Positions 1 through 64,000 of a stretch of DNA of 64,000 nt are shown one piece after another. Position 1 is the first letter of the stretch, and each line of letters starts with the position of its first letter. A program made the position numbers and the translations under genes. The DNA is taken from assembly GCF_031598375.1 (NCBI RefSeq), contig NZ_CP123872.1, positions 868,001 through 932,000 of the forward strand, given 5' to 3'. Under the pieces are notes generated by a model. It saw nothing but the letters and a program-made list of their open reading frames with translations, ran no database searches and had not been told where the DNA came from. The DNA is from Temperatibacter marinus (GTDB lineage Bacteria > Pseudomonadota > Alphaproteobacteria > Sphingomonadales > Kordiimonadaceae).

Positions 1-34
1 GATCAATCATGTGACTACTCTAAAATTGAGGGTC

Positions 35-1006
35 TTATTCAACGTATACAGCCCCTAAAATTTCTTCCCCTTCTTCCCAATGAAGGACGCCAAACGTCGT
101 GTATTTTTCTTTCTGGCTTTCTAGGAATTGCCAAGCACATACCATGGTATAGTCATCATCCACAACAGTTTCTCGCGACCAAAGTTTAAAAGCTTCGCCG
201 AAAGAATGACGTATGGAATAGAGATAGCGTCCGTATGACATGCCGTTTCCGAACATCTCTGGTCCATGGAATTGGTGATGATTGCCGTTTCTGGTGCGCA
301 TGGCCGTCCACTTTCTATTCACCACGCCTTCAATCTCAATTGTTTGCTCACTATGGAGCAAATTGATAGGTTTATGATGGATCGTCACCTTATTTGTCCC
401 GATCAATTCTTGCTGATCATTATAAACTTCAAATTCTCCTCGGAAAACGCCCGCATTCTTCACAGGGTAATTGAAAGGTTTTTTACCGTCAGTTTTCTCT
501 TTCGCTAGGAAATCAATCACCTTTTGTTGAGTCTCAGGGTTAGTCTCATGATCCTGTGTCACCACATAAAGTCCATTGAAAACGCCAACCAAAGTGTCCC
601 CTTCAAATAGTTGAGAAGAGTAGACTTGCAGCCCAAGCTCTGGCACAACGTGATTGACGGTCCGTAGATCAACATTCCAGCCGGGTGAAAAATAACGACT
701 ATCAACTAACAAACCATAAGGGCGGCCTGTTCCGATAAAATCCGGTCCCGTGTAAATCCGGTCCTGATCACTATCGATCACACCAAAGTTGAACTTTGCG
801 CCAATCTCAAACCGATCATTCAACGGTCCCGTGGCATCAAATTTTGTTTCCATCCAATACGTGGTTCGACCGTCTTTAAATTCACTCGCTCTACTCACCT
901 TATTATAGCCTACATGAGTCCCATCTGCTTCAAAAAGCGAAGGCATTCCGTGCCATTCTCCTGTGATTGCCTGTTGCCAGTTACTTGGTTTTTTATCATC
1001 AGCCAT
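35..1006 (-). CDS. calycin-like (DUF3598-type) protein, third gene of RCCR-like operon
   Basis: This is a 323-residue protein with no signal peptide or membrane segment. It has repeated beta-rich stretches with Gly/Trp-spaced motifs such as ITGEWHG near the start, resembling calycin/DUF3598-like barrels. The same opening pattern (GTWHD, then an ALDG turn) occurs in the smaller protein at 4330-4923. I chose the start at 1006 because AAGGGAAC lies just upstream; a longer frame would run back into the preceding gene. It follows the esterase gene by 13 bp, in an operon led by the RCCR-like gene. Several bilin lyases (CpcS/CpcT types) have calycin folds, so tetrapyrrole binding or chaperoning is a reasonable guess. 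That role is inferred from fold and context; enzymatic activity cannot be judged. Confidence 0.62.
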   Translation of the reverse strand: MADDKKPSNWQQAITGEWHGMPSLFEADGTHVGYNKVSRASEFKDGRTTYWMETKFDATGPLNDRFEIGAKFNFGVIDSDQDRIYTGPDFIGTGRPYGLLVDSRYFSPGWNVDLRTVNHVVPELGLQVYSSQLFEGDTLVGVFNGLYVVTQDHETNPETQQKVIDFLAKEKTDGKKPFNYPVKNAGVFRGEFEVYNDQQELIGTNKVTIHHKPINLLHSEQTIEIEGVVNRKWTAMRTRNGNHHQFHGPEMFGNGMSYGRYLYSIRHSFGEAFKLWSRETVVDDDYTMVCAWQFLESQKEKYTTFGVLHWEEGEEILGAVYVE

Positions 1007-1019
1007 TCTCTGTTCCCTT

Positions 1020-2006
1020 TTACTTGGTCTGCAACACAACCGATACTCGGCCTTTTGCACAGTCTTTAATTGTCTTTTCCTGGATGCCCTGGTGGCGAAT
1101 AAACATCCCCACAAGCGCTGCATAAAATTCTCTAAATGCATGTGAATCTATCGTTTCTTCCTGGTCAAGGAAGGGGCGGCCGGTTGTATCATCCTGAGGA
1201 TAGACACATGAAAAATGATTGGCGCCCTCGATAAAAACCAATGCACTCCCATTTCCTGCTTTCACGCCCTCAACAAATGTCCGCTCAATGCGCGCCGTGG
1301 GACTGTCGTCCTCAGCCTTACCATAGCGATGAGAGCTGGATGCAATCACACCGTCCTTTGTTCCCCCTGTCAGCAATACCGGAACATCATCACCGAGCGG
1401 TAAAACTGTATCCTCAGGCCATCCGAGCGCGACCGAGGCACCTGTATGAGCTGCATAGCTAAAAACACCTTTTATTGATGGAAACCACTGTCTATTAGCA
1501 TTCATCAAGGCTACTGTTCCGCCAGCGGAATGACCCCCGATGTAGAGAGATTCCATATCAATCAAACCTGCAAATTGACCTTCTTTATTTAAAGACTTTA
1601 ACTCTTCAAGAAGGGGGGCTATCGCTGGACAACTTGGACCTTTCCCGTGTCCTTCAGGCGAAAAACTCTCCATATCTAGGCCTGGCGTTAAGGAAACATA
1701 ACCCGGCATTTCTTCCGCAATCCAGCTATAGGTCACAACCAAATTACCCTCTTTTGCAAGGGCTTTTGCAAGCCACGCATATGATTCAGGGCCCACATTG
1801 ATCCCCGGCAAAAGAAGCACAACGGGCAAGGGTGCCTTCTCTTCATTCACAGGAATCATTCCTGTATTGCGCTCTAGGTCGCTATTTCCAAAAGTCGCAG
1901 GGTAATAGATCTTCGCGCTGATAGTATCATAAGGCGCTTCAGCTTCCGTCACATGAATAGCGCGGAAGAGAGCACGGACAGAAAAGGGCATGTCTTCAGT
2001 AGTCAT
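1020..2006 (-). CDS. alpha/beta-hydrolase, chlorophyllase/dienelactone-hydrolase-like esterase
   Basis: This 328-residue cytoplasmic alpha/beta-hydrolase has an oxyanion-type strand-turn PVVLLLPG (61-68), a nucleophile elbow G-H-S160-A-G, and a likely triad completed by D218 (TKDG) and H264 (ANHF). The layout, a short lid-free hydrolase with the GHSxGG elbow, is shared by plant chlorophyllases, PETase-like esterases and PAF-acetylhydrolases. It lies between the RCCR-like gene (9 bp upstream) and a calycin-like gene. In this setting it could remove phytol or the C13 carboxymethyl ester from a chlorophyll derivative. The fold and triad are visible in the sequence; the substrate is inferred from neighbours. 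A generic carboxylesterase is the main alternative. Confidence 0.72.
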   Translation of the reverse strand: MTTEDMPFSVRALFRAIHVTEAEAPYDTISAKIYYPATFGNSDLERNTGMIPVNEEKAPLPVVLLLPGINVGPESYAWLAKALAKEGNLVVTYSWIAEEMPGYVSLTPGLDMESFSPEGHGKGPSCPAIAPLLEELKSLNKEGQFAGLIDMESLYIGGHSAGGTVALMNANRQWFPSIKGVFSYAAHTGASVALGWPEDTVLPLGDDVPVLLTGGTKDGVIASSSHRYGKAEDDSPTARIERTFVEGVKAGNGSALVFIEGANHFSCVYPQDDTTGRPFLDQEETIDSHAFREFYAALVGMFIRHQGIQEKTIKDCAKGRVSVVLQTK

Positions 2007-2015
2007 GGATAAGTC

Positions 2016-2831
2016 CTATTCAAGACCAACTCGCGGTAAGGTGCGGTTGCCGCCCCACAATGTTTTCACCATGCGGTCAGCGGGCTCTTTGCCAAACATT
2101 TTCTCAGCCAATGCATTAGCCGGGTCTCGTTCACAAATTGTCATACGAATGGTCTCTTCCCGCTTCGAAATCGCCGCTCTCTCTTCTAAAGGTGTTTTTT
2201 CTGCGTCGCGCATCCATCCAAGCCAGCGATCTAAACGCTCGTGAGCAATGCCTCGGATTTTCTCAATAACGGCATCATCCACATCTGCACAATATCCGAC
2301 GGCTGTGGGTGTCATAGCGATGCGGGTATATAAATCATGAGAAATAAAGGGTTTAAATCTTTCGTCTGCCTGCAGCTCTAAATATTCTTTATTCACTTCC
2401 GTATAATATTTATCTGCATAAGAGGCATCATAAAGATAATCTCTACGGGGAAGATAATCCATATACATAAACAAATCTGGAAGTGTGCCCAGGGCAAAAC
2501 CGAAATTTGGCACATCATACTGAGCACCAGGGCTAATGGTGATATGCATATTGGTAAATGTTGATTCAGGGGAACCTATAAACGAATGAATAAACCAATC
2601 AATCTCAGGGCCCGCATAAGCATTCAAGCTGCCCTCGGTGCCACTGTCACCAAATTTTGTATAATCATCAAACTCATCAGAGCAAGGGTCTTTCGTCAAC
2701 TCAAATTGAGCGTCAATTTTTTCCCGCATTTCAGCCAGAATTGCCCAGAGCTGATTAAAGACAGAACGACGATTTTCATTAGGGCGTTCCTCAACTTGCT
2801 GAATAACAGACTTTAATACTTTTTCACCCAT
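2016..2831 (-). CDS. red chlorophyll catabolite reductase (RCCR)-like protein
   Basis: This 271-residue protein aligns by eye along most of its length with plant RCCR (ACD2), a member of the ferredoxin-dependent bilin reductase superfamily. The matching blocks are VPNF (107-110), LPRRDYL (127-133), the following D-x-S-Y-x-x-K-Y-Y segment, ISHDLYTR-x-x-x-TPTA (163-176) and MFGKE (245-249). In plants RCCR reduces the C20/C1 bond of red chlorophyll catabolite using ferredoxin. The Asp of a D236-P-x-N motif sits close to the catalytic Asp of plant RCCR, while the plant catalytic Glu position appears to be Ala113. The gene heads a three-gene operon divergent from the PaO-like Rieske gene, with a regulon operator between them. 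Family membership is well supported; the substrate is inferred. Confidence 0.82.
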   Translation of the reverse strand: MGEKVLKSVIQQVEERPNENRRSVFNQLWAILAEMREKIDAQFELTKDPCSDEFDDYTKFGDSGTEGSLNAYAGPEIDWFIHSFIGSPESTFTNMHITISPGAQYDVPNFGFALGTLPDLFMYMDYLPRRDYLYDASYADKYYTEVNKEYLELQADERFKPFISHDLYTRIAMTPTAVGYCADVDDAVIEKIRGIAHERLDRWLGWMRDAEKTPLEERAAISKREETIRMTICERDPANALAEKMFGKEPADRMVKTLWGGNRTLPRVGLE

Positions 2832-2925
2832 GATACCCTCTTCCTAATCTAATAAAGTCGAAACAACTTCCTTTTTCTCCGACAGTTTATACACAGAATT
2901 TATTGTAAATCAATTCAATTAAGCA

Positions 2926-2941
2926 TAATGATATATGTTTA
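2926..2941. promoter_or_regulatory. GntR-type operator, site 1
   Basis: The 16-bp sequence TAATGATATATGTTTA matches 13 of 16 bases of the palindrome TAATGATATATCATTA. It lies between the divergent RCCR-like and Rieske oxygenase genes. A TATATCAAAT half-site directly overlaps its right end, and a TTTTGATATG half-site starts at 2967. The binding protein is inferred to be the HutC-type regulator encoded at 30848-31627. Confidence 0.65.
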
Positions 2942-3097
2942 TATCAAATGTTGCGTTTTTTGTCCCTTTTGATATGTTGGAAGAGAGTATTAGGCCTTGA
3001 TGGGAGTCAACCCTGAGGAAGCTCATATAAGATAGAGTGACCTCAAATCATCATTTCAGAGCAAGGGGGAAACAAACCCTCAAATGGAGGCAAAAGT

Positions 3098-4279
3098 ATG
3101 TTGGTTAATCTTTGGTATGTGGCTGAATGGTCAAAAAATGTGAAGAATGACCCTGTAAAGGTCCAAATATTGGGGCAAAAATTAGTTCTTTTTAGAGATT
3201 CTGAAGGAAAAATTGCCTGCCTCGCTGACATTTGTCTTCATCGCGGCGGATCCCTCGGGAATGGGTGGTGCAAAGACGGAAACGTTGCTTGTCCTTATCA
3301 TGGCTGGGAATATAACACAGAAGGAGAATGCGTTCATATTCCCTCTGAAGGACCTGAGGCCAAAATTTCTAAACGATTCAAAGTAGACAGATATGATGCA
3401 GAAGAGCGCTATGGGATGATTTGGGTCTTCATGGGGGACTTGCCAGAAGAAGAACGCTTTCCAATTCCGCCCTTCCCTGAGTATGACCAGAAGGAGTATT
3501 GGCGCGAAGTTACAACAGAATATACATGGAAGGCAGAAGCCTCTCGGGTCGTTGAAAATGGCATTGATCTAGCGCATGCTTCCTTTGTCCACCCTACTTT
3601 TGGTTACCAAGACACAGCAGGGGATAACAGTATTGACCATGTAGAAATTAATGAGTGGTGGGGCACCTCAACCAATACAAATTACCCCCCTCAATTAAAA
3701 GGAGACTTGGGTTTTAGACGGTTCATTCGCAAGGATAAACAACCAACCCGTACCCATCCAACTTGGTATCTCCCGGGGATGATTGTGCGTATGCAAATTG
3801 ACCTTCGTGAAGGCTGGACCATCATTATGTTTGATGCCAATACACCCATTGATGAGCACACAACCAGAACCTTTGCTATTCAACTGCGCAGCTTCATGAA
3901 ATGGCCTATGTTTGACAAAGGGTCAAAGAAACGGCTAGAAAAAATCCTTCATGAAGACGCTGCCATCGTTGAAGAATCCCAGCCTTATTACTTACCTGAA
4001 ACACTGGCCAATGAATTGTCTGTTGGGGATGATAAATTTATGAATAGTTTCAGAAAAGCACGGCGTATATTGATCGAAGAAAAGGGCTGGCAGATCGACC
4101 TGAAAAAGCGAGATACTGAGAAAGGTCGGACCGTCATGACCATACCCTCCCCAGCGAGAAAGAAAGCAGAGGCGGGGGGAATCAAGTGGGTTTTTGAAAA
4201 AATGCCTACCGTAGGGCCTGTCTCCAACAAAAAATCAGAAAATAGAATGTCGCAGAACTCGTCAAATAACTCAGCGTGA
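3098..4279 (+). CDS. Rieske non-heme iron oxygenase, pheophorbide a oxygenase-like
   Basis: This 393-residue oxygenase has an N-terminal Rieske [2Fe-2S] domain with C46-x-H48 and C65-x2-H68. The catalytic domain carries the mononuclear iron motif N154-x2-D157-x2-H160-x4-H165. The family includes PaO, TIC55 and chlorophyllide a oxygenase from plants and many bacterial ring hydroxylases. Unlike plant PaO I see no C-terminal membrane anchor or CxxC pair, so it looks soluble. The start is set by GGAGG at 3085-3089. The gene stands alone and is divergent from the RCCR-like operon. In plants PaO and RCCR act consecutively to open pheophorbide a, so the pairing supports tetrapyrrole ring opening here. 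Other aromatic substrates remain possible. No dedicated reductase gene is nearby. Confidence 0.82.
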   Translation: MLVNLWYVAEWSKNVKNDPVKVQILGQKLVLFRDSEGKIACLADICLHRGGSLGNGWCKDGNVACPYHGWEYNTEGECVHIPSEGPEAKISKRFKVDRYDAEERYGMIWVFMGDLPEEERFPIPPFPEYDQKEYWREVTTEYTWKAEASRVVENGIDLAHASFVHPTFGYQDTAGDNSIDHVEINEWWGTSTNTNYPPQLKGDLGFRRFIRKDKQPTRTHPTWYLPGMIVRMQIDLREGWTIIMFDANTPIDEHTTRTFAIQLRSFMKWPMFDKGSKKRLEKILHEDAAIVEESQPYYLPETLANELSVGDDKFMNSFRKARRILIEEKGWQIDLKKRDTEKGRTVMTIPSPARKKAEAGGIKWVFEKMPTVGPVSNKKSENRMSQNSSNNSA

Positions 4280-4304
4280 GTATCATCTAGCACTACTGAT
4301 CAAG

Positions 4305-4331
4305 GAAAGCCGTCTACTGGCTTTCTTTTTT
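4305..4331. terminator. intrinsic terminator after Rieske gene
   Basis: GAAAGCC (4305-4311) and GGCTTTC (4319-4325) form a 7-bp stem with a 7-base loop, followed by a T run to about 4331. It lies between the convergent genes ending at 4279 and 4330, slightly overlapping the end of the latter. Confidence 0.8.
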
Positions 4332-4923
4332 ATGCGAGTTCTGACCACATTTGAGTGACGAAAGCTTTTTCGTGCACAGGACCGTCTGGCCCCCGTGGAT
4401 CAAGATCATGTCTTTTTTGGCAAGTGGGACTGAGGCGTGTTCCCTTCGCTGTCAGCGTACGAATTGCCTCTCCGTCCTTATACAATACTGTATGTCTCAG
4501 ACGTTCTCCTGGAGCAGTAAGCATGATAAAATCTGGCTCCATATATATATCGCAAGCTTTCTCAAGGCGGCGACTGTTAAACGTCAGAATTCCTGGTCCG
4601 CCTGACATGCCAATATTTTCATAGGCCCCTGGTCCGAGCTGATCAAAAACTAAAACACCCTCTTTTAAATATCCTGTAAAAGTCTTTGCTGTTGTTTCCC
4701 GACCTCTGATATGGACATTTGTCAGTGACATTTTATGTCCGTCAAAGTCTAAATATACTAGATTGTCAAAAGGACTAGGGCCTGGCGTTCCCGCCTTTGG
4801 ATCATCCGATAGAGGTGTGCCATCAAGAGCGTATGTTTCAACATGATCATGCCATGTGCCGCGCATCAACATTAAATTATAGCCAACGGAACCTATGGGA
4901 AAAGTAGGATATGCTTCAGTCAT
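4330..4923 (-). CDS. small calycin-like protein of unknown function
   Basis: This 197-residue soluble protein has no export signal. It opens with MLMRGTWHDHVETYALDG and alternates short beta strands with Gly/Asp turns, as in lipocalin/calycin barrels. A similar opening is seen in the protein at 35-1006, suggesting they are distant relatives. It is transcribed alone, divergently from the NYC1-like dehydrogenase at 5043, with a regulon operator between them. A role in binding a hydrophobic tetrapyrrole intermediate is my inference from the fold guess and regulon membership; no catalytic motif is recognisable. Confidence 0.6.
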   Translation of the reverse strand: MTEAYPTFPIGSVGYNLMLMRGTWHDHVETYALDGTPLSDDPKAGTPGPSPFDNLVYLDFDGHKMSLTNVHIRGRETTAKTFTGYLKEGVLVFDQLGPGAYENIGMSGGPGILTFNSRRLEKACDIYMEPDFIMLTAPGERLRHTVLYKDGEAIRTLTAKGTRLSPTCQKRHDLDPRGPDGPVHEKAFVTQMWSELA

Positions 4924-4969
4924 TTTGACAGGACCTCTCTATGGGGGTTGCAAAAGTCATCAAATTACT

Positions 4970-4985
4970 TAATGATATAACAATA
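4970..4985. promoter_or_regulatory. GntR-type operator, site 2
   Basis: TAATGATATAACAATA has an intact left arm and a degenerate right arm compared with TAATGATATATCATTA. A further right-arm half-site AATCATTA starts at 4986. It lies between the divergent genes at 4923 and 5043. Confidence 0.6.
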
Positions 4986-5042
4986 AATCATTATAGGTTG
5001 CCAGCCTTATTTTATTAGGGCGTCAATAAACTGGAGGAAACC

Positions 5043-5843
5043 ATGAAATCTGTCGTCATTACAGGAAGCACCAAAGGGATTGGTCGGGGTCTGGCTGAGA
5101 ATTTCTTAAAAAGAGGTTGCAAGGTTCTCATAAATGGAAGGCAAGCAGAAGATGTTGATGCCTTGGCAGCTTCTCTTTCAGAACGCTACGGCGCAGATCA
5201 TGTTGCCGGATGTCCAGGAGATATCACCAAAGCGAAGGATCTCCAAAAGCTATGGGATACATGCACAAAAACATTTGGGCAGGTAGATATTTGGATTAAC
5301 AATGCTGGCATGGGTATGCAACGCGGGCCTCTCTATGAGGCTTCTCCCAGTGCGATCAAAAAAATTGTTGATGTGAATGTAACTGGCATTCTCTTAGCGA
5401 ATGCTGTGGTTTCAAAACAGATGCTGGCTCAAGGCTACGGACAAATATGGAATATGGAGGGCTTTGGTAGTGGCGGTCAGATGCAACAAGGCATGACGGC
5501 TTACGGAGCAACCAAACGAGCTGTTAATTATGTAAACGGCGCTATGCAAAAAGATCTCAAAGATACTCAAATTCAAGTCTGTACGTTAAGCCCTGGAATC
5601 GTCGTGACCGAACTGCTGATGGGAGATTATGACTTAAAGTCTCCAGAATGGGAAAAAGCGAAGAAAATCTTCAATATTCTTGGGGATAAAGTAGAAACAG
5701 TGACTCCCTATTTGGTGGACGGCATTCTTAAAACAAAAAAATCCGGCGCGAAGGTGGCATGGCTTACGGGCGGAAAGGCTTTTGCACGCTTTATGACAGC
5801 TGCATTTAAGAAAAGAGATCTATTCTCTGATCAGGCATCATAG
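5043..5843 (+). CDS. short-chain dehydrogenase, NYC1/NOL chlorophyll(ide) b reductase-like
   Basis: This 266-residue SDR has the cofactor motif TGSTKGIG (7-14), NNAG within IWINNAG (83-89), and the active-site pair Y154-x3-K158. Three features match plant NYC1/NOL rather than generic SDRs: the IWINNAG strand, the block NMEGFGSGG (137-145) in place of the usual NISS, and SPGIVVTELL (183-192). NYC1/NOL reduce the C7 formyl group of chlorophyll b to hydroxymethyl. The gene follows an operator and ends at a strong terminator. A paralogue lies at 26255-27055 beside another RCCR-like gene, which strengthens a tetrapyrrole role. Substrate specificity is inferred; reduction of another ring carbonyl is possible. 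Confidence 0.78.
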   Translation: MKSVVITGSTKGIGRGLAENFLKRGCKVLINGRQAEDVDALAASLSERYGADHVAGCPGDITKAKDLQKLWDTCTKTFGQVDIWINNAGMGMQRGPLYEASPSAIKKIVDVNVTGILLANAVVSKQMLAQGYGQIWNMEGFGSGGQMQQGMTAYGATKRAVNYVNGAMQKDLKDTQIQVCTLSPGIVVTELLMGDYDLKSPEWEKAKKIFNILGDKVETVTPYLVDGILKTKKSGAKVAWLTGGKAFARFMTAAFKKRDLFSDQAS

Positions 5844-5862
5844 AAAAATTTACAACATAATG

Positions 5863-5887
5863 AAAGGAGGCCAAGGCCTCCTTTTTT
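5863..5887. terminator. bidirectional intrinsic terminator
   Basis: GGAGGCC and GGCCTCC flank a two-base AA centre, with an A run before and six T after. It lies between the convergent genes ending at 5843 and 5904 and can serve both strands. Confidence 0.88.
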
Positions 5888-5903
5888 ATCACGACTGTCT
5901 CTT

Positions 5904-7211
5904 TTAACTATTCGTCATTTCAGGTATTTTGATTTTATCAACAAGCATTCTTGACCAGATCAACACGACAAGTGCGGCAAATCCGAAAAAGACGATAGGG
6001 CCAGAATTCATTACGTTAAATACAGCACCACCGACAACACTGGCAGCCAAAATCCCGACCGCACCAGCAAGGGTGAACACGCCGATCACTGACCCACGAT
6101 TTTCTTTGGGTGATTGTTCAGCAATTAATACTCCACTTGTTATAATACAGCCGACTTCAGCCATGCCAATCAACACTAACAATATCATCATAGGGACGCT
6201 GAAAGGGTCTGATACAAAAGCCGTGCATCCATAACCAACCACTCCCACGAGCAATGTAACTGAGAGTGCATTCACTCTATTCATTTTATCTGTCATAATA
6301 CCAAAAATGGGGGCGAACAACAGTGAAGCTGCATATGATATGACCACGACCTTGCCCCCTTTAGCTAAGGCATCTGCCGTTTCCATTCCTAAGACTTGAC
6401 TGCCATAAATCGCGGCCCATAACGGATAAAATGTACCAACGACTGCAAGGTTGCCCCGAGCTACAAAGCTTGCAGCATAGGCCAAAGCAATGCCTGGAGC
6501 TTTCGCCGCCTTCATACCGACGACAACCTGACTTAAAGACGTGACTTCTTCATGATCATGACTTTTGATGACGCCGCTTTTAACTGTAAAGCCAAGCAGA
6601 AAAACCAAGACGAGGACAATTGCCGCCATCGTCATATAGGTGCTTAAACTTGCTTCTGTTGCAATCATGCCCTTGCCTTCGTAAATTTGAGGCATCTTCA
6701 CGAGGACTGTCACTGCCATAGACGCGCCAAGGCCATTCATAAAGCCAACGAAGCCGGTTGCTTTTCCACGGCTATCGTCGCGAATATAATCCGCCATAAG
6801 CGTAATAATCATAGCTGAGGCAGCCGACAGACCAGCCGCAGCAATTAATCGTCCTAAAAGGGCTACCCAATAATCTTTGGTGAACGCGAATATGACCATA
6901 GAAAGCCATATTAAAATGAAGGAGACCACAGTCACTTTCTTTCGGCCAACCTTATCTGAAAGTGCTCCCCAAAAGCCAGCCGTCAAAATGATAACAATTT
7001 CGCCCCAAAATAATAGCTGACCACTGACAGCGCCTTGGTCATTCTTTGGAATATTAAGCACTTCATCTAACAAATAAGGCTGCACAGCAGGGATGAATGT
7101 CGCCAGCATGATGGTGCTAAAGCTCAACGCAAGTAGCGCAATCACATTGCCCTTCGAAACATTCTCATTCAGATTGAGTCCGAGAAATCGTTTTGTGTTA
7201 CTCTCTGTCAT
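5904..7211 (-). CDS. MFS transporter
   Basis: This 435-residue, 12-helix major facilitator protein has the loop 2-3 signature GALSDKVGRKKV and a second SDKMNR-type loop in the C-terminal half. It is the second gene of an operon with a membrane protein upstream (20-bp gap), divergent from the long catabolic operon and sharing its operator region. It probably imports a regulon substrate or exports an intermediate. The substrate cannot be read from sequence. The longer loop after helix 6 contains a His/Glu cluster (SHDHEE). Confidence 0.85.
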   Translation of the reverse strand: MTESNTKRFLGLNLNENVSKGNVIALLALSFSTIMLATFIPAVQPYLLDEVLNIPKNDQGAVSGQLLFWGEIVIILTAGFWGALSDKVGRKKVTVVSFILIWLSMVIFAFTKDYWVALLGRLIAAAGLSAASAMIITLMADYIRDDSRGKATGFVGFMNGLGASMAVTVLVKMPQIYEGKGMIATEASLSTYMTMAAIVLVLVFLLGFTVKSGVIKSHDHEEVTSLSQVVVGMKAAKAPGIALAYAASFVARGNLAVVGTFYPLWAAIYGSQVLGMETADALAKGGKVVVISYAASLLFAPIFGIMTDKMNRVNALSVTLLVGVVGYGCTAFVSDPFSVPMMILLVLIGMAEVGCIITSGVLIAEQSPKENRGSVIGVFTLAGAVGILAASVVGGAVFNVMNSGPIVFFGFAALVVLIWSRMLVDKIKIPEMTNS

Positions 7212-7231
7212 TTGTCTCCCCTTAATTCCCT

Positions 7232-7906
7232 TTAGCTCACAGTCTCGTGTGACTTTGCGATATTGCTCTTCTTATAGAGGAGCCAAGCCGCGACTAATAA
7301 ACACCCTTGAGCCCCTGTATTCACGGTCTCTGCAGCCCATTGCTGAGCAAGAGTCTGATTTTCTATTCGAGCAAGCCCACTCATGGCAAAAATGCCAACA
7401 AGATTGAGTGTAAATAAAAAGCCTGGCAGCTTCATTGCCCGTTTTAATGAGTATCTAATCATTGTGATAGAAAAGACTAAATTTGCCAGTGTTACCGAAG
7501 CGATCCCAACAAAAACCCATTTCCTGTCTCCTGTTTGACCATATAAATAGAGGCCGGCCCCAAAAGCAGCAGCAATCAAGACCAATGGGAGTATCGGCAT
7601 CCCGTTTGGCCACGTATCTTTTGTGATCACTACAGCTGCATAGGCCAGTAAAATAAAGCCTGTTCCCATCACAGGAAACAATTGCGCATCTAAGAATGAG
7701 ATATTCATCCCAGTCAGAACAACAATTAATTTCCAAGAGGCTTTCATTAAGCCTGCGGCAAAAATAAAAACTATCGACCCAAAAACCCAATTTTTTGCAG
7801 CAGGCTGAATTGCAGAAAGCCAACGTGCCACAAAACACAGACCCCACCCTGAAAAAAGTACTGGTAAAAAATCTACAAGAGCTAAACTGAGTGTATAATC
7901 TTTCAT
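7232..7906 (-). CDS. multi-pass membrane protein of unknown function
   Basis: This 224-residue protein has about seven hydrophobic helices and short charged loops. I prefer the start at 7906, which is preceded by AAAGGAAG; the in-frame ATG at 7924 has no usable ribosome site. I recognise no family. It is co-transcribed with the MFS gene and its promoter faces the 13-gene operon across an operator. Together with 17951-18931, 24685-25326 and 31895-32560 it is one of four unassigned polytopic proteins inside the putative tetrapyrrole regulon. Confidence 0.7.
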   Translation of the reverse strand: MKDYTLSLALVDFLPVLFSGWGLCFVARWLSAIQPAAKNWVFGSIVFIFAAGLMKASWKLIVVLTGMNISFLDAQLFPVMGTGFILLAYAAVVITKDTWPNGMPILPLVLIAAAFGAGLYLYGQTGDRKWVFVGIASVTLANLVFSITMIRYSLKRAMKLPGFLFTLNLVGIFAMSGLARIENQTLAQQWAAETVNTGAQGCLLVAAWLLYKKSNIAKSHETVS

Positions 7907-8000
7907 GACTTCCTTTCGAAACATCCCTCAAATGTGGTCCTCGTATTTCCTTACGAAAATCATAGAGATTTGGATCAGGAAATGTCTTTGATATTGACTT

Positions 8001-8016
8001 AAATGATATATTGTTA
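8001..8016. promoter_or_regulatory. GntR-type operator, site 3
   Basis: AAATGATATATTGTTA matches the regulon palindrome TAATGATATATCATTA at 13 of 16 positions. It lies between the divergent membrane protein/MFS operon and the 13-gene operon. Confidence 0.62.
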
Positions 8017-8077
8017 TTATATTATGTCAAAGGGCAATTTAAAATAATGTAACCTATTGTTATTAGGGAGAAAATTT

Positions 8078-9760
8078 TTGTCAGAGCAAAATACAGTGAG
8101 AGTCGCAGCTGCGCAATTTGCCGTTGGTGCAGATATTAAAGCCAATCTAGCAAGCTGCCTGAAGGCCATTGATGATGCCGCTAAAATTAATCCAGATTTA
8201 CTGGTTCTACCTGAGTTCGCCAATCATCTTTCTTGGTATAATGACAAACAACACTGTTGGGATGTCTCTGCAGATATGGATGACGATTTTCTCTCAGCCA
8301 TTGCCCGCAAGGCACGTGACGTAGGTTTTTATGTTGTGGTGAATGTCACACTGAGACGCGACAGCGAAACTGTGACAGGCACTTCTCTTCTTTTTGATGG
8401 AGAGGGCAACCTTATTGCTGATAATGATAAACAAATATACATTGGCCACGAAAATGACTTCTTACGCAAGGCGCTCTGCGAAGGGCCAATTGTAAAGACT
8501 TCTCTTGGACGTCTGGGGCTTTATGCGTGTATGGACGGGGTGATCAATGAAACACCCAGAAGTTTAGGGCTCAGGGGCGGGCAAATTCTATTGAACAGTT
8601 TAAACAGCTTTGCCAGTGACGAAGGTTCTCTGCATATTCCTGTAAGGGCAGCAGAAAATAAGGTCTTTGTCGTAGCCGCCAATAAAGTTGGTCCGCTTGT
8701 GCCCCCAGAGATGGTTGGTCCCATTTCTCAAGCAACAGGTATTCCAGAAAAATTTCTAGACGGCGCTGGTGAAAGTCAAATCGTTGCACCGGACGGGACC
8801 GTCCTTGCTAGGGCGTCTCTCACAGGCGAAGAGGTTGTGTATGCAGACATTCGCCCAAGCGACGCAGACAATAAAACTCGTCCAGACGGTACAGATATTT
8901 TTGCATCGCGTCGACCTGAGCTTTATTGTTTTATTAGCGAGGATCCTGCACAGCAACCTATACCATCCTATGACGGTGCCGCTGATGCTAAAGCAGCGGT
9001 CATATCCGCAGACTCCCTTGACGAAGTTGTTTCTGCGCTCAAGGAAGTGAGTGGCTCAACGGAGATTATCACTCTTCCTGGGCTTCTCGGCGTTACCTCT
9101 CTAGAAGATTTGCATGCGGCAAAGTCTGAGAGTGATAAGACTATCCAGGCTATCCAATCAGCTTGCGGATCAAGTCTCGTGGCCACGTCAATTGTTGCGT
9201 CTCATGGCAGTGGATTTCAACATCAGGCCGTTCTTATAGATCGGTCAGGTATTATTCTTAGACAAGGTCAAATTCATAGCGCCGAGCGTTTTAAATGGTC
9301 TGCCCTCGCTGATGATGTTGAGAGTCATCAAGCATCCTTTGGCAAGATCGCTCTGATCACAAGTGATGACAGCCTCTATCCTGAGCATGCTCGTCGTCTT
9401 GCCCTAATGGGGATAGAAGTGGCCTGTGTTCCCTTAATTCCCCTTGAAGCATGGGAGCTAAATACAGGATTGCTAGAACGGTCTGCGGAAAATAGGATTA
9501 ACTATCTTGTGGCCACTGCACCAACAGATTTGGGCGTAAGTTTCATTACCAGTTTGCAAAAAGATTTCACTGTAATGACCGAATGGCAGGACAGGCCTTT
9601 TGATGGGCTCTTATCGCAGCCAATATGGACAAAAGCTAAAGGAAAAACTTGTACTGCCACCATTCATCCTGCTGCTGCAGAAAATAAAGTTGTATCGCAA
9701 GGGACTGACATGATGCGCGGTCGCCCATGGCATGTTTCTCAAGCAATAACAGCCACATAA
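8078..9760 (+). CDS. tandem nitrilase-fold (carbon-nitrogen hydrolase) protein, TTG start
   Basis: This 560-residue protein has two nitrilase-superfamily domains. The N-terminal domain (about 1-290) has the full Glu-Lys-Cys triad: E46 (LPEF), K118 (DNDKQ), C151 (YACMDG). The C-terminal half (about 300-560) repeats the fold outline, but the triad positions appear changed: Glu to Gly in LPGLLG, Lys to Gln in RQGQIH, Cys to Ser in ITSDD. It is therefore probably non-catalytic. I set the start at TTG 8078 because AGGGAG lies 8 bases upstream; no ATG fits. It heads the 13-gene operon. The reaction is probably hydrolysis of an amide, imide or nitrile C-N bond, plausible for a maleimide or lactam pyrrole product. 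A paralogue lies at 28020-29663. Confidence 0.82.
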   Translation: MSEQNTVRVAAAQFAVGADIKANLASCLKAIDDAAKINPDLLVLPEFANHLSWYNDKQHCWDVSADMDDDFLSAIARKARDVGFYVVVNVTLRRDSETVTGTSLLFDGEGNLIADNDKQIYIGHENDFLRKALCEGPIVKTSLGRLGLYACMDGVINETPRSLGLRGGQILLNSLNSFASDEGSLHIPVRAAENKVFVVAANKVGPLVPPEMVGPISQATGIPEKFLDGAGESQIVAPDGTVLARASLTGEEVVYADIRPSDADNKTRPDGTDIFASRRPELYCFISEDPAQQPIPSYDGAADAKAAVISADSLDEVVSALKEVSGSTEIITLPGLLGVTSLEDLHAAKSESDKTIQAIQSACGSSLVATSIVASHGSGFQHQAVLIDRSGIILRQGQIHSAERFKWSALADDVESHQASFGKIALITSDDSLYPEHARRLALMGIEVACVPLIPLEAWELNTGLLERSAENRINYLVATAPTDLGVSFITSLQKDFTVMTEWQDRPFDGLLSQPIWTKAKGKTCTATIHPAAAENKVVSQGTDMMRGRPWHVSQAITAT

Positions 9761-9775
9761 AGAATAGGATATATT

Positions 9776-10525
9776 ATGAGTCCAGTCTCTCTACCAAAAG
9801 CCTTATGGGATAACACCTTAAATCAGTTGATAGATCGCCTAAATTTATCAGAAATAACTGGAGATGACGGCGGTCATTATATGGATCTGATCAGTCAGCT
9901 GCCAATGGTACAGGGTGAAGTAGGTAACGTACGCCTCTTCAAAGGCGACGGAATCTATCAGCTTGTCACTTGCTCACTGGTTGTGCCCCCGATCCATCTT
10001 GATAGTCATATGCTTTTTGTTTTTAGCGACTCTGACTGTGCTGTCCCTCATTTCACTTTGGATTCAGTGAAGGCAGGAGAGCATAATGCCTTCCATCTAG
10101 ACCTGATCCCGCGTGTTGATCTCGGATCAAATTATACATATATGACTGAGGTTTTTGGCCCTCTAACAGACTTGTGTGAGGAAGCACGCGCCATTGATGG
10201 GATGGAGAAAGCGCATATTTCTCCTATCCAGTATGCGGTCATGTCACCGTGGATGTTGGTGCAACGTGCAAGCGACGAAGCCTTTGAGAAAATGGACAAA
10301 TATGTAGATGGATATCTCAATCACTGGTTATCGATTGTGGAAAAGGGAATTTCACCTGAAGCACTCGAGGGCCATTCTGCAGACGCTTTGATTGCAAGGG
10401 ATGCTCGAAACAAATCGATGATTTTCGATCCTGCTGTCGATCCTGTTTGGGGTCGCATTGAAGGCATGATTGGCACAGATGCCGTTTCAAAACTGCGCAG
10501 GTTGCTAAAAAGCACCAGCGCCTAA
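9776..10525 (+). CDS. divergent RCCR/bilin-reductase-like protein
   Basis: This 249-residue soluble protein follows the same block order as the RCCR-like paralogues: VPHF (90-93), LIPRVDL, then ISPIQYAV and a DPVWGRIEGMIG block in the MFGKE position. Similarity is weaker than for 2016-2831 and 25412-26221. At the position of the plant RCCR catalytic Glu it carries Asp96 (TLDS), where the other two have Ala and Val. It is second in the long operon, 15 bp after the nitrilase-like gene. It probably binds or reduces a linear tetrapyrrole. Membership of the ferredoxin-dependent bilin reductase superfamily is my visual judgement and needs a profile search. Confidence 0.65.
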   Translation: MSPVSLPKALWDNTLNQLIDRLNLSEITGDDGGHYMDLISQLPMVQGEVGNVRLFKGDGIYQLVTCSLVVPPIHLDSHMLFVFSDSDCAVPHFTLDSVKAGEHNAFHLDLIPRVDLGSNYTYMTEVFGPLTDLCEEARAIDGMEKAHISPIQYAVMSPWMLVQRASDEAFEKMDKYVDGYLNHWLSIVEKGISPEALEGHSADALIARDARNKSMIFDPAVDPVWGRIEGMIGTDAVSKLRRLLKSTSA

Positions 10526-10566
10526 GTATAGGCTACAATAGGTTTTCAGCGTTAAGAGGATATGGA

Positions 10567-11856
10567 ATGACAGAGAGAGCAGACACAAAATATACTGGCG
10601 AATTCTTCGTTGAAGGTATGACCGACGCTGAAAAGCAGAGAGCGGCAGCTGTCGACTCGGTCTTGCCCGCTCTGAAGGCAGCTGCCGCTGAAGTTGACCG
10701 CGAAGGAGCCTTTCACCGTCCTCATGTAAAAACGCTCAGTGATGCTGGTCTAATGGGATTAATCGTCCCTAAAAGTCATGGAGGGATGGGTGGCGGACTT
10801 CGTGATTTAGCAGCGGCGACCTATGCCCTTGGCACAGCCTGCCCTTCAACTGCACTTGCCTTCTTTTTCCATTGTAGTTCTGCATCGCGGGGACTGTTGG
10901 CCTTAGAGGCACTTGAAAATGGCTTTTTTGATGCTTCAGAAAAAGAGGCTGTTCAAGCTTTTGCGGATAAAGTGTTGAACACAATGGGTCATGAGAAAAA
11001 GTGGCTAGCCAATTTTGCCTCAGAAAGTGTGAAGTCTGAAAAGGCGGCAATTACCATCAGTACCAAAGCCAAAAAAATAGACGGTGGTTATCTCTTAAAC
11101 GGCGTTAAATCTTTCGGCTGTGCAACCGGTGTCGCTGATCAATATTTAGTAACCGCCTCCCTAGAAGGAAATGACACAGGGGCTGGACTTTGTACCTTCT
11201 TTATCGACCCAAAGGCCACAGGTGTATCAGAGCGTCAAAAGTGGGATGCCATTGGAATGCGCGGTACAGCAACACACGGTATCATCCTTGAAGATGTTAT
11301 TGTTTCAGATGAGAATGCTCTGGCAATCCCAGGTGCTTTTGTCAAATGCATGCAAATGAGTCGAGGAAGTTTTGTTGGAAACCAGTTAGCAGGCATTGCT
11401 GTCTATCTTGGTGCAGGTAAGGCAATTTATGATGCCTCTCTGCATAATCTAAAAACTTTTACTTTTGGTGATACAGGGAAACCAATCGGTCACGCCCCTT
11501 TTCAGCAAGAACTTATTGGGAAAATGATGGTCGAGCTTGAAACAGCGACCATTTGGTTGCGCCGTCAATTGGAATTAGAAGCCGCTGAAGTGCCTCTTTT
11601 GCCAAAACATGAGGTGGTGCAACGTTGGCGCCTTTGTAAAGGAGTTGTTGCTGAAAGTGCCTTCAAGCTTGCTACCTATGCCTTAAAGACCAGCGGGACA
11701 TCGGGCACAGGATTTTCTGCCCCTATGGCGCGCGGTCTTCGTGACATGGCTATGGCACTTGTCCAAGCCTTCCCTATTGAAAGAGGGCGTCTCATGGCAG
11801 CTCAAATGGAAATGGATGGGGCCGAACAGAGTCAATTTGGGGTCTCAAAAAAGTAA
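10567..11856 (+). CDS. acyl-CoA dehydrogenase-fold flavoprotein, possible monooxygenase
   Basis: This 429-residue protein has the acyl-CoA dehydrogenase fold: an N-terminal helical domain, a central beta domain with the flavin-facing GMRGTATHG loop, and a C-terminal helical domain ending in RGLRDMAMALVQAFP. The usual catalytic Glu and YEGT-type motif of true acyl-CoA dehydrogenases are not evident. The C-terminus resembles flavin-dependent group D hydroxylases and DszC-type enzymes. Either an oxygenase fed by a separate flavin reductase or a true dehydrogenase is possible. It is the third gene of the operon, 41 bp after the bilin-reductase-like gene and 4 bp before an aldehyde dehydrogenase gene. 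Confidence 0.78.
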   Translation: MTERADTKYTGEFFVEGMTDAEKQRAAAVDSVLPALKAAAAEVDREGAFHRPHVKTLSDAGLMGLIVPKSHGGMGGGLRDLAAATYALGTACPSTALAFFFHCSSASRGLLALEALENGFFDASEKEAVQAFADKVLNTMGHEKKWLANFASESVKSEKAAITISTKAKKIDGGYLLNGVKSFGCATGVADQYLVTASLEGNDTGAGLCTFFIDPKATGVSERQKWDAIGMRGTATHGIILEDVIVSDENALAIPGAFVKCMQMSRGSFVGNQLAGIAVYLGAGKAIYDASLHNLKTFTFGDTGKPIGHAPFQQELIGKMMVELETATIWLRRQLELEAAEVPLLPKHEVVQRWRLCKGVVAESAFKLATYALKTSGTSGTGFSAPMARGLRDMAMALVQAFPIERGRLMAAQMEMDGAEQSQFGVSKK

Positions 11857-11860
11857 GGAC

Positions 11861-13300
11861 ATGACGGTGCGAACATTTGGTCATATCATTGGAGGCGAAG
11901 AAATTGCTGCACAGAGCGGCAAGACATTTGACGTTTTATCTCCGTCAACGCAGGCTGTTATTGGTGTGTGTGCGGACGGGGCATCAGAAGACATAGATGC
12001 TGCCGTCTCTTCCGCGCGTGCTGGCTTTAAAATATGGTCAGATCTTGCGCCAAAAGACCGAGAAGCCTGCCTCTTAAAAGCAGCAGATCTGGTGGAAAAA
12101 GAAGGAGTGGAACGTTTCTTAAATACTCTTATGCATGAGAGTGGTTCTGTCCTTAATAAGGCACGCGGTGAAATTGCATATACAGTGGATCTCTTAAGAA
12201 CGGCTGCTGGTGAAGTCCGCCGTCTCTATGGAGAAACTTTTCCCAACGATAATCCAGACAGAATGTCGCTTGTCATTCGGGAACCGTTGGGGGTGGTTGC
12301 TGTGGTTTCGCCCTATAATGCCCCTTTAGCTTTGCTGGTTAAAATGGCCGCCTTTCCTCTCGCTGCAGGGAATAGCGTTGTGATTAAGCCTTCTGAAGAA
12401 ACGCCAATGATTGCTCTGGCTTTTGTCAGACTGCTCTTGGATGCAGGTTTGCCCAAAAATGCGGTCAACATTGTCACTGGCTTTGGTCTGGGAACAGGAA
12501 AACCACTTGTCGAGCACGAAGATATTGACGCTATTGCTCTCACTGGCTCAACGCAAACAGGTATTGCAGTTGGTGCAGCAGGCATGCAGAAAATGCGGCG
12601 GATGCAGCTCGAGCTTGGCGGTAAAAGCGCACTGATCATTTTAAAGGATAGCGACCCGCACAAAGCCGCAAAAATTGCTGCTCAAGGGATTTTCACCCAT
12701 GCGGGTCAAATCTGCATGGCCAACAGTCGTATCCTTGTTGAGCAAGAAATCCTCAAAGACTTTCTTGTTGCTTTTAAAGCCGAAGCCGAAAACTTACCTA
12801 TTGGCGACGTGGAAAGTGAAAAAAGTTTTTACGGCCCTTTAATAAATCAAGCCGCAGTCTCAAAAGTCCAAGCCCATGTTGACAGTGCCGTTGCAAAGGG
12901 AGCGACTTTATTAACAGGAGGCCAACTCTTAGAGGGTTTAGTCTATCAACCCACCATTCTTCTAGAAACACCAAGAAACTGTGATGCTTGGCGCGAAGAA
13001 AGTTTTGCACCTATGTGCAGTGTTATCGGAGTGAGCTCCTTAGATCATGCGATTGAAGAAGCTAATGATAGTCCTTTTGGATTAAGTGCTGCAGTTCTGA
13101 CTCAGAATATCAGTCGCGGGATGCGAGCGGCTAAAGAGATTAAAGCAGGCTCTGTGCATATTGGGATGCATGCATTTCAAAGCAATGCTCTTGCTCCCAT
13201 TGGTGGATTCGGTATGTCAGGCATTGGTAAATCTGGCGGACGCTATAGCACCGAAGAATTCACAGAGCAAAAGTGGATTAGTATCGAGGTAAATGAGTAA
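11861..13300 (+). CDS. aldehyde dehydrogenase family protein
   Basis: This 479-residue NAD(P)-dependent aldehyde dehydrogenase has SPYNAP in the Rossmann region, GSTQTG near the cofactor, the catalytic Glu in LELGGKSA and the nucleophile Cys in GQICMANSR. The start at 11861 lies four bases past the preceding stop, with TAAGGA as ribosome site; the longer frame overlaps the upstream gene and is unlikely. The family oxidises aldehydes to acids or acyl-CoA. Here the aldehyde is probably a fragment released during ring or side-chain cleavage. It overlaps the next gene by one base, so the two are translationally coupled. Confidence 0.9.
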   Translation: MTVRTFGHIIGGEEIAAQSGKTFDVLSPSTQAVIGVCADGASEDIDAAVSSARAGFKIWSDLAPKDREACLLKAADLVEKEGVERFLNTLMHESGSVLNKARGEIAYTVDLLRTAAGEVRRLYGETFPNDNPDRMSLVIREPLGVVAVVSPYNAPLALLVKMAAFPLAAGNSVVIKPSEETPMIALAFVRLLLDAGLPKNAVNIVTGFGLGTGKPLVEHEDIDAIALTGSTQTGIAVGAAGMQKMRRMQLELGGKSALIILKDSDPHKAAKIAAQGIFTHAGQICMANSRILVEQEILKDFLVAFKAEAENLPIGDVESEKSFYGPLINQAAVSKVQAHVDSAVAKGATLLTGGQLLEGLVYQPTILLETPRNCDAWREESFAPMCSVIGVSSLDHAIEEANDSPFGLSAAVLTQNISRGMRAAKEIKAGSVHIGMHAFQSNALAPIGGFGMSGIGKSGGRYSTEEFTEQKWISIEVNE

Positions 13301-13902
13301 TGGATTTAGAACGCAATGCCATGGATATGGGCAACATGCCTGCCCTTCTTTTGGTAGATATGATCAACGGCTTTACAAATTCAGCATGCTCATTGGGTAG
13401 TGATTGCCCGGACGTTGTTGCTGCCAACGCCGTCTTATTATCGGAATTCAGAAGATTAGGCTTGCCAATTTTCTACACGACTGTTGTCTTTCACAACGAT
13501 GATCAAGCTAAAGTTTTTCGTGGTCGTATAGATGCTCTCAATCAGCTCACTCCCGACAGTAATTGGGTAAAAGTTGACCCAAAACTTGCTATGCAAGAAG
13601 GGGAGGTCCTTATTGAAAAACAATGGGCAAGCTCTTTCCATCAAACTGACCTGCATGAACAGCTTCAAGCATGTGAGGTTGATAGCTTAGTAGTAACAGG
13701 CCTTACCACATCAGGCTGTGTCAGAGCCACAGTCGTGGACGGTCTTCAATATGATTACCGTGTCTTTGTTCCTAGGGAGGCCGTTGGAGACAGAAATCAA
13801 GACGCTCATCAAGCCAATCTTTTTGATATGCACGCAAAATATGCTGATGTTATCTCACTGGATGAAGCCATTAAACACATACGTCGTAGTCAGGGTAAAT
13901 AA
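13300..13902 (+). CDS. isochorismatase-family cysteine hydrolase, maleamate-amidase-like
   Basis: This 200-residue protein has the full isochorismatase-family amidase triad: D20 (LLVDMINGF), K107 (IEKQWAS) and C140 (TTSGCVRATVVD). Relatives include N-carbamoylsarcosine amidase, nicotinamidase and maleamate amidohydrolase NicF. It starts on the last base of the aldehyde dehydrogenase stop and is followed at once by a flavin monooxygenase gene. With maleate-isomerase-like genes just downstream, deamination of a substituted maleamate to a maleate is the most economical role. Activity of the family is established; this substrate is inferred. Confidence 0.82.
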   Translation: MDLERNAMDMGNMPALLLVDMINGFTNSACSLGSDCPDVVAANAVLLSEFRRLGLPIFYTTVVFHNDDQAKVFRGRIDALNQLTPDSNWVKVDPKLAMQEGEVLIEKQWASSFHQTDLHEQLQACEVDSLVVTGLTTSGCVRATVVDGLQYDYRVFVPREAVGDRNQDAHQANLFDMHAKYADVISLDEAIKHIRRSQGK

Positions 13903-13903
13903 C

Positions 13904-15112
13904 ATGTCTCAAGAGTATCCCGTTATTATTGCCGGTGCAGGTCCTTCTGGATCTGTCCTCGCTTTATCTCTCGCTAAAGCGGGTGTCAAAGTTCTGCTTC
14001 TTGAAAAGGAAGCTCAGTTACCAATTGACCTTCGGGCTTCTACTTTCCATCCACCCTCTTTAGAGATGATCGGCGCCATGGATCAAGACATCGTTGATGC
14101 CATGATAGATAAAGGATTAGTGGCTGATCGCTATCAATATCGAGATCGAAAAACGGGCGACTGCGCCACTTTTAATATGGCTCAGCTTAAAGACGAAACC
14201 AGCTATCCGTTTCGCCTTCAGTTGGAACAATATGAGTTGACATACCTGATTGCTGAAAAACTCAAAGACTACCCCAATGTCGAGGTGCGCTACAATCATG
14301 AGGCGCTTCGCTTTGAGCAAACTCCTGAGACTGTCATCCTTTTTGCTAACACTCCGGAAGGAGAGGTCAGTCTTACAGGATCTTTTCTCATTGGCGCTGA
14401 AGGCGCGCGTTCGAACATCCGCAAGAGCTCTGGAATTGCTTTTGGCGGATTTACTTACGATGAAAAATTTCTTGTCGTCAGTACTTCTTTTGCCTTTGAA
14501 GATGTCTTTGATGATCTCTCTTATGTGAATTACGTAGCAGACCCTGACGAATGGTGTGTCATTTTACGCACTGAAAAAATTTGGCGGGTCCTCTTCCCTA
14601 CACAGGGTGACGAAGATCCGAATTACATTCTCTCAGATGAATTTATTCAAGAGAGACTGCACCATCTTCACCCAAGAGAAGGCGCCTATGACATTGGTCA
14701 TAGAACAATTTACAATGTGAACCAACGCGTGGCTGAAACTTATTATCAGGAACGGATGGTTCTCATTGGGGATGCCTGTCATATCAACAATCCTTTAGGG
14801 GGAATGGGGATGAACGGCGGGCTACATGATGCTTTTAATTTGGCTCCGCGTCTCATTAAAATTATCGAAGGAAGCGCGACTCATCAAAAGGAGTTCGCTC
14901 AGTATGATCGTCAACGTAGGGAATTGGCGGTTAAATTTGTTCAGGATCATACCATTGCAAATAAAAAACTTATGGAATCTACTGATCCTGATGTTCAAAC
15001 AAAACGACAAAAGTGGTTGATGGAAACGGCGGCAGACCCTGTTCAAGCCAAAGAATTTCTATTGGAAAGAGCCATGATTAACTGTGTGCGTGACAGTCTC
15101 AAGGTTGCTTGA
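13904..15112 (+). CDS. FAD-dependent monooxygenase, group A (PHBH-like)
   Basis: This 402-residue flavoprotein has an N-terminal dinucleotide motif G11-A-G13-P-S-G16 with a Glu about 20 residues later (LLLEKE), and the second FAD motif IGDACH around residue 289. These are typical of p-hydroxybenzoate-hydroxylase-type aromatic monooxygenases. I start it at 13904, one base past the isochorismatase gene; the longer reading is out-of-frame overlap with that gene. It may hydroxylate or oxidatively cleave a pyrrole or other aromatic intermediate using NAD(P)H and oxygen. The C-terminus (TKRQKWLMET onward) is family-like. Confidence 0.85.
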   Translation: MSQEYPVIIAGAGPSGSVLALSLAKAGVKVLLLEKEAQLPIDLRASTFHPPSLEMIGAMDQDIVDAMIDKGLVADRYQYRDRKTGDCATFNMAQLKDETSYPFRLQLEQYELTYLIAEKLKDYPNVEVRYNHEALRFEQTPETVILFANTPEGEVSLTGSFLIGAEGARSNIRKSSGIAFGGFTYDEKFLVVSTSFAFEDVFDDLSYVNYVADPDEWCVILRTEKIWRVLFPTQGDEDPNYILSDEFIQERLHHLHPREGAYDIGHRTIYNVNQRVAETYYQERMVLIGDACHINNPLGGMGMNGGLHDAFNLAPRLIKIIEGSATHQKEFAQYDRQRRELAVKFVQDHTIANKKLMESTDPDVQTKRQKWLMETAADPVQAKEFLLERAMINCVRDSLKVA

Positions 15113-15141
15113 TGACTGCAGTCCAAGGACTGGAGGGAAAA

Positions 15142-15921
15142 ATGATGAATAAATATGGGTATGGGACAGACTATTATGGCTACCGCAAGAAATTTGTTGT
15201 GCTCGTGCCAAGCACCAATACAGCTGTGGAAAGTGAATATCACTTGATGAAGCCTACAGGTGTTGCCCTTGCAACAAGAGCCTGTGTTATCCCCTCTATA
15301 AAAGTAACCAATGAAGAAGAATTCGTTGGGCTTGTAAAAGCCATTGGGGATGCCACTGAGCAAGGATTGAAAGATGCCCTGAGCTGTGAACCGGATCATG
15401 TTATTTTTGGCTATTCAGCAGAAACATTCTGGGACGGTAAAGAACGGTCAGACCGAGAATTTAAACGCTATAATGATATTGCCCAAGCTGTGGGCGGATG
15501 CAACATCACCTTTGGGGCTCAAGCCATTCAAGATGCTTTAGCCTGCTATCCTGGTGTAAAGAAAATTGCTGTCATTTCACCATACATGCCTGTCGGCGAT
15601 AATATGGTTATAAAGTTTTTAGAAGATATCGGCTATGAAGTCACTGCAATCAAGGGCCATTGTTCCCCGGGTGCCGTTGAAATTGCTCACGAGCCTTTTG
15701 GCAAAACCCGTGAATTGGTGCAAGCAGTGAATAGCGCTGACTGTGATTTGATATTACAGGCTGGAACGAATTTACACTTCGCAGAATTAGCAGGCTCCTT
15801 GGAAGCCGAACTGGGAAAACCAGTTCTCGCCATCAATACAATCACTTTTTGGCATGCATTAAGGACCAATGGCATCCCAGATCGCATTAAAGGGTTTGGG
15901 TCTCTATTATCTGAACATTAA
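15142..15921 (+). CDS. maleate isomerase/arylmalonate decarboxylase-like protein lacking catalytic cysteines
   Basis: This 259-residue member of the Asp/Glu racemase superfamily has LVPSTNTAVESE near the start and a mid-protein ISPYMPVGD, both typical of maleate cis-trans isomerase. Maleate isomerase uses two cysteines. Here the first position reads GYSAETFW (Ser/Ala) and the second reads QAGTNLHF (Gly), so both appear missing. GGAGGG at 15132-15137 places the start at ATG 15142 or 15145. A paralogue (17159-17935) lies two genes downstream. It may bind or isomerise a substituted maleate by another mechanism, or act as a decarboxylase-like or non-catalytic partner. Confidence 0.75.
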   Translation: MMNKYGYGTDYYGYRKKFVVLVPSTNTAVESEYHLMKPTGVALATRACVIPSIKVTNEEEFVGLVKAIGDATEQGLKDALSCEPDHVIFGYSAETFWDGKERSDREFKRYNDIAQAVGGCNITFGAQAIQDALACYPGVKKIAVISPYMPVGDNMVIKFLEDIGYEVTAIKGHCSPGAVEIAHEPFGKTRELVQAVNSADCDLILQAGTNLHFAELAGSLEAELGKPVLAINTITFWHALRTNGIPDRIKGFGSLLSEH

Positions 15922-15952
15922 CAAGGGCATCTAGCCGCTCGAAAGGCCTTCT

Positions 15953-17149
15953 ATGCGTATCATATTTTTTGTCATCTTAGTCGATTTGATTGGGTTTGGA
16001 ATCATGATTCCTCTCCTCCCAAATTTTGCTGATGAATTAAGTGGTAGCACAGGTTTAGCAACGTTGGTGGTTGGATTATATGCTGCAGGCATGTTGTTTA
16101 GCACGACCGTGATGGGCAGACTGAGTGACTTCTATGGGCGTCGTCCTGTTCTCTTACTGAGCATGGCCGGAGCTACGCTTGGGTATGTAGCTCTCTCCTT
16201 CTCAACTACAATTACCATGGTTGCAGCGGCACGTTTATTCAGTGGATTAATGGCTGGTAATATTTCAACAGCACAAGCCTATATAACTGACATTACAACG
16301 CCTGAAAACCGCGCCAAAGGTATGGGGATGATCGGGGCCGCTTTTGGATTAGGGTTCATTATCGGCCCCACGATTGGCTCTCTCATGTCAGGAGATGATT
16401 TCAAAGCGATAAGTCTGGCGACAGCAGGGCTAACATCGGCAGCACTCTCAGGGCTAGCTTTCTTAACGATCCTCTTTAAACTGCCCGAAAGTTTATCCAA
16501 AGAACAGCGGGACGCTCTGCGTCATGAGAAGAGAATTAGTCAATTTAAAGCTCTGGGCCAAGTGATGACACGCCCTGTCATTTTGGCAATGCTGGTCTCA
16601 ATTCTTATATATAATACTGCGGCAGGTATGGCTGAAACCATCCTACCTATCTGGACAAAAAAGATCGGGGTCATTCAATCGCCCGATGAATTATTTCACT
16701 ATCTTTTGCCTGCTGGGTTGATGCTCGCAATTGTGCAAGGGGGACTTGTTGGTCCCATACAAAAACGGATCGGTGAATATAAAATGGTTTTCACCGGCTT
16801 AAGTCTTTTTGCAGTGGCGCTTGTTGCTATGGGCTATTTCGGATCGCAGGGTTCAAAATTAGGGACGATTGTCTCTCTTTGTTTCCAATCATGTGGCGCA
16901 GGGTTATTTATGCCTGCTCTCCAAAGTCTCGTTTCCCAAAGAGCCGGGGATACCGAACGCGGCATGGTGATGGGACTCTATAGTTCATTTGGCATGTTGG
17001 GCCGTACTATAGGAACCATTGGAACAGGTTTTGTCATGAGTAACATTTATATTCACGCGCCCTATTATGGCGGTGCACTTTTAGCGATATTTCTCATTCT
17101 CATGATTAGTTTTTTAAATAATAGGATGGCAAATAAGCCAGCAGCTTAG
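15953..17149 (+). CDS. MFS transporter, TetA/drug-proton-antiporter type
   Basis: This 398-residue, 12-helix major facilitator protein has the loop motif GRLSDFYGRRPVL and a later PESLSKEQRDALRHE central loop, resembling the tetracycline-resistance type. It sits between the two maleate-isomerase-like genes in the long operon, 31 bp and 9 bp from its neighbours. It probably moves a dicarboxylate intermediate or a toxic pathway product. Direction and substrate are not visible from sequence. Confidence 0.87.
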   Translation: MRIIFFVILVDLIGFGIMIPLLPNFADELSGSTGLATLVVGLYAAGMLFSTTVMGRLSDFYGRRPVLLLSMAGATLGYVALSFSTTITMVAAARLFSGLMAGNISTAQAYITDITTPENRAKGMGMIGAAFGLGFIIGPTIGSLMSGDDFKAISLATAGLTSAALSGLAFLTILFKLPESLSKEQRDALRHEKRISQFKALGQVMTRPVILAMLVSILIYNTAAGMAETILPIWTKKIGVIQSPDELFHYLLPAGLMLAIVQGGLVGPIQKRIGEYKMVFTGLSLFAVALVAMGYFGSQGSKLGTIVSLCFQSCGAGLFMPALQSLVSQRAGDTERGMVMGLYSSFGMLGRTIGTIGTGFVMSNIYIHAPYYGGALLAIFLILMISFLNNRMANKPAA

Positions 17150-17158
17150 GGGCAAGCA

Positions 17159-17935
17159 ATGGACAATTATCAAATCGCAAAACGGGCACAGATCGGGGTT
17201 TTAATCCCTTCTACCAATACAGGGGTAGAATATGACTTGCAAAAGTTCATTTTAGACGGTGTTTCATGGCACCCTTCTCGGTTCTGGATTGAACTTAAAA
17301 ACTGGCAAGAAGAACAAGATAAAACAGGAGAAGGGATCGACAATGTCTTCGAACGTTTTCTCGATATGATGCGGGATGAAATTCCTATTTCTATTAGAAA
17401 TGTCCTCTCTGCAAAAATTAATCATTTGATGCTGGGCATGTCTGCAGAAACATTTTGGGGTGGGCTAGAAGGCAATATAAAATTTGAGCAGGAAATTCAG
17501 GATCAGGTGGGTGACATAGGCGTGACCACGGCCGCAGCGGCCACACGGGATGCTTTAAATTGCTTTAAGGCAAAAAACATCTCGGTGATTACCCCTTATC
17601 CCCCTGTAGGGGATGTGAATGTGCGTCGTTTCTTTAGTGATATCGGCTTCAATGTTATTCATGTGAAAGGTATGGCACGTCCAAGTGCCACGGCGATCGC
17701 AGAAACGTCCATTTCAGAAGTCCTGAGCGCTGTCCAAGAAGTAGACGGCGATAACGTGGACGCGATTGTTCAATGCGGTACAAATTTATCAACTATAGAT
17801 CTATTCCCCACATTAGAACATACCCTAAGCAAGCCTATGTTGCCGATCAATGTTGCAACAATTTGGGGCGCTCTAAGAGCCGTGGGCGTTAAAGATAAAA
17901 TCACAGGCAAAGGCCGTCTTTTAGAAGAATTTTAA
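17159..17935 (+). CDS. second maleate isomerase-like protein
   Basis: This 258-residue paralogue of 15142-15921 has LIPSTNTGVEYD, GMSAETFWGG, ITPYPPVGD and QCGTNLSTIDL. As in its paralogue the first catalytic Cys position is Ser/Ala. At the second site a Cys is present one residue earlier than expected (C-G instead of A-C). The SAETFW block shared by both proteins defines a subgroup distinct from canonical maleate isomerase. The two may form a heteromer or handle differently substituted maleates. It follows the MFS gene by 9 bp and precedes a membrane protein gene. Confidence 0.75.
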   Translation: MDNYQIAKRAQIGVLIPSTNTGVEYDLQKFILDGVSWHPSRFWIELKNWQEEQDKTGEGIDNVFERFLDMMRDEIPISIRNVLSAKINHLMLGMSAETFWGGLEGNIKFEQEIQDQVGDIGVTTAAAATRDALNCFKAKNISVITPYPPVGDVNVRRFFSDIGFNVIHVKGMARPSATAIAETSISEVLSAVQEVDGDNVDAIVQCGTNLSTIDLFPTLEHTLSKPMLPINVATIWGALRAVGVKDKITGKGRLLEEF

Positions 17936-17950
17936 AATTTGGGGACTCTT

Positions 17951-18931
17951 ATGACTTCATTATCATCTCGCGCAGATCTGCCTTGGATCTATCAGCCAAA
18001 AATTCAAGCAATCCTAGTTTTCCTCTGGATCTTAATGGAAAAAATGGTAGCCCATGTCTACTTCGTAACCCTTCTTTATACTCCAGGAATGCCATCATGG
18101 TTGCCCTTGACCATTGGAGTATCAGTCGGCTTTCTGGGCTGTGTTATGGTCTGGAAAGGTATTCACACAACGGGTAACGAAGTAAGAGAGAGCTGGTATG
18201 GTTTCATGGGCGGCTCTTTTCTATGGACTGGTTTTCTTGAAATGTGGCACCACCTGATGGGGAAATATAATGCCCAACCAGTGATTATGAAGAATGGTGA
18301 GGCTGCCTTTATCCCAAGTTTTGATCCCATGCTAGGACCCGAGGGTGGTATCTATCCTTTCTTTATGGGAGAACATGCATACTTACAATCAACTAGCATG
18401 ATGTGCCTCATCCTATTTTTCCTCATGTTTACCAATAAAGACGTACGCTGTCGGATGCTCATGTGGTTCAGAAGAATTCTTAAAATGCGTGTCGGCATGC
18501 CCACAAAAACAATGAAGCCCCAATATACACGGGTCGCTGCCACTGAATATATCTTTGTAAACTGGTTTATGTATGTTGTCATGCTGGCGGTTCTGGATGA
18601 GCGAACCTTTGGACTCAATCATCCTGTGAACTATGTTGTCTCTGCAGGCGTTACACTCTGGGCGGCCTATATTATCTGGTGTCAAACCAAACAGCGTGAA
18701 ACCGGTTTAACTATTCGGTATGCAATCGCAACTGTTGGTGTCTTTTGGTATATTCCTGAGATGACCACTCTATGGGGATGGTATAAAGAGCCTTGGGTAA
18801 ATTTCTATAATGGCTCCCCAGAGCATAATATCAATGCGCTCCTGATGCTTGCCATCATCACAGCTTATATCTGGTTATCCGTGAAATATTTTAAAACACC
18901 TATTAACCCAAAGTCAGGGCGATCGTGGTAA
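17951..18931 (+). CDS. polytopic membrane protein of unknown function
   Basis: This 326-residue protein has about seven to eight hydrophobic helices and several conserved-looking His/Trp/Glu clusters in or near membrane segments (WHHLMG, GEHAYLQS, EYIFVNWF). I start it at ATG 17951 after GGGGA; a TTG 12 bases earlier is less likely. I recognise no family. It lies between the maleate-isomerase-like and LeuC-like genes with 3 bp to the latter, so it belongs to the pathway. The His-rich intramembrane pattern could bind a metal or heme, but this is a guess. Confidence 0.65.
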   Translation: MTSLSSRADLPWIYQPKIQAILVFLWILMEKMVAHVYFVTLLYTPGMPSWLPLTIGVSVGFLGCVMVWKGIHTTGNEVRESWYGFMGGSFLWTGFLEMWHHLMGKYNAQPVIMKNGEAAFIPSFDPMLGPEGGIYPFFMGEHAYLQSTSMMCLILFFLMFTNKDVRCRMLMWFRRILKMRVGMPTKTMKPQYTRVAATEYIFVNWFMYVVMLAVLDERTFGLNHPVNYVVSAGVTLWAAYIIWCQTKQRETGLTIRYAIATVGVFWYIPEMTTLWGWYKEPWVNFYNGSPEHNINALLMLAIITAYIWLSVKYFKTPINPKSGRSW

Positions 18932-18934
18932 ACC

Positions 18935-20356
18935 ATGGCACAAACCCTTTATGATAAAATTTGGTCGGCTCATTTGGTGGATGAAGAAAAAGACGGTAGC
19001 TGCCTGCTCTATATCGATCGTCACATCATTCATGAAGTCACTTCAGCACAAGCCTTTGAAGGACTGAAGCAAGCTGGACTATCTGTTTGGCGTAAAGGCT
19101 CAATTCTTGCCACGCCTGACCATCAAGTCCCCACCACTGGGCGCGGCTTAGGACTTGAGGGGATTGAAGATACGATCGCGCGTGAACAAGTCATCACTCT
19201 TGATCAAAATTGCCGAACCAATGATATCCGTCACTTCTCTCTTAATGACCATCGCCAAGGAATTGTCCATGTTGTTGGACCAGAGCAAGGGGCGACTTTA
19301 CCTGGCATGACAGTTGTTTGCGGCGACAGTCATACATCCACCCATGGGGCTTTTGCAGCCCTCGCCCAAGGCATTGGCACAACTGAAGTCGAACATGTTT
19401 TGGCCACACAAACACTGTCCCAGAAAAAAGCGAAAACGATGCTGGTTCAGGTTGACGGCGCACTCAAACCAGGCGTCACTGCCAAAGACCTAGCCCTCTA
19501 TATTATTGGCCAAATTGGTCTTGCCGGCGGAACTGGATATGCCATTGAATATTCTGGCTCTGCAATCAGAAGCCTCTCGATGGAAGGGCGCATGACCCTT
19601 TGCAATATGTCTATAGAAGCTGGGGCGCGCACTGGAATGGTTGCTTTTGATCAAATCACAGAAGCCTATCTAAAAGATAAACCCTTTAGTCCAAAAGGGG
19701 CGCTCTGGTCAAAAGCTGTTAGCCACTGGAAAACATTAAAATCTGATTCTGACTCTCAATTTGATAAAGCCTATTTTATAGATGCCTGTGATATTGAACC
19801 GCATGTGACTTGGGGGACGAAGCCAGAGCAAGTTTTACCAATTTCAGGTTTAATACCGGATCCGGAGAATGAAACAGACTCAGTTAAGCGAGCAGATTAT
19901 ACCAGAGCTTTAACGTATATGGGGCTCAAGAAAAACAGGTCTCTGATGCATACACCAATTGATCGTGTCTTCATCGGAAGCTGCACCAATGGTCGGATCG
20001 AAGATATTCGTGCTGTCGCTCATTTTGTAAAAAATAGACGCATTGCACCGTCCATTAAAGAAGCCCTTGTTGTTCCAGGGTCTGGGCTTGTGAAAGCCCT
20101 AGCTGAGTCAGAGGGCCTCGATGTCATTCTTAAAGAAGCCGGTTTTCAGTGGCGCTTTGCAGGCTGCTCAATGTGCAATGCTATGAATCCTGATCATCTA
20201 TTACCTGAAGAACGCTGTGCCAGCACCAGCAACCGAAATTTTGAAGGTCGGCAAGGGCCTAAAGGCCGTACGCACCTTATGAGCCCCGTTATGGCCGCAG
20301 CAGCAGCGATTACAGGCAAAATTACAGACAGTCGACTGCTTGAGGAGAGAGAGTAA
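18935..20356 (+). CDS. LeuC-type hydro-lyase large subunit (aconitase superfamily)
   Basis: This 473-residue protein has the complete aconitase-superfamily large-subunit pattern: [11 protein letters not shown] and the [4Fe-4S] ligands C350 (SCTNGR), C411 and C414 (GCSMC). Overall it is most like 3-isopropylmalate dehydratase LeuC. The same architecture is used by dimethylmaleate hydratase (DmdAB) of nicotinate fermentation and by bacterial maleate/citraconate hydratases. No leuA or leuB is nearby, and it sits after two maleate-isomerase-like genes, so hydration of an alkyl-maleate to an alkyl-malate fits better than leucine synthesis. It ends overlapping the small-subunit gene by one base. 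Confidence 0.85.
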
Positions 20357-20991
20357 TGGACCCTTTCATCAAGCATAAAGGCACTGTGGCTTTTATCGAT
20401 AGAGCCAATGTGGATACAGATGCCATCATGCCAAAACAATATCTGAAATCCATTAAGAAATTTGGCTACGGTGATTGGTTGTTTGATGACTGGCGATACT
20501 TAGATCCCGGCGATATCAATCGTCCCATTGAGACACGCCGAATAAATGAAGACTTCGAATTAAATAAGCCGGAATACAAAGGGGCATCCATTCTGGTTGC
20601 TCAAGAAAATTTCGGATGTGGTTCAAGCCGTGAGCACGCTGTTTGGGGATTGAGAGACTATGGTATACGCTGTGTCATAGCACCATCTTTCGCTGATATC
20701 TTCATGCAAAATTGCTTTAATAATGGCCTGCTGGCACTTGAGATAGCTCAAGAGACAGTCGACACCCTCATTCGCGCAAAAGCACCTGTTCAAATGGACA
20801 TCAATTTAGAGCAACAAACACTCACTCTAGATGAAAAAAAAGTGATCCAATTCACCATCGAAGAGAGTAGAAAATATAAGTTACTAAACGGATTGGATAC
20901 CATATCAATGACGTTACAAAAGGCTGATAAAATCAAAACCTTCGAAAAATATCATGCTGAAAAAGAGCCATGGGTTTTTATAGATTTGTAA
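20356..20991 (+). CDS. LeuD-type hydro-lyase small subunit
   Basis: This 211-residue swivelling-domain partner of the preceding protein contains NVDTDAIMPKQYL and GCGSSREHAVWGL followed by IAPSFADIFMQNC. These are the LeuD substrate-loop and core motifs. Leucine-pathway LeuD usually has EHAPWAL; here it is EHAVWGL, a small deviation near the active site. It is translationally coupled to the large subunit. The pair should form a heterodimeric [4Fe-4S] hydratase; the suggested substrate, a substituted maleate, is inferred from context. Confidence 0.85.
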   Translation: MDPFIKHKGTVAFIDRANVDTDAIMPKQYLKSIKKFGYGDWLFDDWRYLDPGDINRPIETRRINEDFELNKPEYKGASILVAQENFGCGSSREHAVWGLRDYGIRCVIAPSFADIFMQNCFNNGLLALEIAQETVDTLIRAKAPVQMDINLEQQTLTLDEKKVIQFTIEESRKYKLLNGLDTISMTLQKADKIKTFEKYHAEKEPWVFIDL

Positions 20992-21006
20992 GAAAGGAAT
21001 GAGACA

Positions 21007-21444
21007 ATGAAAAATCTAATCATAATCACACTTCTCGCATTTGGCATGACGCCAGTACTAGCGGATGAGAAGACAACAGAGCTCACCATTGTCTTTACAA
21101 ACATCTCTAAGAAAGTGAAGGGGGATGGCTACCTCTCACTTTACAATGACAAAAAAACATGGCTGAAAGAAGAAAAGGCCCTTAAATCTCTTCGAATTCC
21201 CCATGACTCAATCAAAAATGGGACAGTTACAGTCACCCTCTCATTACCCCAGGGTGAGTATGCCTTTTCTAGTTGGTTTGACAAAGATGGTGACGGCAAA
21301 ATGGATAAAAATTTCATTGGAATTCCAAAAGAGCCTGCTGGAATGGCCAATAACCAAAGACCAAGTTTTGGCCCCCCAAAATACAAAAAATCTGTCTTCA
21401 CCTTAGGGGAAGATCCGGTTACACAAACGATTAAAGTGAAATGA
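21007..21444 (+). CDS. secreted DUF2141 protein
   Basis: This 145-residue protein has an N-terminal signal peptide (about 1-19, cleaved near VLADE) and a DUF2141 domain, shown by the sequence from YAFSSWFDKDGDGKMDKN through FIGIPKEP to the GPP block. The DxDGDGKMD loop looks like a calcium-binding turn. It is the last gene of the 13-gene operon and is probably periplasmic. Its function is unknown; a role in substrate capture would be speculation. Confidence 0.85.
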   Translation: MKNLIIITLLAFGMTPVLADEKTTELTIVFTNISKKVKGDGYLSLYNDKKTWLKEEKALKSLRIPHDSIKNGTVTVTLSLPQGEYAFSSWFDKDGDGKMDKNFIGIPKEPAGMANNQRPSFGPPKYKKSVFTLGEDPVTQTIKVK

Positions 21445-21447
21445 TAG

Positions 21448-21467
21448 AAAGCGGCCTTTGCCGCTTT
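21448..21467. terminator. intrinsic terminator between convergent operons
   Basis: AAAGCGGC and GCCGCTTT form an 8-bp stem around a CTTT loop. Short T-rich tails on the plus strand and an A/T-rich flank on the other allow use from both sides. It separates the 13-gene operon from the aldehyde dehydrogenase gene. Confidence 0.8.
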
Positions 21468-21475
21468 TATATCTT

Positions 21476-22939
21476 CTAACGGCCCCCGAGCGGATCTTGG
21501 GGAGACACGCCTACGACACGCGCACCCGCGAAAAATTCAATGGATTGGCCGTGGCCTTCTTCTCCCAAGCCGGAAAGGCCCCATGCCGACCGAGGTGTAT
21601 CTTTCCCGATGCTTAACAGGCTATAGCCGTTAATTTTAACGCCACCTGTCCGCATCTCACGAGCAAAAGCAAAAGCTTGCTCCTCATTGGCGCTGTAGAC
21701 ATACCCGGCCAAACCATAAGGCGTCCCATTGGCAAGCTTTAAAGCCTCTTCCCGCGTTTCGAAACTATGGATCACTGCAACAGGGCCGAATATTTCTTCG
21801 ATTGTATCTTCTGGACGACAGCCATCAATGAGTGTGGGGGCAATGAAATATCCTTGGTTTGCCGGCCGATTGGTCATGGAAAGTGCCTTGCCACCCTTTG
21901 CCTTCAGATCATCAATGGCATTCAAAATACCATCATATTGACCCTTATGAACCATCGGCCCCATATCCGATTCCTCACTTAAACTATCGCCTAACTTTAT
22001 CTCTGCAAGAAGTTCTAAAACTCGGTCAACGAGCTTATTCTTGATTGATTTATGGACAATTAATCGACCAAGAGCCCGACACCACTGGGCGTTCAGATTT
22101 GTCAGGCCAAAGACAACCCCAAGGGCAGTTTTCTCAATATCAGCATCTTCAAAAGCGACAAGAGGATTATTACCTCCAAGCTCTAGCTGTGTTGGTTTAA
22201 AATCATCTGCACAAGCTCGTGCAATCGCTCGACCTCCAGTGAGTCCCCCAGTAAAAGAAACAGACCCGATACGGCTGTCTTGAACCATTTGCCCTCCAAT
22301 AATACGGTTGCCACAGGTTAACTGGAATGTCCCCTCTGGGAGGCCAACTTTGTCAATTGCCTTTGCCATCATAATTGCTGAATGCGGCGCCCATTCTGAG
22401 GGTTTCATTATACAGGGTGCTCCTGCAGCAAGGGCGCTCGCAATTTTATGACTTCCAATGGCTGTCGGTCCATTCCAAGGTGAAATGAGTAAAGCCACAC
22501 CCCATGGACGGCGAAAATATTCTACTGGGCCGAGCGGTCCTTCAGCAGTTTTGTCCAATCCACCTTCTCGAATATAGGAGGCTGCCATTTTGAAAACCAT
22601 CGGCGCAATTGTCGCCATTTTTCTTGTGGTTCTTAATATTGCTCCTGTGGTAATACTGTCGCTAAAGGCAATTGTATCTCTGTAGTCGGGCTGAGACAAT
22701 TCATCTGCAATCGCCTCTAATATGTCTGCTCTCTCTGTAGCAGGCGTGCGTTCCCATTCGCCCTTTTCATAAGCTTTATGCGCAGCAGCTAAAGCCTCTT
22801 CTACTTGATCAGTAGAACAAGAGAGTTGAGCTTGAATTGGCTCGCCTGTATTGGCATTACACAAGTCGCTCTGGCGGTCAATCTCAGGGACAGACTGCCC
22901 ACCAGCGATAAAATTTACAAGCTTAGGTAACTGTGTCAT
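21476..22939 (-). CDS. aldehyde dehydrogenase family protein
   Basis: This 487-residue aldehyde dehydrogenase has SPWNGP in the cofactor region, the catalytic Glu in LELGGNNP, and the nucleophile Cys in NAQWCRALGR. It is the second gene of an operon with the methylisocitrate-lyase-like enzyme (29 bp gap), controlled from the operator at 23899-23914. It is clearly different from the aldehyde dehydrogenase at 11861-13300. It probably oxidises an aldehyde released in the same pathway. The exact substrate is not deducible. Confidence 0.9.
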   Translation of the reverse strand: MTQLPKLVNFIAGGQSVPEIDRQSDLCNANTGEPIQAQLSCSTDQVEEALAAAHKAYEKGEWERTPATERADILEAIADELSQPDYRDTIAFSDSITTGAILRTTRKMATIAPMVFKMAASYIREGGLDKTAEGPLGPVEYFRRPWGVALLISPWNGPTAIGSHKIASALAAGAPCIMKPSEWAPHSAIMMAKAIDKVGLPEGTFQLTCGNRIIGGQMVQDSRIGSVSFTGGLTGGRAIARACADDFKPTQLELGGNNPLVAFEDADIEKTALGVVFGLTNLNAQWCRALGRLIVHKSIKNKLVDRVLELLAEIKLGDSLSEESDMGPMVHKGQYDGILNAIDDLKAKGGKALSMTNRPANQGYFIAPTLIDGCRPEDTIEEIFGPVAVIHSFETREEALKLANGTPYGLAGYVYSANEEQAFAFAREMRTGGVKINGYSLLSIGKDTPRSAWGLSGLGEEGHGQSIEFFAGARVVGVSPQDPLGGR

Positions 22940-22968
22940 TGGCTGTTCAATCCTTCTTTACGCTCGCT

Positions 22969-23838
22969 TTAAGGCCCATATTTTTCGGCATCTTTTATTA
23001 AGTCTGGAGCCCCTAATAAATCATTCATATACTTTAGATCGACCATTGTTTCTCGCATTTCCACAGTTTGACCCTGCTGCTTCAGATGAGCGAGAAGTCT
23101 TTCTGCGACGGGAACAAAGCCATGTAATAAGGCGGCAGGATAAAGTGCAACTTTATAGGATAATGCGGCAATGTCGTCTAACTCTTCAAGCGGAGACCCG
23201 CCCCCTTCGACTAAATTATGGACAAGAGGAATATCGCTGCCAAATGCCTTACCTATCTCTCTCATCTGAGTCACAGTTTTCGGCGCTTCAATAAACAGTA
23301 AATCAGCCCCTGCATCTTTATAAGCATGCCCCTTTTTGAGCGCTTCTTCAAACCCCAGAACGCCAAGTGCATCCGTTCGTGCAATAATTTTAGTGTCATC
23401 ATTTTGGCGCGCATCCAGCGCTGCTTTGATCTTTCCAACCATTTCTTCTGTGCTGACCACTGCTTTCCCAGCCATATGGCCGCATCGCTTGGGTAAAACT
23501 TGATCTTCCATTTGCAAAGCCGTGGCGCCCGCCCGTTCGAATGTTTTTACTGTTCGGCCTACATTAACAGCATTCCCAAAACCAGTATCCATGTCCACGA
23601 TCAACGGTATGGAAACCCTTTCTCGAATTGCCGCAACAGCATCTGCCACTTCCGTCGCTGTAACCAATCCCATATCAGGACGTCCAAAGCGTGAAAAAGC
23701 CAAGCATGCCCCTGATAAAAAGGCAGCGCTGAATCCTGCTTCTTGGACAAGGTGTGCACTCAGACCATCATAGACACCCGGGGCTTGAATAATCCCTGGA
23801 GACTCTATCATGGCAGTAAACTGTTTTCTATGGGGCAT
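22969..23838 (-). CDS. isocitrate-lyase/PEP-mutase family lyase, methylisocitrate or dimethylmalate lyase-like
   Basis: This 289-residue TIM-barrel lyase has the metal-binding V-D-M-D-T (81-85), an E-D at 111-112, and the catalytic-loop Cys in KRC119GH. The motif matches 2-methylisocitrate lyase (PrpB) and 2,3-dimethylmalate lyase. Three in-frame ATGs occur; 23838 has AGAAGG at the best spacing. With the LeuCD-type hydratase in the same regulon it could form a hydratase-lyase pair like that of nicotinate fermentation, splitting an alkyl-malate to pyruvate plus a carboxylate. No prpC or prpD lies nearby, which argues against a standard methylcitrate cycle. Confidence 0.83.
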   Translation of the reverse strand: MPHRKQFTAMIESPGIIQAPGVYDGLSAHLVQEAGFSAAFLSGACLAFSRFGRPDMGLVTATEVADAVAAIRERVSIPLIVDMDTGFGNAVNVGRTVKTFERAGATALQMEDQVLPKRCGHMAGKAVVSTEEMVGKIKAALDARQNDDTKIIARTDALGVLGFEEALKKGHAYKDAGADLLFIEAPKTVTQMREIGKAFGSDIPLVHNLVEGGGSPLEELDDIAALSYKVALYPAALLHGFVPVAERLLAHLKQQGQTVEMRETMVDLKYMNDLLGAPDLIKDAEKYGP

Positions 23839-23898
23839 GGGTTCCATCCTTCTTCTATTCTTTCTATAGCAAGACATTTACCATTGCTCAATATGTAT

Positions 23899-23914
23899 TA
23901 AAGATATATCATTA
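23899..23914. promoter_or_regulatory. GntR-type operator, site 4
   Basis: TAAAGATATATCATTA differs from the perfect palindrome by one base and is identical to site 5. It lies between the divergent lyase operon and the SDR at 23945. Confidence 0.75.
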
Positions 23915-23944
23915 ATATTATTGTATGGATGTGGGATAGAAAAA

Positions 23945-24661
23945 ATGAAACCAGCTAAGTTTCAAATTGCTTTAGTCACAGGCTCTAATAAAGGAATCGG
24001 TGAAGCTATAGCTACTGGGTTGGCAGCAGAGGGTTATACTGTTTTGATCACGTCACGTTCACTAGCAAAGGCTGTGGCAGTGGCACAGCGTCTGACCCAA
24101 GACGGCGGCAAGGCCTATGGATTTGAATTAGATGTAACAAATGAAGAGGCAGTTGATCATTTTGCTCAACAGATTTTAAACCAATTCGGTCAGGTGGATA
24201 TTTTAGTGAATAACGCAGGTATTGCCCTTGATCAATGGGTGCAGGGCCAAAATCTTGACCTCGATTATATGCGCGAAACTTTCGCTGTTAATGTGTTTGC
24301 GCCGCTTCACCTCATTCAAAAATTTCTCCCTCAGATGAAAAAACAAGCCTTTGGTCGTATTGTGAATGTTTCCAGTGAGCTTGGATCGCTGGAGACTATG
24401 GAAATGGCTGGAACTGTTGCCTATCGTTCCTCAAAAACTGCTTTAAATGCTGTAACAAAACTACTCGCTCTTGAGATTGAGGACGGAGAAGACATTCAGA
24501 TTAATGCAGCGTGCCCAGGTTGGGTGAAGACAGCGCTTGGCGGGCCGGAAGCCCCGCGAAGTCCAAAAGAGGGTGCCGACACAGCTCTCTGGCTTGCCAC
24601 TCAACCCAAAAATGGCCCCAATGGCAAGCTATTCCGCGACCGTTCTCTTTACCCTTGGTAA
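23945..24661 (+). CDS. classical short-chain dehydrogenase/reductase
   Basis: This protein is about 238 residues from the preferred ATG at 23945. It has TGSNKGIG near the N-terminus, NNAG (LVNNAGIA), the catalytic Ser in NVSSELGS, and a Y-x3-K motif in AYRSSK. It carries the ordinary NVSS block, so it is a classical SDR and not of the NYC1/NOL subtype seen elsewhere in the window. Transcribed from operator site 4 and followed after 23 bp by a membrane protein gene. Probably an NADP(H)-dependent carbonyl reductase; substrate unknown. Confidence 0.87.
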   Translation: MKPAKFQIALVTGSNKGIGEAIATGLAAEGYTVLITSRSLAKAVAVAQRLTQDGGKAYGFELDVTNEEAVDHFAQQILNQFGQVDILVNNAGIALDQWVQGQNLDLDYMRETFAVNVFAPLHLIQKFLPQMKKQAFGRIVNVSSELGSLETMEMAGTVAYRSSKTALNAVTKLLALEIEDGEDIQINAACPGWVKTALGGPEAPRSPKEGADTALWLATQPKNGPNGKLFRDRSLYPW

Positions 24662-24684
24662 CACTAACTTATTAAGAGGCCTGT

Positions 24685-25326
24685 ATGACCTATCTATTCC
24701 TCACTTTTGCAATCTTATATTTAATTTTGTTGATCCAAAGCTTTCGCTTTCTCCCCTCGTCGGCACGCGTTTGGTTTCTTCGCGCTCTCATGATATCGCT
24801 TATGTATGATAATATGGTTGTCGGGCTAGGCACTCAATTACAAGAAGCTGGCACGTTGCCCTTCTTTAGTTATGGTCGTGTCTGTCTACATGCCACAGTG
24901 TTGCCTTTCCTGTCCTTTTTCACCTTTTCGACCTTGAAAACATATAAGACCGAAAGCACTGTGTTGATGCCTCTTGGGCTGCTTTTGACAGGGGCCGCGC
25001 TCTATTACGGTGTCACTCATGAGATCATGGGCCTGACGATGGATACAAAAACTGTCTTGGGAATTACTCGCATGGTAGATAATAGCGGAATCCCACCTAT
25101 AGCAACAATTGCAACTAACTTTATCACGATTGGTGCCGCAGTGATGATTTGGCGTGCCGCCGGCAGCAAATTTCTCTTATATGGGGCAGGGTTCATCTTT
25201 ATTATCAACGGAGCCACAGCAACGCTAGAATGGGGATTTGCCGCAGGAGCCTGCGCGGAAGTCATATTCTTGCTTAGCCTCCTCAGGACAGAAAAAGCGA
25301 CTCTAACTCGAAAGACTTCTGAATAA
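24685..25326 (+). CDS. polytopic membrane protein of unknown function
   Basis: This 213-residue protein has about six to seven hydrophobic helices and short loops, with an acidic/Met-rich stretch after helix 2 (LMYDNMVVGLG). AAGAGG lies at 24674. I recognise no family. It is the second gene after the SDR at 23945 and ends before a terminator reading the other way. It shares size and helix number with 7232-7906, though I see no clear sequence match. Confidence 0.68.
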   Translation: MTYLFLTFAILYLILLIQSFRFLPSSARVWFLRALMISLMYDNMVVGLGTQLQEAGTLPFFSYGRVCLHATVLPFLSFFTFSTLKTYKTESTVLMPLGLLLTGAALYYGVTHEIMGLTMDTKTVLGITRMVDNSGIPPIATIATNFITIGAAVMIWRAAGSKFLLYGAGFIFIINGATATLEWGFAAGACAEVIFLLSLLRTEKATLTRKTSE

Positions 25327-25342
25327 ATTTTGGATGTAAAAA

Positions 25343-25368
25343 GCCTGCTACTTTAATGAGTAGCAGGC
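25343..25368 (-). terminator. intrinsic terminator for RCCR-like operon 2
   Basis: GCCTGCTACT and AGTAGCAGGC form a perfect 10-bp stem around a 6-base loop. Read on the minus strand it is followed by TTTTTA. It therefore ends the 27931-25412 operon. Confidence 0.85.
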
Positions 25369-25411
25369 ATAGCGTTCAACACAAAAAAGAACGATTAATA
25401 TAGTTTACTGC

Positions 25412-26221
25412 TTAATATAACTTACTGCGGGCCATTTGACCTGCTCCCATACGAGTAGTCACTAAATCATCAATCATCTCTTTACCAAATACATTCTCTG
25501 CCAGTTTATTCATGGGATCAAGCTCGTACCCTAGGCGACGCATAATGTGGTCTTGTCGCTGACGTTCTGCCCGGACTTCCTGAGGAAGGGGTTCGGCTCT
25601 GTCTAACCATCCCAACCAACGATCCAGTGCTTTATAGGCATAGGCTTCTAAGATATCGATATTTTCGTCCGTCAACTCAGCAGACAAACTTTGTGTAGAG
25701 GGATTGTTCAATGCCCGCATATATGTCCCGTGACTGACAGCCCACTGGAAATTTTCATGACCGCGAAGAGCGATATAATCTTGATTATCCTCATCATAGT
25801 ATTTTTTTAGATACTCAGGGTCTGTCAATAAATTCGTGCGGGGTGTAAAATCAAAATAGAAAAATAATTTCGGAACCGTTCCAAATACCATAACAAAGTG
25901 AGGTACATCGGTTTCTGGGCCAAGAAATGCCGTGGCATTCATGTCAAGAATACTGGCCTTTCGATTGCCAATCCAACTGTTGACCAGCCACTCACATCCA
26001 GGACCTGACCAAGCATTAAATGATCCCTCAAACTCTTTATTCGGTGAGGTATAATATTCACGGCCTGTGCAACTGGGGTCCTTCTCCATCCCAGGAAAGC
26101 GAGCCGCTATTCTCTCTTTTACATCACTTAAAATTCCCCAGCAGCGTTCCCAAGCCTTCGAAACATCTACATTGGGATTTTCCGCTAAAAATTCATCGAG
26201 AGTTTTTGTATCTGAACTCAT
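25412..26221 (-). CDS. second red chlorophyll catabolite reductase-like protein
   Basis: This 269-residue paralogue of 2016-2831 shares EGSFNAWSGP (65-74), VPHF (106-109), TPRTNLL-x-DPEYLKKYYDE (126-143), DRWLGW (200-205) and D235-P-x-N-x-LAE-x2-FGKE. The PEYLKKYYDE block is nearly the plant RCCR version. The plant catalytic Glu position is Val112; the C-terminal Asp is retained. It is the third gene of an operon with a nucleotide-sugar-epimerase-like protein and a NYC1-like SDR. Two RCCR-like copies beside two NYC1-like copies suggests parallel handling of different chlorophyll types or successive reductions. Confidence 0.82.
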   Translation of the reverse strand: MSSDTKTLDEFLAENPNVDVSKAWERCWGILSDVKERIAARFPGMEKDPSCTGREYYTSPNKEFEGSFNAWSGPGCEWLVNSWIGNRKASILDMNATAFLGPETDVPHFVMVFGTVPKLFFYFDFTPRTNLLTDPEYLKKYYDEDNQDYIALRGHENFQWAVSHGTYMRALNNPSTQSLSAELTDENIDILEAYAYKALDRWLGWLDRAEPLPQEVRAERQRQDHIMRRLGYELDPMNKLAENVFGKEMIDDLVTTRMGAGQMARSKLY

Positions 26222-26254
26222 TATATTTCCTATATCTATAAGATGTTGCTTTTC

Positions 26255-27055
26255 TTAAAGTCCGAACCGCTCAAATTGATCTGGTCTTTTTGAGATCATA
26301 TTTTTGACTATCCGACCCATGATTTTGAATGTGTTGAGCCAGGCTATTTTCGCGCCTGTCTTTTCAAATCCAATCATTTGGTCTACTAAAAAAGGAGAAA
26401 CCGTTTCAACTTGATCGACTAGTGTATTCATAAATTTTCGAGATTTTTGAAACCGCTCTAAATCCTCTTGAGCTTCTCTAACCACAGCTTCTGTCACAAT
26501 CATCCCCGGGCGAATTTTACCAACCAATACACCCGTATCCTTCAGTTCTTTAGCAAGGGCATCAGAATAATAATTCAGGCCTCTTTTAGTCGTGCCGTAG
26601 ATCCCCATCCCAGGGAAATACTCGCCGTCACTTCCGCCGCCTAGCATGTTAAAGATCTTACCGTATCCTACTGAAACCATGCCTTTGGCCGCGATTTTAG
26701 AGCCTCCAATAGTCCCCAGCATATTGGTTGTTATCATAGTATGGATCTCAGAATCTGGTGTATCTAAAATAGACCACTGCGTGCGTGCTAAGCCTGCATT
26801 ATTTATCCATATGTCCACAGTATTGAATGCATCAATTGCAAAATCCCATAAGGCTTGCAACTGATCATTTTCGGCGACATTACAGGGTTGTCCGATAACA
26901 CGCCCGTCTTCTTTCTCAAGAGACCCCAGCGCTGCATTCACACTTTCATCACTCCGGCCTGTAATCACCACATTCCAGCCTCGCGAGGCAAATTCACGGG
27001 CCAGTCCAAAGCCTATACCTTTTGTACTGCCTGTTATTACCGCTGTCTGAGGCAT
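26255..27055 (-). CDS. second NYC1/NOL-like short-chain dehydrogenase
   Basis: This 266-residue SDR, the same length as its paralogue at 5043-5843, has TGSTKGIG (8-15), IWINNAG (82-88), NMLGGGSDG (136-144), Y153-x3-K157 and RPGMIVTEAV. The N-M-x-G-x-G-S block and IWINNAG are shared with plant chlorophyll b reductases. It stands 33 bp before the RCCR-like gene and 9 bp after the epimerase-like gene. It probably reduces a tetrapyrrole carbonyl, with substrate specificity differing from its paralogue. Confidence 0.77.
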   Translation of the reverse strand: MPQTAVITGSTKGIGFGLAREFASRGWNVVITGRSDESVNAALGSLEKEDGRVIGQPCNVAENDQLQALWDFAIDAFNTVDIWINNAGLARTQWSILDTPDSEIHTMITTNMLGTIGGSKIAAKGMVSVGYGKIFNMLGGGSDGEYFPGMGIYGTTKRGLNYYSDALAKELKDTGVLVGKIRPGMIVTEAVVREAQEDLERFQKSRKFMNTLVDQVETVSPFLVDQMIGFEKTGAKIAWLNTFKIMGRIVKNMISKRPDQFERFGL

Positions 27056-27064
27056 ATCATTCTC

Positions 27065-27931
27065 CTATGAGCTCGCATGACGGGCAACAACGTCAGCGTT
27101 CGGGTCCCCGTGCTGAACAGAATAGCCAGTCGCATAAAATTTATCAGCTGAAATTCGTCTGTTGGGGGCCTTAATTGCATTCATATACTCAAGACGATCA
27201 ATTCCTATATCATCGCATATTGCATCGAAGACAATCTTATTGGCAGCGGGGACATTGGCGTTATCACAGACATTGAAAACACCTGTAAGCTCTTTAGATA
27301 AACTGTGATAAACAGCATCAACAACATCTTCAAAATGAATGGCATAAAGCGGGGCATCGGGGCCAAACAAGATCTTGCCACCAAAAAAATCAGCCGCCAT
27401 TTTCACCCGGGCTGGAAAATCCATATCGCCAGGCGCACCGTACATATCCGGGAACCTCAGGACACACCCTTCAGCACTTTCAAGAACTTTGGCTTCTGCA
27501 GCTTGATAATATTTACTTGAGGGCTCTTCATGATTGCTTGTTGGAGTGGCTTCCGAAATGGGTGCATCGCCAGGTCCGCCGTCCCCGTAGACTGAAAATG
27601 AGGATAAAAAGAGCACTCGTCCACAGGCCGCCGCCGCGCTCGCACAGCTTTTTACTAAAACTTCTTCATATTGAACTTCTCGCTCTTCTTTGGTTCTTGT
27701 ATTTTTTACATTGGGTGCAACAGTGGCAACGACCGCGTCACAGCCTTGTGCAGCCGATTTCACTCTGTCGCTCTCGCTGCCCTTTAGAACATGCACTTCA
27801 TCAGCATGAGCCTGAAGAGTTTCTACTTTTTCTGACGTTGTTGTAGTGCCGACTACAGTATGACCATCAGACTTAAGCTTTGCAGCCAATGCCTTTCCAA
27901 CATGCCCCATGCCTAAAATTAAAACTTTCAC
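27065..27931 (-). CDS. NAD(P)-dependent epimerase/dehydratase-like protein
   Basis: This 288-residue extended-SDR/NAD-binding protein has an N-terminal motif GMGHVGKALA, a strand ending LFLSSFSVYGDG, and a Y-Y-x3-E segment (SKYYQAAEAK). The usual YxxxK is modified, with Lys further on, so the catalytic mechanism may differ from that of true epimerases. It begins the operon that continues with NYC1-like and RCCR-like genes and is divergent from the second nitrilase-like gene across operator site 5. It may be a reductase acting on a vinyl or carbonyl group; this is a guess. Confidence 0.75.
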   Translation of the reverse strand: MKVLILGMGHVGKALAAKLKSDGHTVVGTTTTSEKVETLQAHADEVHVLKGSESDRVKSAAQGCDAVVATVAPNVKNTRTKEEREVQYEEVLVKSCASAAAACGRVLFLSSFSVYGDGGPGDAPISEATPTSNHEEPSSKYYQAAEAKVLESAEGCVLRFPDMYGAPGDMDFPARVKMAADFFGGKILFGPDAPLYAIHFEDVVDAVYHSLSKELTGVFNVCDNANVPAANKIVFDAICDDIGIDRLEYMNAIKAPNRRISADKFYATGYSVQHGDPNADVVARHASS

Positions 27932-27978
27932 CCGTCTCTCCCTAATTTCTATTGTGCCATTCCCAACTTTATATATAC

Positions 27979-27994
27979 TAAAGATATATCATTA
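27979..27994. promoter_or_regulatory. GntR-type operator, site 5
   Basis: TAAAGATATATCATTA is identical to site 4. It lies between the divergent operons starting at 27931 and 28020. Confidence 0.75.
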
Positions 27995-28019
27995 TGACAA
28001 TAAGGGAAGCTGAAAATCA

Positions 28020-29663
28020 ATGATCAGTAAAAAAAAATTATATATGCGGGTCGCTGCTCTTCAGTTTCAAACCACGAGCCATGTGCCAGAGAATCTTAAT
28101 ACTTGCCTTCGCCTCATTGATGAAGCAGCGCTTCAGTCGCCAAATTTAATGGTGTTAGGAGAATTTTCTAACCATCTTTCTTGGTATGATGATCAGAAGC
28201 ACGCTTGGGAAGTTGCCCTTGAGATCGGCGGGAATTTTCTTCAAAAAATTGCTGAAAAAGCCAGACGTCACAGCTGCTATATCGACATTAACGTTACCTT
28301 GCGGCGCGCTGAAAATACCATCACCGTCACCTCTCTTCTCTATGACCCAGAAGGGCAGTTGATCGCTGAAGCGGATAAACAAACACTGATGGGGCACGAA
28401 AATATCTATTTCGAACGAGCCAGCGCACCCTCTCCGGTCATCGAGACTCCCTACGGCCGTCTGGGCCTCTTTCCTTGTCGTGATGGTGTCACCTTTGAAA
28501 CACCACGCGGCCTTGCCTTAAGGGGCGCTCAGCTTTTTTGCGACAGTCTGAATAGCTTTGCCCTTGATGAAGCAACACTTCATGTTCCTGCGCGAGCACC
28601 TGAGAATAAATGTTTTCTTGTATCAGCAAATAAAGTGGGACCCCTTATTCCAGAAATTTTACTGAACGAAGTAGCCAGGGCCACTCAAATCCCTAAAAAC
28701 TTCCTGTACGGCGCTGGCGGCAGCCAGATCGTTCACCCTAATGGAACAATTTTAGCGCGCGCCTCTCTTGATAAAGAAGAAGTGATTGTGGCCGACATCT
28801 GCCTCTCTGAAGCTGATGATAAAAGTCGACCTGATGGCACGCACCTCTTCACAGCTAGACGCCCAGATCTCTACACGGATATTGTAGATGAAAATGCCTG
28901 TATAGACTGTGGGGCAGCTCAAGCTGAGGTGAAAGCTGTTACGCTTTCTGTGACCAGTGTCAACGACCTTCTGGCGCAGGCCTTGGTCATCGACCCATGG
29001 GTGAAAATTATAGTTTTATCAGGTAATTTCATTGCGAAGGAATCTGAGCTAGAGCAGATAATACAGATCTGCAAGCCCTATGATTGGAGTTTATGTACTC
29101 GCGCCCTAATCGAGGAAGATCAATTTGTTGTGCTGATAGGCAAGGGCAAAATCCTTGCACAGCAAAAACAAATACATAAGTCACACCGCTCAGCGTCAAA
29201 AACCCTCGCGAAAGAACTGATAACGCTAGACCTCGAGTGGGGTCGGGTTGCCATGATGCATAGTGATGATGCTGCTTATCCTGAGATAGTGAAAGTAGCG
29301 GCCCTCAAAGGTATCCATACGCTTCTTGTTCCGGCCGATTTTCAAGAGCAATGGGAATGGCAATATGGTCTTCCCTCTCGAGCCGCAGAAAATAGAATTT
29401 GTGTGATTGCTGCAGATAAAGAGAAAAGCATGATCGCTTCGCTTGAACGTGAGTTTACGATCATGACAACTTGGGAAGAACGACAGTTTGATGGCAAAAT
29501 AAACGAACCCCTTCTTGCCTGGCAAGTTCGAGGGAAGCCTTATCTTGAAGCCCTCTTTCATCCTCAGGCGGCTTGCAATAAAGTCATGTCTGAAGCAACT
29601 GATTTACTCAAAGATAGACCGTGGTTTCTCTCTGAGGCTTTGATAAAGGAAGAGCATCAATGA
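28020..29663 (+). CDS. second tandem nitrilase-fold protein
   Basis: This 547-residue paralogue of 8078-9760 has an intact N-terminal triad: E48 (LGEF), K120 (EADKQ) and C153 (FPCRDG). The C-terminal domain shows the same losses: Glu to Asn in LSGNFI, Lys to Gln around QQKQIH, and Cys to Ser in MHSDD. Conservation of the same dead second domain in two copies suggests a structural or allosteric use. AGGGAAG lies at 28003-28009. The stop overlaps the next ATG by four bases. It is likely an amidase or imidase acting on a related but different substrate from the paralogue. Confidence 0.82.
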   Translation: MISKKKLYMRVAALQFQTTSHVPENLNTCLRLIDEAALQSPNLMVLGEFSNHLSWYDDQKHAWEVALEIGGNFLQKIAEKARRHSCYIDINVTLRRAENTITVTSLLYDPEGQLIAEADKQTLMGHENIYFERASAPSPVIETPYGRLGLFPCRDGVTFETPRGLALRGAQLFCDSLNSFALDEATLHVPARAPENKCFLVSANKVGPLIPEILLNEVARATQIPKNFLYGAGGSQIVHPNGTILARASLDKEEVIVADICLSEADDKSRPDGTHLFTARRPDLYTDIVDENACIDCGAAQAEVKAVTLSVTSVNDLLAQALVIDPWVKIIVLSGNFIAKESELEQIIQICKPYDWSLCTRALIEEDQFVVLIGKGKILAQQKQIHKSHRSASKTLAKELITLDLEWGRVAMMHSDDAAYPEIVKVAALKGIHTLLVPADFQEQWEWQYGLPSRAAENRICVIAADKEKSMIASLEREFTIMTTWEERQFDGKINEPLLAWQVRGKPYLEALFHPQAACNKVMSEATDLLKDRPWFLSEALIKEEHQ

Positions 29664-30115
29664 CCCAAGTACTCAAAGATTATATCGTTGGCCTGCGCCA
29701 TGTTGGATTTATCGTACCCAGCATAAAAGAGTCGCTGCTCACCTTTAAGCGCGTCTATGGTATTTCGGATCAGGAAATTACAATTACACCGCCTTATGAC
29801 GAAGCGTGTATGACACGATTTGCTTTTTTTAAAGTGGGTGGCCAAGAGTATGAATTAATCGAAGCCGTCACAGACGACTTTAAAGAGACCTTGCACCAAT
29901 CAGCTAGTGCCGGCGGCGGCCTCAATCACCTTGCTTATGCTGTTCGCAACATTGAAGGGGCGCTTGATGCCCTCAATAAAGTTGGGGTTAAACCAGGACA
30001 TGTAACACCTGATGGTATCGTTGATTTTGGAAAACGGAAAATGGTATATTTGGACCCAGAGACAACGGATGGCTTACTAATTGAACTCATAGAAGACATA
30101 TTTCATGACAGTTAA
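29660..30115 (+). CDS. VOC (glyoxalase/methylmalonyl-CoA epimerase-like) protein
   Basis: This 151-residue protein has two beta-alpha-beta3 modules of the vicinal oxygen chelate fold. Probable metal ligands are H14 (LRHVGF), E65 (YELIE), H90 (GLNHLAYAV) and a C-terminal Glu in LLIELIED. The arrangement is most like methylmalonyl-CoA epimerase. It overlaps the nitrilase-like gene by 4 bp and the next gene by 11 bp. It could epimerise an alkyl-malate or act as a dioxygenase or isomerase; the family is clear, the reaction is not. Confidence 0.83.
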   Translation: MTQVLKDYIVGLRHVGFIVPSIKESLLTFKRVYGISDQEITITPPYDEACMTRFAFFKVGGQEYELIEAVTDDFKETLHQSASAGGGLNHLAYAVRNIEGALDALNKVGVKPGHVTPDGIVDFGKRKMVYLDPETTDGLLIELIEDIFHDS

Positions 30116-30851
30116 AACGAGAGATGCAGAGGCGCCTCTGCGCATGTCAGGCCGCTATGCTTATTTCTGTAATGGAAAAAGAACTGATATTATAGAATCC
30201 TTTACCATTCTTATTGAAAATGGGCACTGGATCGTGACATCTTCACGCACTTCTAAAAACTTTGCATTTTCAGCCTGTGTCAAAGCTCAAGTCTCTCTAG
30301 AGGACTTTCTTTTACCGAAAGTGGAGGTCCGCTGGACTGCTCATAAAGAAAAATATTGTATCGATACCGAAATGAATTCAAAGTCGCTCATATTCACACT
30401 AAATGGCATAACAGATAGCCTGCCTTTAAAAGGCCCTACAATATATTTTCCTCTGCTTCGGATATTCATGGGGCCTATTCTTCGCTTTTTAGAAAAACAC
30501 CAAAATACCACCACTCTGATCATTCCCAACATTAAAGTTCCGGCTGGGCATAAAGATTTTCTCAAGCCTGAGAAAACAAAACGAAAAGCCACTCTTATTG
30601 AAAGAACGACTTATATGCCTAAAGCGCAGACGCCTATCATTTCAGACTTACATTCTTACGCTGAAAATAGGGCTATCCCTTGTAGAAAATTTGAGTACGA
30701 AGGGGATCAATATGAAAAGGGAACTTATGTGACAATTGATGACAATGACATTCTGTTACACTATGCATGGCAACAGGATGCAAAGACACAGTGGGACATT
30801 CATATAGAAGACTATACACTTTCACTCGCTGCAGAAGCAGAAGCAGATTAA
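30105..30851 (+). CDS. protein of unknown function
   Basis: This 248-residue protein is mixed alpha/beta and soluble, with no signal peptide. It is translationally coupled to the VOC gene (11-bp overlap) and ends tail-to-tail with the regulator gene, overlapping it by 4 bp. I recognise no domain. Beta-rich segments and aromatic residues (CRKFEYEGDQYEKG, LHYAWQQD) could suit ligand binding. Its position in a tightly packed operon makes it a real gene and a likely pathway component. Confidence 0.7.
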   Translation: MTVKTRDAEAPLRMSGRYAYFCNGKRTDIIESFTILIENGHWIVTSSRTSKNFAFSACVKAQVSLEDFLLPKVEVRWTAHKEKYCIDTEMNSKSLIFTLNGITDSLPLKGPTIYFPLLRIFMGPILRFLEKHQNTTTLIIPNIKVPAGHKDFLKPEKTKRKATLIERTTYMPKAQTPIISDLHSYAENRAIPCRKFEYEGDQYEKGTYVTIDDNDILLHYAWQQDAKTQWDIHIEDYTLSLAAEAEAD

Positions 30852-31627
30852 TTATCCATTTTCAAATCCATTTGGTATTGGAAGTGATCAGGGTGATAAA
30901 GAATTTGCAGAACATCGACCAGTTTCTCTTTTCCGCCAACCATAACAAATGAATGACGCTCTAGGCTTAGGAGAGGATGCCCCTCTTCCACCTTGAGTAA
31001 GGCGGCAACCTTAGCATTGGCTGCGACTGCTGATATTGTTTGACTGATATGGCTGATATTCAACCCTTGTTTCCTGAAAAGATCAAGGCGCGGCGTATGC
31101 TCTAATTCAGAACAAACAGTCTTCTCATTCATCCCTGCTGTCCAGCTGACATAATGGCCGAATGGCATGCCGTCTCTATGGCGAACACGCAGGACATAGA
31201 GTGCTTCTTCAGATTCATCCAACTGCAACAAAGCTCGAATATTGGAAGGAGGGGCTAAATCTTGACAACTAATAACTTGCGCATCAGAATGACGGGCCAT
31301 GCTCTCAATTTCTTGCAACATGCCAACCAGAGGAGCCTGCAAAGGTTGAGGTTCATAATCATATATTACCCGCGTGCCGCGCCCACGACGACGTTCAACA
31401 AGTCCATCTGCGGTTAATTCATCCATCGCTCGTTTTGCCGTAATCCGTGACACATCAAAATATTCTGAGAGCTGAGCCTCAGTCGGCATCTGAGTGTTAT
31501 GAGCGAAGGTGCCATTTAAGATAGAATTCTTCAAAAAGATATAGAGCTGATGATATAGGGGCGTTCTCGTATCCTGCTTGAGAGCATCCCGTTGGTATTC
31601 TCCAAAAATAGATGTTAAGCGCTCCAC
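30848..31627 (-). CDS. GntR-family transcriptional regulator, HutC subfamily
   Basis: This 259-residue regulator has an N-terminal winged helix-turn-helix (about 22-95, with PLYHQLYIFLK, MPTEAQLSEYFDVSR and RGRGTRV) and a C-terminal UTRA effector domain (about 100-255). HutC-type regulators bind short palindromes and are usually released by a pathway metabolite. An operator-like site lies 38 bp upstream of its start, so autoregulation is likely. It is the only GntR regulator in the window and sits within the cluster carrying seven similar sites, which makes it the best candidate controller of the whole region. Confidence 0.88.
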   Translation of the reverse strand: MERLTSIFGEYQRDALKQDTRTPLYHQLYIFLKNSILNGTFAHNTQMPTEAQLSEYFDVSRITAKRAMDELTADGLVERRRGRGTRVIYDYEPQPLQAPLVGMLQEIESMARHSDAQVISCQDLAPPSNIRALLQLDESEEALYVLRVRHRDGMPFGHYVSWTAGMNEKTVCSELEHTPRLDLFRKQGLNISHISQTISAVAANAKVAALLKVEEGHPLLSLERHSFVMVGGKEKLVDVLQILYHPDHFQYQMDLKMDN

Positions 31628-31665
31628 AATTACGTCCCCTGAAAAGTTATTTTGATATGTTATTA

Positions 31666-31681
31666 TAATGATATATCAAAT
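31666..31681. promoter_or_regulatory. GntR-type operator, site 6 (autoregulatory)
   Basis: TAATGATATATCAAAT has a perfect left arm and core with a degenerate right arm. TTTGATAT at 31651-31658 and ATATCAAA at 31673-31680 also form an outer inverted repeat. It lies upstream of the GntR gene. Confidence 0.7.
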
Positions 31682-31840
31682 TGACAACCTTGGCAAATTG
31701 TTATCAGAATAATAGATCATGAGAAATGACTCATAGTCTTTGAAAGCTCTTAACAAATAATAAATGGCTTTAAAAGAGCCAATTATAAGCAAAGCCCTCA
31801 CGCCCGTTCGTTTTTTAAAGACAGATGAAATTATATGTTA

Positions 31841-31856
31841 TAAAGATATATCAATA
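31841..31856. promoter_or_regulatory. GntR-type operator, site 7
   Basis: TAAAGATATATCAATA keeps the GATATATC core. It lies 38 bp upstream of the membrane protein/GST/RND operon starting at 31895. Confidence 0.7.
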
Positions 31857-31894
31857 TTATTTCACTTTAGCTTTATGGAAAATGGATCAAGCAA

Positions 31895-32560
31895 ATGGAC
31901 GGTCTCTTACTTATCAAACTTTTGCATCTCATCGCTTTTGTTTATTGGTTGGGAGGTGACTTAGGCACCTTCTATGCCAGCCGATTTGTAACAAAAGAGG
32001 ATTTATCAAGTGAAGCACGTTCCACAGCTCTCACTATCATGATGGGCTGTGATCAAGGGCCGCGTTTCGCGATGCCTTTGATTTTCCCTCTTGGATTCGA
32101 GCTGGCGGTCCACATGGGCTATATTGATATGGCACCAATAGGGGTTGCGATAATCTGGCTTGTTTCCATCATTTGGGTTGCAACCGTTATCACTCTGCAT
32201 TTTGCGCATGGTAAAAACTTCATTCCTGCTCTCACAACTTTCGATTTTTATCTCAGAATTTGTGTCGTGATTGCCCTATTATCTCTCAGTGGCTACGCTC
32301 TAGCAACAGGGACGATTATTCTCGCTGCATGGACAGCCTATAAAATTATCGTCTTTGCCCTGCTTGTTGCTTGTGGTTTAATGATCCGCATTAAGCTCAG
32401 GCCCTTTATGGTTGCTTGGGGATCGCTTATGACATCAGGACCAACAGACGCTGTTAATGCTGCCATTTCAGGTTCTATTGCCAAAGCCCGTCCCTATGTT
32501 TGGGCGATCTGGATTGGGCTGTTTGTCAATGCTGCGCTCGGTTTACATCTCATTGGATAA
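31895..32560 (+). CDS. polytopic membrane protein (CopD/DUF2269-like appearance)
   Basis: This 221-residue protein has five to six hydrophobic helices. The first begins LLLIKLLHLIAFVYWLGG, a pattern with an intramembrane His and Gly seen in CopD/DUF2269-type proteins. Further His residues occur in HMGY and LHFAHGK. Such helices often bind heme or metal, but I cannot assign function. It is the first gene of the GST/RND efflux operon, under operator site 7, with 12 bp to the GST gene. Confidence 0.68.
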   Translation: MDGLLLIKLLHLIAFVYWLGGDLGTFYASRFVTKEDLSSEARSTALTIMMGCDQGPRFAMPLIFPLGFELAVHMGYIDMAPIGVAIIWLVSIIWVATVITLHFAHGKNFIPALTTFDFYLRICVVIALLSLSGYALATGTIILAAWTAYKIIVFALLVACGLMIRIKLRPFMVAWGSLMTSGPTDAVNAAISGSIAKARPYVWAIWIGLFVNAALGLHLIG

Positions 32561-32572
32561 AGGAATTTTGTT

Positions 32573-33208
32573 ATGAAAGTCTACAGCGGAAATTTATCCC
32601 CCTATGCCACACGGGTGCGAATACAGATAAAAATCAAAGGCCTTGATATTGAAATAGCACCGCCGCCATTTGCATTGAGAACACCTGAGTTTTATGAAAA
32701 ATTCTCGTTGGGAAAAATCCCCGTTTTAGAATTAGATGATGGGTCTCTCATCCAAGATAGCTGGGTGATCATGAATTATCTTGAGGACCTCTATCCCAGC
32801 ACACCTCTCAGACCGGTATCGGCTGAGGATAAGGCCGCTATGATTGTCCTAATGCGATTTGCAGATACCTATCTCTCTCCCGTTTTATTTCCGCTTTTTT
32901 TGGCGCTCAACAATCGCCCGGATGAAAAAGCTCTTTCCGGCATGCTCTCTGCTCTTAGGACAGAACTCGTTAAGCTTGATCGTATTCTTGAGGAGCAAGG
33001 TTGCCCCGAAGAGCGGGCCCTGACCCTCGGGGATATTGCGCTCGCGCCTAATTTATTTTTCGTCATTGCCATAGCGCCCATTTTTGGAGAAAATTCAATT
33101 CTAGATGACCTGGATCAAATTCAACGGTGGTGGCAATGGGTAAATAAGAATGAGCATGTCGCTCATGGCATCAATGAAATCAGTGATGCACTCAAAGCTA
33201 TGGCCTAA
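32573..33208 (+). CDS. glutathione S-transferase family protein
   Basis: This 211-residue GST has an N-terminal thioredoxin-like domain starting KVYSGNLSPYATRV, the cis-Pro segment GKIPVLELDDG, the glutathione-contact E-S/D-S region (LIQDSWVI) and an all-helical C-terminal domain. The family includes detoxifying transferases and maleylpyruvate or maleylacetoacetate isomerases. In this regulon either conjugation of reactive bilins or cis-trans isomerisation could be intended. The operon context, before an RND pump, favours detoxification. Confidence 0.83.
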   Translation: MKVYSGNLSPYATRVRIQIKIKGLDIEIAPPPFALRTPEFYEKFSLGKIPVLELDDGSLIQDSWVIMNYLEDLYPSTPLRPVSAEDKAAMIVLMRFADTYLSPVLFPLFLALNNRPDEKALSGMLSALRTELVKLDRILEEQGCPEERALTLGDIALAPNLFFVIAIAPIFGENSILDDLDQIQRWWQWVNKNEHVAHGINEISDALKAMA

Positions 33209-33279
33209 ATTAAATTTGATCTAAAGACGTGCTCGCGCTCTATAAAGACTCAAATAGTCATCATAATATCGAGAACACT

Positions 33280-34386
33280 ATGAAATTGTTAAACAAAGGA
33301 ACCCTCCAACTCATCATTGTTATTGGTGTGATATTCCTTGCATTCTTTCTGTCCGAAGCGTTAAAACCAAGCAAAGAATATGTTGAGGGACTGAGGCCTG
33401 CCCAGGCATCAAAAACTAAAACCGTTTCTACTTTTAGTGCAATAAAAACTGACTATACGCCGACGCTTACATTGAGCGCGGTTGTCAGTGCTGCTTCGAA
33501 CACGGACATTGCCGCACAAATTAGCGGTAAAGTATCTAAAGTCTCTGCTTCTTTTAAAAATGGCGGAGTTTTTCAAAAAGGGGATGTTCTTTTTGAAATT
33601 GAGTCGATTGACTATGAGCTAAAACTTGAATCTTCCCTTGCAGACGTTAAGGCTGCAAAAAGCGATTTGGATTTTCTTATCGCGAAAGCAGAAATTGCAG
33701 TTGAAGACTGGAAAAAACTCTTTCCTGGTCAAAAAATTACACCCCTCGGTTCGCGAGAACCGCAAATTGCAGCAGCGACAGCACGCCTCAATGCAGCCGT
33801 CGCCAACCAGAAAAAAGCACACCTTGAGTTGAACAGAACTAAAATTAAAGCCCCCTTTAGCGGCCGAGTCATTGAAACGGGCCTGGAAGTGGGTCAAGTC
33901 GTTGCAATGAATGCTGCCGTTGGAAAAGTCTATGCGCTTGATGCCGTACAGATCGAGGCCTCAGCTGCACCCCGCCAGCTCACTCAAATTGATCCTGTTC
34001 TTGGTAGGGTAGTAACGGATTTGGGAGGCCATTCTATAGGTTTAGTTGATCGATTGAAGGCCACCTTGGATCCTAAAACTCGCCTCGCTACAGTCTATAT
34101 TTCACCAACAAGCCCACGGGGTCTATTAATTGGACAATTTTTGCAAGTACGCTTGGTCGGCCCAAATGTATTGTCTGCTGTTCGTATTCCTAGAGACAAA
34201 GCAATTCTTGGTAAAGTCTGGGTTGTCAGAGAGAATAAATTAGCGCAAGTCCCCTTAACCCTTTTAGGGTCAGATTCTGATACGCTCATCGTACTTGATT
34301 TCCCGCATTCAGACTCTGTTCTCTCAGTTCTTCCTTTTAATGCTCAGGTTGGCCAAGCAGTCACTGTTGCGAATAAACAGCAATAA
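33280..34386 (+). CDS. RND efflux periplasmic adaptor (membrane fusion protein)
   Basis: This 368-residue adaptor has an N-terminal membrane anchor (about 8-25), a lipoyl-type half motif around IAAQISGKVSKVSASF, an alpha-hairpin, and the second half motif KAPFSGRVIETGLEVGQVV. I start it at 33280, since the upstream ATG-less extension lacks a ribosome site. It pairs with the RND permease gene 12 bp downstream. No outer-membrane channel gene is present locally, so a shared TolC-like channel is likely. Confidence 0.9.
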   Translation: MKLLNKGTLQLIIVIGVIFLAFFLSEALKPSKEYVEGLRPAQASKTKTVSTFSAIKTDYTPTLTLSAVVSAASNTDIAAQISGKVSKVSASFKNGGVFQKGDVLFEIESIDYELKLESSLADVKAAKSDLDFLIAKAEIAVEDWKKLFPGQKITPLGSREPQIAAATARLNAAVANQKKAHLELNRTKIKAPFSGRVIETGLEVGQVVAMNAAVGKVYALDAVQIEASAAPRQLTQIDPVLGRVVTDLGGHSIGLVDRLKATLDPKTRLATVYISPTSPRGLLIGQFLQVRLVGPNVLSAVRIPRDKAILGKVWVVRENKLAQVPLTLLGSDSDTLIVLDFPHSDSVLSVLPFNAQVGQAVTVANKQQ

Positions 34387-34398
34387 AGGGGACGATCC

Positions 34399-37300
34399 AT
34401 GGACGCCCATTCCCACGCTAAAGAAACAGGCCTTATTGCTTGGTTTATTAAAAACCCAGTGGCCTCAACTCTTGTGACCATCGTCATTTTATTTGCAGGC
34501 TTTTTGTCGATGCAGGCCATTCGCTCTGAAGTCTTTCCTCAGATTAATCCGAATACTGTTACTGTCTCTGTAACCTATCCTGGAGCAACACCTGCTGAAG
34601 TCGAAGAGGGTATAACTCGGCGCGTAGAGGAAGCGGTATTAGGCTTGGACGGCATTGATCGTGTCCGGTCCACGGCATCAGAAAACTCAGGCAGCATCAC
34701 AATCGAATTGGATGATTTTGCAGATCGCCGTAAAGCCAGAGATGATGTGGAATCAGCCGTCAATCAACTAGTGGCCTTTCCTCCTGAGAATGCCGAAAAG
34801 CCTGTTATCAAAATTCCAGAAGCCTCTTCTAATGCCACATCCCTTGTGGTGACAGGAGATGTGGACGCACTCACTCTGAGGCGTGCTGCTGAAAAAATTG
34901 AGCGTGATTTACTCACTGATCCAGACATTACTTTGGTAAGCCTAACCGGCGCGCGGGACTATGAAATTTCTATAGAAGTCAGTGAAGAAACACTTCGAGA
35001 ATATGGCTTAAGTTTTAATGAAGTTGCTACTGCCGTAAAAAACGCTTCCATTGACTTAGCTGGCGGTGAAATCCTCTCCCAGGGGGGAAGCATCTTGCTG
35101 CGCGTCAATGAAAAAAGACAATCTGGACAGGCGTTTGAGTCGATTGTCGTGCGATCTGATGACCGTGGAAATGTCATTCGACTAGCGGATATAGCTACCA
35201 TTGTAGACGGCCTTACCACGGATGAGTTAGTCAGTACATATAATGGACGTGCTGCTGTTTTTGTGGAAATCTCTCTTTCTAAAGCTGAGGATGTTCTTCA
35301 AGTCAAAGCTGCAGTGGATCGTTTTTTAGAGGACTATATCCCGCCGAGCGGCGTTGAAATCATGCAATTTAAAGACGAAACTCTCTTGCTGAAGGAACGC
35401 ATTAATCTTCTTGTGCGCAATGCCCTCTTTGGGTTTGCTTTGGTTTTCGGCTTTCTTGTTCTCATGTTGGACTTGAAAATGGCTTATTGGGTCTGTGTCG
35501 GTATTGCCACAGCCTTTATGGGAGGCATTGTTCTTTTTGGGCTTGCCGGCGTAACCTTCACAATGGTGTCTATGTTTGGGATGATTATTGTTCTGGGGCT
35601 TGTGGTCGATGATGCTGTTGTCATTGGAGAAAATGTTGATGCACAACGCGCAAAAGGTCTCAGTGACACAGATGCTGCTATTGCCGGCGTAGGCGGTGTC
35701 AAAGGACCAGTGTTTGTTGGTGTTCTCACAACAATTGCTGCCTTTTCTCCCCTTCTAGCTACGGGGGGAACTTTCGGAGATATAGCACGATCTATTCCTA
35801 TTGTGGTAATCAGTGTTTTAATTGTATCTCTGTTTGAAGCTTTCTTCATCTTGCCTTCACATCTGAGCCACTCTGGCTCTTGGTCGAAAGGCCCAATTAA
35901 ATCGATTCAATCTAAGTTTTCAGGCTATATTGAACGCTTCAAAGAAACCGCTTTGAAACGATGGGTCATGAAAGCCGTTGACTATAGATATGCGACCTTT
36001 GGTATCTCGCTAGTCTTTTTTATATTTAGCATCATGCTAGTTGCAAATGGTGCGGTCAAATTCGTCTTTTTTCCTGAAATAGAAGGCAATAATATTTCTG
36101 GTTCCGTAGAAATGTATAAAGGCACGCCGTTCAGTAAAACATATAAAGCCATGCAAAAAATAGAAGCAGCGGCCTATAAGGTGGCTGAAACGGTTGAAAA
36201 GGAAAGAGGCGAAATCATTTTCAAATCTATTGCTATAACAGCAGGAGGGCGCACATCTTCTGGGGGAGGCCATGGACCTGCTTCTACAAAAACTTTTTCA
36301 ACTGCCAGTCATCTTGGCCAAGTGCAAATCGAACTGATGCCTTTTGGGATCAGACAAATGTCTGCGAAAGAGATTGAACTTCTCTGGCGCGCAGAAATTG
36401 GGACCATTGCTGGTGCAGAAAAAGTTAAACTTGCAGCATCAGTTGCTGATTTTGGTAATGATATTGATTTTGAAATTTCTCATGTTGATCCTCTTAAGCT
36501 TGAACAGGCAGTCTCAAAAATCAGGAAAGAAATTGCTAAAATTGATGGTGCTTTTGAAATAGAGGACACGTATGATCTTGGCAAGAAACAGCTGGTCTTC
36601 AAATTGAACCAAAAAGGATTAGCAGCCGGTCTTAAAAACCGCGATTTGGCACAGCAGGTGCGTCAAGCCTATCTTGGTGAAGAAGTCCAACGCATTCAAC
36701 GAGGCCGTGAAGAACTGAAGGTTTATGTGCGTTACCCAAATGAAGCCCGTCGTAATTCAACATCCCTTGCTGAATTTCGCGTTCGATTACCAGACGGAGA
36801 AAGTATTCCTCTCTTCGAAATTGCGGATGTTGAGGAAAGCCGCGCTTATGCCTCCATCACTAGAATTGATGGTAGGCAAGTCATTAATGTTCGCGCGAAT
36901 GTGGATGATAATCTGACAACGCCCAATGAGGCCAATCGCATTATGCTCACCTCAATAATGCCAAAATTGACCCAAGAATTTCCTTCTCTAAAATGGGCTC
37001 AAGCTGGGTCTGCTCGTGAACAATCACAAGACCTTGAAAGCATCCTTGTGGCCTTTCAAATCGTCCTTGTGATTATCTATGCTCTTGTGGCATCCCAACT
37101 GCGTTCTTATATCCAACCTCTGGCAATCTTAATTTCTATTCCCTTAGGGATAGCAGGCGCGATTGTAGGTCATTATATCCTTGATGTTGCTCTTTCTTTC
37201 CCTTCAATTTTTGGAATTGTGGCCTTAGCTGGTGTTGCTGTGAATGCATCCGTTGTGCTCGTCGATTATTATAATCAACGCCGCAGAGAAGGAATGGAGC

Positions 37301-37566
37301 GCATTGAAGCGGCAGCGGTTTCTGCTATTCGTCGCTTTAGACCTGTGATGCTCACAACCTTGACCACAGCACTTGGGCTAGCGCCCCTCTTATTTGAAAC
37401 CAGCCCTCAAGCGCAATTTCTACTGCCGATGGCTGTCAGTTTAGGCTTTGGCATCCTTATCTCTGGCTTTTTAGTCATTGTTGTAACTCCAGCCGTCTGT
37501 GTTATCATCGAAGATCTTCGATATTTGCTCGGAACAACTGACAAGCAAAAGCAGGGGAAGGTATAG
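34399..37566 (+). CDS. RND-family efflux permease
   Basis: This 1055-residue inner-membrane pump has 12 helices and two large periplasmic loops. Visible features are the first helix after LIAWFIKNPVAS, the porter segment TVSVTYPGATPAEVEEGI, the intramembrane acidic pair in LGLVVDDAVVIGEN, and the second-half helix AGVAVNASVVLVDYYNQ. Closest in appearance to the AcrB/HAE group. Last gene of the operon under operator site 7; it probably exports a hydrophobic regulon substrate or toxic intermediate such as a bilin. Confidence 0.92.
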   Translation: MDAHSHAKETGLIAWFIKNPVASTLVTIVILFAGFLSMQAIRSEVFPQINPNTVTVSVTYPGATPAEVEEGITRRVEEAVLGLDGIDRVRSTASENSGSITIELDDFADRRKARDDVESAVNQLVAFPPENAEKPVIKIPEASSNATSLVVTGDVDALTLRRAAEKIERDLLTDPDITLVSLTGARDYEISIEVSEETLREYGLSFNEVATAVKNASIDLAGGEILSQGGSILLRVNEKRQSGQAFESIVVRSDDRGNVIRLADIATIVDGLTTDELVSTYNGRAAVFVEISLSKAEDVLQVKAAVDRFLEDYIPPSGVEIMQFKDETLLLKERINLLVRNALFGFALVFGFLVLMLDLKMAYWVCVGIATAFMGGIVLFGLAGVTFTMVSMFGMIIVLGLVVDDAVVIGENVDAQRAKGLSDTDAAIAGVGGVKGPVFVGVLTTIAAFSPLLATGGTFGDIARSIPIVVISVLIVSLFEAFFILPSHLSHSGSWSKGPIKSIQSKFSGYIERFKETALKRWVMKAVDYRYATFGISLVFFIFSIMLVANGAVKFVFFPEIEGNNISGSVEMYKGTPFSKTYKAMQKIEAAAYKVAETVEKERGEIIFKSIAITAGGRTSSGGGHGPASTKTFSTASHLGQVQIELMPFGIRQMSAKEIELLWRAEIGTIAGAEKVKLAASVADFGNDIDFEISHVDPLKLEQAVSKIRKEIAKIDGAFEIEDTYDLGKKQLVFKLNQKGLAAGLKNRDLAQQVRQAYLGEEVQRIQRGREELKVYVRYPNEARRNSTSLAEFRVRLPDGESIPLFEIADVEESRAYASITRIDGRQVINVRANVDDNLTTPNEANRIMLTSIMPKLTQEFPSLKWAQAGSAREQSQDLESILVAFQIVLVIIYALVASQLRSYIQPLAILISIPLGIAGAIVGHYILDVALSFPSIFGIVALAGVAVNASVVLVDYYNQRRREGMERIEAAAVSAIRRFRPVMLTTLTTALGLAPLLFETSPQAQFLLPMAVSLGFGILISGFLVIVVTPAVCVIIEDLRYLLGTTDKQKQGKV

Positions 37567-37663
37567 TTATGTCTAAACTTAAGTTTACCATAAATAATTA
37601 GTCTGGTCAGCCTCATTGAATCGGACTAAGTTGTGCCCCAGAAGCCAACTGGGAGATAGTTTC

Positions 37664-40216
37664 ATGAAAAATTTGGTCAAACTGGTTTGTACAGCCAGTC
37701 TATTGGTGCTTGCTGCGCCTTATGCTGAAGCGGATGTCGTCATTCAGGATAAACCGGAACCACAAAAACCTGCGCCTAAAAAGCCAGAGCCTAAGAAAGA
37801 AGTGCCTAAAAAAGAAAAAAAATCGGCTAAGAAGACCGACGGTAAAAAAGCCGCCGATAAAAAGACTGATAAAAAGAAGGCTAAAAAGAAAAAGCCGAAA
37901 TTTAAAAAATATACGGATGTTATCACCAAGAAAGCGATCACAAAAAAAGGGGTGTTCACGACACACCACATCGATGCAAAGGTATATTTTGAAATCCCGA
38001 AAAAACAGTTTGGCCGTGAATTTGTCTGGCAGGTTAAAATTGCTGGCATTCAAACCAAAAAAGGTACAATTAGTACGGATAGTTCCCGTCAGTATATCTA
38101 TTTTGAGCGCATCAAAGATGATCTCATTCTTCGCGCGAGAGACTATAGTGTCATCTCTAAAGACGGGGCGCCTGAAACATATGTTGTGAATGCCTCAGAC
38201 CTTGATGCTATCCTTGCCAAGTTTAAAATCGTGACCTTTGGGGAGAATAAAACCCCAGTCATTGATGTTACATCCATCTTTATGGGGGGTGTTAAAGGCT
38301 TAGAAGGCATGCGCAACGGCAAGATGGATCGCAAATCTGCTGTCATCAAAAATGTCAAAGCTTTTGAGAGAAATATTGAAGCCCGTGTCCTTGGAAAATT
38401 TAGCCGCAGACCTGCGCGTCCAATTCCTGGATCCCGTCCGACACCGGCATCAGATGTAACAGCAGAAGTTCGTCATTCTATTTTCGCCTTACCTGATACT
38501 CTTATGAAACCGCGCTATTATAATCATCGTGTTGGCTATTTTGATGCCCAATATTCTGACTTTAGCGGTAAGAAGAATAAGGTTGAAACAAAGCGGTTTA
38601 TCAAAAGATGGCGTCTCGTTAAAAAAGACCCCTCTGCTGAGCTATCAGAACCTGTGAAACCTATCGTCTGGTATATCGACCCTGGCACGCCAAAAAAATA
38701 TGTGGAAGCCACAAAAGAGGGGATCGAATTTTGGCAGGTAGCTTTTGAACAAGCTGGCTTTAAAAATGCAATCGTTGCAAAAATGGCCCCAACAAAGGCA
38801 GAGGATCCTGACTGGGATCCCGAAGATGCGCGCTATGCGGTCGTACGCTGGGTTCCGTCTGACATTCCTAATGCTCAGGGGCCTCATGTCGCTGACCCCC
38901 GCACGGGAGAAATTATCGAAGCGGATGTCCGCATGTACCATAATGTGATTAAACTGATCGAAGAATGGTATTTTGCTCAAGCCGGCGCGACGGATCCACG
39001 TGCTAAAAAACTCCCTTTGCCGGATGATGTGATGTCTGACTTGGTTCGTTTTGTTGTCGCACATGAAGTGGGTCACTCAATTGGCCTTCATCATAATATG
39101 CTGGGATCCAATGCGTATACTATTGAACAGCTCCGAGATCCTTCCTTTGTTGCTAAAAATGGCGTGGCGTCTTCAATCATGGATTATGCCCGCTTTAACT
39201 ATGTTATGCAGCCAGAAGATGGGACATCACCGATTGATTATGTTGCCGGTCCTTATGATAAATTTGCCATCGAGTGGGGATATACAGAGTTTCCTGGTGA
39301 GTTATCAGCTGAGGAAGAAATTTCTCACCTGAATAAAATTGCTGATCGTCAATTAACCAATAAAGCGCTGCGTTGGGATGCTTATTCAGCAGGGTCACGC
39401 TATGATCCTCGCATTCAAACCGAAGACATCTCAAATGATGCTATTGAAGCAACACGTCTGGGTCAGAAGAATCTGAGACGGATTATGGATACTCTTGTGA
39501 GTGCAGCCAGCTACGAAGACGGAATGACATATGACGAGGTCAAGGTCGCATACCGTGCTCTTGCTAGTCAGTATAACCGAGAACTCGGTCACGTCGCAAA
39601 ACTTGTTGGTTCAGCTGTGTACCGCAATGAATTGGCTCAAGGACACAGTGATGCTGATGTCTATGCATCATACGATGTAACACGGCAGAAAAAAGCTCTC
39701 GAGTTCCTAGCGGATCATGCCTTCAAGCTTCCAAGTTTCTGGCAAAATAAAGACGTGCTGAAACGTGTTGGCTATGACACTTTAATGAGTACCGTCAGCA
39801 GATTTGGTACACGCCCTATCAATAGCATTCTATCAGCAGATCGGATTGATCGCCTCTTTAGCTTTAACGCAGCAGGTCTAGAGACATATCAGCCTGTAGA
39901 GATTTTTGCAGATATGAGCGATGCACTTTTTGAAGAATTGTCGGATAGAAAACCTGATGTGAGCCCTTACCGCCGTCTTATCCAAGCTGAAATGGTCAAT
40001 ACGTTGATCAAAGGCATGGATGTAAAGAGAACCCGCGGTGGATGGCGAAACCCATCGCGTCCTGTCAGTGAGGATTATCGTTCTTTATGTCGTGCTACGC
40101 TGGTTTCTCTACAAAAAGGCTTAGCCAAAGCAGCTGCAAAGAATAAAGGCTCTATGACCAGCATACATTTTGCCGGTCTTGCATCAAAAATTGAAGATGC
40201 CCTAGATACAGACTAG
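37664..40216 (+). CDS. secreted zinc-dependent metalloprotease (DUF5117/DUF4953 type)
   Basis: This 850-residue protein has a signal peptide (about 1-22) and a long Lys/Pro/Glu-rich linker (about 26-85). An N-terminal beta domain of DUF5117/5118 type and a metzincin-like catalytic domain follow, with HEVGHSIGLHHN (HExxHxxGxxH) around residue 467. It should be periplasmic or secreted. Starts at 37664 after GGGAGAT. It is 98 bp downstream of the RND gene and ends at a strong terminator. No operator-like site is visible upstream, so I do not assign it to either regulon. Confidence 0.88.
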   Translation: MKNLVKLVCTASLLVLAAPYAEADVVIQDKPEPQKPAPKKPEPKKEVPKKEKKSAKKTDGKKAADKKTDKKKAKKKKPKFKKYTDVITKKAITKKGVFTTHHIDAKVYFEIPKKQFGREFVWQVKIAGIQTKKGTISTDSSRQYIYFERIKDDLILRARDYSVISKDGAPETYVVNASDLDAILAKFKIVTFGENKTPVIDVTSIFMGGVKGLEGMRNGKMDRKSAVIKNVKAFERNIEARVLGKFSRRPARPIPGSRPTPASDVTAEVRHSIFALPDTLMKPRYYNHRVGYFDAQYSDFSGKKNKVETKRFIKRWRLVKKDPSAELSEPVKPIVWYIDPGTPKKYVEATKEGIEFWQVAFEQAGFKNAIVAKMAPTKAEDPDWDPEDARYAVVRWVPSDIPNAQGPHVADPRTGEIIEADVRMYHNVIKLIEEWYFAQAGATDPRAKKLPLPDDVMSDLVRFVVAHEVGHSIGLHHNMLGSNAYTIEQLRDPSFVAKNGVASSIMDYARFNYVMQPEDGTSPIDYVAGPYDKFAIEWGYTEFPGELSAEEEISHLNKIADRQLTNKALRWDAYSAGSRYDPRIQTEDISNDAIEATRLGQKNLRRIMDTLVSAASYEDGMTYDEVKVAYRALASQYNRELGHVAKLVGSAVYRNELAQGHSDADVYASYDVTRQKKALEFLADHAFKLPSFWQNKDVLKRVGYDTLMSTVSRFGTRPINSILSADRIDRLFSFNAAGLETYQPVEIFADMSDALFEELSDRKPDVSPYRRLIQAEMVNTLIKGMDVKRTRGGWRNPSRPVSEDYRSLCRATLVSLQKGLAKAAAKNKGSMTSIHFAGLASKIEDALDTD

Positions 40217-40239
40217 ATCATATCAGATTTTAACTCTTG

Positions 40240-40268
40240 AAAAAGCCAGTCATAAGACTGGCTTTTTT
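40240..40268. terminator. bidirectional intrinsic terminator
   Basis: AAAGCCAGTC and GACTGGCTTT form a 10-bp stem with an ATAA loop, an A run before and T run after. It separates the convergent protease and acyl-CoA synthetase genes. Confidence 0.88.
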
Positions 40269-40271
40269 GTT

Positions 40272-42032
40272 TTATGACTGTTGCTGAACATCTATTTCCA
40301 ACTTATAGAGATCACAAAGCTCACGGCTCAAAGATTGACACACCTCTAGCTTCTCGGGATCATAAACAATCACAGCAAGATCAATCAGCCCTGCTTTCGT
40401 CAGGGACGATTTGAGTAAGACATACTCTATCAACCTCTTTTGTGTGAAATGTTTTTCGATCATAGTCATGGTCGCCATACGACGCAGTTCTGGCTTATAA
40501 ATCTTGCCAACAGCAGTCTTTGGTAATTCCTCCAAAATGATAATCTCTTTCGGTAAAGCAGGCCTATCAGGAATTGTCTGCCTAGCAAAGGCCTTGATGC
40601 TTTCAAGGTCAGCTTCTGCCTCATCTGCAATTTCTATATAGGCAATCGGTAATTCACCTGCATAATGGTCCGGAATACCTACCGCGGCTGCCATGGCCAC
40701 TGACGGGTGTTTTTCTAAACAGGCTTCAATCAGTACTGGATCAATATTGTGACCTGATCGAATGATCAAATCTTTGGCGCGACCTTTCAGATAAATATGG
40801 CCTTCCTCGTCATAACACCCTAGATCACCAGTTCTCAACCAACCATCCTCTTCAAAAGACTGATCTTCTTTACCAAGATACCCTTTGAAAAGATTAGGGC
40901 CCTTAAAGAAAATCTCCCCAATAGATCCAACAGGTTCTGTACCTTCGCCAATTCTAATCTTTGAGCCTGCAAGAGGTTTGCCTGCACTCCGGGGTATAGG
41001 GGCTTTTGTCACATCAGCTATGGCAAGCCCCCCACATGTCTCTGTCATACCGTATATTTCATAAACGGCCACACCAGTTTTATCATAAAGAGCAGAAGAA
41101 ACAGCTTCTGGTACTACAGCCCCCCCAGTGAGAAAATATTCAAGAGACGAAATATCAGCATCTCCAACATCCACCTGACAGAGTGATCCAAGAGAGGTAG
41201 GAATAGCCACCAGCGTATTAATTTTATAGTGATCAATAATGTGCCAGAGGTTTTGTATGGTCTCCGGGTCTCTATAACCAAGAGGGTGCGGTGTAATAAC
41301 ATGACCCCCGACACCATAGGCGCATAAATTATTCAAAGTGGCACCGCCCACATGAAAGAGCGGCAGTCCATTCATTGTAGTTTTTTGATCCAAATTTGGT
41401 AAGCGATCGTGATACATATTTATTAAGGCAATATTTGACGCATGGGTTTGCTGAGCAATTTTTGGCAATCCGGTTGTCCCTCCCGTATGAAAATAAGCAC
41501 ATATATCGGACGGGGCTGGTCTTTCTTCTGCTGTCAACTCTGTGTCTACGCATTCTGAAACCAACTTATCATAGTGCCCATCAAGAGACGTTAATTCCTT
41601 ACCAACAGACAAAAAGACAAGTTCTGGGTGTTCAGCTTTAAGAGCCGCAATTTTTTCATACATAGGGTCCTCTTCAGAGGACGCAAATACACAAACAATA
41701 TCAGCCTTAGAGTGAGCTAACAGACCGGACAAAGCTTCCACACTTAACAGAGGATTGAGCGGTAAAATTATCCCGCTACTGGCGGCGCCCCACATGATAA
41801 ATTGACTTTGAGGCAAAAGTGGCAACAATGTCGCAACGACTGGTTTTTTCTTCTCTGTCACACTTTTGAACAAATTCATCGTCTGGTTGATGACCTTAAA
41901 ATATACCTGATAACTAATCTCATTTGGAAAGGCGCCTAAATATGCGGCTTTGTGATAGGTCATAGCTATCTTGTCGCCTTGCTGTGACGCTTGGTTCCTA
42001 AAGAGTTCATATAATGTTGTCGTCTGATTCAT
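40272..42032 (-). CDS. acyl-CoA synthetase (AMP-dependent ligase)
   Basis: This 586-residue ANL-superfamily ligase has the P-loop HTGGTTGLPK, the A5 motif YGMTE, the hinge TGDLG and the catalytic Lys in KTAVGKIYK. A C-terminal extension of about 60 residues follows the usual end. It activates a carboxylic acid with CoA through an acyl-adenylate. It is divergent from a GST/symporter operon, and a palindromic TetR-type operator lies between them. Chain type cannot be judged; a bulky or medium-chain acid is possible given the BASS-type symporter nearby. Confidence 0.88.
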   Translation of the reverse strand: MNQTTTLYELFRNQASQQGDKIAMTYHKAAYLGAFPNEISYQVYFKVINQTMNLFKSVTEKKKPVVATLLPLLPQSQFIMWGAASSGIILPLNPLLSVEALSGLLAHSKADIVCVFASSEEDPMYEKIAALKAEHPELVFLSVGKELTSLDGHYDKLVSECVDTELTAEERPAPSDICAYFHTGGTTGLPKIAQQTHASNIALINMYHDRLPNLDQKTTMNGLPLFHVGGATLNNLCAYGVGGHVITPHPLGYRDPETIQNLWHIIDHYKINTLVAIPTSLGSLCQVDVGDADISSLEYFLTGGAVVPEAVSSALYDKTGVAVYEIYGMTETCGGLAIADVTKAPIPRSAGKPLAGSKIRIGEGTEPVGSIGEIFFKGPNLFKGYLGKEDQSFEEDGWLRTGDLGCYDEEGHIYLKGRAKDLIIRSGHNIDPVLIEACLEKHPSVAMAAAVGIPDHYAGELPIAYIEIADEAEADLESIKAFARQTIPDRPALPKEIIILEELPKTAVGKIYKPELRRMATMTMIEKHFTQKRLIEYVLLKSSLTKAGLIDLAVIVYDPEKLEVCQSLSRELCDLYKLEIDVQQQS

Positions 42033-42099
42033 CTTACCCTCCTAACAATCAAAAAAGAGAAATCAACTCGGCTACCCCCACCTAAAGTACCCTCTTAAT

Positions 42100-42119
42100 A
42101 TATGAACATTTGTTCATAT
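42100..42119. promoter_or_regulatory. TetR-type operator, site A
   Basis: ATATGAACATTTGTTCATAT has perfect 9-base inverted arms around a 2-base TT centre. It lies between the divergent acyl-CoA synthetase and GST genes. Related sites are at 44962 and 48226. Confidence 0.8.
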
Positions 42120-42237
42120 TCAATATAATTAATTTACAAAATCCCAATACACATGATTTAAGTTATTGTATGAATAGGGGTATTGTGTATATTTAAGGTG
42201 AATAATTTTCAGTATTTATAATAAAATGAGAGTAAAA

Positions 42238-42903
42238 ATGGCTGACTATACATTATATCATTGCAAAAACAGTCGTTCCCAACGTGTTCTTTGGACTTTA
42301 GAAGAATTAGGCCTTGATTATACCCTCCATCAAATCCCTTTTCCTCCGCGACTACGTTACAAGGACTATCTTGACATCAACCCTCTTGGCACTGTCCCCG
42401 CCTTTTTCATTGGGGATACTCTTATGACTGAATCCAGTGCTATTGCGCATTATTTATGTGAAAAGCATAGCCCTACAACACTGGCGCCAACACATCAAAG
42501 CTCTGAGTATCCCGCATTTTTAGACTGGCTCTACCGGAGTGATACGACCTATACTTTCCCGATAGCTATTGCGCTGCGTTATACCTATATGGAGCCTGAG
42601 GGAAGACGCCTTCAACAGGCAAAAGATGATTACATTCAATGGTTTTTCTCAAGGCTAAAGCATGTGAATAGCCGCCTAGAGTCGCATAACTACCTTGTAG
42701 GTGACAGTTTCACAATTGCAGACATCTGCGTTAGTCTTGGATTAAGCTTGGGAGAACAAGCTCTTGGACTCGGTGAAACCTTCAAGCCCCAAACAAAAGA
42801 CTGGCTTTCACGCATTAAAGACAGACCTGCTTATGAACGCTTAGTTGAAATAGATAAAAATGCACCTGACTTTTTATCGGATATCAATATAGTGAATTCA
42901 TAA
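42238..42903 (+). CDS. glutathione S-transferase family protein
   Basis: This 221-residue GST begins YTLYHCKNSRSQRVLW and contains NPLGTVPAFFIGD and the glutathione-binding E-S-S in TESSAIAHYL. The helical domain includes VGDSFTIADICV. An in-frame ATG 12 bases earlier (42226) is an alternative start. First gene of an operon with a symporter and an ornithine-cyclodeaminase-like enzyme, under TetR operator A. It resembles bacterial beta/theta-type GSTs; the substrate is unknown. Confidence 0.83.
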   Translation: MADYTLYHCKNSRSQRVLWTLEELGLDYTLHQIPFPPRLRYKDYLDINPLGTVPAFFIGDTLMTESSAIAHYLCEKHSPTTLAPTHQSSEYPAFLDWLYRSDTTYTFPIAIALRYTYMEPEGRRLQQAKDDYIQWFFSRLKHVNSRLESHNYLVGDSFTIADICVSLGLSLGEQALGLGETFKPQTKDWLSRIKDRPAYERLVEIDKNAPDFLSDINIVNS

Positions 42904-42926
42904 ATAGCTAAAGCGAGACTACAGCC

Positions 42927-43793
42927 ATGTCTGAAGCAAACATTTTATTCGTAAATACACAGCTTATCCCTTTTGGTCTAATGCTGATCATGCTTAGTCT
43001 TGGCATGTCCCTGACTGTTCAGGACTTTAAGAATATTGCCCTGTCCCCAAAAGCAGCATTCATTGGGCTGGCAGGCCAATTTTTCTTACTCCCGGCTCTT
43101 GCTTTTGCAATCTGCCTTCTGTTCCAATTGCCCCCGCCTTTAGCCACAGGTTTAATGATTTTGGCCGCATGCCCCGGCGGCATCACTTCAAATGCGCTGG
43201 TGTTTGCCGCACGGTCCGATGTCGCATTGTCTGTATCCATGACAACCATATCAAGTTTTGTAACCGTCTTTACGACACCGCTCCTTGCTAGTTTTGCCTT
43301 ATGGTATTTTTATAATCAAGGTGCTGCACCTGACATGTCTTTTATAAAGACGATGAAAAAGATTTTTCTGCTCACAATCCTACCCGTGGTAACTGGAATG
43401 CTGATCAAACAACTTGCTGGCACTCTTGCTGATCGCCTTGTTGTATGGTTACGTCCTACCTCAATGATTATTTTAATATTGATCATTATTTATAGCACTT
43501 ATGTTTCGAAGGATCGTGTCCTTTCCAATATTGAAACTGCAGGATTTGCAATTCTTATGATGAATGTTTTAGCTCTTGGGCTAGGTACTTTTATTGCCAT
43601 TAAAGCACAGTTAGGACCAAAACAAATCACAACAATTGGTATCGAGATTGGGGTTCAAAACGCCACGATGGCCACTGTGCTAATTCTTGCAATTTTAGAG
43701 GATGTAAGTCTAGCGATCATGCCTACATTGTACGGGGTATGGATGCTGGTTAGTGCTTCAATTTATATCCGCTTAAGACAAAAGCATACCTAA
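42927..43793 (+). CDS. bile acid:sodium symporter (BASS) family transporter
   Basis: This 288-residue membrane protein has about nine to ten helices and the BASS hallmarks: LMILAACPGGITSNAL in the crossover region and GIEIGVQNATMATVL in the second half. The family imports bile acids, pyruvate, pantoate or other organic anions with sodium. It lies 23 bp after the GST gene and 32 bp before the next gene. It probably imports the acid that the divergent CoA ligase activates. Confidence 0.88.
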   Translation: MSEANILFVNTQLIPFGLMLIMLSLGMSLTVQDFKNIALSPKAAFIGLAGQFFLLPALAFAICLLFQLPPPLATGLMILAACPGGITSNALVFAARSDVALSVSMTTISSFVTVFTTPLLASFALWYFYNQGAAPDMSFIKTMKKIFLLTILPVVTGMLIKQLAGTLADRLVVWLRPTSMIILILIIIYSTYVSKDRVLSNIETAGFAILMMNVLALGLGTFIAIKAQLGPKQITTIGIEIGVQNATMATVLILAILEDVSLAIMPTLYGVWMLVSASIYIRLRQKHT

Positions 43794-43825
43794 AACGCCG
43801 ATCAAAATATCAAAAGGATTTCCCG

Positions 43826-44806
43826 ATGATCGTCATCAATGCCGAAACAATTTCTTCCTTGCTTCCTTCTCCAATTCAGCAATCTCTCATCCGAGACGCT
43901 TTTCTAATTGCAGGGGACACAGACAAACATATTAATCCTCTGCGTCATAAAATGATGCTCAAAGGTAATGAATCTCTTATGGGTATGATGCCAGGATGGT
44001 CTAGTGCTGGAAATCATTTTGGTATTAAACTTGTGAATATCTTTCCAGACAACCCACAGAAGGGTTTCTCCAGTCATATGGGAGCAATGCTGTTATTTGA
44101 CGGCGAGACAGGCGTGGTCAATGCTCTATTAGATACAGCCCGCCTAACCGCAATCCGAACAGCCGCAGCGTCGGCATTTGCAACAGATCTTCTTGCCACT
44201 TCCTCTGTGTCAAAATTAGGAATTATTGGAACAGGAGAGCAAGCCCTGTCTCATATCCATGCACACATGCCCCTTCGAGATTTTGACGCAATCTATATTG
44301 CAGGCCGTTCTAAGAAAAAGGCGGAAGCCTTTATTAATACATTGCCAGAAGTTCTTAGGCGCCTTGCTGTAGCCGCAGAAAATGCCCAGGATCTCTGTGA
44401 GAAATCTGATGTCATTTGCACAGTAACATCCTCGCCTACTCCTGTTGTTAAAACTGACTGGCTCAAGGACGGGCAGCACATCAACATCGTAGGAGCCAGT
44501 GTGCCTTCTAAAATGGAAGTAGAAGCCTCTATCCTGAAACGCACTCACTATTATTCGGACTATGTGCCTTCCCTTATGGCCGAGGCCGGCGAAGTCAATC
44601 AGTATCAAAAAAAGTATGGTAACGCTGAAGCTCTTATAAAAGGCAGTATCAGTGATATTCTCCTAGGAATTCGTGAAGGGCGGCAAAACCCGTTGGATGT
44701 TACGGCCTTCCGAAGCCTGGGGTTCGCTGTTGAAGATTTAGTCTTTGCAGAGTATCTCTATAGGCAGTGCAGTGATCAGTCCCTTGGCATTGACATCCCT
44801 TTCTAA
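43826..44806 (+). CDS. ornithine cyclodeaminase/mu-crystallin family protein
   Basis: This 326-residue NAD(P)-binding protein has the N-terminal substrate region with PLRHKMMLKG, the DTARLTAIRTAAASA helix, and the cofactor motif GIIGTGEQA. The family covers ornithine cyclodeaminase, ketimine reductase and alanine dehydrogenase types. Last gene of the operon, followed by a terminator. In this cluster it may reduce an imine or deaminate an amino-acid-like compound, for example an amino acid conjugate. This is inference. Confidence 0.85.
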   Translation: MIVINAETISSLLPSPIQQSLIRDAFLIAGDTDKHINPLRHKMMLKGNESLMGMMPGWSSAGNHFGIKLVNIFPDNPQKGFSSHMGAMLLFDGETGVVNALLDTARLTAIRTAAASAFATDLLATSSVSKLGIIGTGEQALSHIHAHMPLRDFDAIYIAGRSKKKAEAFINTLPEVLRRLAVAAENAQDLCEKSDVICTVTSSPTPVVKTDWLKDGQHINIVGASVPSKMEVEASILKRTHYYSDYVPSLMAEAGEVNQYQKKYGNAEALIKGSISDILLGIREGRQNPLDVTAFRSLGFAVEDLVFAEYLYRQCSDQSLGIDIPF

Positions 44807-44853
44807 CGACACCTGAATTTAGTCAACATCAATTTAGCAACAGTGATCTTGTT

Positions 44854-44878
44854 GTGCCCGGCTGGGCACGCAATTTTT
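44854..44878 (+). terminator. intrinsic terminator of GST/BASS/OCD operon
   Basis: GTGCCC and GGGCAC form a 6-bp GC-rich stem around a GGCT loop, followed by CGCAA and five T. Confidence 0.65.
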
Positions 44879-44961
44879 CTGCCTGCGCAAATTTTGTCCA
44901 AAATAATATTAACCGCAAAATAATACCAATTTATAGGGATTGACCTCTCTTAGATCTTAAT

Positions 44962-44981
44962 ATATGAATATTTGTTCAGTT
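44962..44981. promoter_or_regulatory. TetR-type operator, site B
   Basis: ATATGAATATTTGTTCAGTT matches operator A at 17 of 20 positions. It lies about 240 bp upstream of the TonB receptor start. Confidence 0.65.
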
Positions 44982-45219
44982 TGTATACTTTTTGTTAAGC
45001 ATTTGACCCTATTTTATAGGTAAGTCATACAGGCATAAAATTTTTGTATTAATAAAATATTACAGATTATATATATAATAGTAGTATTTTGTTTCACAAA
45101 AATAGTAAAATGAGAATTATATTACGAATTAATCCGAAATATGGAAAATTCACAGTGTATCTTTCGTTTTTGTTCATATGATGATATAATGTTCATGTTC
45201 ATGCAAAGGGAGTAGAGCC

Positions 45220-47439
45220 ATGACGTACGAAACTAAGCACAAAGAGAATGACCACAAGGCCATTTTTCTTGCCAGCCTTTCATTATTAGTAATCAGCACG
45301 GTCCTACCGCACTCACAGGTTGTCGCTCAAGATGATGACGATGATTTCCTTTTGGAGGAAATTGTAATTACAGCGACGAAACGCGCCGAATCACAGCAAA
45401 CAGTACCTATTGCTGTAAAAACAATGACTGCGAGCATGATTGAAAAATTTGGTGCCTCTGATTTGAAAAGCCTAGAGAACGCCAGCCCTAGCATGAATTT
45501 TGGGCGCGCAGAACGCAGTAATCGCGGCGAGATTACAATTCGCGGTGTAGGTGACTGGGCTAGAAATGCCGGTATGGATGCCCGTGCAGGTGTATATGTT
45601 GACGGCGTTTACATGGGTCGTGCCGCCGGGGCAAATCAAGCGCTCTTCGATGTTGAACGAGTCGAGATTTTACGGGGTCCACAAGGGACTTTATTTGGTA
45701 AAAACACTGTATCTGGAGCGATCAACATCACCACAACAAGACCTGTCTATGATGAAACAGTTGGTACCGTTGATGTTTCATATGGTAATTACGGAACTTT
45801 AGATGCCAAGGCACGATATTCAATGCCTCTATCAGACTCTGCAGCTCTCTCAATTACTGCGGCCTATAGAAATAGCGATGGGTATATCAAGAATAAATTC
45901 ACCGATAGCACCATCAATGGGGATGATATTTTCTCTACCCGTGCGAAGGTTGCCTTCTCGCCAACGGAAAAGCTCGATATTGATCTATCCTTTGATTATA
46001 CAACAGAAGACAAACCAGCTACTAACGCAGAAGCTCTCGGTTTTATTACCAATCCAACAGCAGTCTTTTTAGCCAGCGTTGTTGGGATTACTCGTCCGAC
46101 AAATGAAGTGAACACACCTTATGTTGTCAATCACGATGCCGAAGAATTTGACAGAAGAGAATTATGGGGAAGCTCTCTTACAGCAAATTACACCTTTGAC
46201 AATGATTATATTTTTACAATGATTGCTTCTTATAGAGATTCTGAAACGCAAGATTTGAATGAAGAGGATTACCTACCTGTTCATCTCGCGACATCAGGGT
46301 TTGCTGAAAACAATCAACAGACCACACTCGAGGCGCGCGTTGCATCGCCGAAAGAAGAAAAATATGACTTCGTTGCAGGTCTATATTATTTTAATAGTGA
46401 TGTACAAGGCGCGGCGCGTGCAACTGTAAACTTTACACATTTAGGGGCTATTGATCATATTGCACTGGATACAGACGGCAATACCCAGTCTTATTCTGCC
46501 TTCTTCAACGGCAATTACCGCTTTACAGATCAGCTAGAGCTTAATCTCGGGGCCCGCTATACCTCGGAAGATAAAGCCCTTCTTTATTCAAGCTCAGACC
46601 CATTCGGCGCTTTCTTTGTGACAACGACCCGTGATGTAGAACGCAGCGAGAGTAATTTCTCTCCTCGTGTTGGTCTGAATTATTATGTGAATGATTCTAT
46701 TATGGTGTACGGAAACTGGTCTGTCGCATATAAATCAGGGGGCTGGAATGCCGATTTCTTGAATGCTATCGCTATTCAAAAATTTGAGTTTTCAAAAGAA
46801 AAAGCAACCAATATTGAATTGGGTTTCAAGTCTGAACTGATGAATAAACGTATGCGGTTAAACATCGCTGCTTTCCAAACCAAATATGATGACTTCCAGG
46901 TCTTTCAGTTCCAACAATCTGAAGGATCAACAACTTTGATCTTTGATAACGCTGGAACAGTGACGTCAAAAGGGATTGAGACCGATATTACCTATGTGGC
47001 CACTGAAAACCTAACCCTCACAGCCAGCGTTGCACTTATCGATGCAAAATTTGATAGCTTTAGAGATGCTGGAGGAATTGGCGTTCACTATGACGGAAAT
47101 AAGTTACCGTATGCCCCAGAGTTTAACTATTATTTAGCAGCTGATTATAGCTTTGAGCTCTTTGGTAATAGTGCAACCATCCATCTTGATTATGCACATA
47201 ACGATGAAGCGTATGCAAATGCAGACAATACAGCAGCAAACTATATGCCAAGCTATGGTGTTGTGAACTACCGTGGATCCTATTTCCTAGAGGACTATGA
47301 TATTGAGCTTTATGCCTTTGCCCAAAATCTATTGGACAAATCTTATATTCGGTCAAGAAATGTTAATTTCTTCGGCATTCCGCGCGCAGTATACGGAAAG
47401 CCAGCAACTTATGGGGTGGGTATAAAATTCAATTTCTAA
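45220..47439 (+). CDS. TonB-dependent outer-membrane receptor
   Basis: This 739-residue receptor has a signal peptide (about 1-37), a TonB-box-like segment EEIVITATKR, a plug domain (about 55-165, with GVYVDGVYMGR and RGPQGTLFGKNTVSGAINI) and a 22-strand-type barrel ending in a C-terminal Phe (GVGIKFNF). It imports a bulky ligand across the outer membrane. Preceded by AAAGGGAG and by TetR-type operator B, so it is probably co-regulated with the CoA ligase and BASS symporter. The ligand is unknown. Confidence 0.93.
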   Translation: MTYETKHKENDHKAIFLASLSLLVISTVLPHSQVVAQDDDDDFLLEEIVITATKRAESQQTVPIAVKTMTASMIEKFGASDLKSLENASPSMNFGRAERSNRGEITIRGVGDWARNAGMDARAGVYVDGVYMGRAAGANQALFDVERVEILRGPQGTLFGKNTVSGAINITTTRPVYDETVGTVDVSYGNYGTLDAKARYSMPLSDSAALSITAAYRNSDGYIKNKFTDSTINGDDIFSTRAKVAFSPTEKLDIDLSFDYTTEDKPATNAEALGFITNPTAVFLASVVGITRPTNEVNTPYVVNHDAEEFDRRELWGSSLTANYTFDNDYIFTMIASYRDSETQDLNEEDYLPVHLATSGFAENNQQTTLEARVASPKEEKYDFVAGLYYFNSDVQGAARATVNFTHLGAIDHIALDTDGNTQSYSAFFNGNYRFTDQLELNLGARYTSEDKALLYSSSDPFGAFFVTTTRDVERSESNFSPRVGLNYYVNDSIMVYGNWSVAYKSGGWNADFLNAIAIQKFEFSKEKATNIELGFKSELMNKRMRLNIAAFQTKYDDFQVFQFQQSEGSTTLIFDNAGTVTSKGIETDITYVATENLTLTASVALIDAKFDSFRDAGGIGVHYDGNKLPYAPEFNYYLAADYSFELFGNSATIHLDYAHNDEAYANADNTAANYMPSYGVVNYRGSYFLEDYDIELYAFAQNLLDKSYIRSRNVNFFGIPRAVYGKPATYGVGIKFNF

Positions 47440-47476
47440 GATAGTTTAGACTATTGTAATTTTAGCCTAGAAGAGA

Positions 47477-47507
47477 GAAGGGTCGCTGAGAGCGACCCTT
47501 CTTTTTT
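47477..47507. terminator. intrinsic terminator after TonB receptor
   Basis: GAAGGGTCGCT and AGCGACCCTTC form an 11-bp perfect stem around a GAG loop, followed by six T. It lies between the convergent receptor and TetR genes. Confidence 0.9.
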
Positions 47508-47548
47508 ATTTTAATGATTGGTGATAAAGAATAAAAAGAACGAGCCTT

Positions 47549-48169
47549 TTAGAGCGGTTCCGCTTCCATATCAGTAATGATGGCGTTAAGACCCTCTCTT
47601 GTCATTCTCATGAAAGCATCTTCATACCCTTCGTCAAGGTGGCTAATATAGGTCAGGGCGGCCGATCCAACATGCTGTAAAAAAGAGGCATATTCAAACA
47701 GTTTCTCCAGGGGAATATGCGGGTAATGCTGAAGCATAAGTAAAGACAATGTATGATTATATTTCTTTCGGTGATCCATTTTTAAATCGAGAGTCTCAGG
47801 GAAGACGACATGGACATATTCAAGAGCCGCGAAAGGTAACTGCTCTCTATGACGATCCAATGTACGCTTCACTAAGTGATAAAATCGATCCTTAAAGTCC
47901 TTTTCATGATTTTCATTTACCAATTCAGTATTTACAATTTCTCTTAGGCTGCCTGTGTTTTTTTCGTACAGCTGCGTCAAAATCGCCTTCTTATTTGGGA
48001 AATACCGATAAACGGTGCCCACAGGAATGTTACCAGCCTCAGCTATCTTACGCGTCGTCAGGCTATTCATGCCATCCTTGATGATTAGATCTAGGGCGAT
48101 TGATAGAATGCGATCAAAGGTTTCCTTGGCTCTTTTTTGGGTTGGTACTTTTCTGATTTCAATTGACAT
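47549..48169 (-). CDS. TetR-family transcriptional regulator
   Basis: This 206-residue regulator has an N-terminal helix-turn-helix (about 15-60: ILSIALDLIIKDGMNSLTTR, then NIPVGTVYRYFPNK) and a helical ligand domain. I prefer the start at 48169, preceded by GTGGA, over the ATG at 48193. A palindromic site (48226-48245) of the same type as those at 42100 and 44962 lies upstream, so autoregulation and control of the CoA ligase/symporter/receptor cluster is likely. The inducer is unknown. Confidence 0.88.
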   Translation of the reverse strand: MSIEIRKVPTQKRAKETFDRILSIALDLIIKDGMNSLTTRKIAEAGNIPVGTVYRYFPNKKAILTQLYEKNTGSLREIVNTELVNENHEKDFKDRFYHLVKRTLDRHREQLPFAALEYVHVVFPETLDLKMDHRKKYNHTLSLLMLQHYPHIPLEKLFEYASFLQHVGSAALTYISHLDEGYEDAFMRMTREGLNAIITDMEAEPL

Positions 48170-48609
48170 ATCTTTTTTCCACTTGTAATCCATACACTAT
48201 ATCAGATGTAAATATGAAATCAATAAAATGAACATATGATCATTTAAATTTTTTATTTTTTCCTGTTATCTGTGCTCTCTGCCCCTTCATCCCAATCTAA
48301 TAAATAGACTGTGAAAGACGACTATGGGTATAGTAAACTGATTCCTTACCCAATCAACTTAGGGATATGAATCTTCCTAACGCATGGATTGGTCTAGAGT
48401 CTTCCAAGATTTTGATTCGATTCAGAAGCGTCTCCCCAGAAAGAAATTCCACCCTAAGCTGCGATAGTGCAGTTTATAGGTGATTATATGTTCACTATTT
48501 ATAGATAATGTGAAGCGTATTCATATTTATAATCATGGTTAATATATATTTAATATAATGACTATATGTTCACTTTATTAATTTGATTATTTATTGAGGG
48601 AGATTGCTC
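48170..48609. other. 440-bp intergenic region between TetR and PAS_5 genes
   Basis: An AT-rich divergent promoter region with the TetR-type operator C at 48226-48245 and two copies of TATATGTTCACT (48485-48496, 48563-48574) that contain the operator half-site. No convincing open frame or structured RNA is visible. Confidence 0.6.
48226..48245. promoter_or_regulatory. TetR-type operator, site C
   Basis: AAATGAACATATGATCATTT is an imperfect palindrome matching the TGAACA-N2-TGTTCA core with one change. It lies upstream of the TetR gene. Confidence 0.7.
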
Positions 48610-49107
48610 ATGTTTGATAAAACAAATATATTTGAAGGTCTATATGGGAATCCTCGCATAATTTGCCCTTCAGAAGCGCCTTCGTCTTTTCAAAAAATTT
48701 ACACTTACTTCAACAGGTATTTCGACAAGGACGTCCTCCCAAAAAGGAAGGATCTCAACCCTGCTGATCATAAAAAGCTCCTTCCCAAAATGACTCTTGT
48801 TAACATAAAATACACAGAGGATAGCCTTGACGACCACATCACCTATGCTGGGTCCGATGTTGATGACTTTTTTGGCTCTTACTCTTTTCAGAACATGTCA
48901 AATATCAAGGATTTAGATGTCTATTATCGGTATAAAGCGGTAGTCAGTCATTTACAAAAAACGAGACAGCCTCTCTTTGTAAAAGTTGAAAAGCTTACCC
49001 GGAAATACTATTTTTATTCGGCAACATTTGCTTTCTTACCATTCTCAGAAGACGGTGACTCTATCAGTCAAATTGTGTCTATTTTTCAAAAACAAGTAAA
49101 ATCATAA
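48610..49107 (+). CDS. PAS_5-type domain protein
   Basis: This 165-residue protein resembles the alphaproteobacterial PAS_5 family: an N-terminal segment DVLPKRKDLNPADHKKLLP, then LVNIKYTEDSLD and a Gly-Ser-rich barrel opening. It has no output domain. It starts at ATG 48610 after GAGGGAG. Two repeats with the TetR half-site lie just upstream. It may sense a small ligand or redox state; partner unknown. Confidence 0.7.
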   Translation: MFDKTNIFEGLYGNPRIICPSEAPSSFQKIYTYFNRYFDKDVLPKRKDLNPADHKKLLPKMTLVNIKYTEDSLDDHITYAGSDVDDFFGSYSFQNMSNIKDLDVYYRYKAVVSHLQKTRQPLFVKVEKLTRKYYFYSATFAFLPFSEDGDSISQIVSIFQKQVKS

Positions 49108-49171
49108 TATCTATTTCCAGGCCTTCCAGATTGGTCTATCTATCTATAGACACGAGGAACTGGATATTTGT

Positions 49172-49930
49172 ATGGCCACTGCAAGTCTTATAGGACTTTT
49201 CTTTTTAACGGCACTTCTGTATGCCATGGTTGGGTTCGGTGGGGGCTCGACATATAATGCATTGCTCCTTCTTGACAACACCCCCTATGAAGCAATTCCT
49301 TTTATTGCGCTTTTATGCAACCTGCTTGTCGTTGGCGGGGGGGTGTGGCACTTCAGTAACCAGGGCCACCTCTCACTTTCACGCGGCCTTCCCTGGATCA
49401 TATTCTCTGTGCCTTCAGCTTTCGTTGGGGGCCTAATTCCGCTTTCAGAAGATGTCTTTATTGGCTTTTTAGGCTTGGCCTTGCTGTTGTCTGGACTAAA
49501 AATGTTACTGCCTGAACTAAAAGCATCACATCAATCTGAAAGGCCTTATCGTCTCTATATTCCTCTCTTCACTGGATCTGGTCTAGGATTAGTGGCTGGG
49601 ATTACGGGCATTGGCGGCGGTATATTCCTCGCCCCTATTCTTTACTTTCTTCGCTGGGGATCGCCAAAGCAAATTGCGGGGCTCTGCAGTCTATTTATCC
49701 TCGTAAATTCTCTGTCCGGTCTTGTTGGACAAGGTTTAAAATTACAAGCATACGAAAATTTACTGCCCCTCATAGAAACCTATTGGCTCTTATTTCCCAC
49801 TGTTGTGATTGGAGGGCAAATTGGGTCCCGTCTAACCCTCTATAAAATCAAAGCTTCTTTTTTGCAAAAAATGACCGCTTTGCTGATCTTATATGTTGCG
49901 CTACGGCTTTTATGGCGTTTCACACACTAA
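49172..49930 (+). CDS. TauE/SafE-family membrane exporter
   Basis: This 252-residue protein has about eight helices in two repeats. The repeated Gly-rich motifs, VGFGGGSTYNALLLL near the start and GITGIGGGIFLAPIL in the second half, are typical of TauE/SafE (DUF81) sulfite or organosulfonate exporters. It ends one base before the convergent RNA methyltransferase gene. Substrate not determined; the family moves small anions. Confidence 0.87.
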   Translation: MATASLIGLFFLTALLYAMVGFGGGSTYNALLLLDNTPYEAIPFIALLCNLLVVGGGVWHFSNQGHLSLSRGLPWIIFSVPSAFVGGLIPLSEDVFIGFLGLALLLSGLKMLLPELKASHQSERPYRLYIPLFTGSGLGLVAGITGIGGGIFLAPILYFLRWGSPKQIAGLCSLFILVNSLSGLVGQGLKLQAYENLLPLIETYWLLFPTVVIGGQIGSRLTLYKIKASFLQKMTALLILYVALRLLWRFTH

Positions 49931-49931
49931 G

Positions 49932-51035
49932 CTATACAAGCACTTCCGTCTGATACAGTTTTACAGACAACCCTCCGTGGGAAAAGGGTAAGGTTTTTGA
50001 AAAGGGCAATCCTGTTGCTTGAGCGAGTGAATCACTGCTCGTAATGAGCCCTATTCGCCATCCGACAAACTCTCTCGCTAAAGTACTCCCCATAGCCTTA
50101 TAGAGTGCTCCTAAGCGCTTTATCTCACCCAAACGAACACCGTACGGTGGATTGATAATCACAAGCCCCTTTGCACCGCCTGGTGCTTTCAAGGCATTGA
50201 TAGTTCCTTTTTCAAAAACTGTGCACTGTGCAACGCCCGCTCTTTCTGCATTCGCTCTCGACAATTCGATAGCGCCATCGTTGCGATCAAATCCGTAAAA
50301 GTGCGGCGTGTCATCATGAGGCTGTGACTGAGAGCGCAGAGAGTCCCAGGCGACAGGGTCAAAACTTAACAACTTTTCGAAAGCAAAAGTCCGCGAGCGG
50401 CCCGGCAGTAATCCTTGTGCAATTTCAGCAGCCTCAATGACAAATGTCCCTGACCCGCACATGGGATCTAAGACAGGTTCATCGCCTGTAAAACCACATT
50501 CCTTAATCAGAAGCGCCGCAATATTCTCGCGCATAGGCGCTTTATTGACCCCTTGCTTATGACCTCTCTTATGAAGGGAGTCGCCGCTTGTATCGATACT
50601 GATTGTGCATAAATCATCAAGTATTCGAGCTTTAATACAAATGTCTGCTTGAGGGTCTATCTCAATACCGACCCCTTTGATTGCATCTTCAATCCGCTGG
50701 GACGCTGCTTTGTGATGATATATACGAGACTTCTTACATGTGGCTTCAACACGGACGGGATGGCTTAAAGACAACAAAGCCCGCCAGTCTATTCGATTAG
50801 CTTGTTTGTCTAATTTTGCTAAATGGACCACTCGGAAACTGGCAATTCTCACCAGCACATGACTTGCGCCGCGTAACATCAAGTTAAAGCGCCATACATC
50901 TATCCACGTTCCAGTGACCGTCACACCCCCTGTAGAAGCGGCAGCATCAGAATAACCTAGTTCAATAGCTTCCTTCTCAAGAGATGCCTCGAGACCAGGA
51001 ACGGTAACTAAAAATATTTCAAGAGTTTCTGTCAT
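49932..51035 (-). CDS. THUMP-domain class I RNA methyltransferase (RlmL/TrmN-like)
   Basis: This 367-residue methyltransferase has an N-terminal ferredoxin-like/THUMP region (about 1-155) and a C-terminal SAM-dependent domain. The SAM domain has DPMCGSGTFVIEAA and the catalytic NPPYG. It resembles the YcbY/RlmL N-terminal half, which makes m2G in 23S rRNA. A housekeeping role is likely. No operon partner; a 184-bp gap without recognisable features lies upstream. Confidence 0.9.
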   Translation of the reverse strand: MTETLEIFLVTVPGLEASLEKEAIELGYSDAAASTGGVTVTGTWIDVWRFNLMLRGASHVLVRIASFRVVHLAKLDKQANRIDWRALLSLSHPVRVEATCKKSRIYHHKAASQRIEDAIKGVGIEIDPQADICIKARILDDLCTISIDTSGDSLHKRGHKQGVNKAPMRENIAALLIKECGFTGDEPVLDPMCGSGTFVIEAAEIAQGLLPGRSRTFAFEKLLSFDPVAWDSLRSQSQPHDDTPHFYGFDRNDGAIELSRANAERAGVAQCTVFEKGTINALKAPGGAKGLVIINPPYGVRLGEIKRLGALYKAMGSTLAREFVGWRIGLITSSDSLAQATGLPFSKTLPFSHGGLSVKLYQTEVLV

Positions 51036-51219
51036 GCCTCATCCCTACAGAATTCGCTGAGAAAGGTCGAGAGAAATAGAGAGACCTATCTAAAAATCTA
51101 TTCATAAGCGCATGCTGATCCCTTGGTTCATTCCCTTACCAGCGAGACCAAGATATTGAGGAGCGACCTGTGTCACGCTGCTCTACCTTTTTTGCGTTTA
51201 AACCTACTCAGGGCGAGAT

Positions 51220-52224
51220 TTAAGAGCGACCACATCCCGTCGGCACAATAAATGAGGGTTGACGGCGTTTCTGATTAGGGGCAGTTTCATAATCCATATC
51301 CTGCGCATAGGCCTTCCATGTGTCTATCCGCTCCATACGGGGCTCCCAACTATCATCTGGAAAAGTCAGCTGTTCCGGGGCATGTTTTTCAAGATATGCA
51401 AATAATTTTTGTGGAATGTCACCATAATCCGTCAGTCCTTTATGGGAAAAACAACGGCCAAAAAGAACCCCGTCAGCAAAAGGGGTGCCGCCCATTCTCA
51501 TAAAAGGCCACCACTGAGACACTCGAGTAAATCCCCCCGTCATACGGACAGTCGGAAGATCTCTATCTTCAAGTTCAGTTCGATTTACTTGCAAGGTAAA
51601 ATGCTCTGAAGGGCTAATGATTTTCCCTGTAGATGCACGGGGCCAATATTCTGGATTAACAGGATTTTCATAACTATGGGTATAATCCCAGCTCACCATT
51701 AAATCATCGCCGTACTGCTGGAACGGCAGCGTAAAAGGTGTGGTATCGCTGGCATTAGGAAAGACTGTACCCTCATTGATTAATGTTGGTGATCCGCCCT
51801 TAGAATCCATCAAAAGCGTGGGCATGGAAGGTCCTATGCGGCCAATGAGACAATCGTTATAAAAGTGATAAACCTCGACCGTTTCTTCCGTATAGGGATT
51901 ATACCAGTGTTCCAAAATATCACCGGTTTCAAGGTCTGTAAAATAGCCGGTTTCACGCGACTTTAACAGCAAATCGCCATTTTCGGCAACCTTTGCCTGC
52001 ACCAAACCGGTCCCAGTGTACCCAAACAAAGGTTGCATCCTGGCAGTGCCAACGCGTCCATACATCAATCCGTGAAAGGCACCAATAACTGGCTGCTCAT
52101 AGCCTGCCCATATTTTTCCAAATGCATAGAGATTGTCATAGGGATCACCGTAGTTAAAGCCCGTTTCAGATGGCTGCATCGCCCCACCGCCAAGAAGAGT
52201 ATTCACATAAAGCGACTGAGTCAT
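51220..52224 (-). CDS. DUF1838 family protein
   Basis: This 334-residue protein matches the DUF1838 pattern: an early DPYDNLYAFGKIWAGYE, a YNPYTEETVEVYHF block, and WWPFMRMGG late. It has no signal peptide of the usual kind. Function of the family is unknown. It is followed toward its promoter by the IMPACT-family gene, 6 bp away, so the two are likely co-transcribed. The Trp/Tyr-rich beta pattern is distantly reminiscent of the calycin-like protein at 35-1006, but I do not claim homology. Confidence 0.75.
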   Translation of the reverse strand: MTQSLYVNTLLGGGAMQPSETGFNYGDPYDNLYAFGKIWAGYEQPVIGAFHGLMYGRVGTARMQPLFGYTGTGLVQAKVAENGDLLLKSRETGYFTDLETGDILEHWYNPYTEETVEVYHFYNDCLIGRIGPSMPTLLMDSKGGSPTLINEGTVFPNASDTTPFTLPFQQYGDDLMVSWDYTHSYENPVNPEYWPRASTGKIISPSEHFTLQVNRTELEDRDLPTVRMTGGFTRVSQWWPFMRMGGTPFADGVLFGRCFSHKGLTDYGDIPQKLFAYLEKHAPEQLTFPDDSWEPRMERIDTWKAYAQDMDYETAPNQKRRQPSFIVPTGCGRS

Positions 52225-52230
52225 TTTTTC

Positions 52231-52581
52231 CTATATCCCATGGTCCATGTAATAATTGACGGCTGTTTGAATATGCCTGAAGCGATCCCCTCCTAGATGT
52301 TTACCGCCGTACCACCGCGTGACAATAATTAAATGATCTTTCAACTTTTCTCGTTCAAGCATCCGTACAATCACCATACCTGCTCCTGTTTCACCGTCAT
52401 CATTTTTTACAGGACCTTCTTGACCAACAAAAGCCCAACTGTGATGAGTGGCTTTGGCAAATTTCTTTTTTCTGCACAATTGTTTAATCAGCTTTTTTGC
52501 TTCCTCTACAGATGTACAGGGATTGCCAGAAACTGCGTATTTCGACCCCCGATCTGAGACAACCCCCTCAAAAATCTGCAT
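52231..52581 (-). CDS. IMPACT/YigZ-family protein (UPF0029)
   Basis: This 116-residue protein consists of the IMPACT N-terminal domain alone: KATHHSWAF, NDDGETGAGMVIV and VTRWYGGKHLGGDR. Bacterial YigZ has an extra C-terminal domain of about 80 residues, absent here, so this is a short form. Linked to translation or ribosome-related functions in other organisms. It lies 3 bp after the M48 protease gene. Confidence 0.87.
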   Translation of the reverse strand: MQIFEGVVSDRGSKYAVSGNPCTSVEEAKKLIKQLCRKKKFAKATHHSWAFVGQEGPVKNDDGETGAGMVIVRMLEREKLKDHLIIVTRWYGGKHLGGDRFRHIQTAVNYYMDHGI

Positions 52582-52584
52582 TAT

Positions 52585-53778
52585 TCACTCTTTATTCTTT
52601 CTCAAAGCGCTTTCTTTCTTTGCCTTCCAGCGCATTGCATTCAAGATACGTTTCTCAACGGTTGGATGACTGAAGAATAGAAATTCTTGTAAGTCCCCTG
52701 CCTTAGGATCTCTGTATTCAGCAGTTTTCAAAAGTGCACTGGCTAGACCGTCTGGCAGCCCAACTGTTTCAAGAGAATAGACATCAGCATCCAGTTCACC
52801 TATGCGGGTGACCCCATTCATGACAGGTTGGCCAATAACGCTGAAGAGAGAGACAATGAAAATGAGAACCGGCAAACCTGACGGCGATGACAACTGGGCA
52901 GTGGACCCAAATTGACGAGCAAAAAATGAAAAACTCCTGTCTGCAAGAAAAAATCCTGCCATCATTAAACCCGCTATAACGGCAATAATTCGCCATATAT
53001 GGCCACTAACAAAATGACCTGCCTCATGTCCTGTCACGGCGAGAACTTCATCTAATGAAGCTTTATCAAGAGCGACATCAGAAATTGCGATACGGGCTGA
53101 TCCACCAATTCCTGCCACATTCGCGGTAAAGTTTTCTGATTGCCGAGAACCATCATAGACAAAGATTTTATCTTTTGGAATGCCTGCTTTATCAGCAATT
53201 TTTTCAATCTCAGTACGCACCTCGCCTTCTGGTAAAGGTTTATATTCGTTAAATAGAGGACTGATATAAACAGGGCCGACCACCATCATGATCGCGATAA
53301 AAGCCGCAGCCAACCCACCACTCCAAAGCCACCAAGCGCGACCGGTTTTTCTAATCAGGCCGTATAGAAAAACAAAAAATAAAGAAGTTATCAGCGCTGT
53401 CAGAATCGTCGATGTAAAATTTTGAATCAAAAAATCACTGAGCGGCTGACTGGTCCGACCATAGCTGCTCTCGCGAAACCAACTTTCATAAATTGTGAAA
53501 GGAAGACTGAGGAGGGCTGATACGCCTGTATAGACAACCCCTATGCAATAAATACCTAAGGCAGAGGAGGCGCCAAACTTCTTTTCGAGTTGATCAAGCC
53601 ACCCAAGACGCACGATCCCCCAAGTTACAAAGGCAGAAACCACCAGCCCTGCAAACAAAAGCCAGTGGCTCCCACTGGAATAGGCAGCCGCTTTTTCCAA
53701 AGCCTCAATACCCAAGCTGTCTATATAAGCTTGCGTTGTTTTCTCGGGATCCAGTCCTGATCCTATTTTTGTAATCAT
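52585..53778 (-). CDS. M48 family metallopeptidase (Ste24/CAAX protease 1 type)
   Basis: This 397-residue membrane protease has an N-terminal CAAX-protease domain with several helices, then the zinc motif H-E-A-G-H (VTGHEAGHFVSGH) around residue 245 and a third ligand Glu in GELDADVYSLE. Membrane-embedded housekeeping protease of the Ste24/HtpX clan, probably involved in membrane protein quality control. It starts a three-gene operon running to 51220. Confidence 0.92.
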   Translation of the reverse strand: MITKIGSGLDPEKTTQAYIDSLGIEALEKAAAYSSGSHWLLFAGLVVSAFVTWGIVRLGWLDQLEKKFGASSALGIYCIGVVYTGVSALLSLPFTIYESWFRESSYGRTSQPLSDFLIQNFTSTILTALITSLFFVFLYGLIRKTGRAWWLWSGGLAAAFIAIMMVVGPVYISPLFNEYKPLPEGEVRTEIEKIADKAGIPKDKIFVYDGSRQSENFTANVAGIGGSARIAISDVALDKASLDEVLAVTGHEAGHFVSGHIWRIIAVIAGLMMAGFFLADRSFSFFARQFGSTAQLSSPSGLPVLIFIVSLFSVIGQPVMNGVTRIGELDADVYSLETVGLPDGLASALLKTAEYRDPKAGDLQEFLFFSHPTVEKRILNAMRWKAKKESALRKNKE

Positions 53779-53941
53779 ATCTAAGTCCTCTAATGGAATG
53801 CACTCTTTACACCACTGACCTTCAAAGAGTTAATCACACTAAAAACAATCTGTTAAGTATGAATATCGTGAATCCTTATTATAACTGTTGATTTAAAGCC
53901 ATTCCCAACACATAGTATCCTAAGGAAAAGGGAGATAATTC

Positions 53942-55198
53942 ATGCACAAAATGATCACTAGTTTCTTGATGATCCTCACATTGAGCTTATCAAGTATGGC
54001 CGATGAAGGTAAAAAAGAGCAGAAAAAAGAAGAGAAGAAAAAGCACTATACAATTCTTCATACAAAAACACTATTGGCGGTGCCTGGAGAGGATCCTGTA
54101 CAAGATCAGTCTATTATCATTCACAAAGGAAAGATTGTGGATGTTGTCAGCGGTGCCGTAACAACAGTAAATGAGGACAAAGCAACGGTAAAAATAATCA
54201 ATCTAGGGGATAATTTTGTCATGCCTGGCTTGATTGATGTTCATGTCCATATCAGTGGTAGAAAAGGCGATAAGGTTGCTAAGGCTCTCGATGCTGCAGC
54301 CAATGCGAAGAAAACAATTGCTGCAGGGTTTACAACGATCCGGGAAATCGGCCTTCGAGATTGGTCAACACTTAAAGTCTTTGAGAAAATCAAAAAAGGT
54401 CACCTTGATGGGCCTCGCATCATTTATGCAGGCAAAATTATCGGTGTGGGGCCAAACGGATGTAACGGGGTTGAAAGCTGCCGTAAGATGACTCGCGAAA
54501 ATATACAAAAAGGCGCAAAATGGATTAAAATCTATTCCTCTTGCTCAGGGTTTTACACATGTTCTGAAGAAGATTACCCCACTGTCTTCTTTGATGATGA
54601 AATCAAAGCCATCGTTGAAACGGCAAAGAAATATCGTATTCCTGTTGCCGCTCATTCGCATCCAACAGCCAGCGCTCACTATGTCTTAGACCGCGGTGTG
54701 AAATCTATCGAACATGGTACATTTCTTGACGAAAAAGCAATGCGGCGTATGAAAAAAGAAAAGGTTTTCTATGTCCCAACTGTTGCTGTTCAAGACTTCC
54801 TAGAAAAAAGTAAGAAGAAGAAGACTTTTGATAAGGAAAAGCAAACGCATATCGACAAAATGATGGGAGAGGCTATTAATTCTCGTATCGAAAAAGCCCA
54901 CGCAATGGGCGTTTTGATCGCCACTGGCAGTGACGCAGGTGTGGTGCCTAACGGGAAAAATTACCGCGAAATAGAACGACTTTCAGAAATTGACGGCATT
55001 TCCAATGCAGAGGCTCTTCAGATGGCCACTGTGAACGGCGCTGCCCTGCTTGGTAAAAGTAAAAGTTTAGGCACCATCGAGAAGGATAAATTAGCGGATA
55101 TTATTGTCATTGATGGCAACCCGCTTAACACTATAAAAGACATTCGAAATGTTAAATTTGTTATGATTAATGGGAAAGTGCTCATTAATAACTTATAA
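53942..55198 (+). CDS. secreted metal-dependent amidohydrolase (imidazolonepropionase/prolidase-like)
   Basis: This 418-residue protein has a signal peptide (about 1-20) followed by a Lys/Glu-rich linker. The amidohydrolase domain has H-V-H (LIDVHVHISG), a candidate carboxylated Lys in KWIKIYSS, then AHSH, EHGT and the Asp in ATGSDAG. It fits the periplasmic Xaa-Pro/Xaa-Arg dipeptidase subgroup. Preceded by AAAGGGAG and stands alone. Confidence 0.9.
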   Translation: MHKMITSFLMILTLSLSSMADEGKKEQKKEEKKKHYTILHTKTLLAVPGEDPVQDQSIIIHKGKIVDVVSGAVTTVNEDKATVKIINLGDNFVMPGLIDVHVHISGRKGDKVAKALDAAANAKKTIAAGFTTIREIGLRDWSTLKVFEKIKKGHLDGPRIIYAGKIIGVGPNGCNGVESCRKMTRENIQKGAKWIKIYSSCSGFYTCSEEDYPTVFFDDEIKAIVETAKKYRIPVAAHSHPTASAHYVLDRGVKSIEHGTFLDEKAMRRMKKEKVFYVPTVAVQDFLEKSKKKKTFDKEKQTHIDKMMGEAINSRIEKAHAMGVLIATGSDAGVVPNGKNYREIERLSEIDGISNAEALQMATVNGAALLGKSKSLGTIEKDKLADIIVIDGNPLNTIKDIRNVKFVMINGKVLINNL

Positions 55199-55203
55199 TA
55201 AAG

Positions 55204-56172
55204 TTACCAACTTTTGCGGATCATCTCCATATGGTCCGCAAAAGCCTGAGAGGCTTTTAGAGGGACCACCCGAGATTCTAGCCTCCCTTTCAACAAATCT
55301 TGACACATCGCCTCTGTCTCGAATGAAAGCCCAATGCTTTTTCTGTGATCACAGAATGTCTCAAGACAATCATCAAGCTCATAATAAGCACACTGAGATG
55401 CCCGGAAAAAATCTGGAATTTCAATATGTCCTTTGGTCCCTATGATGACGCCCATGTTTTTCAAGCGCGCGCGAAAAGACGTACCAAGCGTCGCCGTCAT
55501 CTTCTGATCATATTCAAAGATCGTCGTGATGTCATCGTCTATACCATTGGGTGCAAAGCGGGCTGAAGTCATCAGCCTCTTGGGTGTGCGGCCACCGGAA
55601 AATAAATAAGCAAAGGCCACGGGATAGATCCCCATATCAAGCAAAGCCCCCCCCGCAAGATCAGGATTATAGGTCCGCGACTTTGGATCATATATTTGAG
55701 GATAGCCAAAGTCTCCCTTGATGGCCACAACATCACCAATGCGGCCTGAATCTACCCACTCTTTCGCCTTTTGAATAGCTGGTAAAAAATAGGTCCACAT
55801 GGCTTCCATGAGATAGACGCCCGTTTCTTTTTGTATGGCTATGAGCTTACTGGTTTCTTCCGCTGTGACAGTCAGGGGTTTTTCACAAAGAACCGCTTTT
55901 CCAGCCTTCATTGCAGCGCGTGCCGCCCCGAAATGATGAGGATGAGGTGTGCCAATATAAACAGCATCCAACTCAGGATCCCTAAGCATCTGATCCAAGT
56001 CTGTGTGCACATGAGATATGCCGTATTGAGCAGCAAAACTATGAGCGTTTTCTTTTTTCCGTGAAATGACGGAATGTAGCTTAGCATTAGGGACAAAAGC
56101 ACAATCCTTTGCAAAGCTTGTACTGATAATGCCTGTGCCAATGACACCCCAATTAATGACCGTTTTTTTCAT
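55204..56172 (-). CDS. Gfo/Idh/MocA-family oxidoreductase
   Basis: This 322-residue protein has an N-terminal Rossmann domain (GVIGTGIISTSFA), the AVLCEKPLT active-site strand, and a C-terminal alpha/beta dimer domain. It resembles D-xylose 1-dehydrogenase/dihydrodiol dehydrogenase types. I start it at 56172, one base before the sugar porter stop, since the longer frame overlaps that gene. Expressed with the porter, so it likely oxidises a pentose or related sugar. Confidence 0.85.
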   Translation of the reverse strand: MKKTVINWGVIGTGIISTSFAKDCAFVPNAKLHSVISRKKENAHSFAAQYGISHVHTDLDQMLRDPELDAVYIGTPHPHHFGAARAAMKAGKAVLCEKPLTVTAEETSKLIAIQKETGVYLMEAMWTYFLPAIQKAKEWVDSGRIGDVVAIKGDFGYPQIYDPKSRTYNPDLAGGALLDMGIYPVAFAYLFSGGRTPKRLMTSARFAPNGIDDDITTIFEYDQKMTATLGTSFRARLKNMGVIIGTKGHIEIPDFFRASQCAYYELDDCLETFCDHRKSIGLSFETEAMCQDLLKGRLESRVVPLKASQAFADHMEMIRKSW

Positions 56173-56173
56173 C

Positions 56174-57739
56174 TTACGACCTATTATTAACGAGCGCGTC
56201 CTCAAGTTCTTCGAGAGACTTACCTTTTGTTTCCGGTAAATATTTAATCACTAAAAGAAGGCCTAAAATAGCAAAAGCCCCATAAACGGAAAACATGGTT
56301 GCTGCCCCAAAAGTACTCAATCCTTTTGGAAAAAGGAATTGCACAAGAAAGCTGGTCCCACTATTGAATACACCAGTGAAGGCCATGGCCACAGCACGCA
56401 AATTATTCGGGAAAATCTCTGAAAGCATGACCCACATGACAGGCCCAAGAGAGATGGCAAAGGAGGCCACAAATCCAAGAATACCAATGAGAACAAGCTG
56501 TGCATTAATCGTGATTGCTCTGTTCATGATATCAGATTCTGTCGACCGCATCTTATCATCCCCAATGACAGCAATAACCGCCTCTTTAAAAGTCACATCA
56601 CTGTCGAATTTTTTCCCAGTTAATGTATAAATCGCAGGTATTTGATGACGATCCGATAGTGCTAGTACATCTTCTTGCTCTAGGGTAAATGTCGCTTTTG
56701 AGAAGCCATAGGCCGTGGTCAACAAACTGATCATCACACCAGCCAACCCGATAACCATCAAGGGTTTGCGTCCCAGTCGATCAATCAAAAGCATAGCAAT
56801 GACAGTGAAAACCACATTAATGAGGCCCACATATACCGCTTGAATAAAAGCAGCATCTGTCCCCACACCCGACTGTTCAAAAATTGTCGGGGCATAGAAA
56901 AAGACCGCATTAATCCCTGTTGCCTGTTGCACAACCGCCAACAAAACACCAATGAGTAAAATGAACCGCATTTTCGAAGCAAATAGGCCTTTTAAGTTAT
57001 CCTTGAGGCTTTCTTGCGTATCTTGTAAATTGTCAACAATTCGTTGGTAGGAAGTCTCGATACGGGCTGGATCTACGATTTTGTGCAACACAGATTTTGC
57101 TTGCTGTTCACGCCCTTTTTTCACAAGCCAGCGGGGACTTTCAGGGATCAAAAACAGCAACAGAAACCAGAGCGCCGCAGGGATAGATTCGATGAAAAGC
57201 ATTACCCGCCAGGTATGACTATCAATATAGAGAGCTGAGGCCCAAGCCTCACCAGAATCTGCTGCATTCAATAGGAAATAGTTCACAAAATAAGCTGCTG
57301 ATAGCCCCACAACGATATTGAGTTGATTAACGGATACCATCAACCCCCGCTTATCAGAGGGCGACGTTTCAGCGATAAAAACAGGCGCAAGCATCAGAGA
57401 TCCAAACGCATACCCCCCAATCATCCTAGCAATCACAAGATTGATATAGTCAGGGGCAAATGCTGAATAAATTGCAGAGAGGAGATAGAGAAAGGCTAAC
57501 ATCATCAAGATGTTTTTTCGACCAAAACGATCCGCGAGAGGTGTGACGGTTAATGCTGCCAGTGTCGCTGTGAAAGTAGGGGCAGAAACAACTAATCCCA
57601 GTTGATAATCATTCAGTGCAAACTCTTGTTTAACGAAGCCAACAACACCTGCAATCACTGATGCGTCATACCCAAATACGAATCCACCCAGCGATACAAA
57701 AATCGCATAGAGTAAGGCTGTACGTGCCCAAGTTGTCAT
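56174..57739 (-). CDS. sugar porter-family MFS transporter (xylose/proton symporter-like)
   Basis: This 521-residue, 12-helix transporter has the sugar-porter signatures DRFGRKN (loop 2-3), PESPRWLVKKGRE (central loop), LIDRLGRKPL (loop 8-9) and PETKGKSLEELE at the end. It has a roughly 60-residue extra loop between helices 9 and 10 (about 340-410), larger than in XylE. Start at 57739 after GAGGGA. Sits downstream of the LacI operator at 57831 and beside the xylose cluster, so xylose or xyloside uptake is likely. Confidence 0.9.
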   Translation of the reverse strand: MTTWARTALLYAIFVSLGGFVFGYDASVIAGVVGFVKQEFALNDYQLGLVVSAPTFTATLAALTVTPLADRFGRKNILMMLAFLYLLSAIYSAFAPDYINLVIARMIGGYAFGSLMLAPVFIAETSPSDKRGLMVSVNQLNIVVGLSAAYFVNYFLLNAADSGEAWASALYIDSHTWRVMLFIESIPAALWFLLLFLIPESPRWLVKKGREQQAKSVLHKIVDPARIETSYQRIVDNLQDTQESLKDNLKGLFASKMRFILLIGVLLAVVQQATGINAVFFYAPTIFEQSGVGTDAAFIQAVYVGLINVVFTVIAMLLIDRLGRKPLMVIGLAGVMISLLTTAYGFSKATFTLEQEDVLALSDRHQIPAIYTLTGKKFDSDVTFKEAVIAVIGDDKMRSTESDIMNRAITINAQLVLIGILGFVASFAISLGPVMWVMLSEIFPNNLRAVAMAFTGVFNSGTSFLVQFLFPKGLSTFGAATMFSVYGAFAILGLLLVIKYLPETKGKSLEELEDALVNNRS

Positions 57740-57830
57740 AATCCCTCTTCCCTCTATTTTCTTCTTCAATTGGTTACCCAAGAAGAATTTTCACTGAAGT
57801 TACACTCCAAAAATTCCTAGTATATATACT

Positions 57831-57846
57831 ATGTAAACGCTTACAT
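57831..57846. promoter_or_regulatory. LacI-type operator before sugar porter
   Basis: ATGTAAACGCTTACAT is a near-perfect palindrome with the central CG of LacI/PurR-family sites. It lies 92 bp upstream of the porter start and matches the site at 63976. Confidence 0.85.
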
Positions 57847-57888
57847 AACTCTTCGCAACTCTTTTCCATTTTCCATCATACCCTCGCA

Positions 57889-58896
57889 TCAATGCTTTTT
57901 TACAGACTGCCTGACAACCAATTGATGGGGAACCACATTCATTTTTTGAACATCCGGTTGACCATCAATCAATGCTTTTAACGTCCTAAAAGATTGTCGA
58001 CCAATTTCTGCTTTTGGCTGATAGATTGTTGTCAGCGGAGGATCACAAATTTCAGCATAGCGGTTGTCATCAAATCCCATAACAGAAATATCTTCTGGTA
58101 CTTTTAATCCATGTGCCTTTATGGTTGAAATTGCCGCTAAAGCCATTTCATCATTCGCACAGAAAATAGCCGTGGGAGGCTCGGCTAATGAAAGCAAGTC
58201 TTGGGTTGCTTTTCTTGCTCCCTCAATGGTCATGTCCCCAGAGACAACATAGTTTTCGCAATGAGGCAATCCAGCCTTTTCAAGTGCCTGTTGGTAACCG
58301 GTCTCTCGATCAGCAGTGAGTAAAGACACGGGCGATCCACTCATAAATGAGATTTTAGAATGCCCTTGAGAGATTAGGAAAGCCGTGGCTTCTTCAGCGG
58401 CTGCCTTGTTATCAATATGCACACTCGGAAAGTCAAATTGATCTATAGACACTGCTTCACAGCCAACCACCACAGGCAGGGTTGAAGGGTGCTGTGGATC
58501 ATCTTTAAAAGGCGGGGTCGTTGCCAGCAAAATCATACCATCGACTTGCTTACTAATCATCATAGCTAATAATTCATCGTCTCGCATTAAATCAAGCTGA
58601 GCTTCAGTAATCATGACTGTATAGCCCGATTCTTTTGCCGCTTGTTGCAAGCCCTGCATGATATTTGTGAAAAAGGGATCCCCTACTGATTGTAGAACAA
58701 CCATTATGATATTGGTTTTTCCACGGCGGAAACTTTGAGCCAGTGTATTTGGAGTATATCCTGTTTCCAGAATTGCTGACTTAACTTTTTGACGTGTTTT
58801 AGGGCGTACAACATCTGGATCATTCAAATAGCGTGAAATCGTGGCTATGGACACGCCAGCAACCCTTGCAACTTCTTTGATCGAAACTGATGTCAT
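57889..58896 (-). CDS. LacI-family transcriptional regulator
   Basis: This 335-residue regulator has an N-terminal helix-turn-helix (SIKEVARVAGVSIATISRYL), the hinge helix, and a periplasmic-binding-protein-like effector domain (GMILLATTPP, then FCANDEMALAA and MGFDDNRYAEI). Last gene of the xylB-xylA-GH-galM operon, so expressed with it. It probably binds the two ATGTAAACG-type palindromes at 57831 and 63976 and responds to xylose or a xylo-oligosaccharide. Confidence 0.88.
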   Translation of the reverse strand: MTSVSIKEVARVAGVSIATISRYLNDPDVVRPKTRQKVKSAILETGYTPNTLAQSFRRGKTNIIMVVLQSVGDPFFTNIMQGLQQAAKESGYTVMITEAQLDLMRDDELLAMMISKQVDGMILLATTPPFKDDPQHPSTLPVVVGCEAVSIDQFDFPSVHIDNKAAAEEATAFLISQGHSKISFMSGSPVSLLTADRETGYQQALEKAGLPHCENYVVSGDMTIEGARKATQDLLSLAEPPTAIFCANDEMALAAISTIKAHGLKVPEDISVMGFDDNRYAEICDPPLTTIYQPKAEIGRQSFRTLKALIDGQPDVQKMNVVPHQLVVRQSVKKH

Positions 58897-58922
58897 TTCT
58901 TACTCCTTCTTCCTAACCTCTA

Positions 58923-59870
58923 TCATGCACTGAATCGAAATTCTATAACTTCATGATATGGGTGTTCAGGACTGACCCAGGGGGTGTTGAAAGCTTCATG
59001 ATTGGGACTGTCAGGGAAAAATTGGGGTTCCAAACAAATACCACTGCACGCCTTAAAGGGCGCTTTCAAATAATGCCCTCCATAAAATTGAAGCCCAGGT
59101 AACGTTGTCCAAACACTCATTTTTAGGCCAGACTTTTTGGAAGACAATTCCGCAGCAAAAGAAAGCGCCCCCTGAGTATCCAGACAATAATTGTGGTCGC
59201 AGTTTGGTGCTGAATTGATTGGTTTTTCCTCTCTAAAGTCGAAAGGTGTTTTCTCTACTGACACCCAGGATCCTGTGGGAATGCCGTCAGCGTCCACCTC
59301 TAGTCTTTCTTTGGCATTGATCATTAAGACTTGTTCATGGGATGCGGCGGAAGCATCCCCTGCCTTGTTCACCCCGTGAAGATTGAAATAACTATGATGG
59401 GTCAGGTTTAAGATCGTTTTTCTGTCCGAAACACCGCGCATGTCGATAAGCAGCCTGTCTTCCTTCTCTAATCGGTACAGAATTTGAATCTCCACATTTC
59501 CTGGATATCCCATATGGCCATGCGGACTGTGATGTGAAAAAACGACAGTCCGATCATCCAATTGCTCTCCTGTCCAGCAAAGATGACTTAAGCCAGCACT
59601 GCCGCCGTGCAAATGATGAAGGCCTTCATTGATATTCAGCCCGTAGGTGTTGCCGTCAATTTCAAGATGACCCAACCCTATCCTATTTGCATAGCGTCCA
59701 ACTGTCGCCCCGACAGAGAAAGTATCCGTTAGATATTGCTCAATCGTGTCATAGCCTAACACCACGTCTACCCCCTGATACCGAAGTCCTATAAGGCGTG
59801 CTCCGAAATTTAATAGATCGACTTCTAAGCCTCGTTGATTGGTGATCCTAAAAGTCTTCAACTCGGTCAT
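58923..59870 (-). CDS. galM: aldose 1-epimerase
   Basis: This 315-residue mutarotase has the catalytic His in NLTHHSYFNLHG and Glu in ICLEPQFFPDSPN, plus the early GRYANRIG. It interconverts alpha and beta anomers of aldoses before isomerisation. It overlaps the glycoside hydrolase gene by 4 bp and precedes the LacI gene. In this operon xylose or xylo-sugar mutarotation is the likely job. Confidence 0.92.
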   Translation of the reverse strand: MTELKTFRITNQRGLEVDLLNFGARLIGLRYQGVDVVLGYDTIEQYLTDTFSVGATVGRYANRIGLGHLEIDGNTYGLNINEGLHHLHGGSAGLSHLCWTGEQLDDRTVVFSHHSPHGHMGYPGNVEIQILYRLEKEDRLLIDMRGVSDRKTILNLTHHSYFNLHGVNKAGDASAASHEQVLMINAKERLEVDADGIPTGSWVSVEKTPFDFREEKPINSAPNCDHNYCLDTQGALSFAAELSSKKSGLKMSVWTTLPGLQFYGGHYLKAPFKACSGICLEPQFFPDSPNHEAFNTPWVSPEHPYHEVIEFRFSA

Positions 59871-61066
59871 TTGTGACCTGCCTTTAATTGCTTAAAAAGT
59901 GTAGGTGATCCATGAATAAAATGAGGTTGTCCTGTGGCTGCTAGCCATTTTTTTAAGAGTGCTTCTGTCGTCTGAATGCGAGAATCCCCCCAATAGCCGG
60001 CCGCATAGGGAGCACCCCACATGGACTGAGCGTCCCAATTGGCATTGATATAAGCAAAAGCCTTGATCACATCTTTGTTCTTGTCAATAAAATTGAATGT
60101 AGGTTCAAACCATTCAGCCCATAACTGTTCTGCGGTTAATTGGCGCACATCCTGCCCAGCCTCACCGTCCCAGAGAGGGGAAACATTTCTATAGGTTAAA
60201 TTCTTGAGGTCATAGCCTTGAGGCGCGCTCTCAGCAATCATCACAGGTTTCTTGCGCGCACGTGCAAATTCTAACACTTCTTGCTGTAATGAGCGTGATG
60301 TAGGTATAACGAGGCCGTCTTTTACAGGTCTAGATTGATCCAAACGATTGAAAAGCGAACTGCCAATCCAATCCACATAATCATCCCCAGGATACCAATC
60401 AGCAATAGCTTCACGCTGCCCGCCTTCTATAACATCATCAACGGGGCTGGTCCCTGCTTGCCAAACATAATTAATATTTGTCACCCCTTCAGCTGTGAGG
60501 CCATCAACAATGCGTCGCCACGCCGCTTTATAATTCTCAACTTGCTCGTAGCCCGCATTCCAAGCGCCGTCGAATTCATAGCCGATGCGTAAATAAACCG
60601 GCTTATCTATCACTTTAAAAAACTGTGCTAATTTACTTATCTTAGCGTCGTGCATACCTGCAGCGATATTTTTGACGCCGCCCTTTTCATCAGCTTCTGC
60701 AATTGACAATCCAATGACCAGGGCAGCATGTGGATATTCTTGAGCCGCGAGATAAGCATTGGATCCTCCAGCTCCCCAATCAGCAAGAGTCAGGTGAGGT
60801 TGCCCACTATTATCCAAGCCTAGTCCTCTAAAATGATCTCTCTTGTCATCTATGTGATAAAACCCAAGATAAGTTGTAATCCCTGCTGGCATACGGCAAC
60901 AGCTGCTGGCTTGCCATTCTCTTACGCTCTCTAGATCCTGCCCCATGATAAGCATCACTTTTTCAGTGACCCATAATGGACGTGATGTCTGGTCTATTCC
61001 TTCAGCCGTCATTGAGAAAGCTACGAGACTTAATAACAGTGTAATCGCTTTTAGGATTGCATGCAT
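59867..61066 (-). CDS. secreted glycoside hydrolase-like protein (GH26-like, clan A)
   Basis: This 399-residue protein has a signal peptide (about 1-23) and a TIM-barrel pattern. YLRIGYEFDGAWN carries the likely acid/base Glu and PVMIAESAPQG the likely nucleophile Glu, an arrangement typical of GH26-like clan-A enzymes. Preceded by AGAGGAA. In the xylose operon it probably releases xylose-containing oligosaccharides in the periplasm. The exact family and substrate cannot be fixed by eye; mannanase- or xylanase-type activity are both possible. Confidence 0.7.
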   Translation of the reverse strand: MHAILKAITLLLSLVAFSMTAEGIDQTSRPLWVTEKVMLIMGQDLESVREWQASSCCRMPAGITTYLGFYHIDDKRDHFRGLGLDNSGQPHLTLADWGAGGSNAYLAAQEYPHAALVIGLSIAEADEKGGVKNIAAGMHDAKISKLAQFFKVIDKPVYLRIGYEFDGAWNAGYEQVENYKAAWRRIVDGLTAEGVTNINYVWQAGTSPVDDVIEGGQREAIADWYPGDDYVDWIGSSLFNRLDQSRPVKDGLVIPTSRSLQQEVLEFARARKKPVMIAESAPQGYDLKNLTYRNVSPLWDGEAGQDVRQLTAEQLWAEWFEPTFNFIDKNKDVIKAFAYINANWDAQSMWGAPYAAGYWGDSRIQTTEALLKKWLAATGQPHFIHGSPTLFKQLKAGHK

Positions 61067-61091
61067 GCCTATTCCTCTGCTCAGAATTAAT

Positions 61092-62435
61092 TTATCTTTT
61101 ACCTAGGATATATTGGTTCAAAATATTCTCATATAATTCCTGTTTACCGCTTTGCCGTATCGGCTCACCCTGTGAAACAGCAATATCTCTAAGGTCAGAA
61201 AGGGAAAGTTTCCCAGCTTCAAATTCAGCGCCTTTTCCAGAGTCAAAGGATGCATACCGTTTCGTCCGCATATCAGGTAAGGGACTATTCGTATTGACTG
61301 CGTGCGCAACTTCTAACCCAAGGGCAAAGGCATCCATACCTCCAATATGGCCGAAAAATATATCTTCCATATCCACACTTTCTCGCCGAACTTTCGCATC
61401 GAAATTCAGCCCTCCAGTTTTAAAACCACCGCTTGACAAAACAACCATCATGGCTTGGACGGCATCGTTCAAATCTGTTGGAAATTGGTCAGTATCCCAT
61501 CCGTTTTGAGGGTTGCCTCTATTGGCATCAATACTGCCTAACATATCCGCGTCTACGGCCATCTGAAGGTCATGAGCAAAACTGTGTCCTGCAAGCGTTG
61601 CATGGTTCGCTTCAATGTTCAGTTTAAAATCATTCTCTAGACCGTAATGTCTCAAAAATCCGATCACCGTCTGACTATCCACATCATACTGATGATAGCT
61701 TGGCTCCATGGGCTTCGGCTCAATCAAAAATGTCCCTTCAAATCCTTGAGAACGACCATAATCTCTGGCGGCGGTTAGAAAAGTCGCCATGTGATCTAAT
61801 TCTCGCGCAGTATTCGAATTAAAGAGATATTGATACCCCTCACGCCCTCCCCAGAAGACGTAATTTTCGCCTCCAAGAGCGACGGTTGCATCAATAGCAT
61901 TTTTTACCTGCGCACCAGCAGAAGCCACTACTGAAAAATCTGGATTAGTCGACGCACCATTCATATAGCGCGGGTTAGAAAAAACATTTGCTGTACCCCA
62001 CAAAAGCTTCATACCCGTTTCGTCTTGGCGTGCTTTCGCCTCTTTAACAAGAGTTTGTAGATTACTCTCTAATTCACTTACGCTATTCCCTTCAGGCGCC
62101 ATATCAATGTCGTGGAAACAATAATAAGGAACGCCAAGCTTTGTGAAAAATTCAAACGCTGCATCCATTTTATGACGCGCCGCTGTCATGGCGTCAGAAG
62201 CGGTGTCCCATTCAAAAACTTGTGTGTCTGGACCAAATGGATCGGATCCTTTGCCGCAGAATGTATGCCAGTAACACACGGCAAATCTTAAATGATCCTT
62301 CATGGACTTACCGCCCACTATCTTATTTTCATCATAATATTTAAAAGCTAAGGGGTTATCTGAAGTTGGACCCTCATATTGAATTTTGCCGATATCTTTG
62401 AAATATTCTTTATTGCCAATGAATGGAGATGTCAT
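61092..62435 (-). CDS. xylA: xylose isomerase
   Basis: This 447-residue enzyme is the length of proteobacterial class II xylose isomerases. It shows [12 protein letters not shown], the [10 protein letters not shown] block, [14 protein letters not shown] and [12 protein letters not shown], which carry metal-binding Glu/His/Asp residues. It converts D-xylose to D-xylulose in the cytoplasm. It lies 9 bp after xylB and 25 bp before the glycoside hydrolase gene. Confidence 0.96.
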
Positions 62436-62444
62436 GGTCGTTCC

Positions 62445-63947
62445 TTATGCGTTGAATAGGGGAGTTAAAGTGGCTGTCAGACGTTTATAGTCTTCATAAA
62501 CCGCTTGATATTTTGCTATGTTTGCTGCATCAGGGGCGCAGCATTTTTCTTCTTTTAATACTAAATGTTCTTGTGTTAATTTTTTGAGAGAAATAGGGCG
62601 TTTCTGCATCTTTTCCAAACACCATAGCGCTTGTAAAGCTGCCCCAAATGCAGCATTTTCATCCTGCTCCAATATCTTGACAGGCAGGCCTAAGATATCA
62701 GCGGCAATTTGACGCCATTCAGCGCTGCTGCTGCCCCCACCAGTGAGAACAACCTCTGTAAAAGTCATTTGGCATCTCGAGAAGGCCTCAAGGCCTGTTT
62801 TCAATCCAAAAATAGCTGCTTCCATAGCGGATCTCAACAGATGTCCCTTGCTTGTATTCGTAGGATCAAGGCCGTAGAGCACAGCTTTGCCATTCGGTAA
62901 ATTAGGTGTGCGCTCTCCATTATAAAAGGGCAGCGTCAAAACACCCTCAGACCCTACAGGCACATTAGAGACCAAGTGATCTATATCAGCAACATCAACC
63001 CCCATTAAGGCACGAACTTGCTCTGTTGCTACAGTACAATTCATCGTACATAAAAGAGGTAACCACCCCCCTGTGCTAGAGCAGAAAGCTGCCAAGTCGC
63101 CTTGCGTATCCACAACAGGAGAACTACTGAACCCAAACAAAGTACCAGAAGTGCCTAGACTGGCCGTGAGTGCTCCATCGAAAACATTAGCTGTTCCAAT
63201 GGCTGCCATCATATTATCCCCGCCGCCAGCCGATACAATAATACCCTCTGGCAATCCGAGTTTAACAGCAATGTCAGGTAAAATTTCTCCAACCGGTTCA
63301 TCTGCATCACAAAAAGTAGGAAGGCATGAGAGCAAATCACGTTGCCGGTCGATGGCCTTCACTATGGGTTTACACCAGCGTCGTGATTTTACATCGAGTA
63401 AACCCGTGCCTGAAGCATCTCCATATTCCATTGAATGGCGTCCTGTCAGAACATAGTTCAAATAATCATGAGGCAGCATGATCATGGCCATATTTGCATA
63501 GCGATCTGGATGATGTTTCTTAAGCCATAATATTTTAGATGCCGTGAAGCCAACGGCGATTTTATTGCCTGAAAGAGTGAAGCATTCTTCAGAACCGCCC
63601 ACAGCCTCCATCAGCTCTTCACACTCTGATGTGGTGGCGGTATCACACCATAGCTTCACTGGCGCAAGCACCTCACCTTCTCGGCTCACAGGGACAAAAC
63701 CATGTTGCTGCCCCGAGACACCGATCGCTTTGACCGACGCTTTACTTTTGTGATCAATTCGCTCTAAGCATCGCTGAAAAGCTGCCACCCAATGAGCAGC
63801 CTCTTGCTCTCTAGCTCCATCCGCACCAGAGTGCAGGGGATATGTTTCATAAGTACATGCAAGTGTTTCTTTTGAAAGCGCATCATAGACAAGAACTTTA
63901 AGTCCCTGTGTTCCTAGATCCACACCCATAACAATTTGACGATCCAT
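62445..63947 (-). CDS. xylB: xylulokinase
   Basis: This 500-residue FGGY-family sugar kinase has the N-terminal ATPase motif MGVDLGTQGLKV, the sugar-binding GVSGQQHGFVP, and the C-terminal VLTGGGSSSAEWRQI. It phosphorylates D-xylulose to feed the pentose phosphate pathway. First gene of the xyl operon, 28 bp downstream of a perfect LacI palindrome. Gene order xylB-xylA is usual. Confidence 0.95.
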   Translation of the reverse strand: MDRQIVMGVDLGTQGLKVLVYDALSKETLACTYETYPLHSGADGAREQEAAHWVAAFQRCLERIDHKSKASVKAIGVSGQQHGFVPVSREGEVLAPVKLWCDTATTSECEELMEAVGGSEECFTLSGNKIAVGFTASKILWLKKHHPDRYANMAMIMLPHDYLNYVLTGRHSMEYGDASGTGLLDVKSRRWCKPIVKAIDRQRDLLSCLPTFCDADEPVGEILPDIAVKLGLPEGIIVSAGGGDNMMAAIGTANVFDGALTASLGTSGTLFGFSSSPVVDTQGDLAAFCSSTGGWLPLLCTMNCTVATEQVRALMGVDVADIDHLVSNVPVGSEGVLTLPFYNGERTPNLPNGKAVLYGLDPTNTSKGHLLRSAMEAAIFGLKTGLEAFSRCQMTFTEVVLTGGGSSSAEWRQIAADILGLPVKILEQDENAAFGAALQALWCLEKMQKRPISLKKLTQEHLVLKEEKCCAPDAANIAKYQAVYEDYKRLTATLTPLFNA

Positions 63948-63975
63948 AAGTCACTCTTTGCTGTTATTTTTTTGT

Positions 63976-63993
63976 AATGTAAACGTTTACATT
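63976..63993. promoter_or_regulatory. LacI-type operator before xylB
   Basis: AATGTAAACGTTTACATT is a perfect 18-bp palindrome at the right end of the window. It shares ATGTAAACG with the site at 57831. It lies 28 bp upstream of the xylB start, so it should cover or adjoin its promoter. Confidence 0.9.
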
Positions 63994-64000
63994 TTTCATG

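Follow-up and report, generated by a model that had tools for sequence, protein, structure and literature searches.

The Temperatibacter marinus genome carries three genes of the red chlorophyll catabolite reductase (RCCR)/ferredoxin-dependent bilin reductase superfamily within 25 kb, in a gene neighbourhood that recurs across bacterial phyla. To our knowledge, the characterised enzymes of this superfamily all act on tetrapyrroles, and the three genes together with the conserved neighbourhood suggest a tetrapyrrole-acting locus. We consider it probable that the window (the whole 64,000-nucleotide stretch analysed) contains a laterally acquired gene cluster for the catabolism of linear tetrapyrroles, meaning bilin-type pigments from chlorophyll or heme; a tetrapyrrole substrate as such is favoured about equally. 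Bacteria that carry the cluster may be able to use pigments derived from chlorophyll or heme as a food source. More tentatively, it could mineralise a tetrapyrrole pigment to pyruvate and short acids, be the first of its kind recognised in bacteria, and have spread between phyla laterally.

Annual synthesis and degradation of chlorophyll are on the order of 10^12 kg (PMC7318184). In open papers we found no description of bacterial genes for tetrapyrrole dismantling. Because the conserved cluster occurs in cultured genera (RCCR-A in Aestuariicella, Actinoplanes and Nocardia, among others; RCCR-B in Microbulbifer, Paraglaciecola and Rheinheimera, among others), bacterial tetrapyrrole breakdown becomes testable. 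Marker genes for pigment turnover would follow, and heterotroph lineages are added to the histories of RCCR and the bilin reductases.

Reductases of the RCCR and bilin reductase superfamily

2016-2831 (-): RCCR-A, red chlorophyll catabolite reductase family (PF06405, E 1.2e-16)
9776-10525 (+): protein C, bilin-reductase fold (FDBR/RCCR-like) by predicted structure and homologue profile matches
25412-26221 (-): RCCR-B, second RCCR-family protein (PF06405, E 1.5e-11; 36% to RCCR-A)

The sequence-only reading had called RCCR-A and RCCR-B RCCR-like, and the Pfam scan agrees, with 61.1 and 44.4 bits against a gathering score of 24.9. Arabidopsis RCCR structures are the only solved structures matched by RCCR-A at E<=1e-5 in the structure database search, and a profile of 42 bacterial RCCR sequences matches AtRCCR with E 1.2e-22. 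R129, R170, R229 and D236 are identical in all 42 RCCR-A/B/D sequences, in columns that match R, R, R and D of the Arabidopsis protein in the profile alignment. D236 aligns with Asp291 (numbering taken from the F218V entry), which, like Glu154, we take to be a residue with a functional role in AtRCCR. The Glu154 column itself is occupied by a non-acidic residue in all 42 (A 24, V 10, I 7, T 1), so the reaction is not necessarily that of RCCR. RCCR-B belongs to a separate clade, with 70% to Microbulbifer.

Protein C was overlooked in the sequence-only reading. Its predicted model (pLDDT 95.9) resembles PebB (Z 23.2), RCCR (22.8), HY2 (22.6) and PebA (22.6). Across the ferredoxin-dependent bilin reductases PcyA, PebA, PebB, HY2 and PebS the fold is alike at Z 18-23 (PcyX, 15.5), whereas identity in structural alignments is 11-16% and Pfam matches fall below gathering scores (PF05996, 18 bits against a gathering score of 31 in the Pfam scan). 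At E<=0.01, RCC_reductase is matched by 11 and Fe_bilin_red by 3 of 27 protein C homologues, all of which keep D96 and D222, with Asp at both columns. The model also matches a chloroplast Ycf2-FtsHi motor subunit (Z 20.0); the fold thus occurs outside tetrapyrrole enzymes too.

The RCCR-A neighbourhood

35-1006 (-): w35, tandem calycin-fold protein by predicted model (start ATG at 1006, 323 aa)
1020-2006 (-): alpha/beta hydrolase with GHSAGG (Abhydrolase_5, 4e-07)
3098-4279 (+): Rieske non-heme iron oxygenase, VanA type (PF00355, 1.9e-23; VanA_C PF19112, 2.8e-21)
4330-4923 (-): small conserved protein with homologues in RCCR loci
5043-5843 (+): SDR-A oxidoreductase (PF00106, 1.8e-41), previously read as NYC1/NOL-like
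5904-7211 (-): MFS transporter (PF07690, 7.2e-32; 45% homologue at locus L019)
8057-9760 (+): Nit-A, tandem nitrilase-superfamily amidohydrolase (PF00795, 4.8e-39)

The neighbourhood of RCCR-A is common to Actinomycetota, Chloroflexota, one Myxococcota MAG and Gammaproteobacteria. At 52 RCCR-A loci the partners are the calycin-fold protein (48), the Rieske oxygenase (47), the third reductase (47), the alpha/beta hydrolase (45), the nitrilase-type gene (42) and an SDR of the SDR-A/B type (40). All six occur at 36 of the 52 loci and at 12 of the 28 outside Nocardia. The six core partners were found in none of 18 control stretches from 11 genomes holding RCCR loci, where the matches were one aldehyde dehydrogenase (ALDH) and one TonB receptor in the same stretch. 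Core partners therefore co-occur with RCCR-A more than expected by chance. Non-core genes at RCCR-A loci include the isochorismatase (1/52), the C-C lyase (8/52, and also 4/4 D loci) and LeuC (2/52); ALDH, FMO and isomerase-like genes are frequent only in Nocardia, each occurring at 4 of the 28 loci elsewhere. The sequence-only reading overlooked this cross-phylum conservation, and the locus extends beyond its span. The five open reading frames it listed (2016-2831(-), 3098-4279(+), 5043-5843(+), 25412-26221(-) and 26255-27055(-)) are all intact and correctly placed.

RCCR was found in none of 58 relatives, which makes lateral acquisition of the cluster likely. The cluster is patchily distributed. 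Of 385 genomes of the class, two carry w35, and these are the two with RCCR-A. The genes for w35, the hydrolase and RCCR-A are separated by 13 and 9 bases, and gaps in the gene run from 8057 to 21444 are at most 41 bases.

The w35 model (pLDDT 93.2) is nearest in fold to BFA1 (5yvf, Z 19.9) and DUF3598 (2o62, Z 19.7), and its halves resemble nitrobindin (Z 13.7) and the phycobiliprotein lyase CpeS (Z 10.9); Pfam gave no match at E<=0.1 and NCBIfam none at E<=0.01. As a core partner of RCCR-A, w35 is a possible tetrapyrrole-binding or -handling protein. The hydrolase might cleave side-chain esters. Its 21-homologue profile is closest to PET hydrolase/cutinase-type structures, which make up most of the best 60 of 98 matches, and the hydrolase itself reaches E 0.031, below cut-off, against PF12740 (PETase), a family formerly named after chlorophyllase.

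The protein at 3098-4279 had been described as a Rieske oxygenase with PaO-type motifs. It is indeed a Rieske oxygenase, with VanA_C matched by 21 of 22 homologues, but the PaO identity was rejected, as PF08417 is matched by 0/22 at E<=1. The cluster and mononuclear iron ligands, a general Rieske oxygenase feature, are in place: C46, H48, C65, H68 and D157 are invariant in the 22 homologues, and H160 and H165 are kept in at least 90%. The VanA-type family covers many unrelated substrates. In the SDR, the S-Y-K residues S143, Y154 and K158, again general to SDRs, are invariant in 17/17; the best 25 NCBIfam matches are other SDR families, in a set that holds no NYC1/NOL-specific model.

Homologues of the 4330-4923 product, which had no match in the Pfam scan, lie in RCCR loci of Aestuariicella, Alkalimonas, Thalassotalea, Rheinheimera and Paraglaciecola (64-71%) and of a Deltaproteobacteria MAG (51%). 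The two MFS types (5904-7211 and 15953-17149) are present at 3 of the 52 RCCR-A loci.

Degradative enzymes and candidate substrates

10567-11856 (+): acyl-CoA-dehydrogenase-fold flavoprotein (PF02771/PF08028; homologue at 19/52 RCCR-A loci)
11861-13300 (+): putative aldehyde dehydrogenase (29.9% identity to that at 21476-22939)
13300-13902 (+): isochorismatase-fold amidase, half-amide/maleamate type, by PDB matches; D20, K107 and C140 kept
13904-15112 (+): FAD-dependent hydroxylase, MhpA/PHBH class (NCBIfam FAD monooxygenases, best 2.4e-54, below cut-offs)
15109-15921 (+): maleate isomerase/arylmalonate decarboxylase superfamily protein (family profile against PDB, 3.6e-18)
15953-17149 (+): MFS transporter (Tet-type MFS NCBIfam, 5.8e-51, far below cut-off)
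17159-17935 (+): second maleate isomerase-superfamily protein (37% to the 15109-15921 product)
18935-20356 (+): LeuC-type hydro-lyase large subunit (NF004016, 1.3e-223; TIGR00170, 1.2e-211; above cut-offs)
20356-20991 (+): LeuD-type hydro-lyase small subunit (TIGR00171, 4e-70, above cut-off)
21476-22939 (-): aldehyde dehydrogenase (NCBIfam ALDHs, best 7.4e-84)
22969-23877 (-): isocitrate lyase/PEP mutase superfamily C-C lyase, methylisocitrate/dimethylmalate-lyase like (KRCGH; TIGR02317 prpB, 2.7e-77)
23921-24661 (+): SDR oxidoreductase (PF00106, 3.6e-51)

The first half of Nit-A retains E53, K125 and C158, which we take to be the nitrilase catalytic triad; three genomes of the class that carry Nit-A homologues (42-48%) show no RCCR match. 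The isochorismatase-fold amidase matches N-carbamoylsarcosine amidohydrolase (7.5e-40) and 3ot4/3uao (5.9e-29) in the PDB. The flavoprotein at 10567-11856 may be part of a two-component monooxygenase, as a flavin reductase gene is found immediately beyond the left edge of the window. The FAD hydroxylase is found at 24 of the 52 RCCR-A loci, 20 of them Nocardia. LeuC and LeuD both pass 3-isopropylmalate dehydratase family cut-offs. The C-C lyase scores below the prpB equivalog cut-off and matches 1o5q (8.6e-54) and 2,3-dimethylmalate lyase 3fa3 (9.4e-47); its KRCGH, which lies in conserved columns, fits the KKCGH-like motif that is presumably the signature of the methylisocitrate/dimethylmalate lyase superfamily.

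In the pathway that we propose, A, B and C would reduce the conjugated pigment or dipyrrole fragments, and the Rieske and flavin monooxygenases would cleave or hydroxylate the chain. The nitrilase-type and isochorismatase-type amidases could then open lactam, imide and half-amide groups, releasing ammonia. Ring units would be expected to yield methyl-substituted maleates, for example from methyl-ethyl-maleimide or hematinic acid, which the LeuCD-type hydratase and the methylisocitrate/dimethylmalate-lyase-type enzyme may convert to pyruvate and a short acid. Both the maleimide-type lower route and the order of steps are speculative. Bacterial nicotinate catabolism uses a lower pathway of the maleamate/dimethylmalate type, which likewise combines an isochorismatase-type amidase, a LeuCD-type hydratase and a dimethylmalate/methylisocitrate-lyase-type enzyme. 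Unlike such pathways, the cluster has no extradiol dioxygenase among the scanned genes of the first 32 kb, and its isomerase-like proteins lack the first of what we take to be the two catalytic cysteines of maleate cis-trans isomerase: Cys is absent from the GxSAETF stretch in 9/9. At the second cysteine column an invariant Gly is aligned, with Cys one position earlier in 4/9, including the protein at 17159 and not that at 15109. An imidase-type module left of the window also occurs in relatives without RCCR.

Plant chlorophyll breakdown ends at phyllobilins. The bacterial locus resembles the plant PaO/phyllobilin pathway (PaO, RCCR, NYC1/NOL) in placing an RCCR-family reductase beside a Rieske oxygenase and an SDR, and the sequence-only reading had accordingly proposed a plant-type enzyme set acting on chlorophyll or bilins. 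The three reductase genes and their conserved neighbourhood support a locus acting on chlorophyll-type or bilin-type tetrapyrroles. The plant-type set is not supported: the Rieske protein has no PaO domain, the hydrolase is nearest the PET-hydrolase/cutinase type with no clear chlorophyllase match, and the Glu154 column is not kept. That a bacterium runs the plant route itself (chlorophyll b reductase, PaO and RCCR on chlorophyll) is thus very improbable, even with RCCR family membership and conserved Rieske and SDR neighbours in its favour. The bacterial cluster also adds amidases, a hydratase and a lyase. We know of no counterpart to these degradative enzymes in the plant pathway, which points to catabolism over detoxification.

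In leaves, RCCR serves the detoxification of photosensitising tetrapyrroles. The bacterial cluster might similarly transform or detoxify such compounds, with the neighbouring catabolic genes serving other substrates; in Nocardioides, as in many MAGs of gammaproteobacteria, RCCR-B is accompanied by few partners, and LeuCD, the lyase and the isochorismatase are non-core. We regard this as improbable, as genes for a nitrilase-type protein and a Rieske oxygenase belong to the RCCR-A core itself, and the run from 8057 to 21444 is tightly packed. A stronger competitor, though still unlikely, is degradation of another N-heterocycle or amide (pyridine-, imide- or lactam-type), with reductase-fold proteins recruited for a non-tetrapyrrole conjugated ring. 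A nitrilase, an isochorismatase-type amidase, an FAD hydroxylase, a Rieske oxygenase and a maleate-type lower route would suit pathways for other N-heterocycles as well; loci L128 and L130 combine Nit-A-, FMO- and w31895-like genes and lack RCCR, and both the Glu154 column and the Ycf2-FtsHi fold match are compatible with such recruitment. Against it, three paralogues of a tetrapyrrole-acting superfamily are improbable for a small heterocycle, and protein C keeps both Asp columns throughout.

Among described systems, the pre-PcyA clusters of heterotrophs come close. In Rockwell et al. 2023 (PMC10151467), these are conserved clusters with bilin-reductase-superfamily genes in non-photosynthetic bacteria, typically with heme oxygenase, V4R, Fe-S and bilin-binding globin genes, whereas the present cluster looks degradative; RCCRs served there as outgroup. 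For the HmuO-type heme oxygenase of pre-PcyA clusters, the T. marinus genome has no PF01126 match. This family is missing from 8 of the 14 cluster genomes searched, T. marinus included, which favours a pigment from outside or ring opening by another enzyme; its presence in the other 6 counts the other way. The sequence-only reading was aware of no described bacterial cluster of this kind, and we likewise found no comparable one in open papers.

The B module

26255-27055 (-): SDR-B (41% to SDR-A), adjoining RCCR-B in gammaproteobacteria
27065-27931 (-): NAD-dependent epimerase/dehydratase-family protein (PF01370, 2.9e-16)
28020-29663 (+): Nit-B, second tandem nitrilase-superfamily protein (PF00795, 5e-39; 43% to Nit-A)
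29660-30115 (+): glyoxalase-fold protein (PF13669, 5.9e-13)
30848-31627 (-): GntR/UTRA regulator (PF00392, 1.8e-17; PF07702, 2.3e-18; 41% homologue in L075)

RCCR-B occurs with neither A nor D at 25 of 30 loci, mostly with few partners. The commonest of these is the epimerase/dehydratase-family protein (11/25 RCCR-B-only loci and 4/4 D loci), while glyoxalase-fold homologues are found at 3/25 B-only, 4/4 D and 1/52 A loci. The GntR/UTRA protein is a candidate regulator of the B module. The duplication of nitrilase-type genes (8057-9760 and 28020-29663) was overlooked in the sequence-only reading; homologues of Nit-B (52%) adjoin RCCR-B in L075 (Thalassomonas) and L076 (a gammaproteobacterial MAG).

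Gene content and predicted folds

The sequence-only reading had described this locus as a plant-type chlorophyll-breakdown set of RCCR-, PaO- and NYC1/NOL-like genes. All five genes that it named (two RCCR-like, one Rieske and two SDR genes) are intact and lie where it placed them.

Genes of the cluster referred to by name (window positions)
35-1006, w35, calycin-fold protein
1020-2006, alpha/beta hydrolase
2016-2831, RCCR-A
3098-4279, Rieske oxygenase
5043-5843, SDR-A
8057-9760, Nit-A, nitrilase-type
9776-10525, protein C
10567-11856, flavoprotein
25412-26221, RCCR-B
26255-27055, SDR-B
28020-29663, Nit-B, nitrilase-type

Both RCCR-like proteins belong to the RCC_reductase family, with scores above the Pfam cut-off. 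Arabidopsis RCCR provides the only solved structures matched by RCCR-A at E ≤ 1e-5, and a profile built from 42 bacterial RCCR homologues matched it at 1.2e-22. Arg129, Arg170, Arg229 and Asp236 are identical in 42 of 42 bacterial RCCR-A, RCCR-B and clade D sequences, and the aligned Arabidopsis residues are R, R, R and D (Asp291). We take Glu154 and Asp291 to be positions with known roles in the Arabidopsis enzyme. None of the 42 bacterial sequences has an acid at the Glu154 column, so RCCR-A and RCCR-B need not catalyse the reaction of RCCR. In protein C both columns hold Asp, across 27 of 27 sequences.

The Rieske protein is indeed a Rieske oxygenase, of the VanA type (VanA_C is matched by 21 of 22 homologues), but its proposed PaO membership was rejected, as none of the 22 has a PaO domain at E ≤ 1. 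According to passages of PMC2716323, the PaO motif is generally missing from the PaO-like sequences of bacteria, and symbiotic cyanobacteria have RCCR homologues. The two genes read as NYC1/NOL-like both encode SDRs, 41% identical to each other, and S-Y-K is invariant in 17 of 17 sequences. Neither a Pfam scan nor a profile search against solved structures supported a chlorophyllase identity for the alpha/beta hydrolase.

Protein C falls below Pfam cut-offs, and its predicted model (pLDDT 95.9) has the bilin reductase fold. The first 43 Foldseek matches are all RCCR, PebA, PebB, HY2, PcyA or PebS, with structural Z scores of 22-23 for RCCR, PebA, PebB and HY2, 20-22 for PcyA and 18-19 for PebS. 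Three proteins of one superfamily are thus predicted within 25 kb. The fold is also found in a subunit of the chloroplast Ycf2-FtsHi motor (Z of 20), which counts against the proposed reading as linear-tetrapyrrole catabolism; coproporphyrinogen oxidases score 11-16. The w35 model is a tandem calycin (pLDDT 93.2) whose closest folds are chloroplast BFA1 and cyanobacterial DUF3598, and each half resembles nitrobindin or phycobiliprotein lyase. This predicted fold would be compatible with a tetrapyrrole-handling role.

These genes form part of a larger cluster, missed by the sequence-only reading, that spans the first 31.6 kb of the window and contains paired genes: RCCR (36% identity within the pair), SDR, tandem nitrilase-type (43%), maleate-isomerase-superfamily (37%) and ALDH (30%). 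It also encodes the alpha/beta hydrolase, an acyl-CoA-dehydrogenase-fold flavoprotein, an FAD monooxygenase (FMO), an isochorismatase-type amidase, LeuCD, two MFS transporters and a methylisocitrate/dimethylmalate-lyase-type enzyme, a type of which KKCGH is presumably the motif. To the amidase proteins we assign what we take to be the nitrilase and isochorismatase catalytic triads. Isomerase-like proteins 15109 and 17159 lack the first of the two cysteines that we assume to be catalytic in maleate isomerase; a canonical activity of that kind is therefore not supported, and this counts against the proposed reading. From 8057 to 21444 all genes are on the same strand with intergenic gaps of ≤ 41 bases, and only 13 bases separate w35 from the alpha/beta hydrolase gene and 9 separate the latter from RCCR-A. 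Just left of the window, a flavin reductase gene (PF01613, L012:9537-10010, minus strand) adjoins w35, as do its homologues (58% and 51%) at two other loci, L019 and L074; it may pair with the 10567-11856 flavoprotein. In four gammaproteobacteria a rubredoxin-rubredoxin reductase fusion or its homologue lies inside the locus, a possible electron donor.

Conservation of the neighborhood

Using four RCCRs as queries against 84,980 species genomes, we obtained 104 relatives and retained 80, each with as much as 10 kb of flanking sequence to either side; these and two further loci, L010 and L011, were compared with the window's proteins by BLAST of locus ORFs. L010 and L025 are one contig (same length and gene order) and were counted once, an Anaerolineae MAG (L046) was counted outside Nocardia, and four loci with clade D were tallied separately from the RCCR-A and RCCR-B-only loci. 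Window-like neighborhoods occur in Actinomycetota (Nocardia, Actinoplanes, Acidimicrobiales), Chloroflexota (Anaerolineae, Thermoflexus), one Myxococcota MAG and Gammaproteobacteria (Aestuariicella, Alkalimonas). Many loci end at contig ends, where partner absences are not firm.

Partners of RCCR-A (all RCCR-A loci; those outside Nocardia)
w35: 48/52; 24/28
Rieske oxygenase: 47/52; 23/28
Protein C: 47/52; 23/28
Alpha/beta hydrolase: 45/52; 21/28
Nitrilase-type gene: 42/52; 18/28
SDR-A/B: 40/52; 16/28
All six core partners: 36/52; 12/28
Isomerase-like (mostly Nocardia): 28/52; 4/28
ALDH (mostly Nocardia): 25/52; 4/28
FMO (mostly Nocardia): 24/52; 4/28
Acyl-CoA-dehydrogenase-like (mostly Nocardia): 19/52; 5/28

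Rarer still are HMGL (9/52), the lyase (8/52), LeuC (2/52) and isochorismatase (1/52). The last three are not core, which counts against the proposed reading. At the same thresholds, the six core families are absent from 18 control stretches of 11 genomes (20 were requested, 18 existed and one was only 12.4 kb long), which yielded an ALDH and a TonB receptor, both in a single stretch.

RCCR-B has a distinct neighborhood. In some gammaproteobacteria it comprises an epimerase-family gene, SDR-B, glyoxalase-like, isomerase-like and lyase genes, joined in part of them by Nit-B and LeuCD. RCCR-B-only loci have few partners (epimerase-family gene 11/25, ALDH 9/25, any other ≤ 3/25). Five gammaproteobacterial MAGs or single cells (L084, L087, L090, L093 and L098) carry RCCR-B with almost no partners, and its function there may be an independent one. 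Among named species, Aestuariicella hydrocarbonica has the A module, and Paraglaciecola hydrolytica, Rheinheimera sp. 1928-s and Microbulbifer elongatus have the B module. The A and B modules occur together in Alkalimonas (L074), as in the window, and in four further gammaproteobacteria RCCR-B is found with clade D, whose gene sits beside it, downstream of an MFS gene.

RCCR clade D genes (25-28% identity to RCCR-A)
L075:12166-13008
L077:12120-12950
L091:12211-13032
L096:12201-13043

Distribution and origin

RCCR is absent from all 58 relatives examined, and occurs in 3 of 385 genomes of the class sample (own genome counted) and in 1 of 398 of the phylum sample, the own genome only. w35 is present in two of the 385 class genomes, the same two that have RCCR-A. 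Relationships were read from a 67-row tree that excluded L010 and 21 of the 24 rows from Nocardia. The window's RCCR-A shares a clade (100/100) with those of Alkalimonas and Aestuariicella, whereas RCCR-B falls within a 26-row set (99/95) that is gammaproteobacterial except for itself, L011 and one Rhodospirillales MAG. Lateral transfer of the locus is the simplest reading, with gammaproteobacteria probably the partner. A tblastn search for plasmid carriage gave zero matches in 72,556 plasmid records, and composition is uninformative on transfer (G+C 45.1% versus 43.5-44.9% nearby). The RCCR of a 'Rhodospirillaceae' MAG contig (L025/L010, genome G408) nests among Acidimicrobiales, and this contig may be mis-binned.

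A possible route of tetrapyrrole catabolism

Beyond the gene content, predicted folds, conservation and distribution, which are seen directly, we used the plant chlorophyll-breakdown pathway and the dimethylmaleate route as comparisons. More likely than not, the substrate is either a linear tetrapyrrole or a macrocycle whose ring the Rieske enzyme opens. PF01126 heme oxygenase is absent from 8 of 14 cluster genomes, the own included, and present in six, so a bilin made in-cell by a PF01126-type enzyme would not be the general substrate. For the lower route we offer a speculative and quite tentative scheme. Ring units would be released as lactams or maleimides and opened by the amidases, freeing ammonia; the methyl-substituted maleate so formed would be hydrated by LeuCD, and the C-C lyase of the cluster would, in analogy to 2,3-dimethylmalate lyase, give pyruvate and a short acid. 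Passages of PMC7318184 list maleimides and hematinic acid among the compounds formed when chlorophyll and heme are oxidized; in that paper's leaf samples hematinic acid was present and maleimides were not found.

Part of the surrounding gene content may serve other ends. Left of the window, G000:C1:862869-867515 (L014:14869-19515) encodes an isochorismatase, two PuuE/imidase-like proteins (PuuE match 1.5e-29) and LeuCD; cyclic imidases are related to PuuE according to passages of PMC9304392. The first imidase-like gene has 68-86% identical homologues in 11 of the 58 relatives, all without RCCR, and an isochorismatase adjoins it in 6 of 6 relatives' loci compared. No RCCR locus has it at ≥ 100 bits (the L072 match reaches 98 bits, 27%). 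Because the module is conserved in RCCR-free relatives, which counts against the proposed reading, and is missing from RCCR loci at this threshold, the imidase-like pair, second isochorismatase and second LeuCD (858-868 kb of the own genome) were dropped as pathway parts; the module is probably a separate cyclic-imide-type pathway. Two loci of class members (L128 in G216, L130 in G313) have Nit-A homologues (46 and 42%) and no RCCR, along with FAD monooxygenase (36%), SDR and w31895-like genes, the last named for a window gene. These sets may encode a related pathway that acts on a different nitrogen compound. The co-occurrence of Nit-A-, FMO- and w31895-like genes in class members where RCCR has no match also counts against the proposed reading, as some of the window cluster may be part of a more general set of genes for handling nitrogen compounds.

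The nearest described bilin clusters that we found are the pre-PcyA clusters of heterotrophs, whose gene content, as given in passages of PMC10151467, differs from the window's. Among the open-access PMC papers listed by our searches, none was seen to describe a cluster of this kind. Judged by its genes, the locus appears to place enzymes of the RCCR/bilin-reductase superfamily in a degradative setting, and there is a fair chance that it represents a wholly new pathway.

Just beyond the window (L015, G000:C1:932172-938205), three of four consecutive genes have a GGGxAGWM start, which we take to resemble that of flavin-dependent tryptophan-halogenase-type enzymes.

Follow-up and report, generated by a model that had tools for sequence, protein, structure and literature searches.

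The window analysed here, a stretch of 64,000 nucleotides from Temperatibacter marinus, carries on its forward strand an intact open reading frame of 249 codons with an ATG start and an AGGA-like ribosome site upstream. It starts 15 bp downstream of a nitrilase reading frame that ends at 9760, and an acyl-CoA dehydrogenase-fold frame begins 41 bp after its end. This is a real gene, which we call the target. The features of the window that bear on it are as follows; the loci in which conservation was counted are described further on.

35..1141, - strand: double-calycin protein with a predicted fold like DUF3598 and BFA1, adjoining the target in many relatives
1020..2006, - strand: alpha/beta hydrolase, PETase/cutinase-like, with a GHSAGG motif; conserved in 22 of the 38 target loci
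2016..2831, - strand: RCCR1 paralogue (PF06405 E 1.2e-16); Ala113 opposite Glu154, Asp236 kept
3098..4279, + strand: Rieske oxygenase of VanA_C/SxtT/NdmA type, not PaO type
4330..4923, - strand: "calycinB" (named by eye), with no Pfam match; conserved in 10 loci
5043..5843, + strand: SDR oxidoreductase; conserved in 26 loci
8057..9760, + strand: nitrilase-type protein made of two CN-hydrolase halves, of which, by eye, only the first has Glu-Lys-Cys
9776..10525, + strand: the target, a predicted RCCR/FDBR-fold protein of 249 aa; Asp96 and Asp222 invariant in the family
10061..10063, + strand: Asp96 codon (GAT), in the column of AtRCCR Glu154 and the PebB Asp
10439..10441, + strand: Asp222 codon (DP motif), in the column of the PebB/HY2 DP Asp and near RCCR Asp291
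10567..11856, + strand: acyl-CoA dehydrogenase / flavin monooxygenase fold protein, next downstream of the target
11864..13300, + strand: aldehyde dehydrogenase; conserved in 13 loci
13300..13902, + strand: isochorismatase-fold amidohydrolase, candidate maleamate amidase
13898..15112, + strand: FAD monooxygenase (PF01494)
15139..15921, + strand: AMDase/Asp-Glu racemase-family protein 1
17159..17935, + strand: AMDase/Asp-Glu racemase-family protein 2; conserved in 13 loci
18935..20991, + strand: extra LeuC/LeuD-type hydratase pair (the housekeeping copy is encoded outside the island, next to LeuB at genome position 2,208,968)
22969..23877, - strand: PEP-mutase/isocitrate-lyase family lyase, below the prpB cut-off
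25412..26221, - strand: RCCR2 paralogue (PF06405 E 1.5e-11); Val112 opposite Glu154
28020..29663, + strand: second nitrilase-type protein, likewise of two halves

The island extends beyond the upstream end of the window, and the preceding 20 kb (stretch L056) also hold a second Rieske oxygenase, an isochorismatase and an HMG-CoA-lyase-family protein, together with these features:

L056:5506-6531 (genome 853506-854531), - strand: hydrolase over the chlorophyllase cut-off (PF07224, 38.9 vs 26 bits), about 14 kb before the window
L056:15671-17532: pair of neighbouring polysaccharide-deacetylase-family proteins, by eye like PuuE allantoinase
L056:17474-19515: second extra LeuC/LeuD-type pair

The protein at 35..1141 is strongly conserved in the cluster and is without a Pfam or PDB sequence match; the structure predicted for it (pLDDT 82) has its matches in DUF3598 of Nostoc and in BFA1. 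Calycins often bind pigments, and by analogy a role as pigment carrier is plausible for it. We rejected the Rieske protein as an orthologue of PaO, since its C-terminal domain is VanA_C. Outside the conserved cassette, a DUF1838 protein (PF08894) lies at 51220-52224 on the - strand, and the segment 55204-63947 holds xylose-like sugar-use genes by eye (isomerase, kinase, transporter, LacI-type regulator), apparently unrelated.

The AlphaFold model of the target (pLDDT 94.2, pTM 0.92) has the alpha/beta/alpha sandwich common to RCCR, PebA, PebB, HY2 and PcyA. In a Foldseek search of the PDB, its first 43 matches are all RCCR/FDBR, as is every match up to E 1e-5; the best is RCCR 3agb (E 2.4e-10), TM values are 0.76/0.80 for PebA, 0.77 for PebB, 0.75 for HY2 and about 0.68 for PcyA, and HemF turns up at the edge of the search. 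As far as prediction goes, the RCCR/FDBR fold of the target is settled. The statement of an earlier note on this DNA that the protein keeps the RCCR block order is thus correct for the fold, though identity to both paralogues is only about 15%, and the structure prediction that it had proposed as a check gave this fold and not a different one.

Placement within the superfamily is less direct. The nearest Pfam family is FDBR (PF05996), at E 0.0025 and 18 bits against a cut-off of 31, and RCCR (PF06405) scores E 0.025 and 14.2 bits against a cut-off of 24.9. As a single sequence the target found no useful match among PDB sequences; a three-sequence profile reached tomato HY2 (1.6e-5) and Arabidopsis RCCR (4e-5), a larger profile of orthologues only reached RCCR at just E 0.02, and a mixed profile gave RCCR 2.4e-19, HY2 1.7e-12 and PebB 1.5e-10, a score partly due to the paralogues included in it. 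Leaving aside the model and the paralogues, the sequence evidence for the family would be modest. In our trees, the orthologues of the target form one clade (99/99 and 100/99), reached by a long branch and apart from RCCR1, RCCR2 and plant RCCR, while RCCR1 and RCCR2 group with plant RCCR. Because the target falls below both Pfam cut-offs and has Asp instead of the Glu at AtRCCR 154, we assign it to a distinct branch of the RCCR/FDBR superfamily that has yet to be named. No FDBR gene over the cut-off was found in 299 genomes of the phylum.

The earlier note had aligned Asp96 with the catalytic Glu of plant RCCR, and our profile alignments agree: they put in one column Asp96, Arabidopsis RCCR Glu154 (mature-chain E111 + 43 = 154, an offset inferred from chain length), a PebB Asp ('DLPFLGLDLV') and a HY2 Asn. 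The target has both the hairpin-strand Asp of FDBRs that follows the conserved Pro (the PebB Asp) and the Asp of their C-terminal DP motif (Asp222); the latter lies 0-2 columns from AtRCCR Asp291, varying with gap placement. In the model, Asp96 sits in the middle of strand 92-100 of a hairpin, and the equivalence of strand and column, rather than superposition, would place it in the pocket. Asp96, Asp222, Asp76, His78, Asp109 and Asp115 never vary among 35 aligned orthologues from several phyla, so that the acid at position 96 is not there by chance. Judged by these alignments, an Asp in the Glu154 column is an FDBR-type residue and not an oddity; this match to PebB had escaped the earlier note. 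One divergent RCCR/FDBR-like protein (G351 C144, L011:11604-12323) has Glu in the Asp96 column; it has a long branch, which makes its placement unsure, and its genome also has an RCCR2-type gene.

The two paralogues differ from the target at this position. Opposite Asp96, a gapless alignment gives Ala113 in RCCR1 (VPNFGFA) and Val112 in RCCR2 (VPHFVMV), the same non-acidic residues that had been read before. MAFFT sets a one-residue gap beside the Asp96 column in RCCR1/RCCR2, which leaves either Phe112 or Ala113 as the residue facing Asp96; whatever the gap placement, neither protein has D or E in the matching strand. The same holds for the RCCR1- and RCCR2-type proteins read in relatives (sixteen extra stretches fetched, two of them not counted), all of which are without the Asp96-column acid and have the DP-motif Asp. 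In several gammaproteobacteria, as in the window, two RCCR-type genes and the target lie within about 50 kb of each other on a single contig. This recurrence of two non-acid proteins plus an acid-bearing one fits the suggestion that the three divide the labour. The split into binding and catalysis proposed with it fares less well: RCCR1 and RCCR2 may well be catalytic themselves, since they keep the second acid (the DP-motif Asp, Asp236 in RCCR1) and group with plant RCCR. It is simpler to suppose that the three proteins act on different bonds or on different intermediates.

The target has relatives well beyond its own lineage. Although a first scan of genome contigs with the target alone found none, and plasmid records held none, a second scan with a two-sequence alignment as query returned 37 loci. 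The 38 target loci span Gamma-, Alpha- and Deltaproteobacteria, Actinobacteria, Acidimicrobiia and Chloroflexi, with hosts including Microbulbifer, Paraglaciecola, Parahaliea, Pseudomaricurvus, Nocardia, Planomonospora, Acidimicrobiia, a Caldilineales MAG and deltaproteobacterial MAGs. Common to them is a set of RCCR, Rieske oxygenase, nitrilase, DUF3598-like double calycin, esterase and SDR genes; homologues were counted in 32 of the 38 loci for the calycin-like protein, 31 for the nitrilase, 27 for the Rieske protein, 26 each for the SDR and RCCR1, and 22 for the esterase. A clear RCCR homologue was present in 10 of the 11 target-bearing genomes searched whole, mostly ones without RCCR1 in the fetched stretch, the exception being a MAG in which the contig with the target measures only 5.5 kb. 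A chance neighbourhood was rejected as an explanation, since these genes are found together again and again, at 38 loci of several phyla. The target is part of a conserved multi-phylum, putatively catabolic cluster, which the earlier note had not seen.

Closer to T. marinus, none of the 60 nearest relatives searched has the target, and the 29 other genomes of the family lack RCCR1 and RCCR2. These absences point to horizontal acquisition, though the base composition is not unusual. The genome has no photosynthetic reaction-centre gene, and the cluster is therefore not a phototroph's own pigment turnover.

Several known systems resemble parts of this arrangement. With RCCR (PF06405; Arabidopsis 2zxk/3aga/3agb), the target shares the fold, an acid at the Glu154 column and an acid near Asp291, and it shares its cluster with a true RCCR homologue; it differs in its score below the Pfam cut-off, in Asp for Glu, in its separate clade and in its bacterial catabolic cluster. 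With FDBRs (PF05996; PebA, PebB, HY2, PcyA), it has in common the fold (TM 0.68-0.77), the PebB Asp column and the DP-motif Asp, but it is again below the cut-off and in a separate clade, and no haem oxygenase or phycobiliprotein genes were seen beside it. The plant PaO/RCCR (phyllobilin) pathway likewise combines a Rieske oxygenase, an RCCR-fold reductase and a chlorophyllase-family hydrolase, whereas the Rieske protein of the target cluster is of VanA_C type and not PaO, and the cluster has extra genes for putative pyrrole breakdown. Pre-PcyA proteins are FDBR-superfamily members of heterotrophic bacteria found in conserved clusters with globins, V4R proteins and haem oxygenase (Rockwell et al., PMC10151467). 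The target is similarly an FDBR-superfamily protein of non-photosynthetic bacteria in conserved clusters, but these hold Rieske, nitrilase and amidase-type genes in place of the globins, V4R proteins and haem oxygenase.

With moderate confidence, we suggest that the target acts in a bacterial catabolic pathway as an FDBR-like enzyme reducing an opened linear tetrapyrrole, most likely one derived from chlorophyll, and that Asp96 and Asp222 are its acid pair. Known FDBRs and RCCR take single electrons from ferredoxin, and acids in their pocket protonate the bound tetrapyrrole. The conserved acid pair makes the same chemistry likely for the target: it would reduce a double bond of the opened tetrapyrrole with electrons supplied one at a time by a ferredoxin-like donor, with Asp96 and Asp222 protonating or anchoring the substrate as in those enzymes. 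We infer the substrate, the electron donor, the order of steps and the catalytic role of Asp96. In the route that the other genes suggest, the cluster hydrolases would cleave ester groups of a chlorophyll-type pigment, the Rieske oxygenase would open or oxidise the ring, and RCCR1 and the target, joined in some species by RCCR2, would reduce the linear product. The reduced product would then be cleaved into pyrrole pieces, which amidases, hydratases and a lyase would degrade.

For the end steps, maleimide-type pieces might be opened by cyclic-amide hydrolases and amidases (the deacetylase-family pair at L056:15671-17532 are candidates for opening a cyclic imide), hydrated by LeuCD-type enzymes and split by the PEP-mutase-family lyase. 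This is the least certain part of the route, drawn from family resemblance only. The maleamate/maleate and dimethylmaleate routes of nicotinate degradation use an isochorismatase-fold amidase, AMDase/racemase-family enzymes, a LeuCD-type hydratase and a PEP-mutase-family lyase. The likeness of the island to them is at family level only, and neither racemase-family protein keeps both maleate isomerase cysteines: by eye the one at 15139-15921 is without both active-site cysteines and the one at 17159-17935 keeps only the later, so that we downgraded a maleate-isomerase role for the pair.

Other readings of the cluster have to be weighed against this one. That it degrades haem-derived or phycobilin-type bilins, with the target an FDBR-like enzyme on biliverdin or a phycobilin, would suit the Asp shared with PebB and the rank of FDBR as nearest Pfam family (E 0.0025). 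We nevertheless regard it as unlikely: the paralogues are RCCR-type and not FDBR-type, a chlorophyllase-family gene and other esterases lie in the island, and no haem oxygenase showed among the cluster genes scanned. Somewhat less probable still is that the target is no reductase but binds or carries the linear pigment, or that it has come to catalyse a different reaction with this fold. In favour are the long branch that the target ends, the calycin proteins of the cluster that resemble pigment binders, and HemF at the edge of the fold search, coproporphyrinogen oxidase sharing the fold; but the invariance across phyla of both acids and of Asp76, His78, Asp109 and Asp115 fits catalysis better than carriage. 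To the idea that the cluster acts on a non-tetrapyrrole compound, for which RCCR/FDBR-fold proteins were recruited, we give very little weight. Although the Rieske, SDR, ALDH, nitrilase, isochorismatase and aconitase-type families serve many catabolic routes, the two or three RCCR/FDBR-fold lineages, the chlorophyllase-family protein and the double calycin together point to a linear tetrapyrrole.

A wider and more tentative possibility, to which we give somewhat less than even chances, is that heterotrophic bacteria of several phyla have a complete, horizontally spread pathway by which chlorophyll is mineralised as far as central metabolites; two or three different RCCR/FDBR-fold reductases would act in it in series, and the target would be the first known of a new reductase family. 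Very large quantities of chlorophyll are formed and lost every year, and the open-licence literature describes breakdown genes almost only in plants; full-text searches of it returned no paper on a bacterial RCCR cluster. Such a cluster would give testable genes for microbial chlorophyll breakdown and explain the consumption of pyrrole rings, and the target would add a third lineage to a small superfamily whose choice of reaction depends on a few acid residues.

Two points that count against the proposed reading are the VanA_C rather than PaO type of the Rieske proteins and, as regards electron supply, that the island holds no ferredoxin, the Fer2 proteins being encoded elsewhere in the genome. 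The Microbulbifer version of the cluster includes a rubredoxin fused to a reductase (L014:3232-4692), a possible source of electrons.
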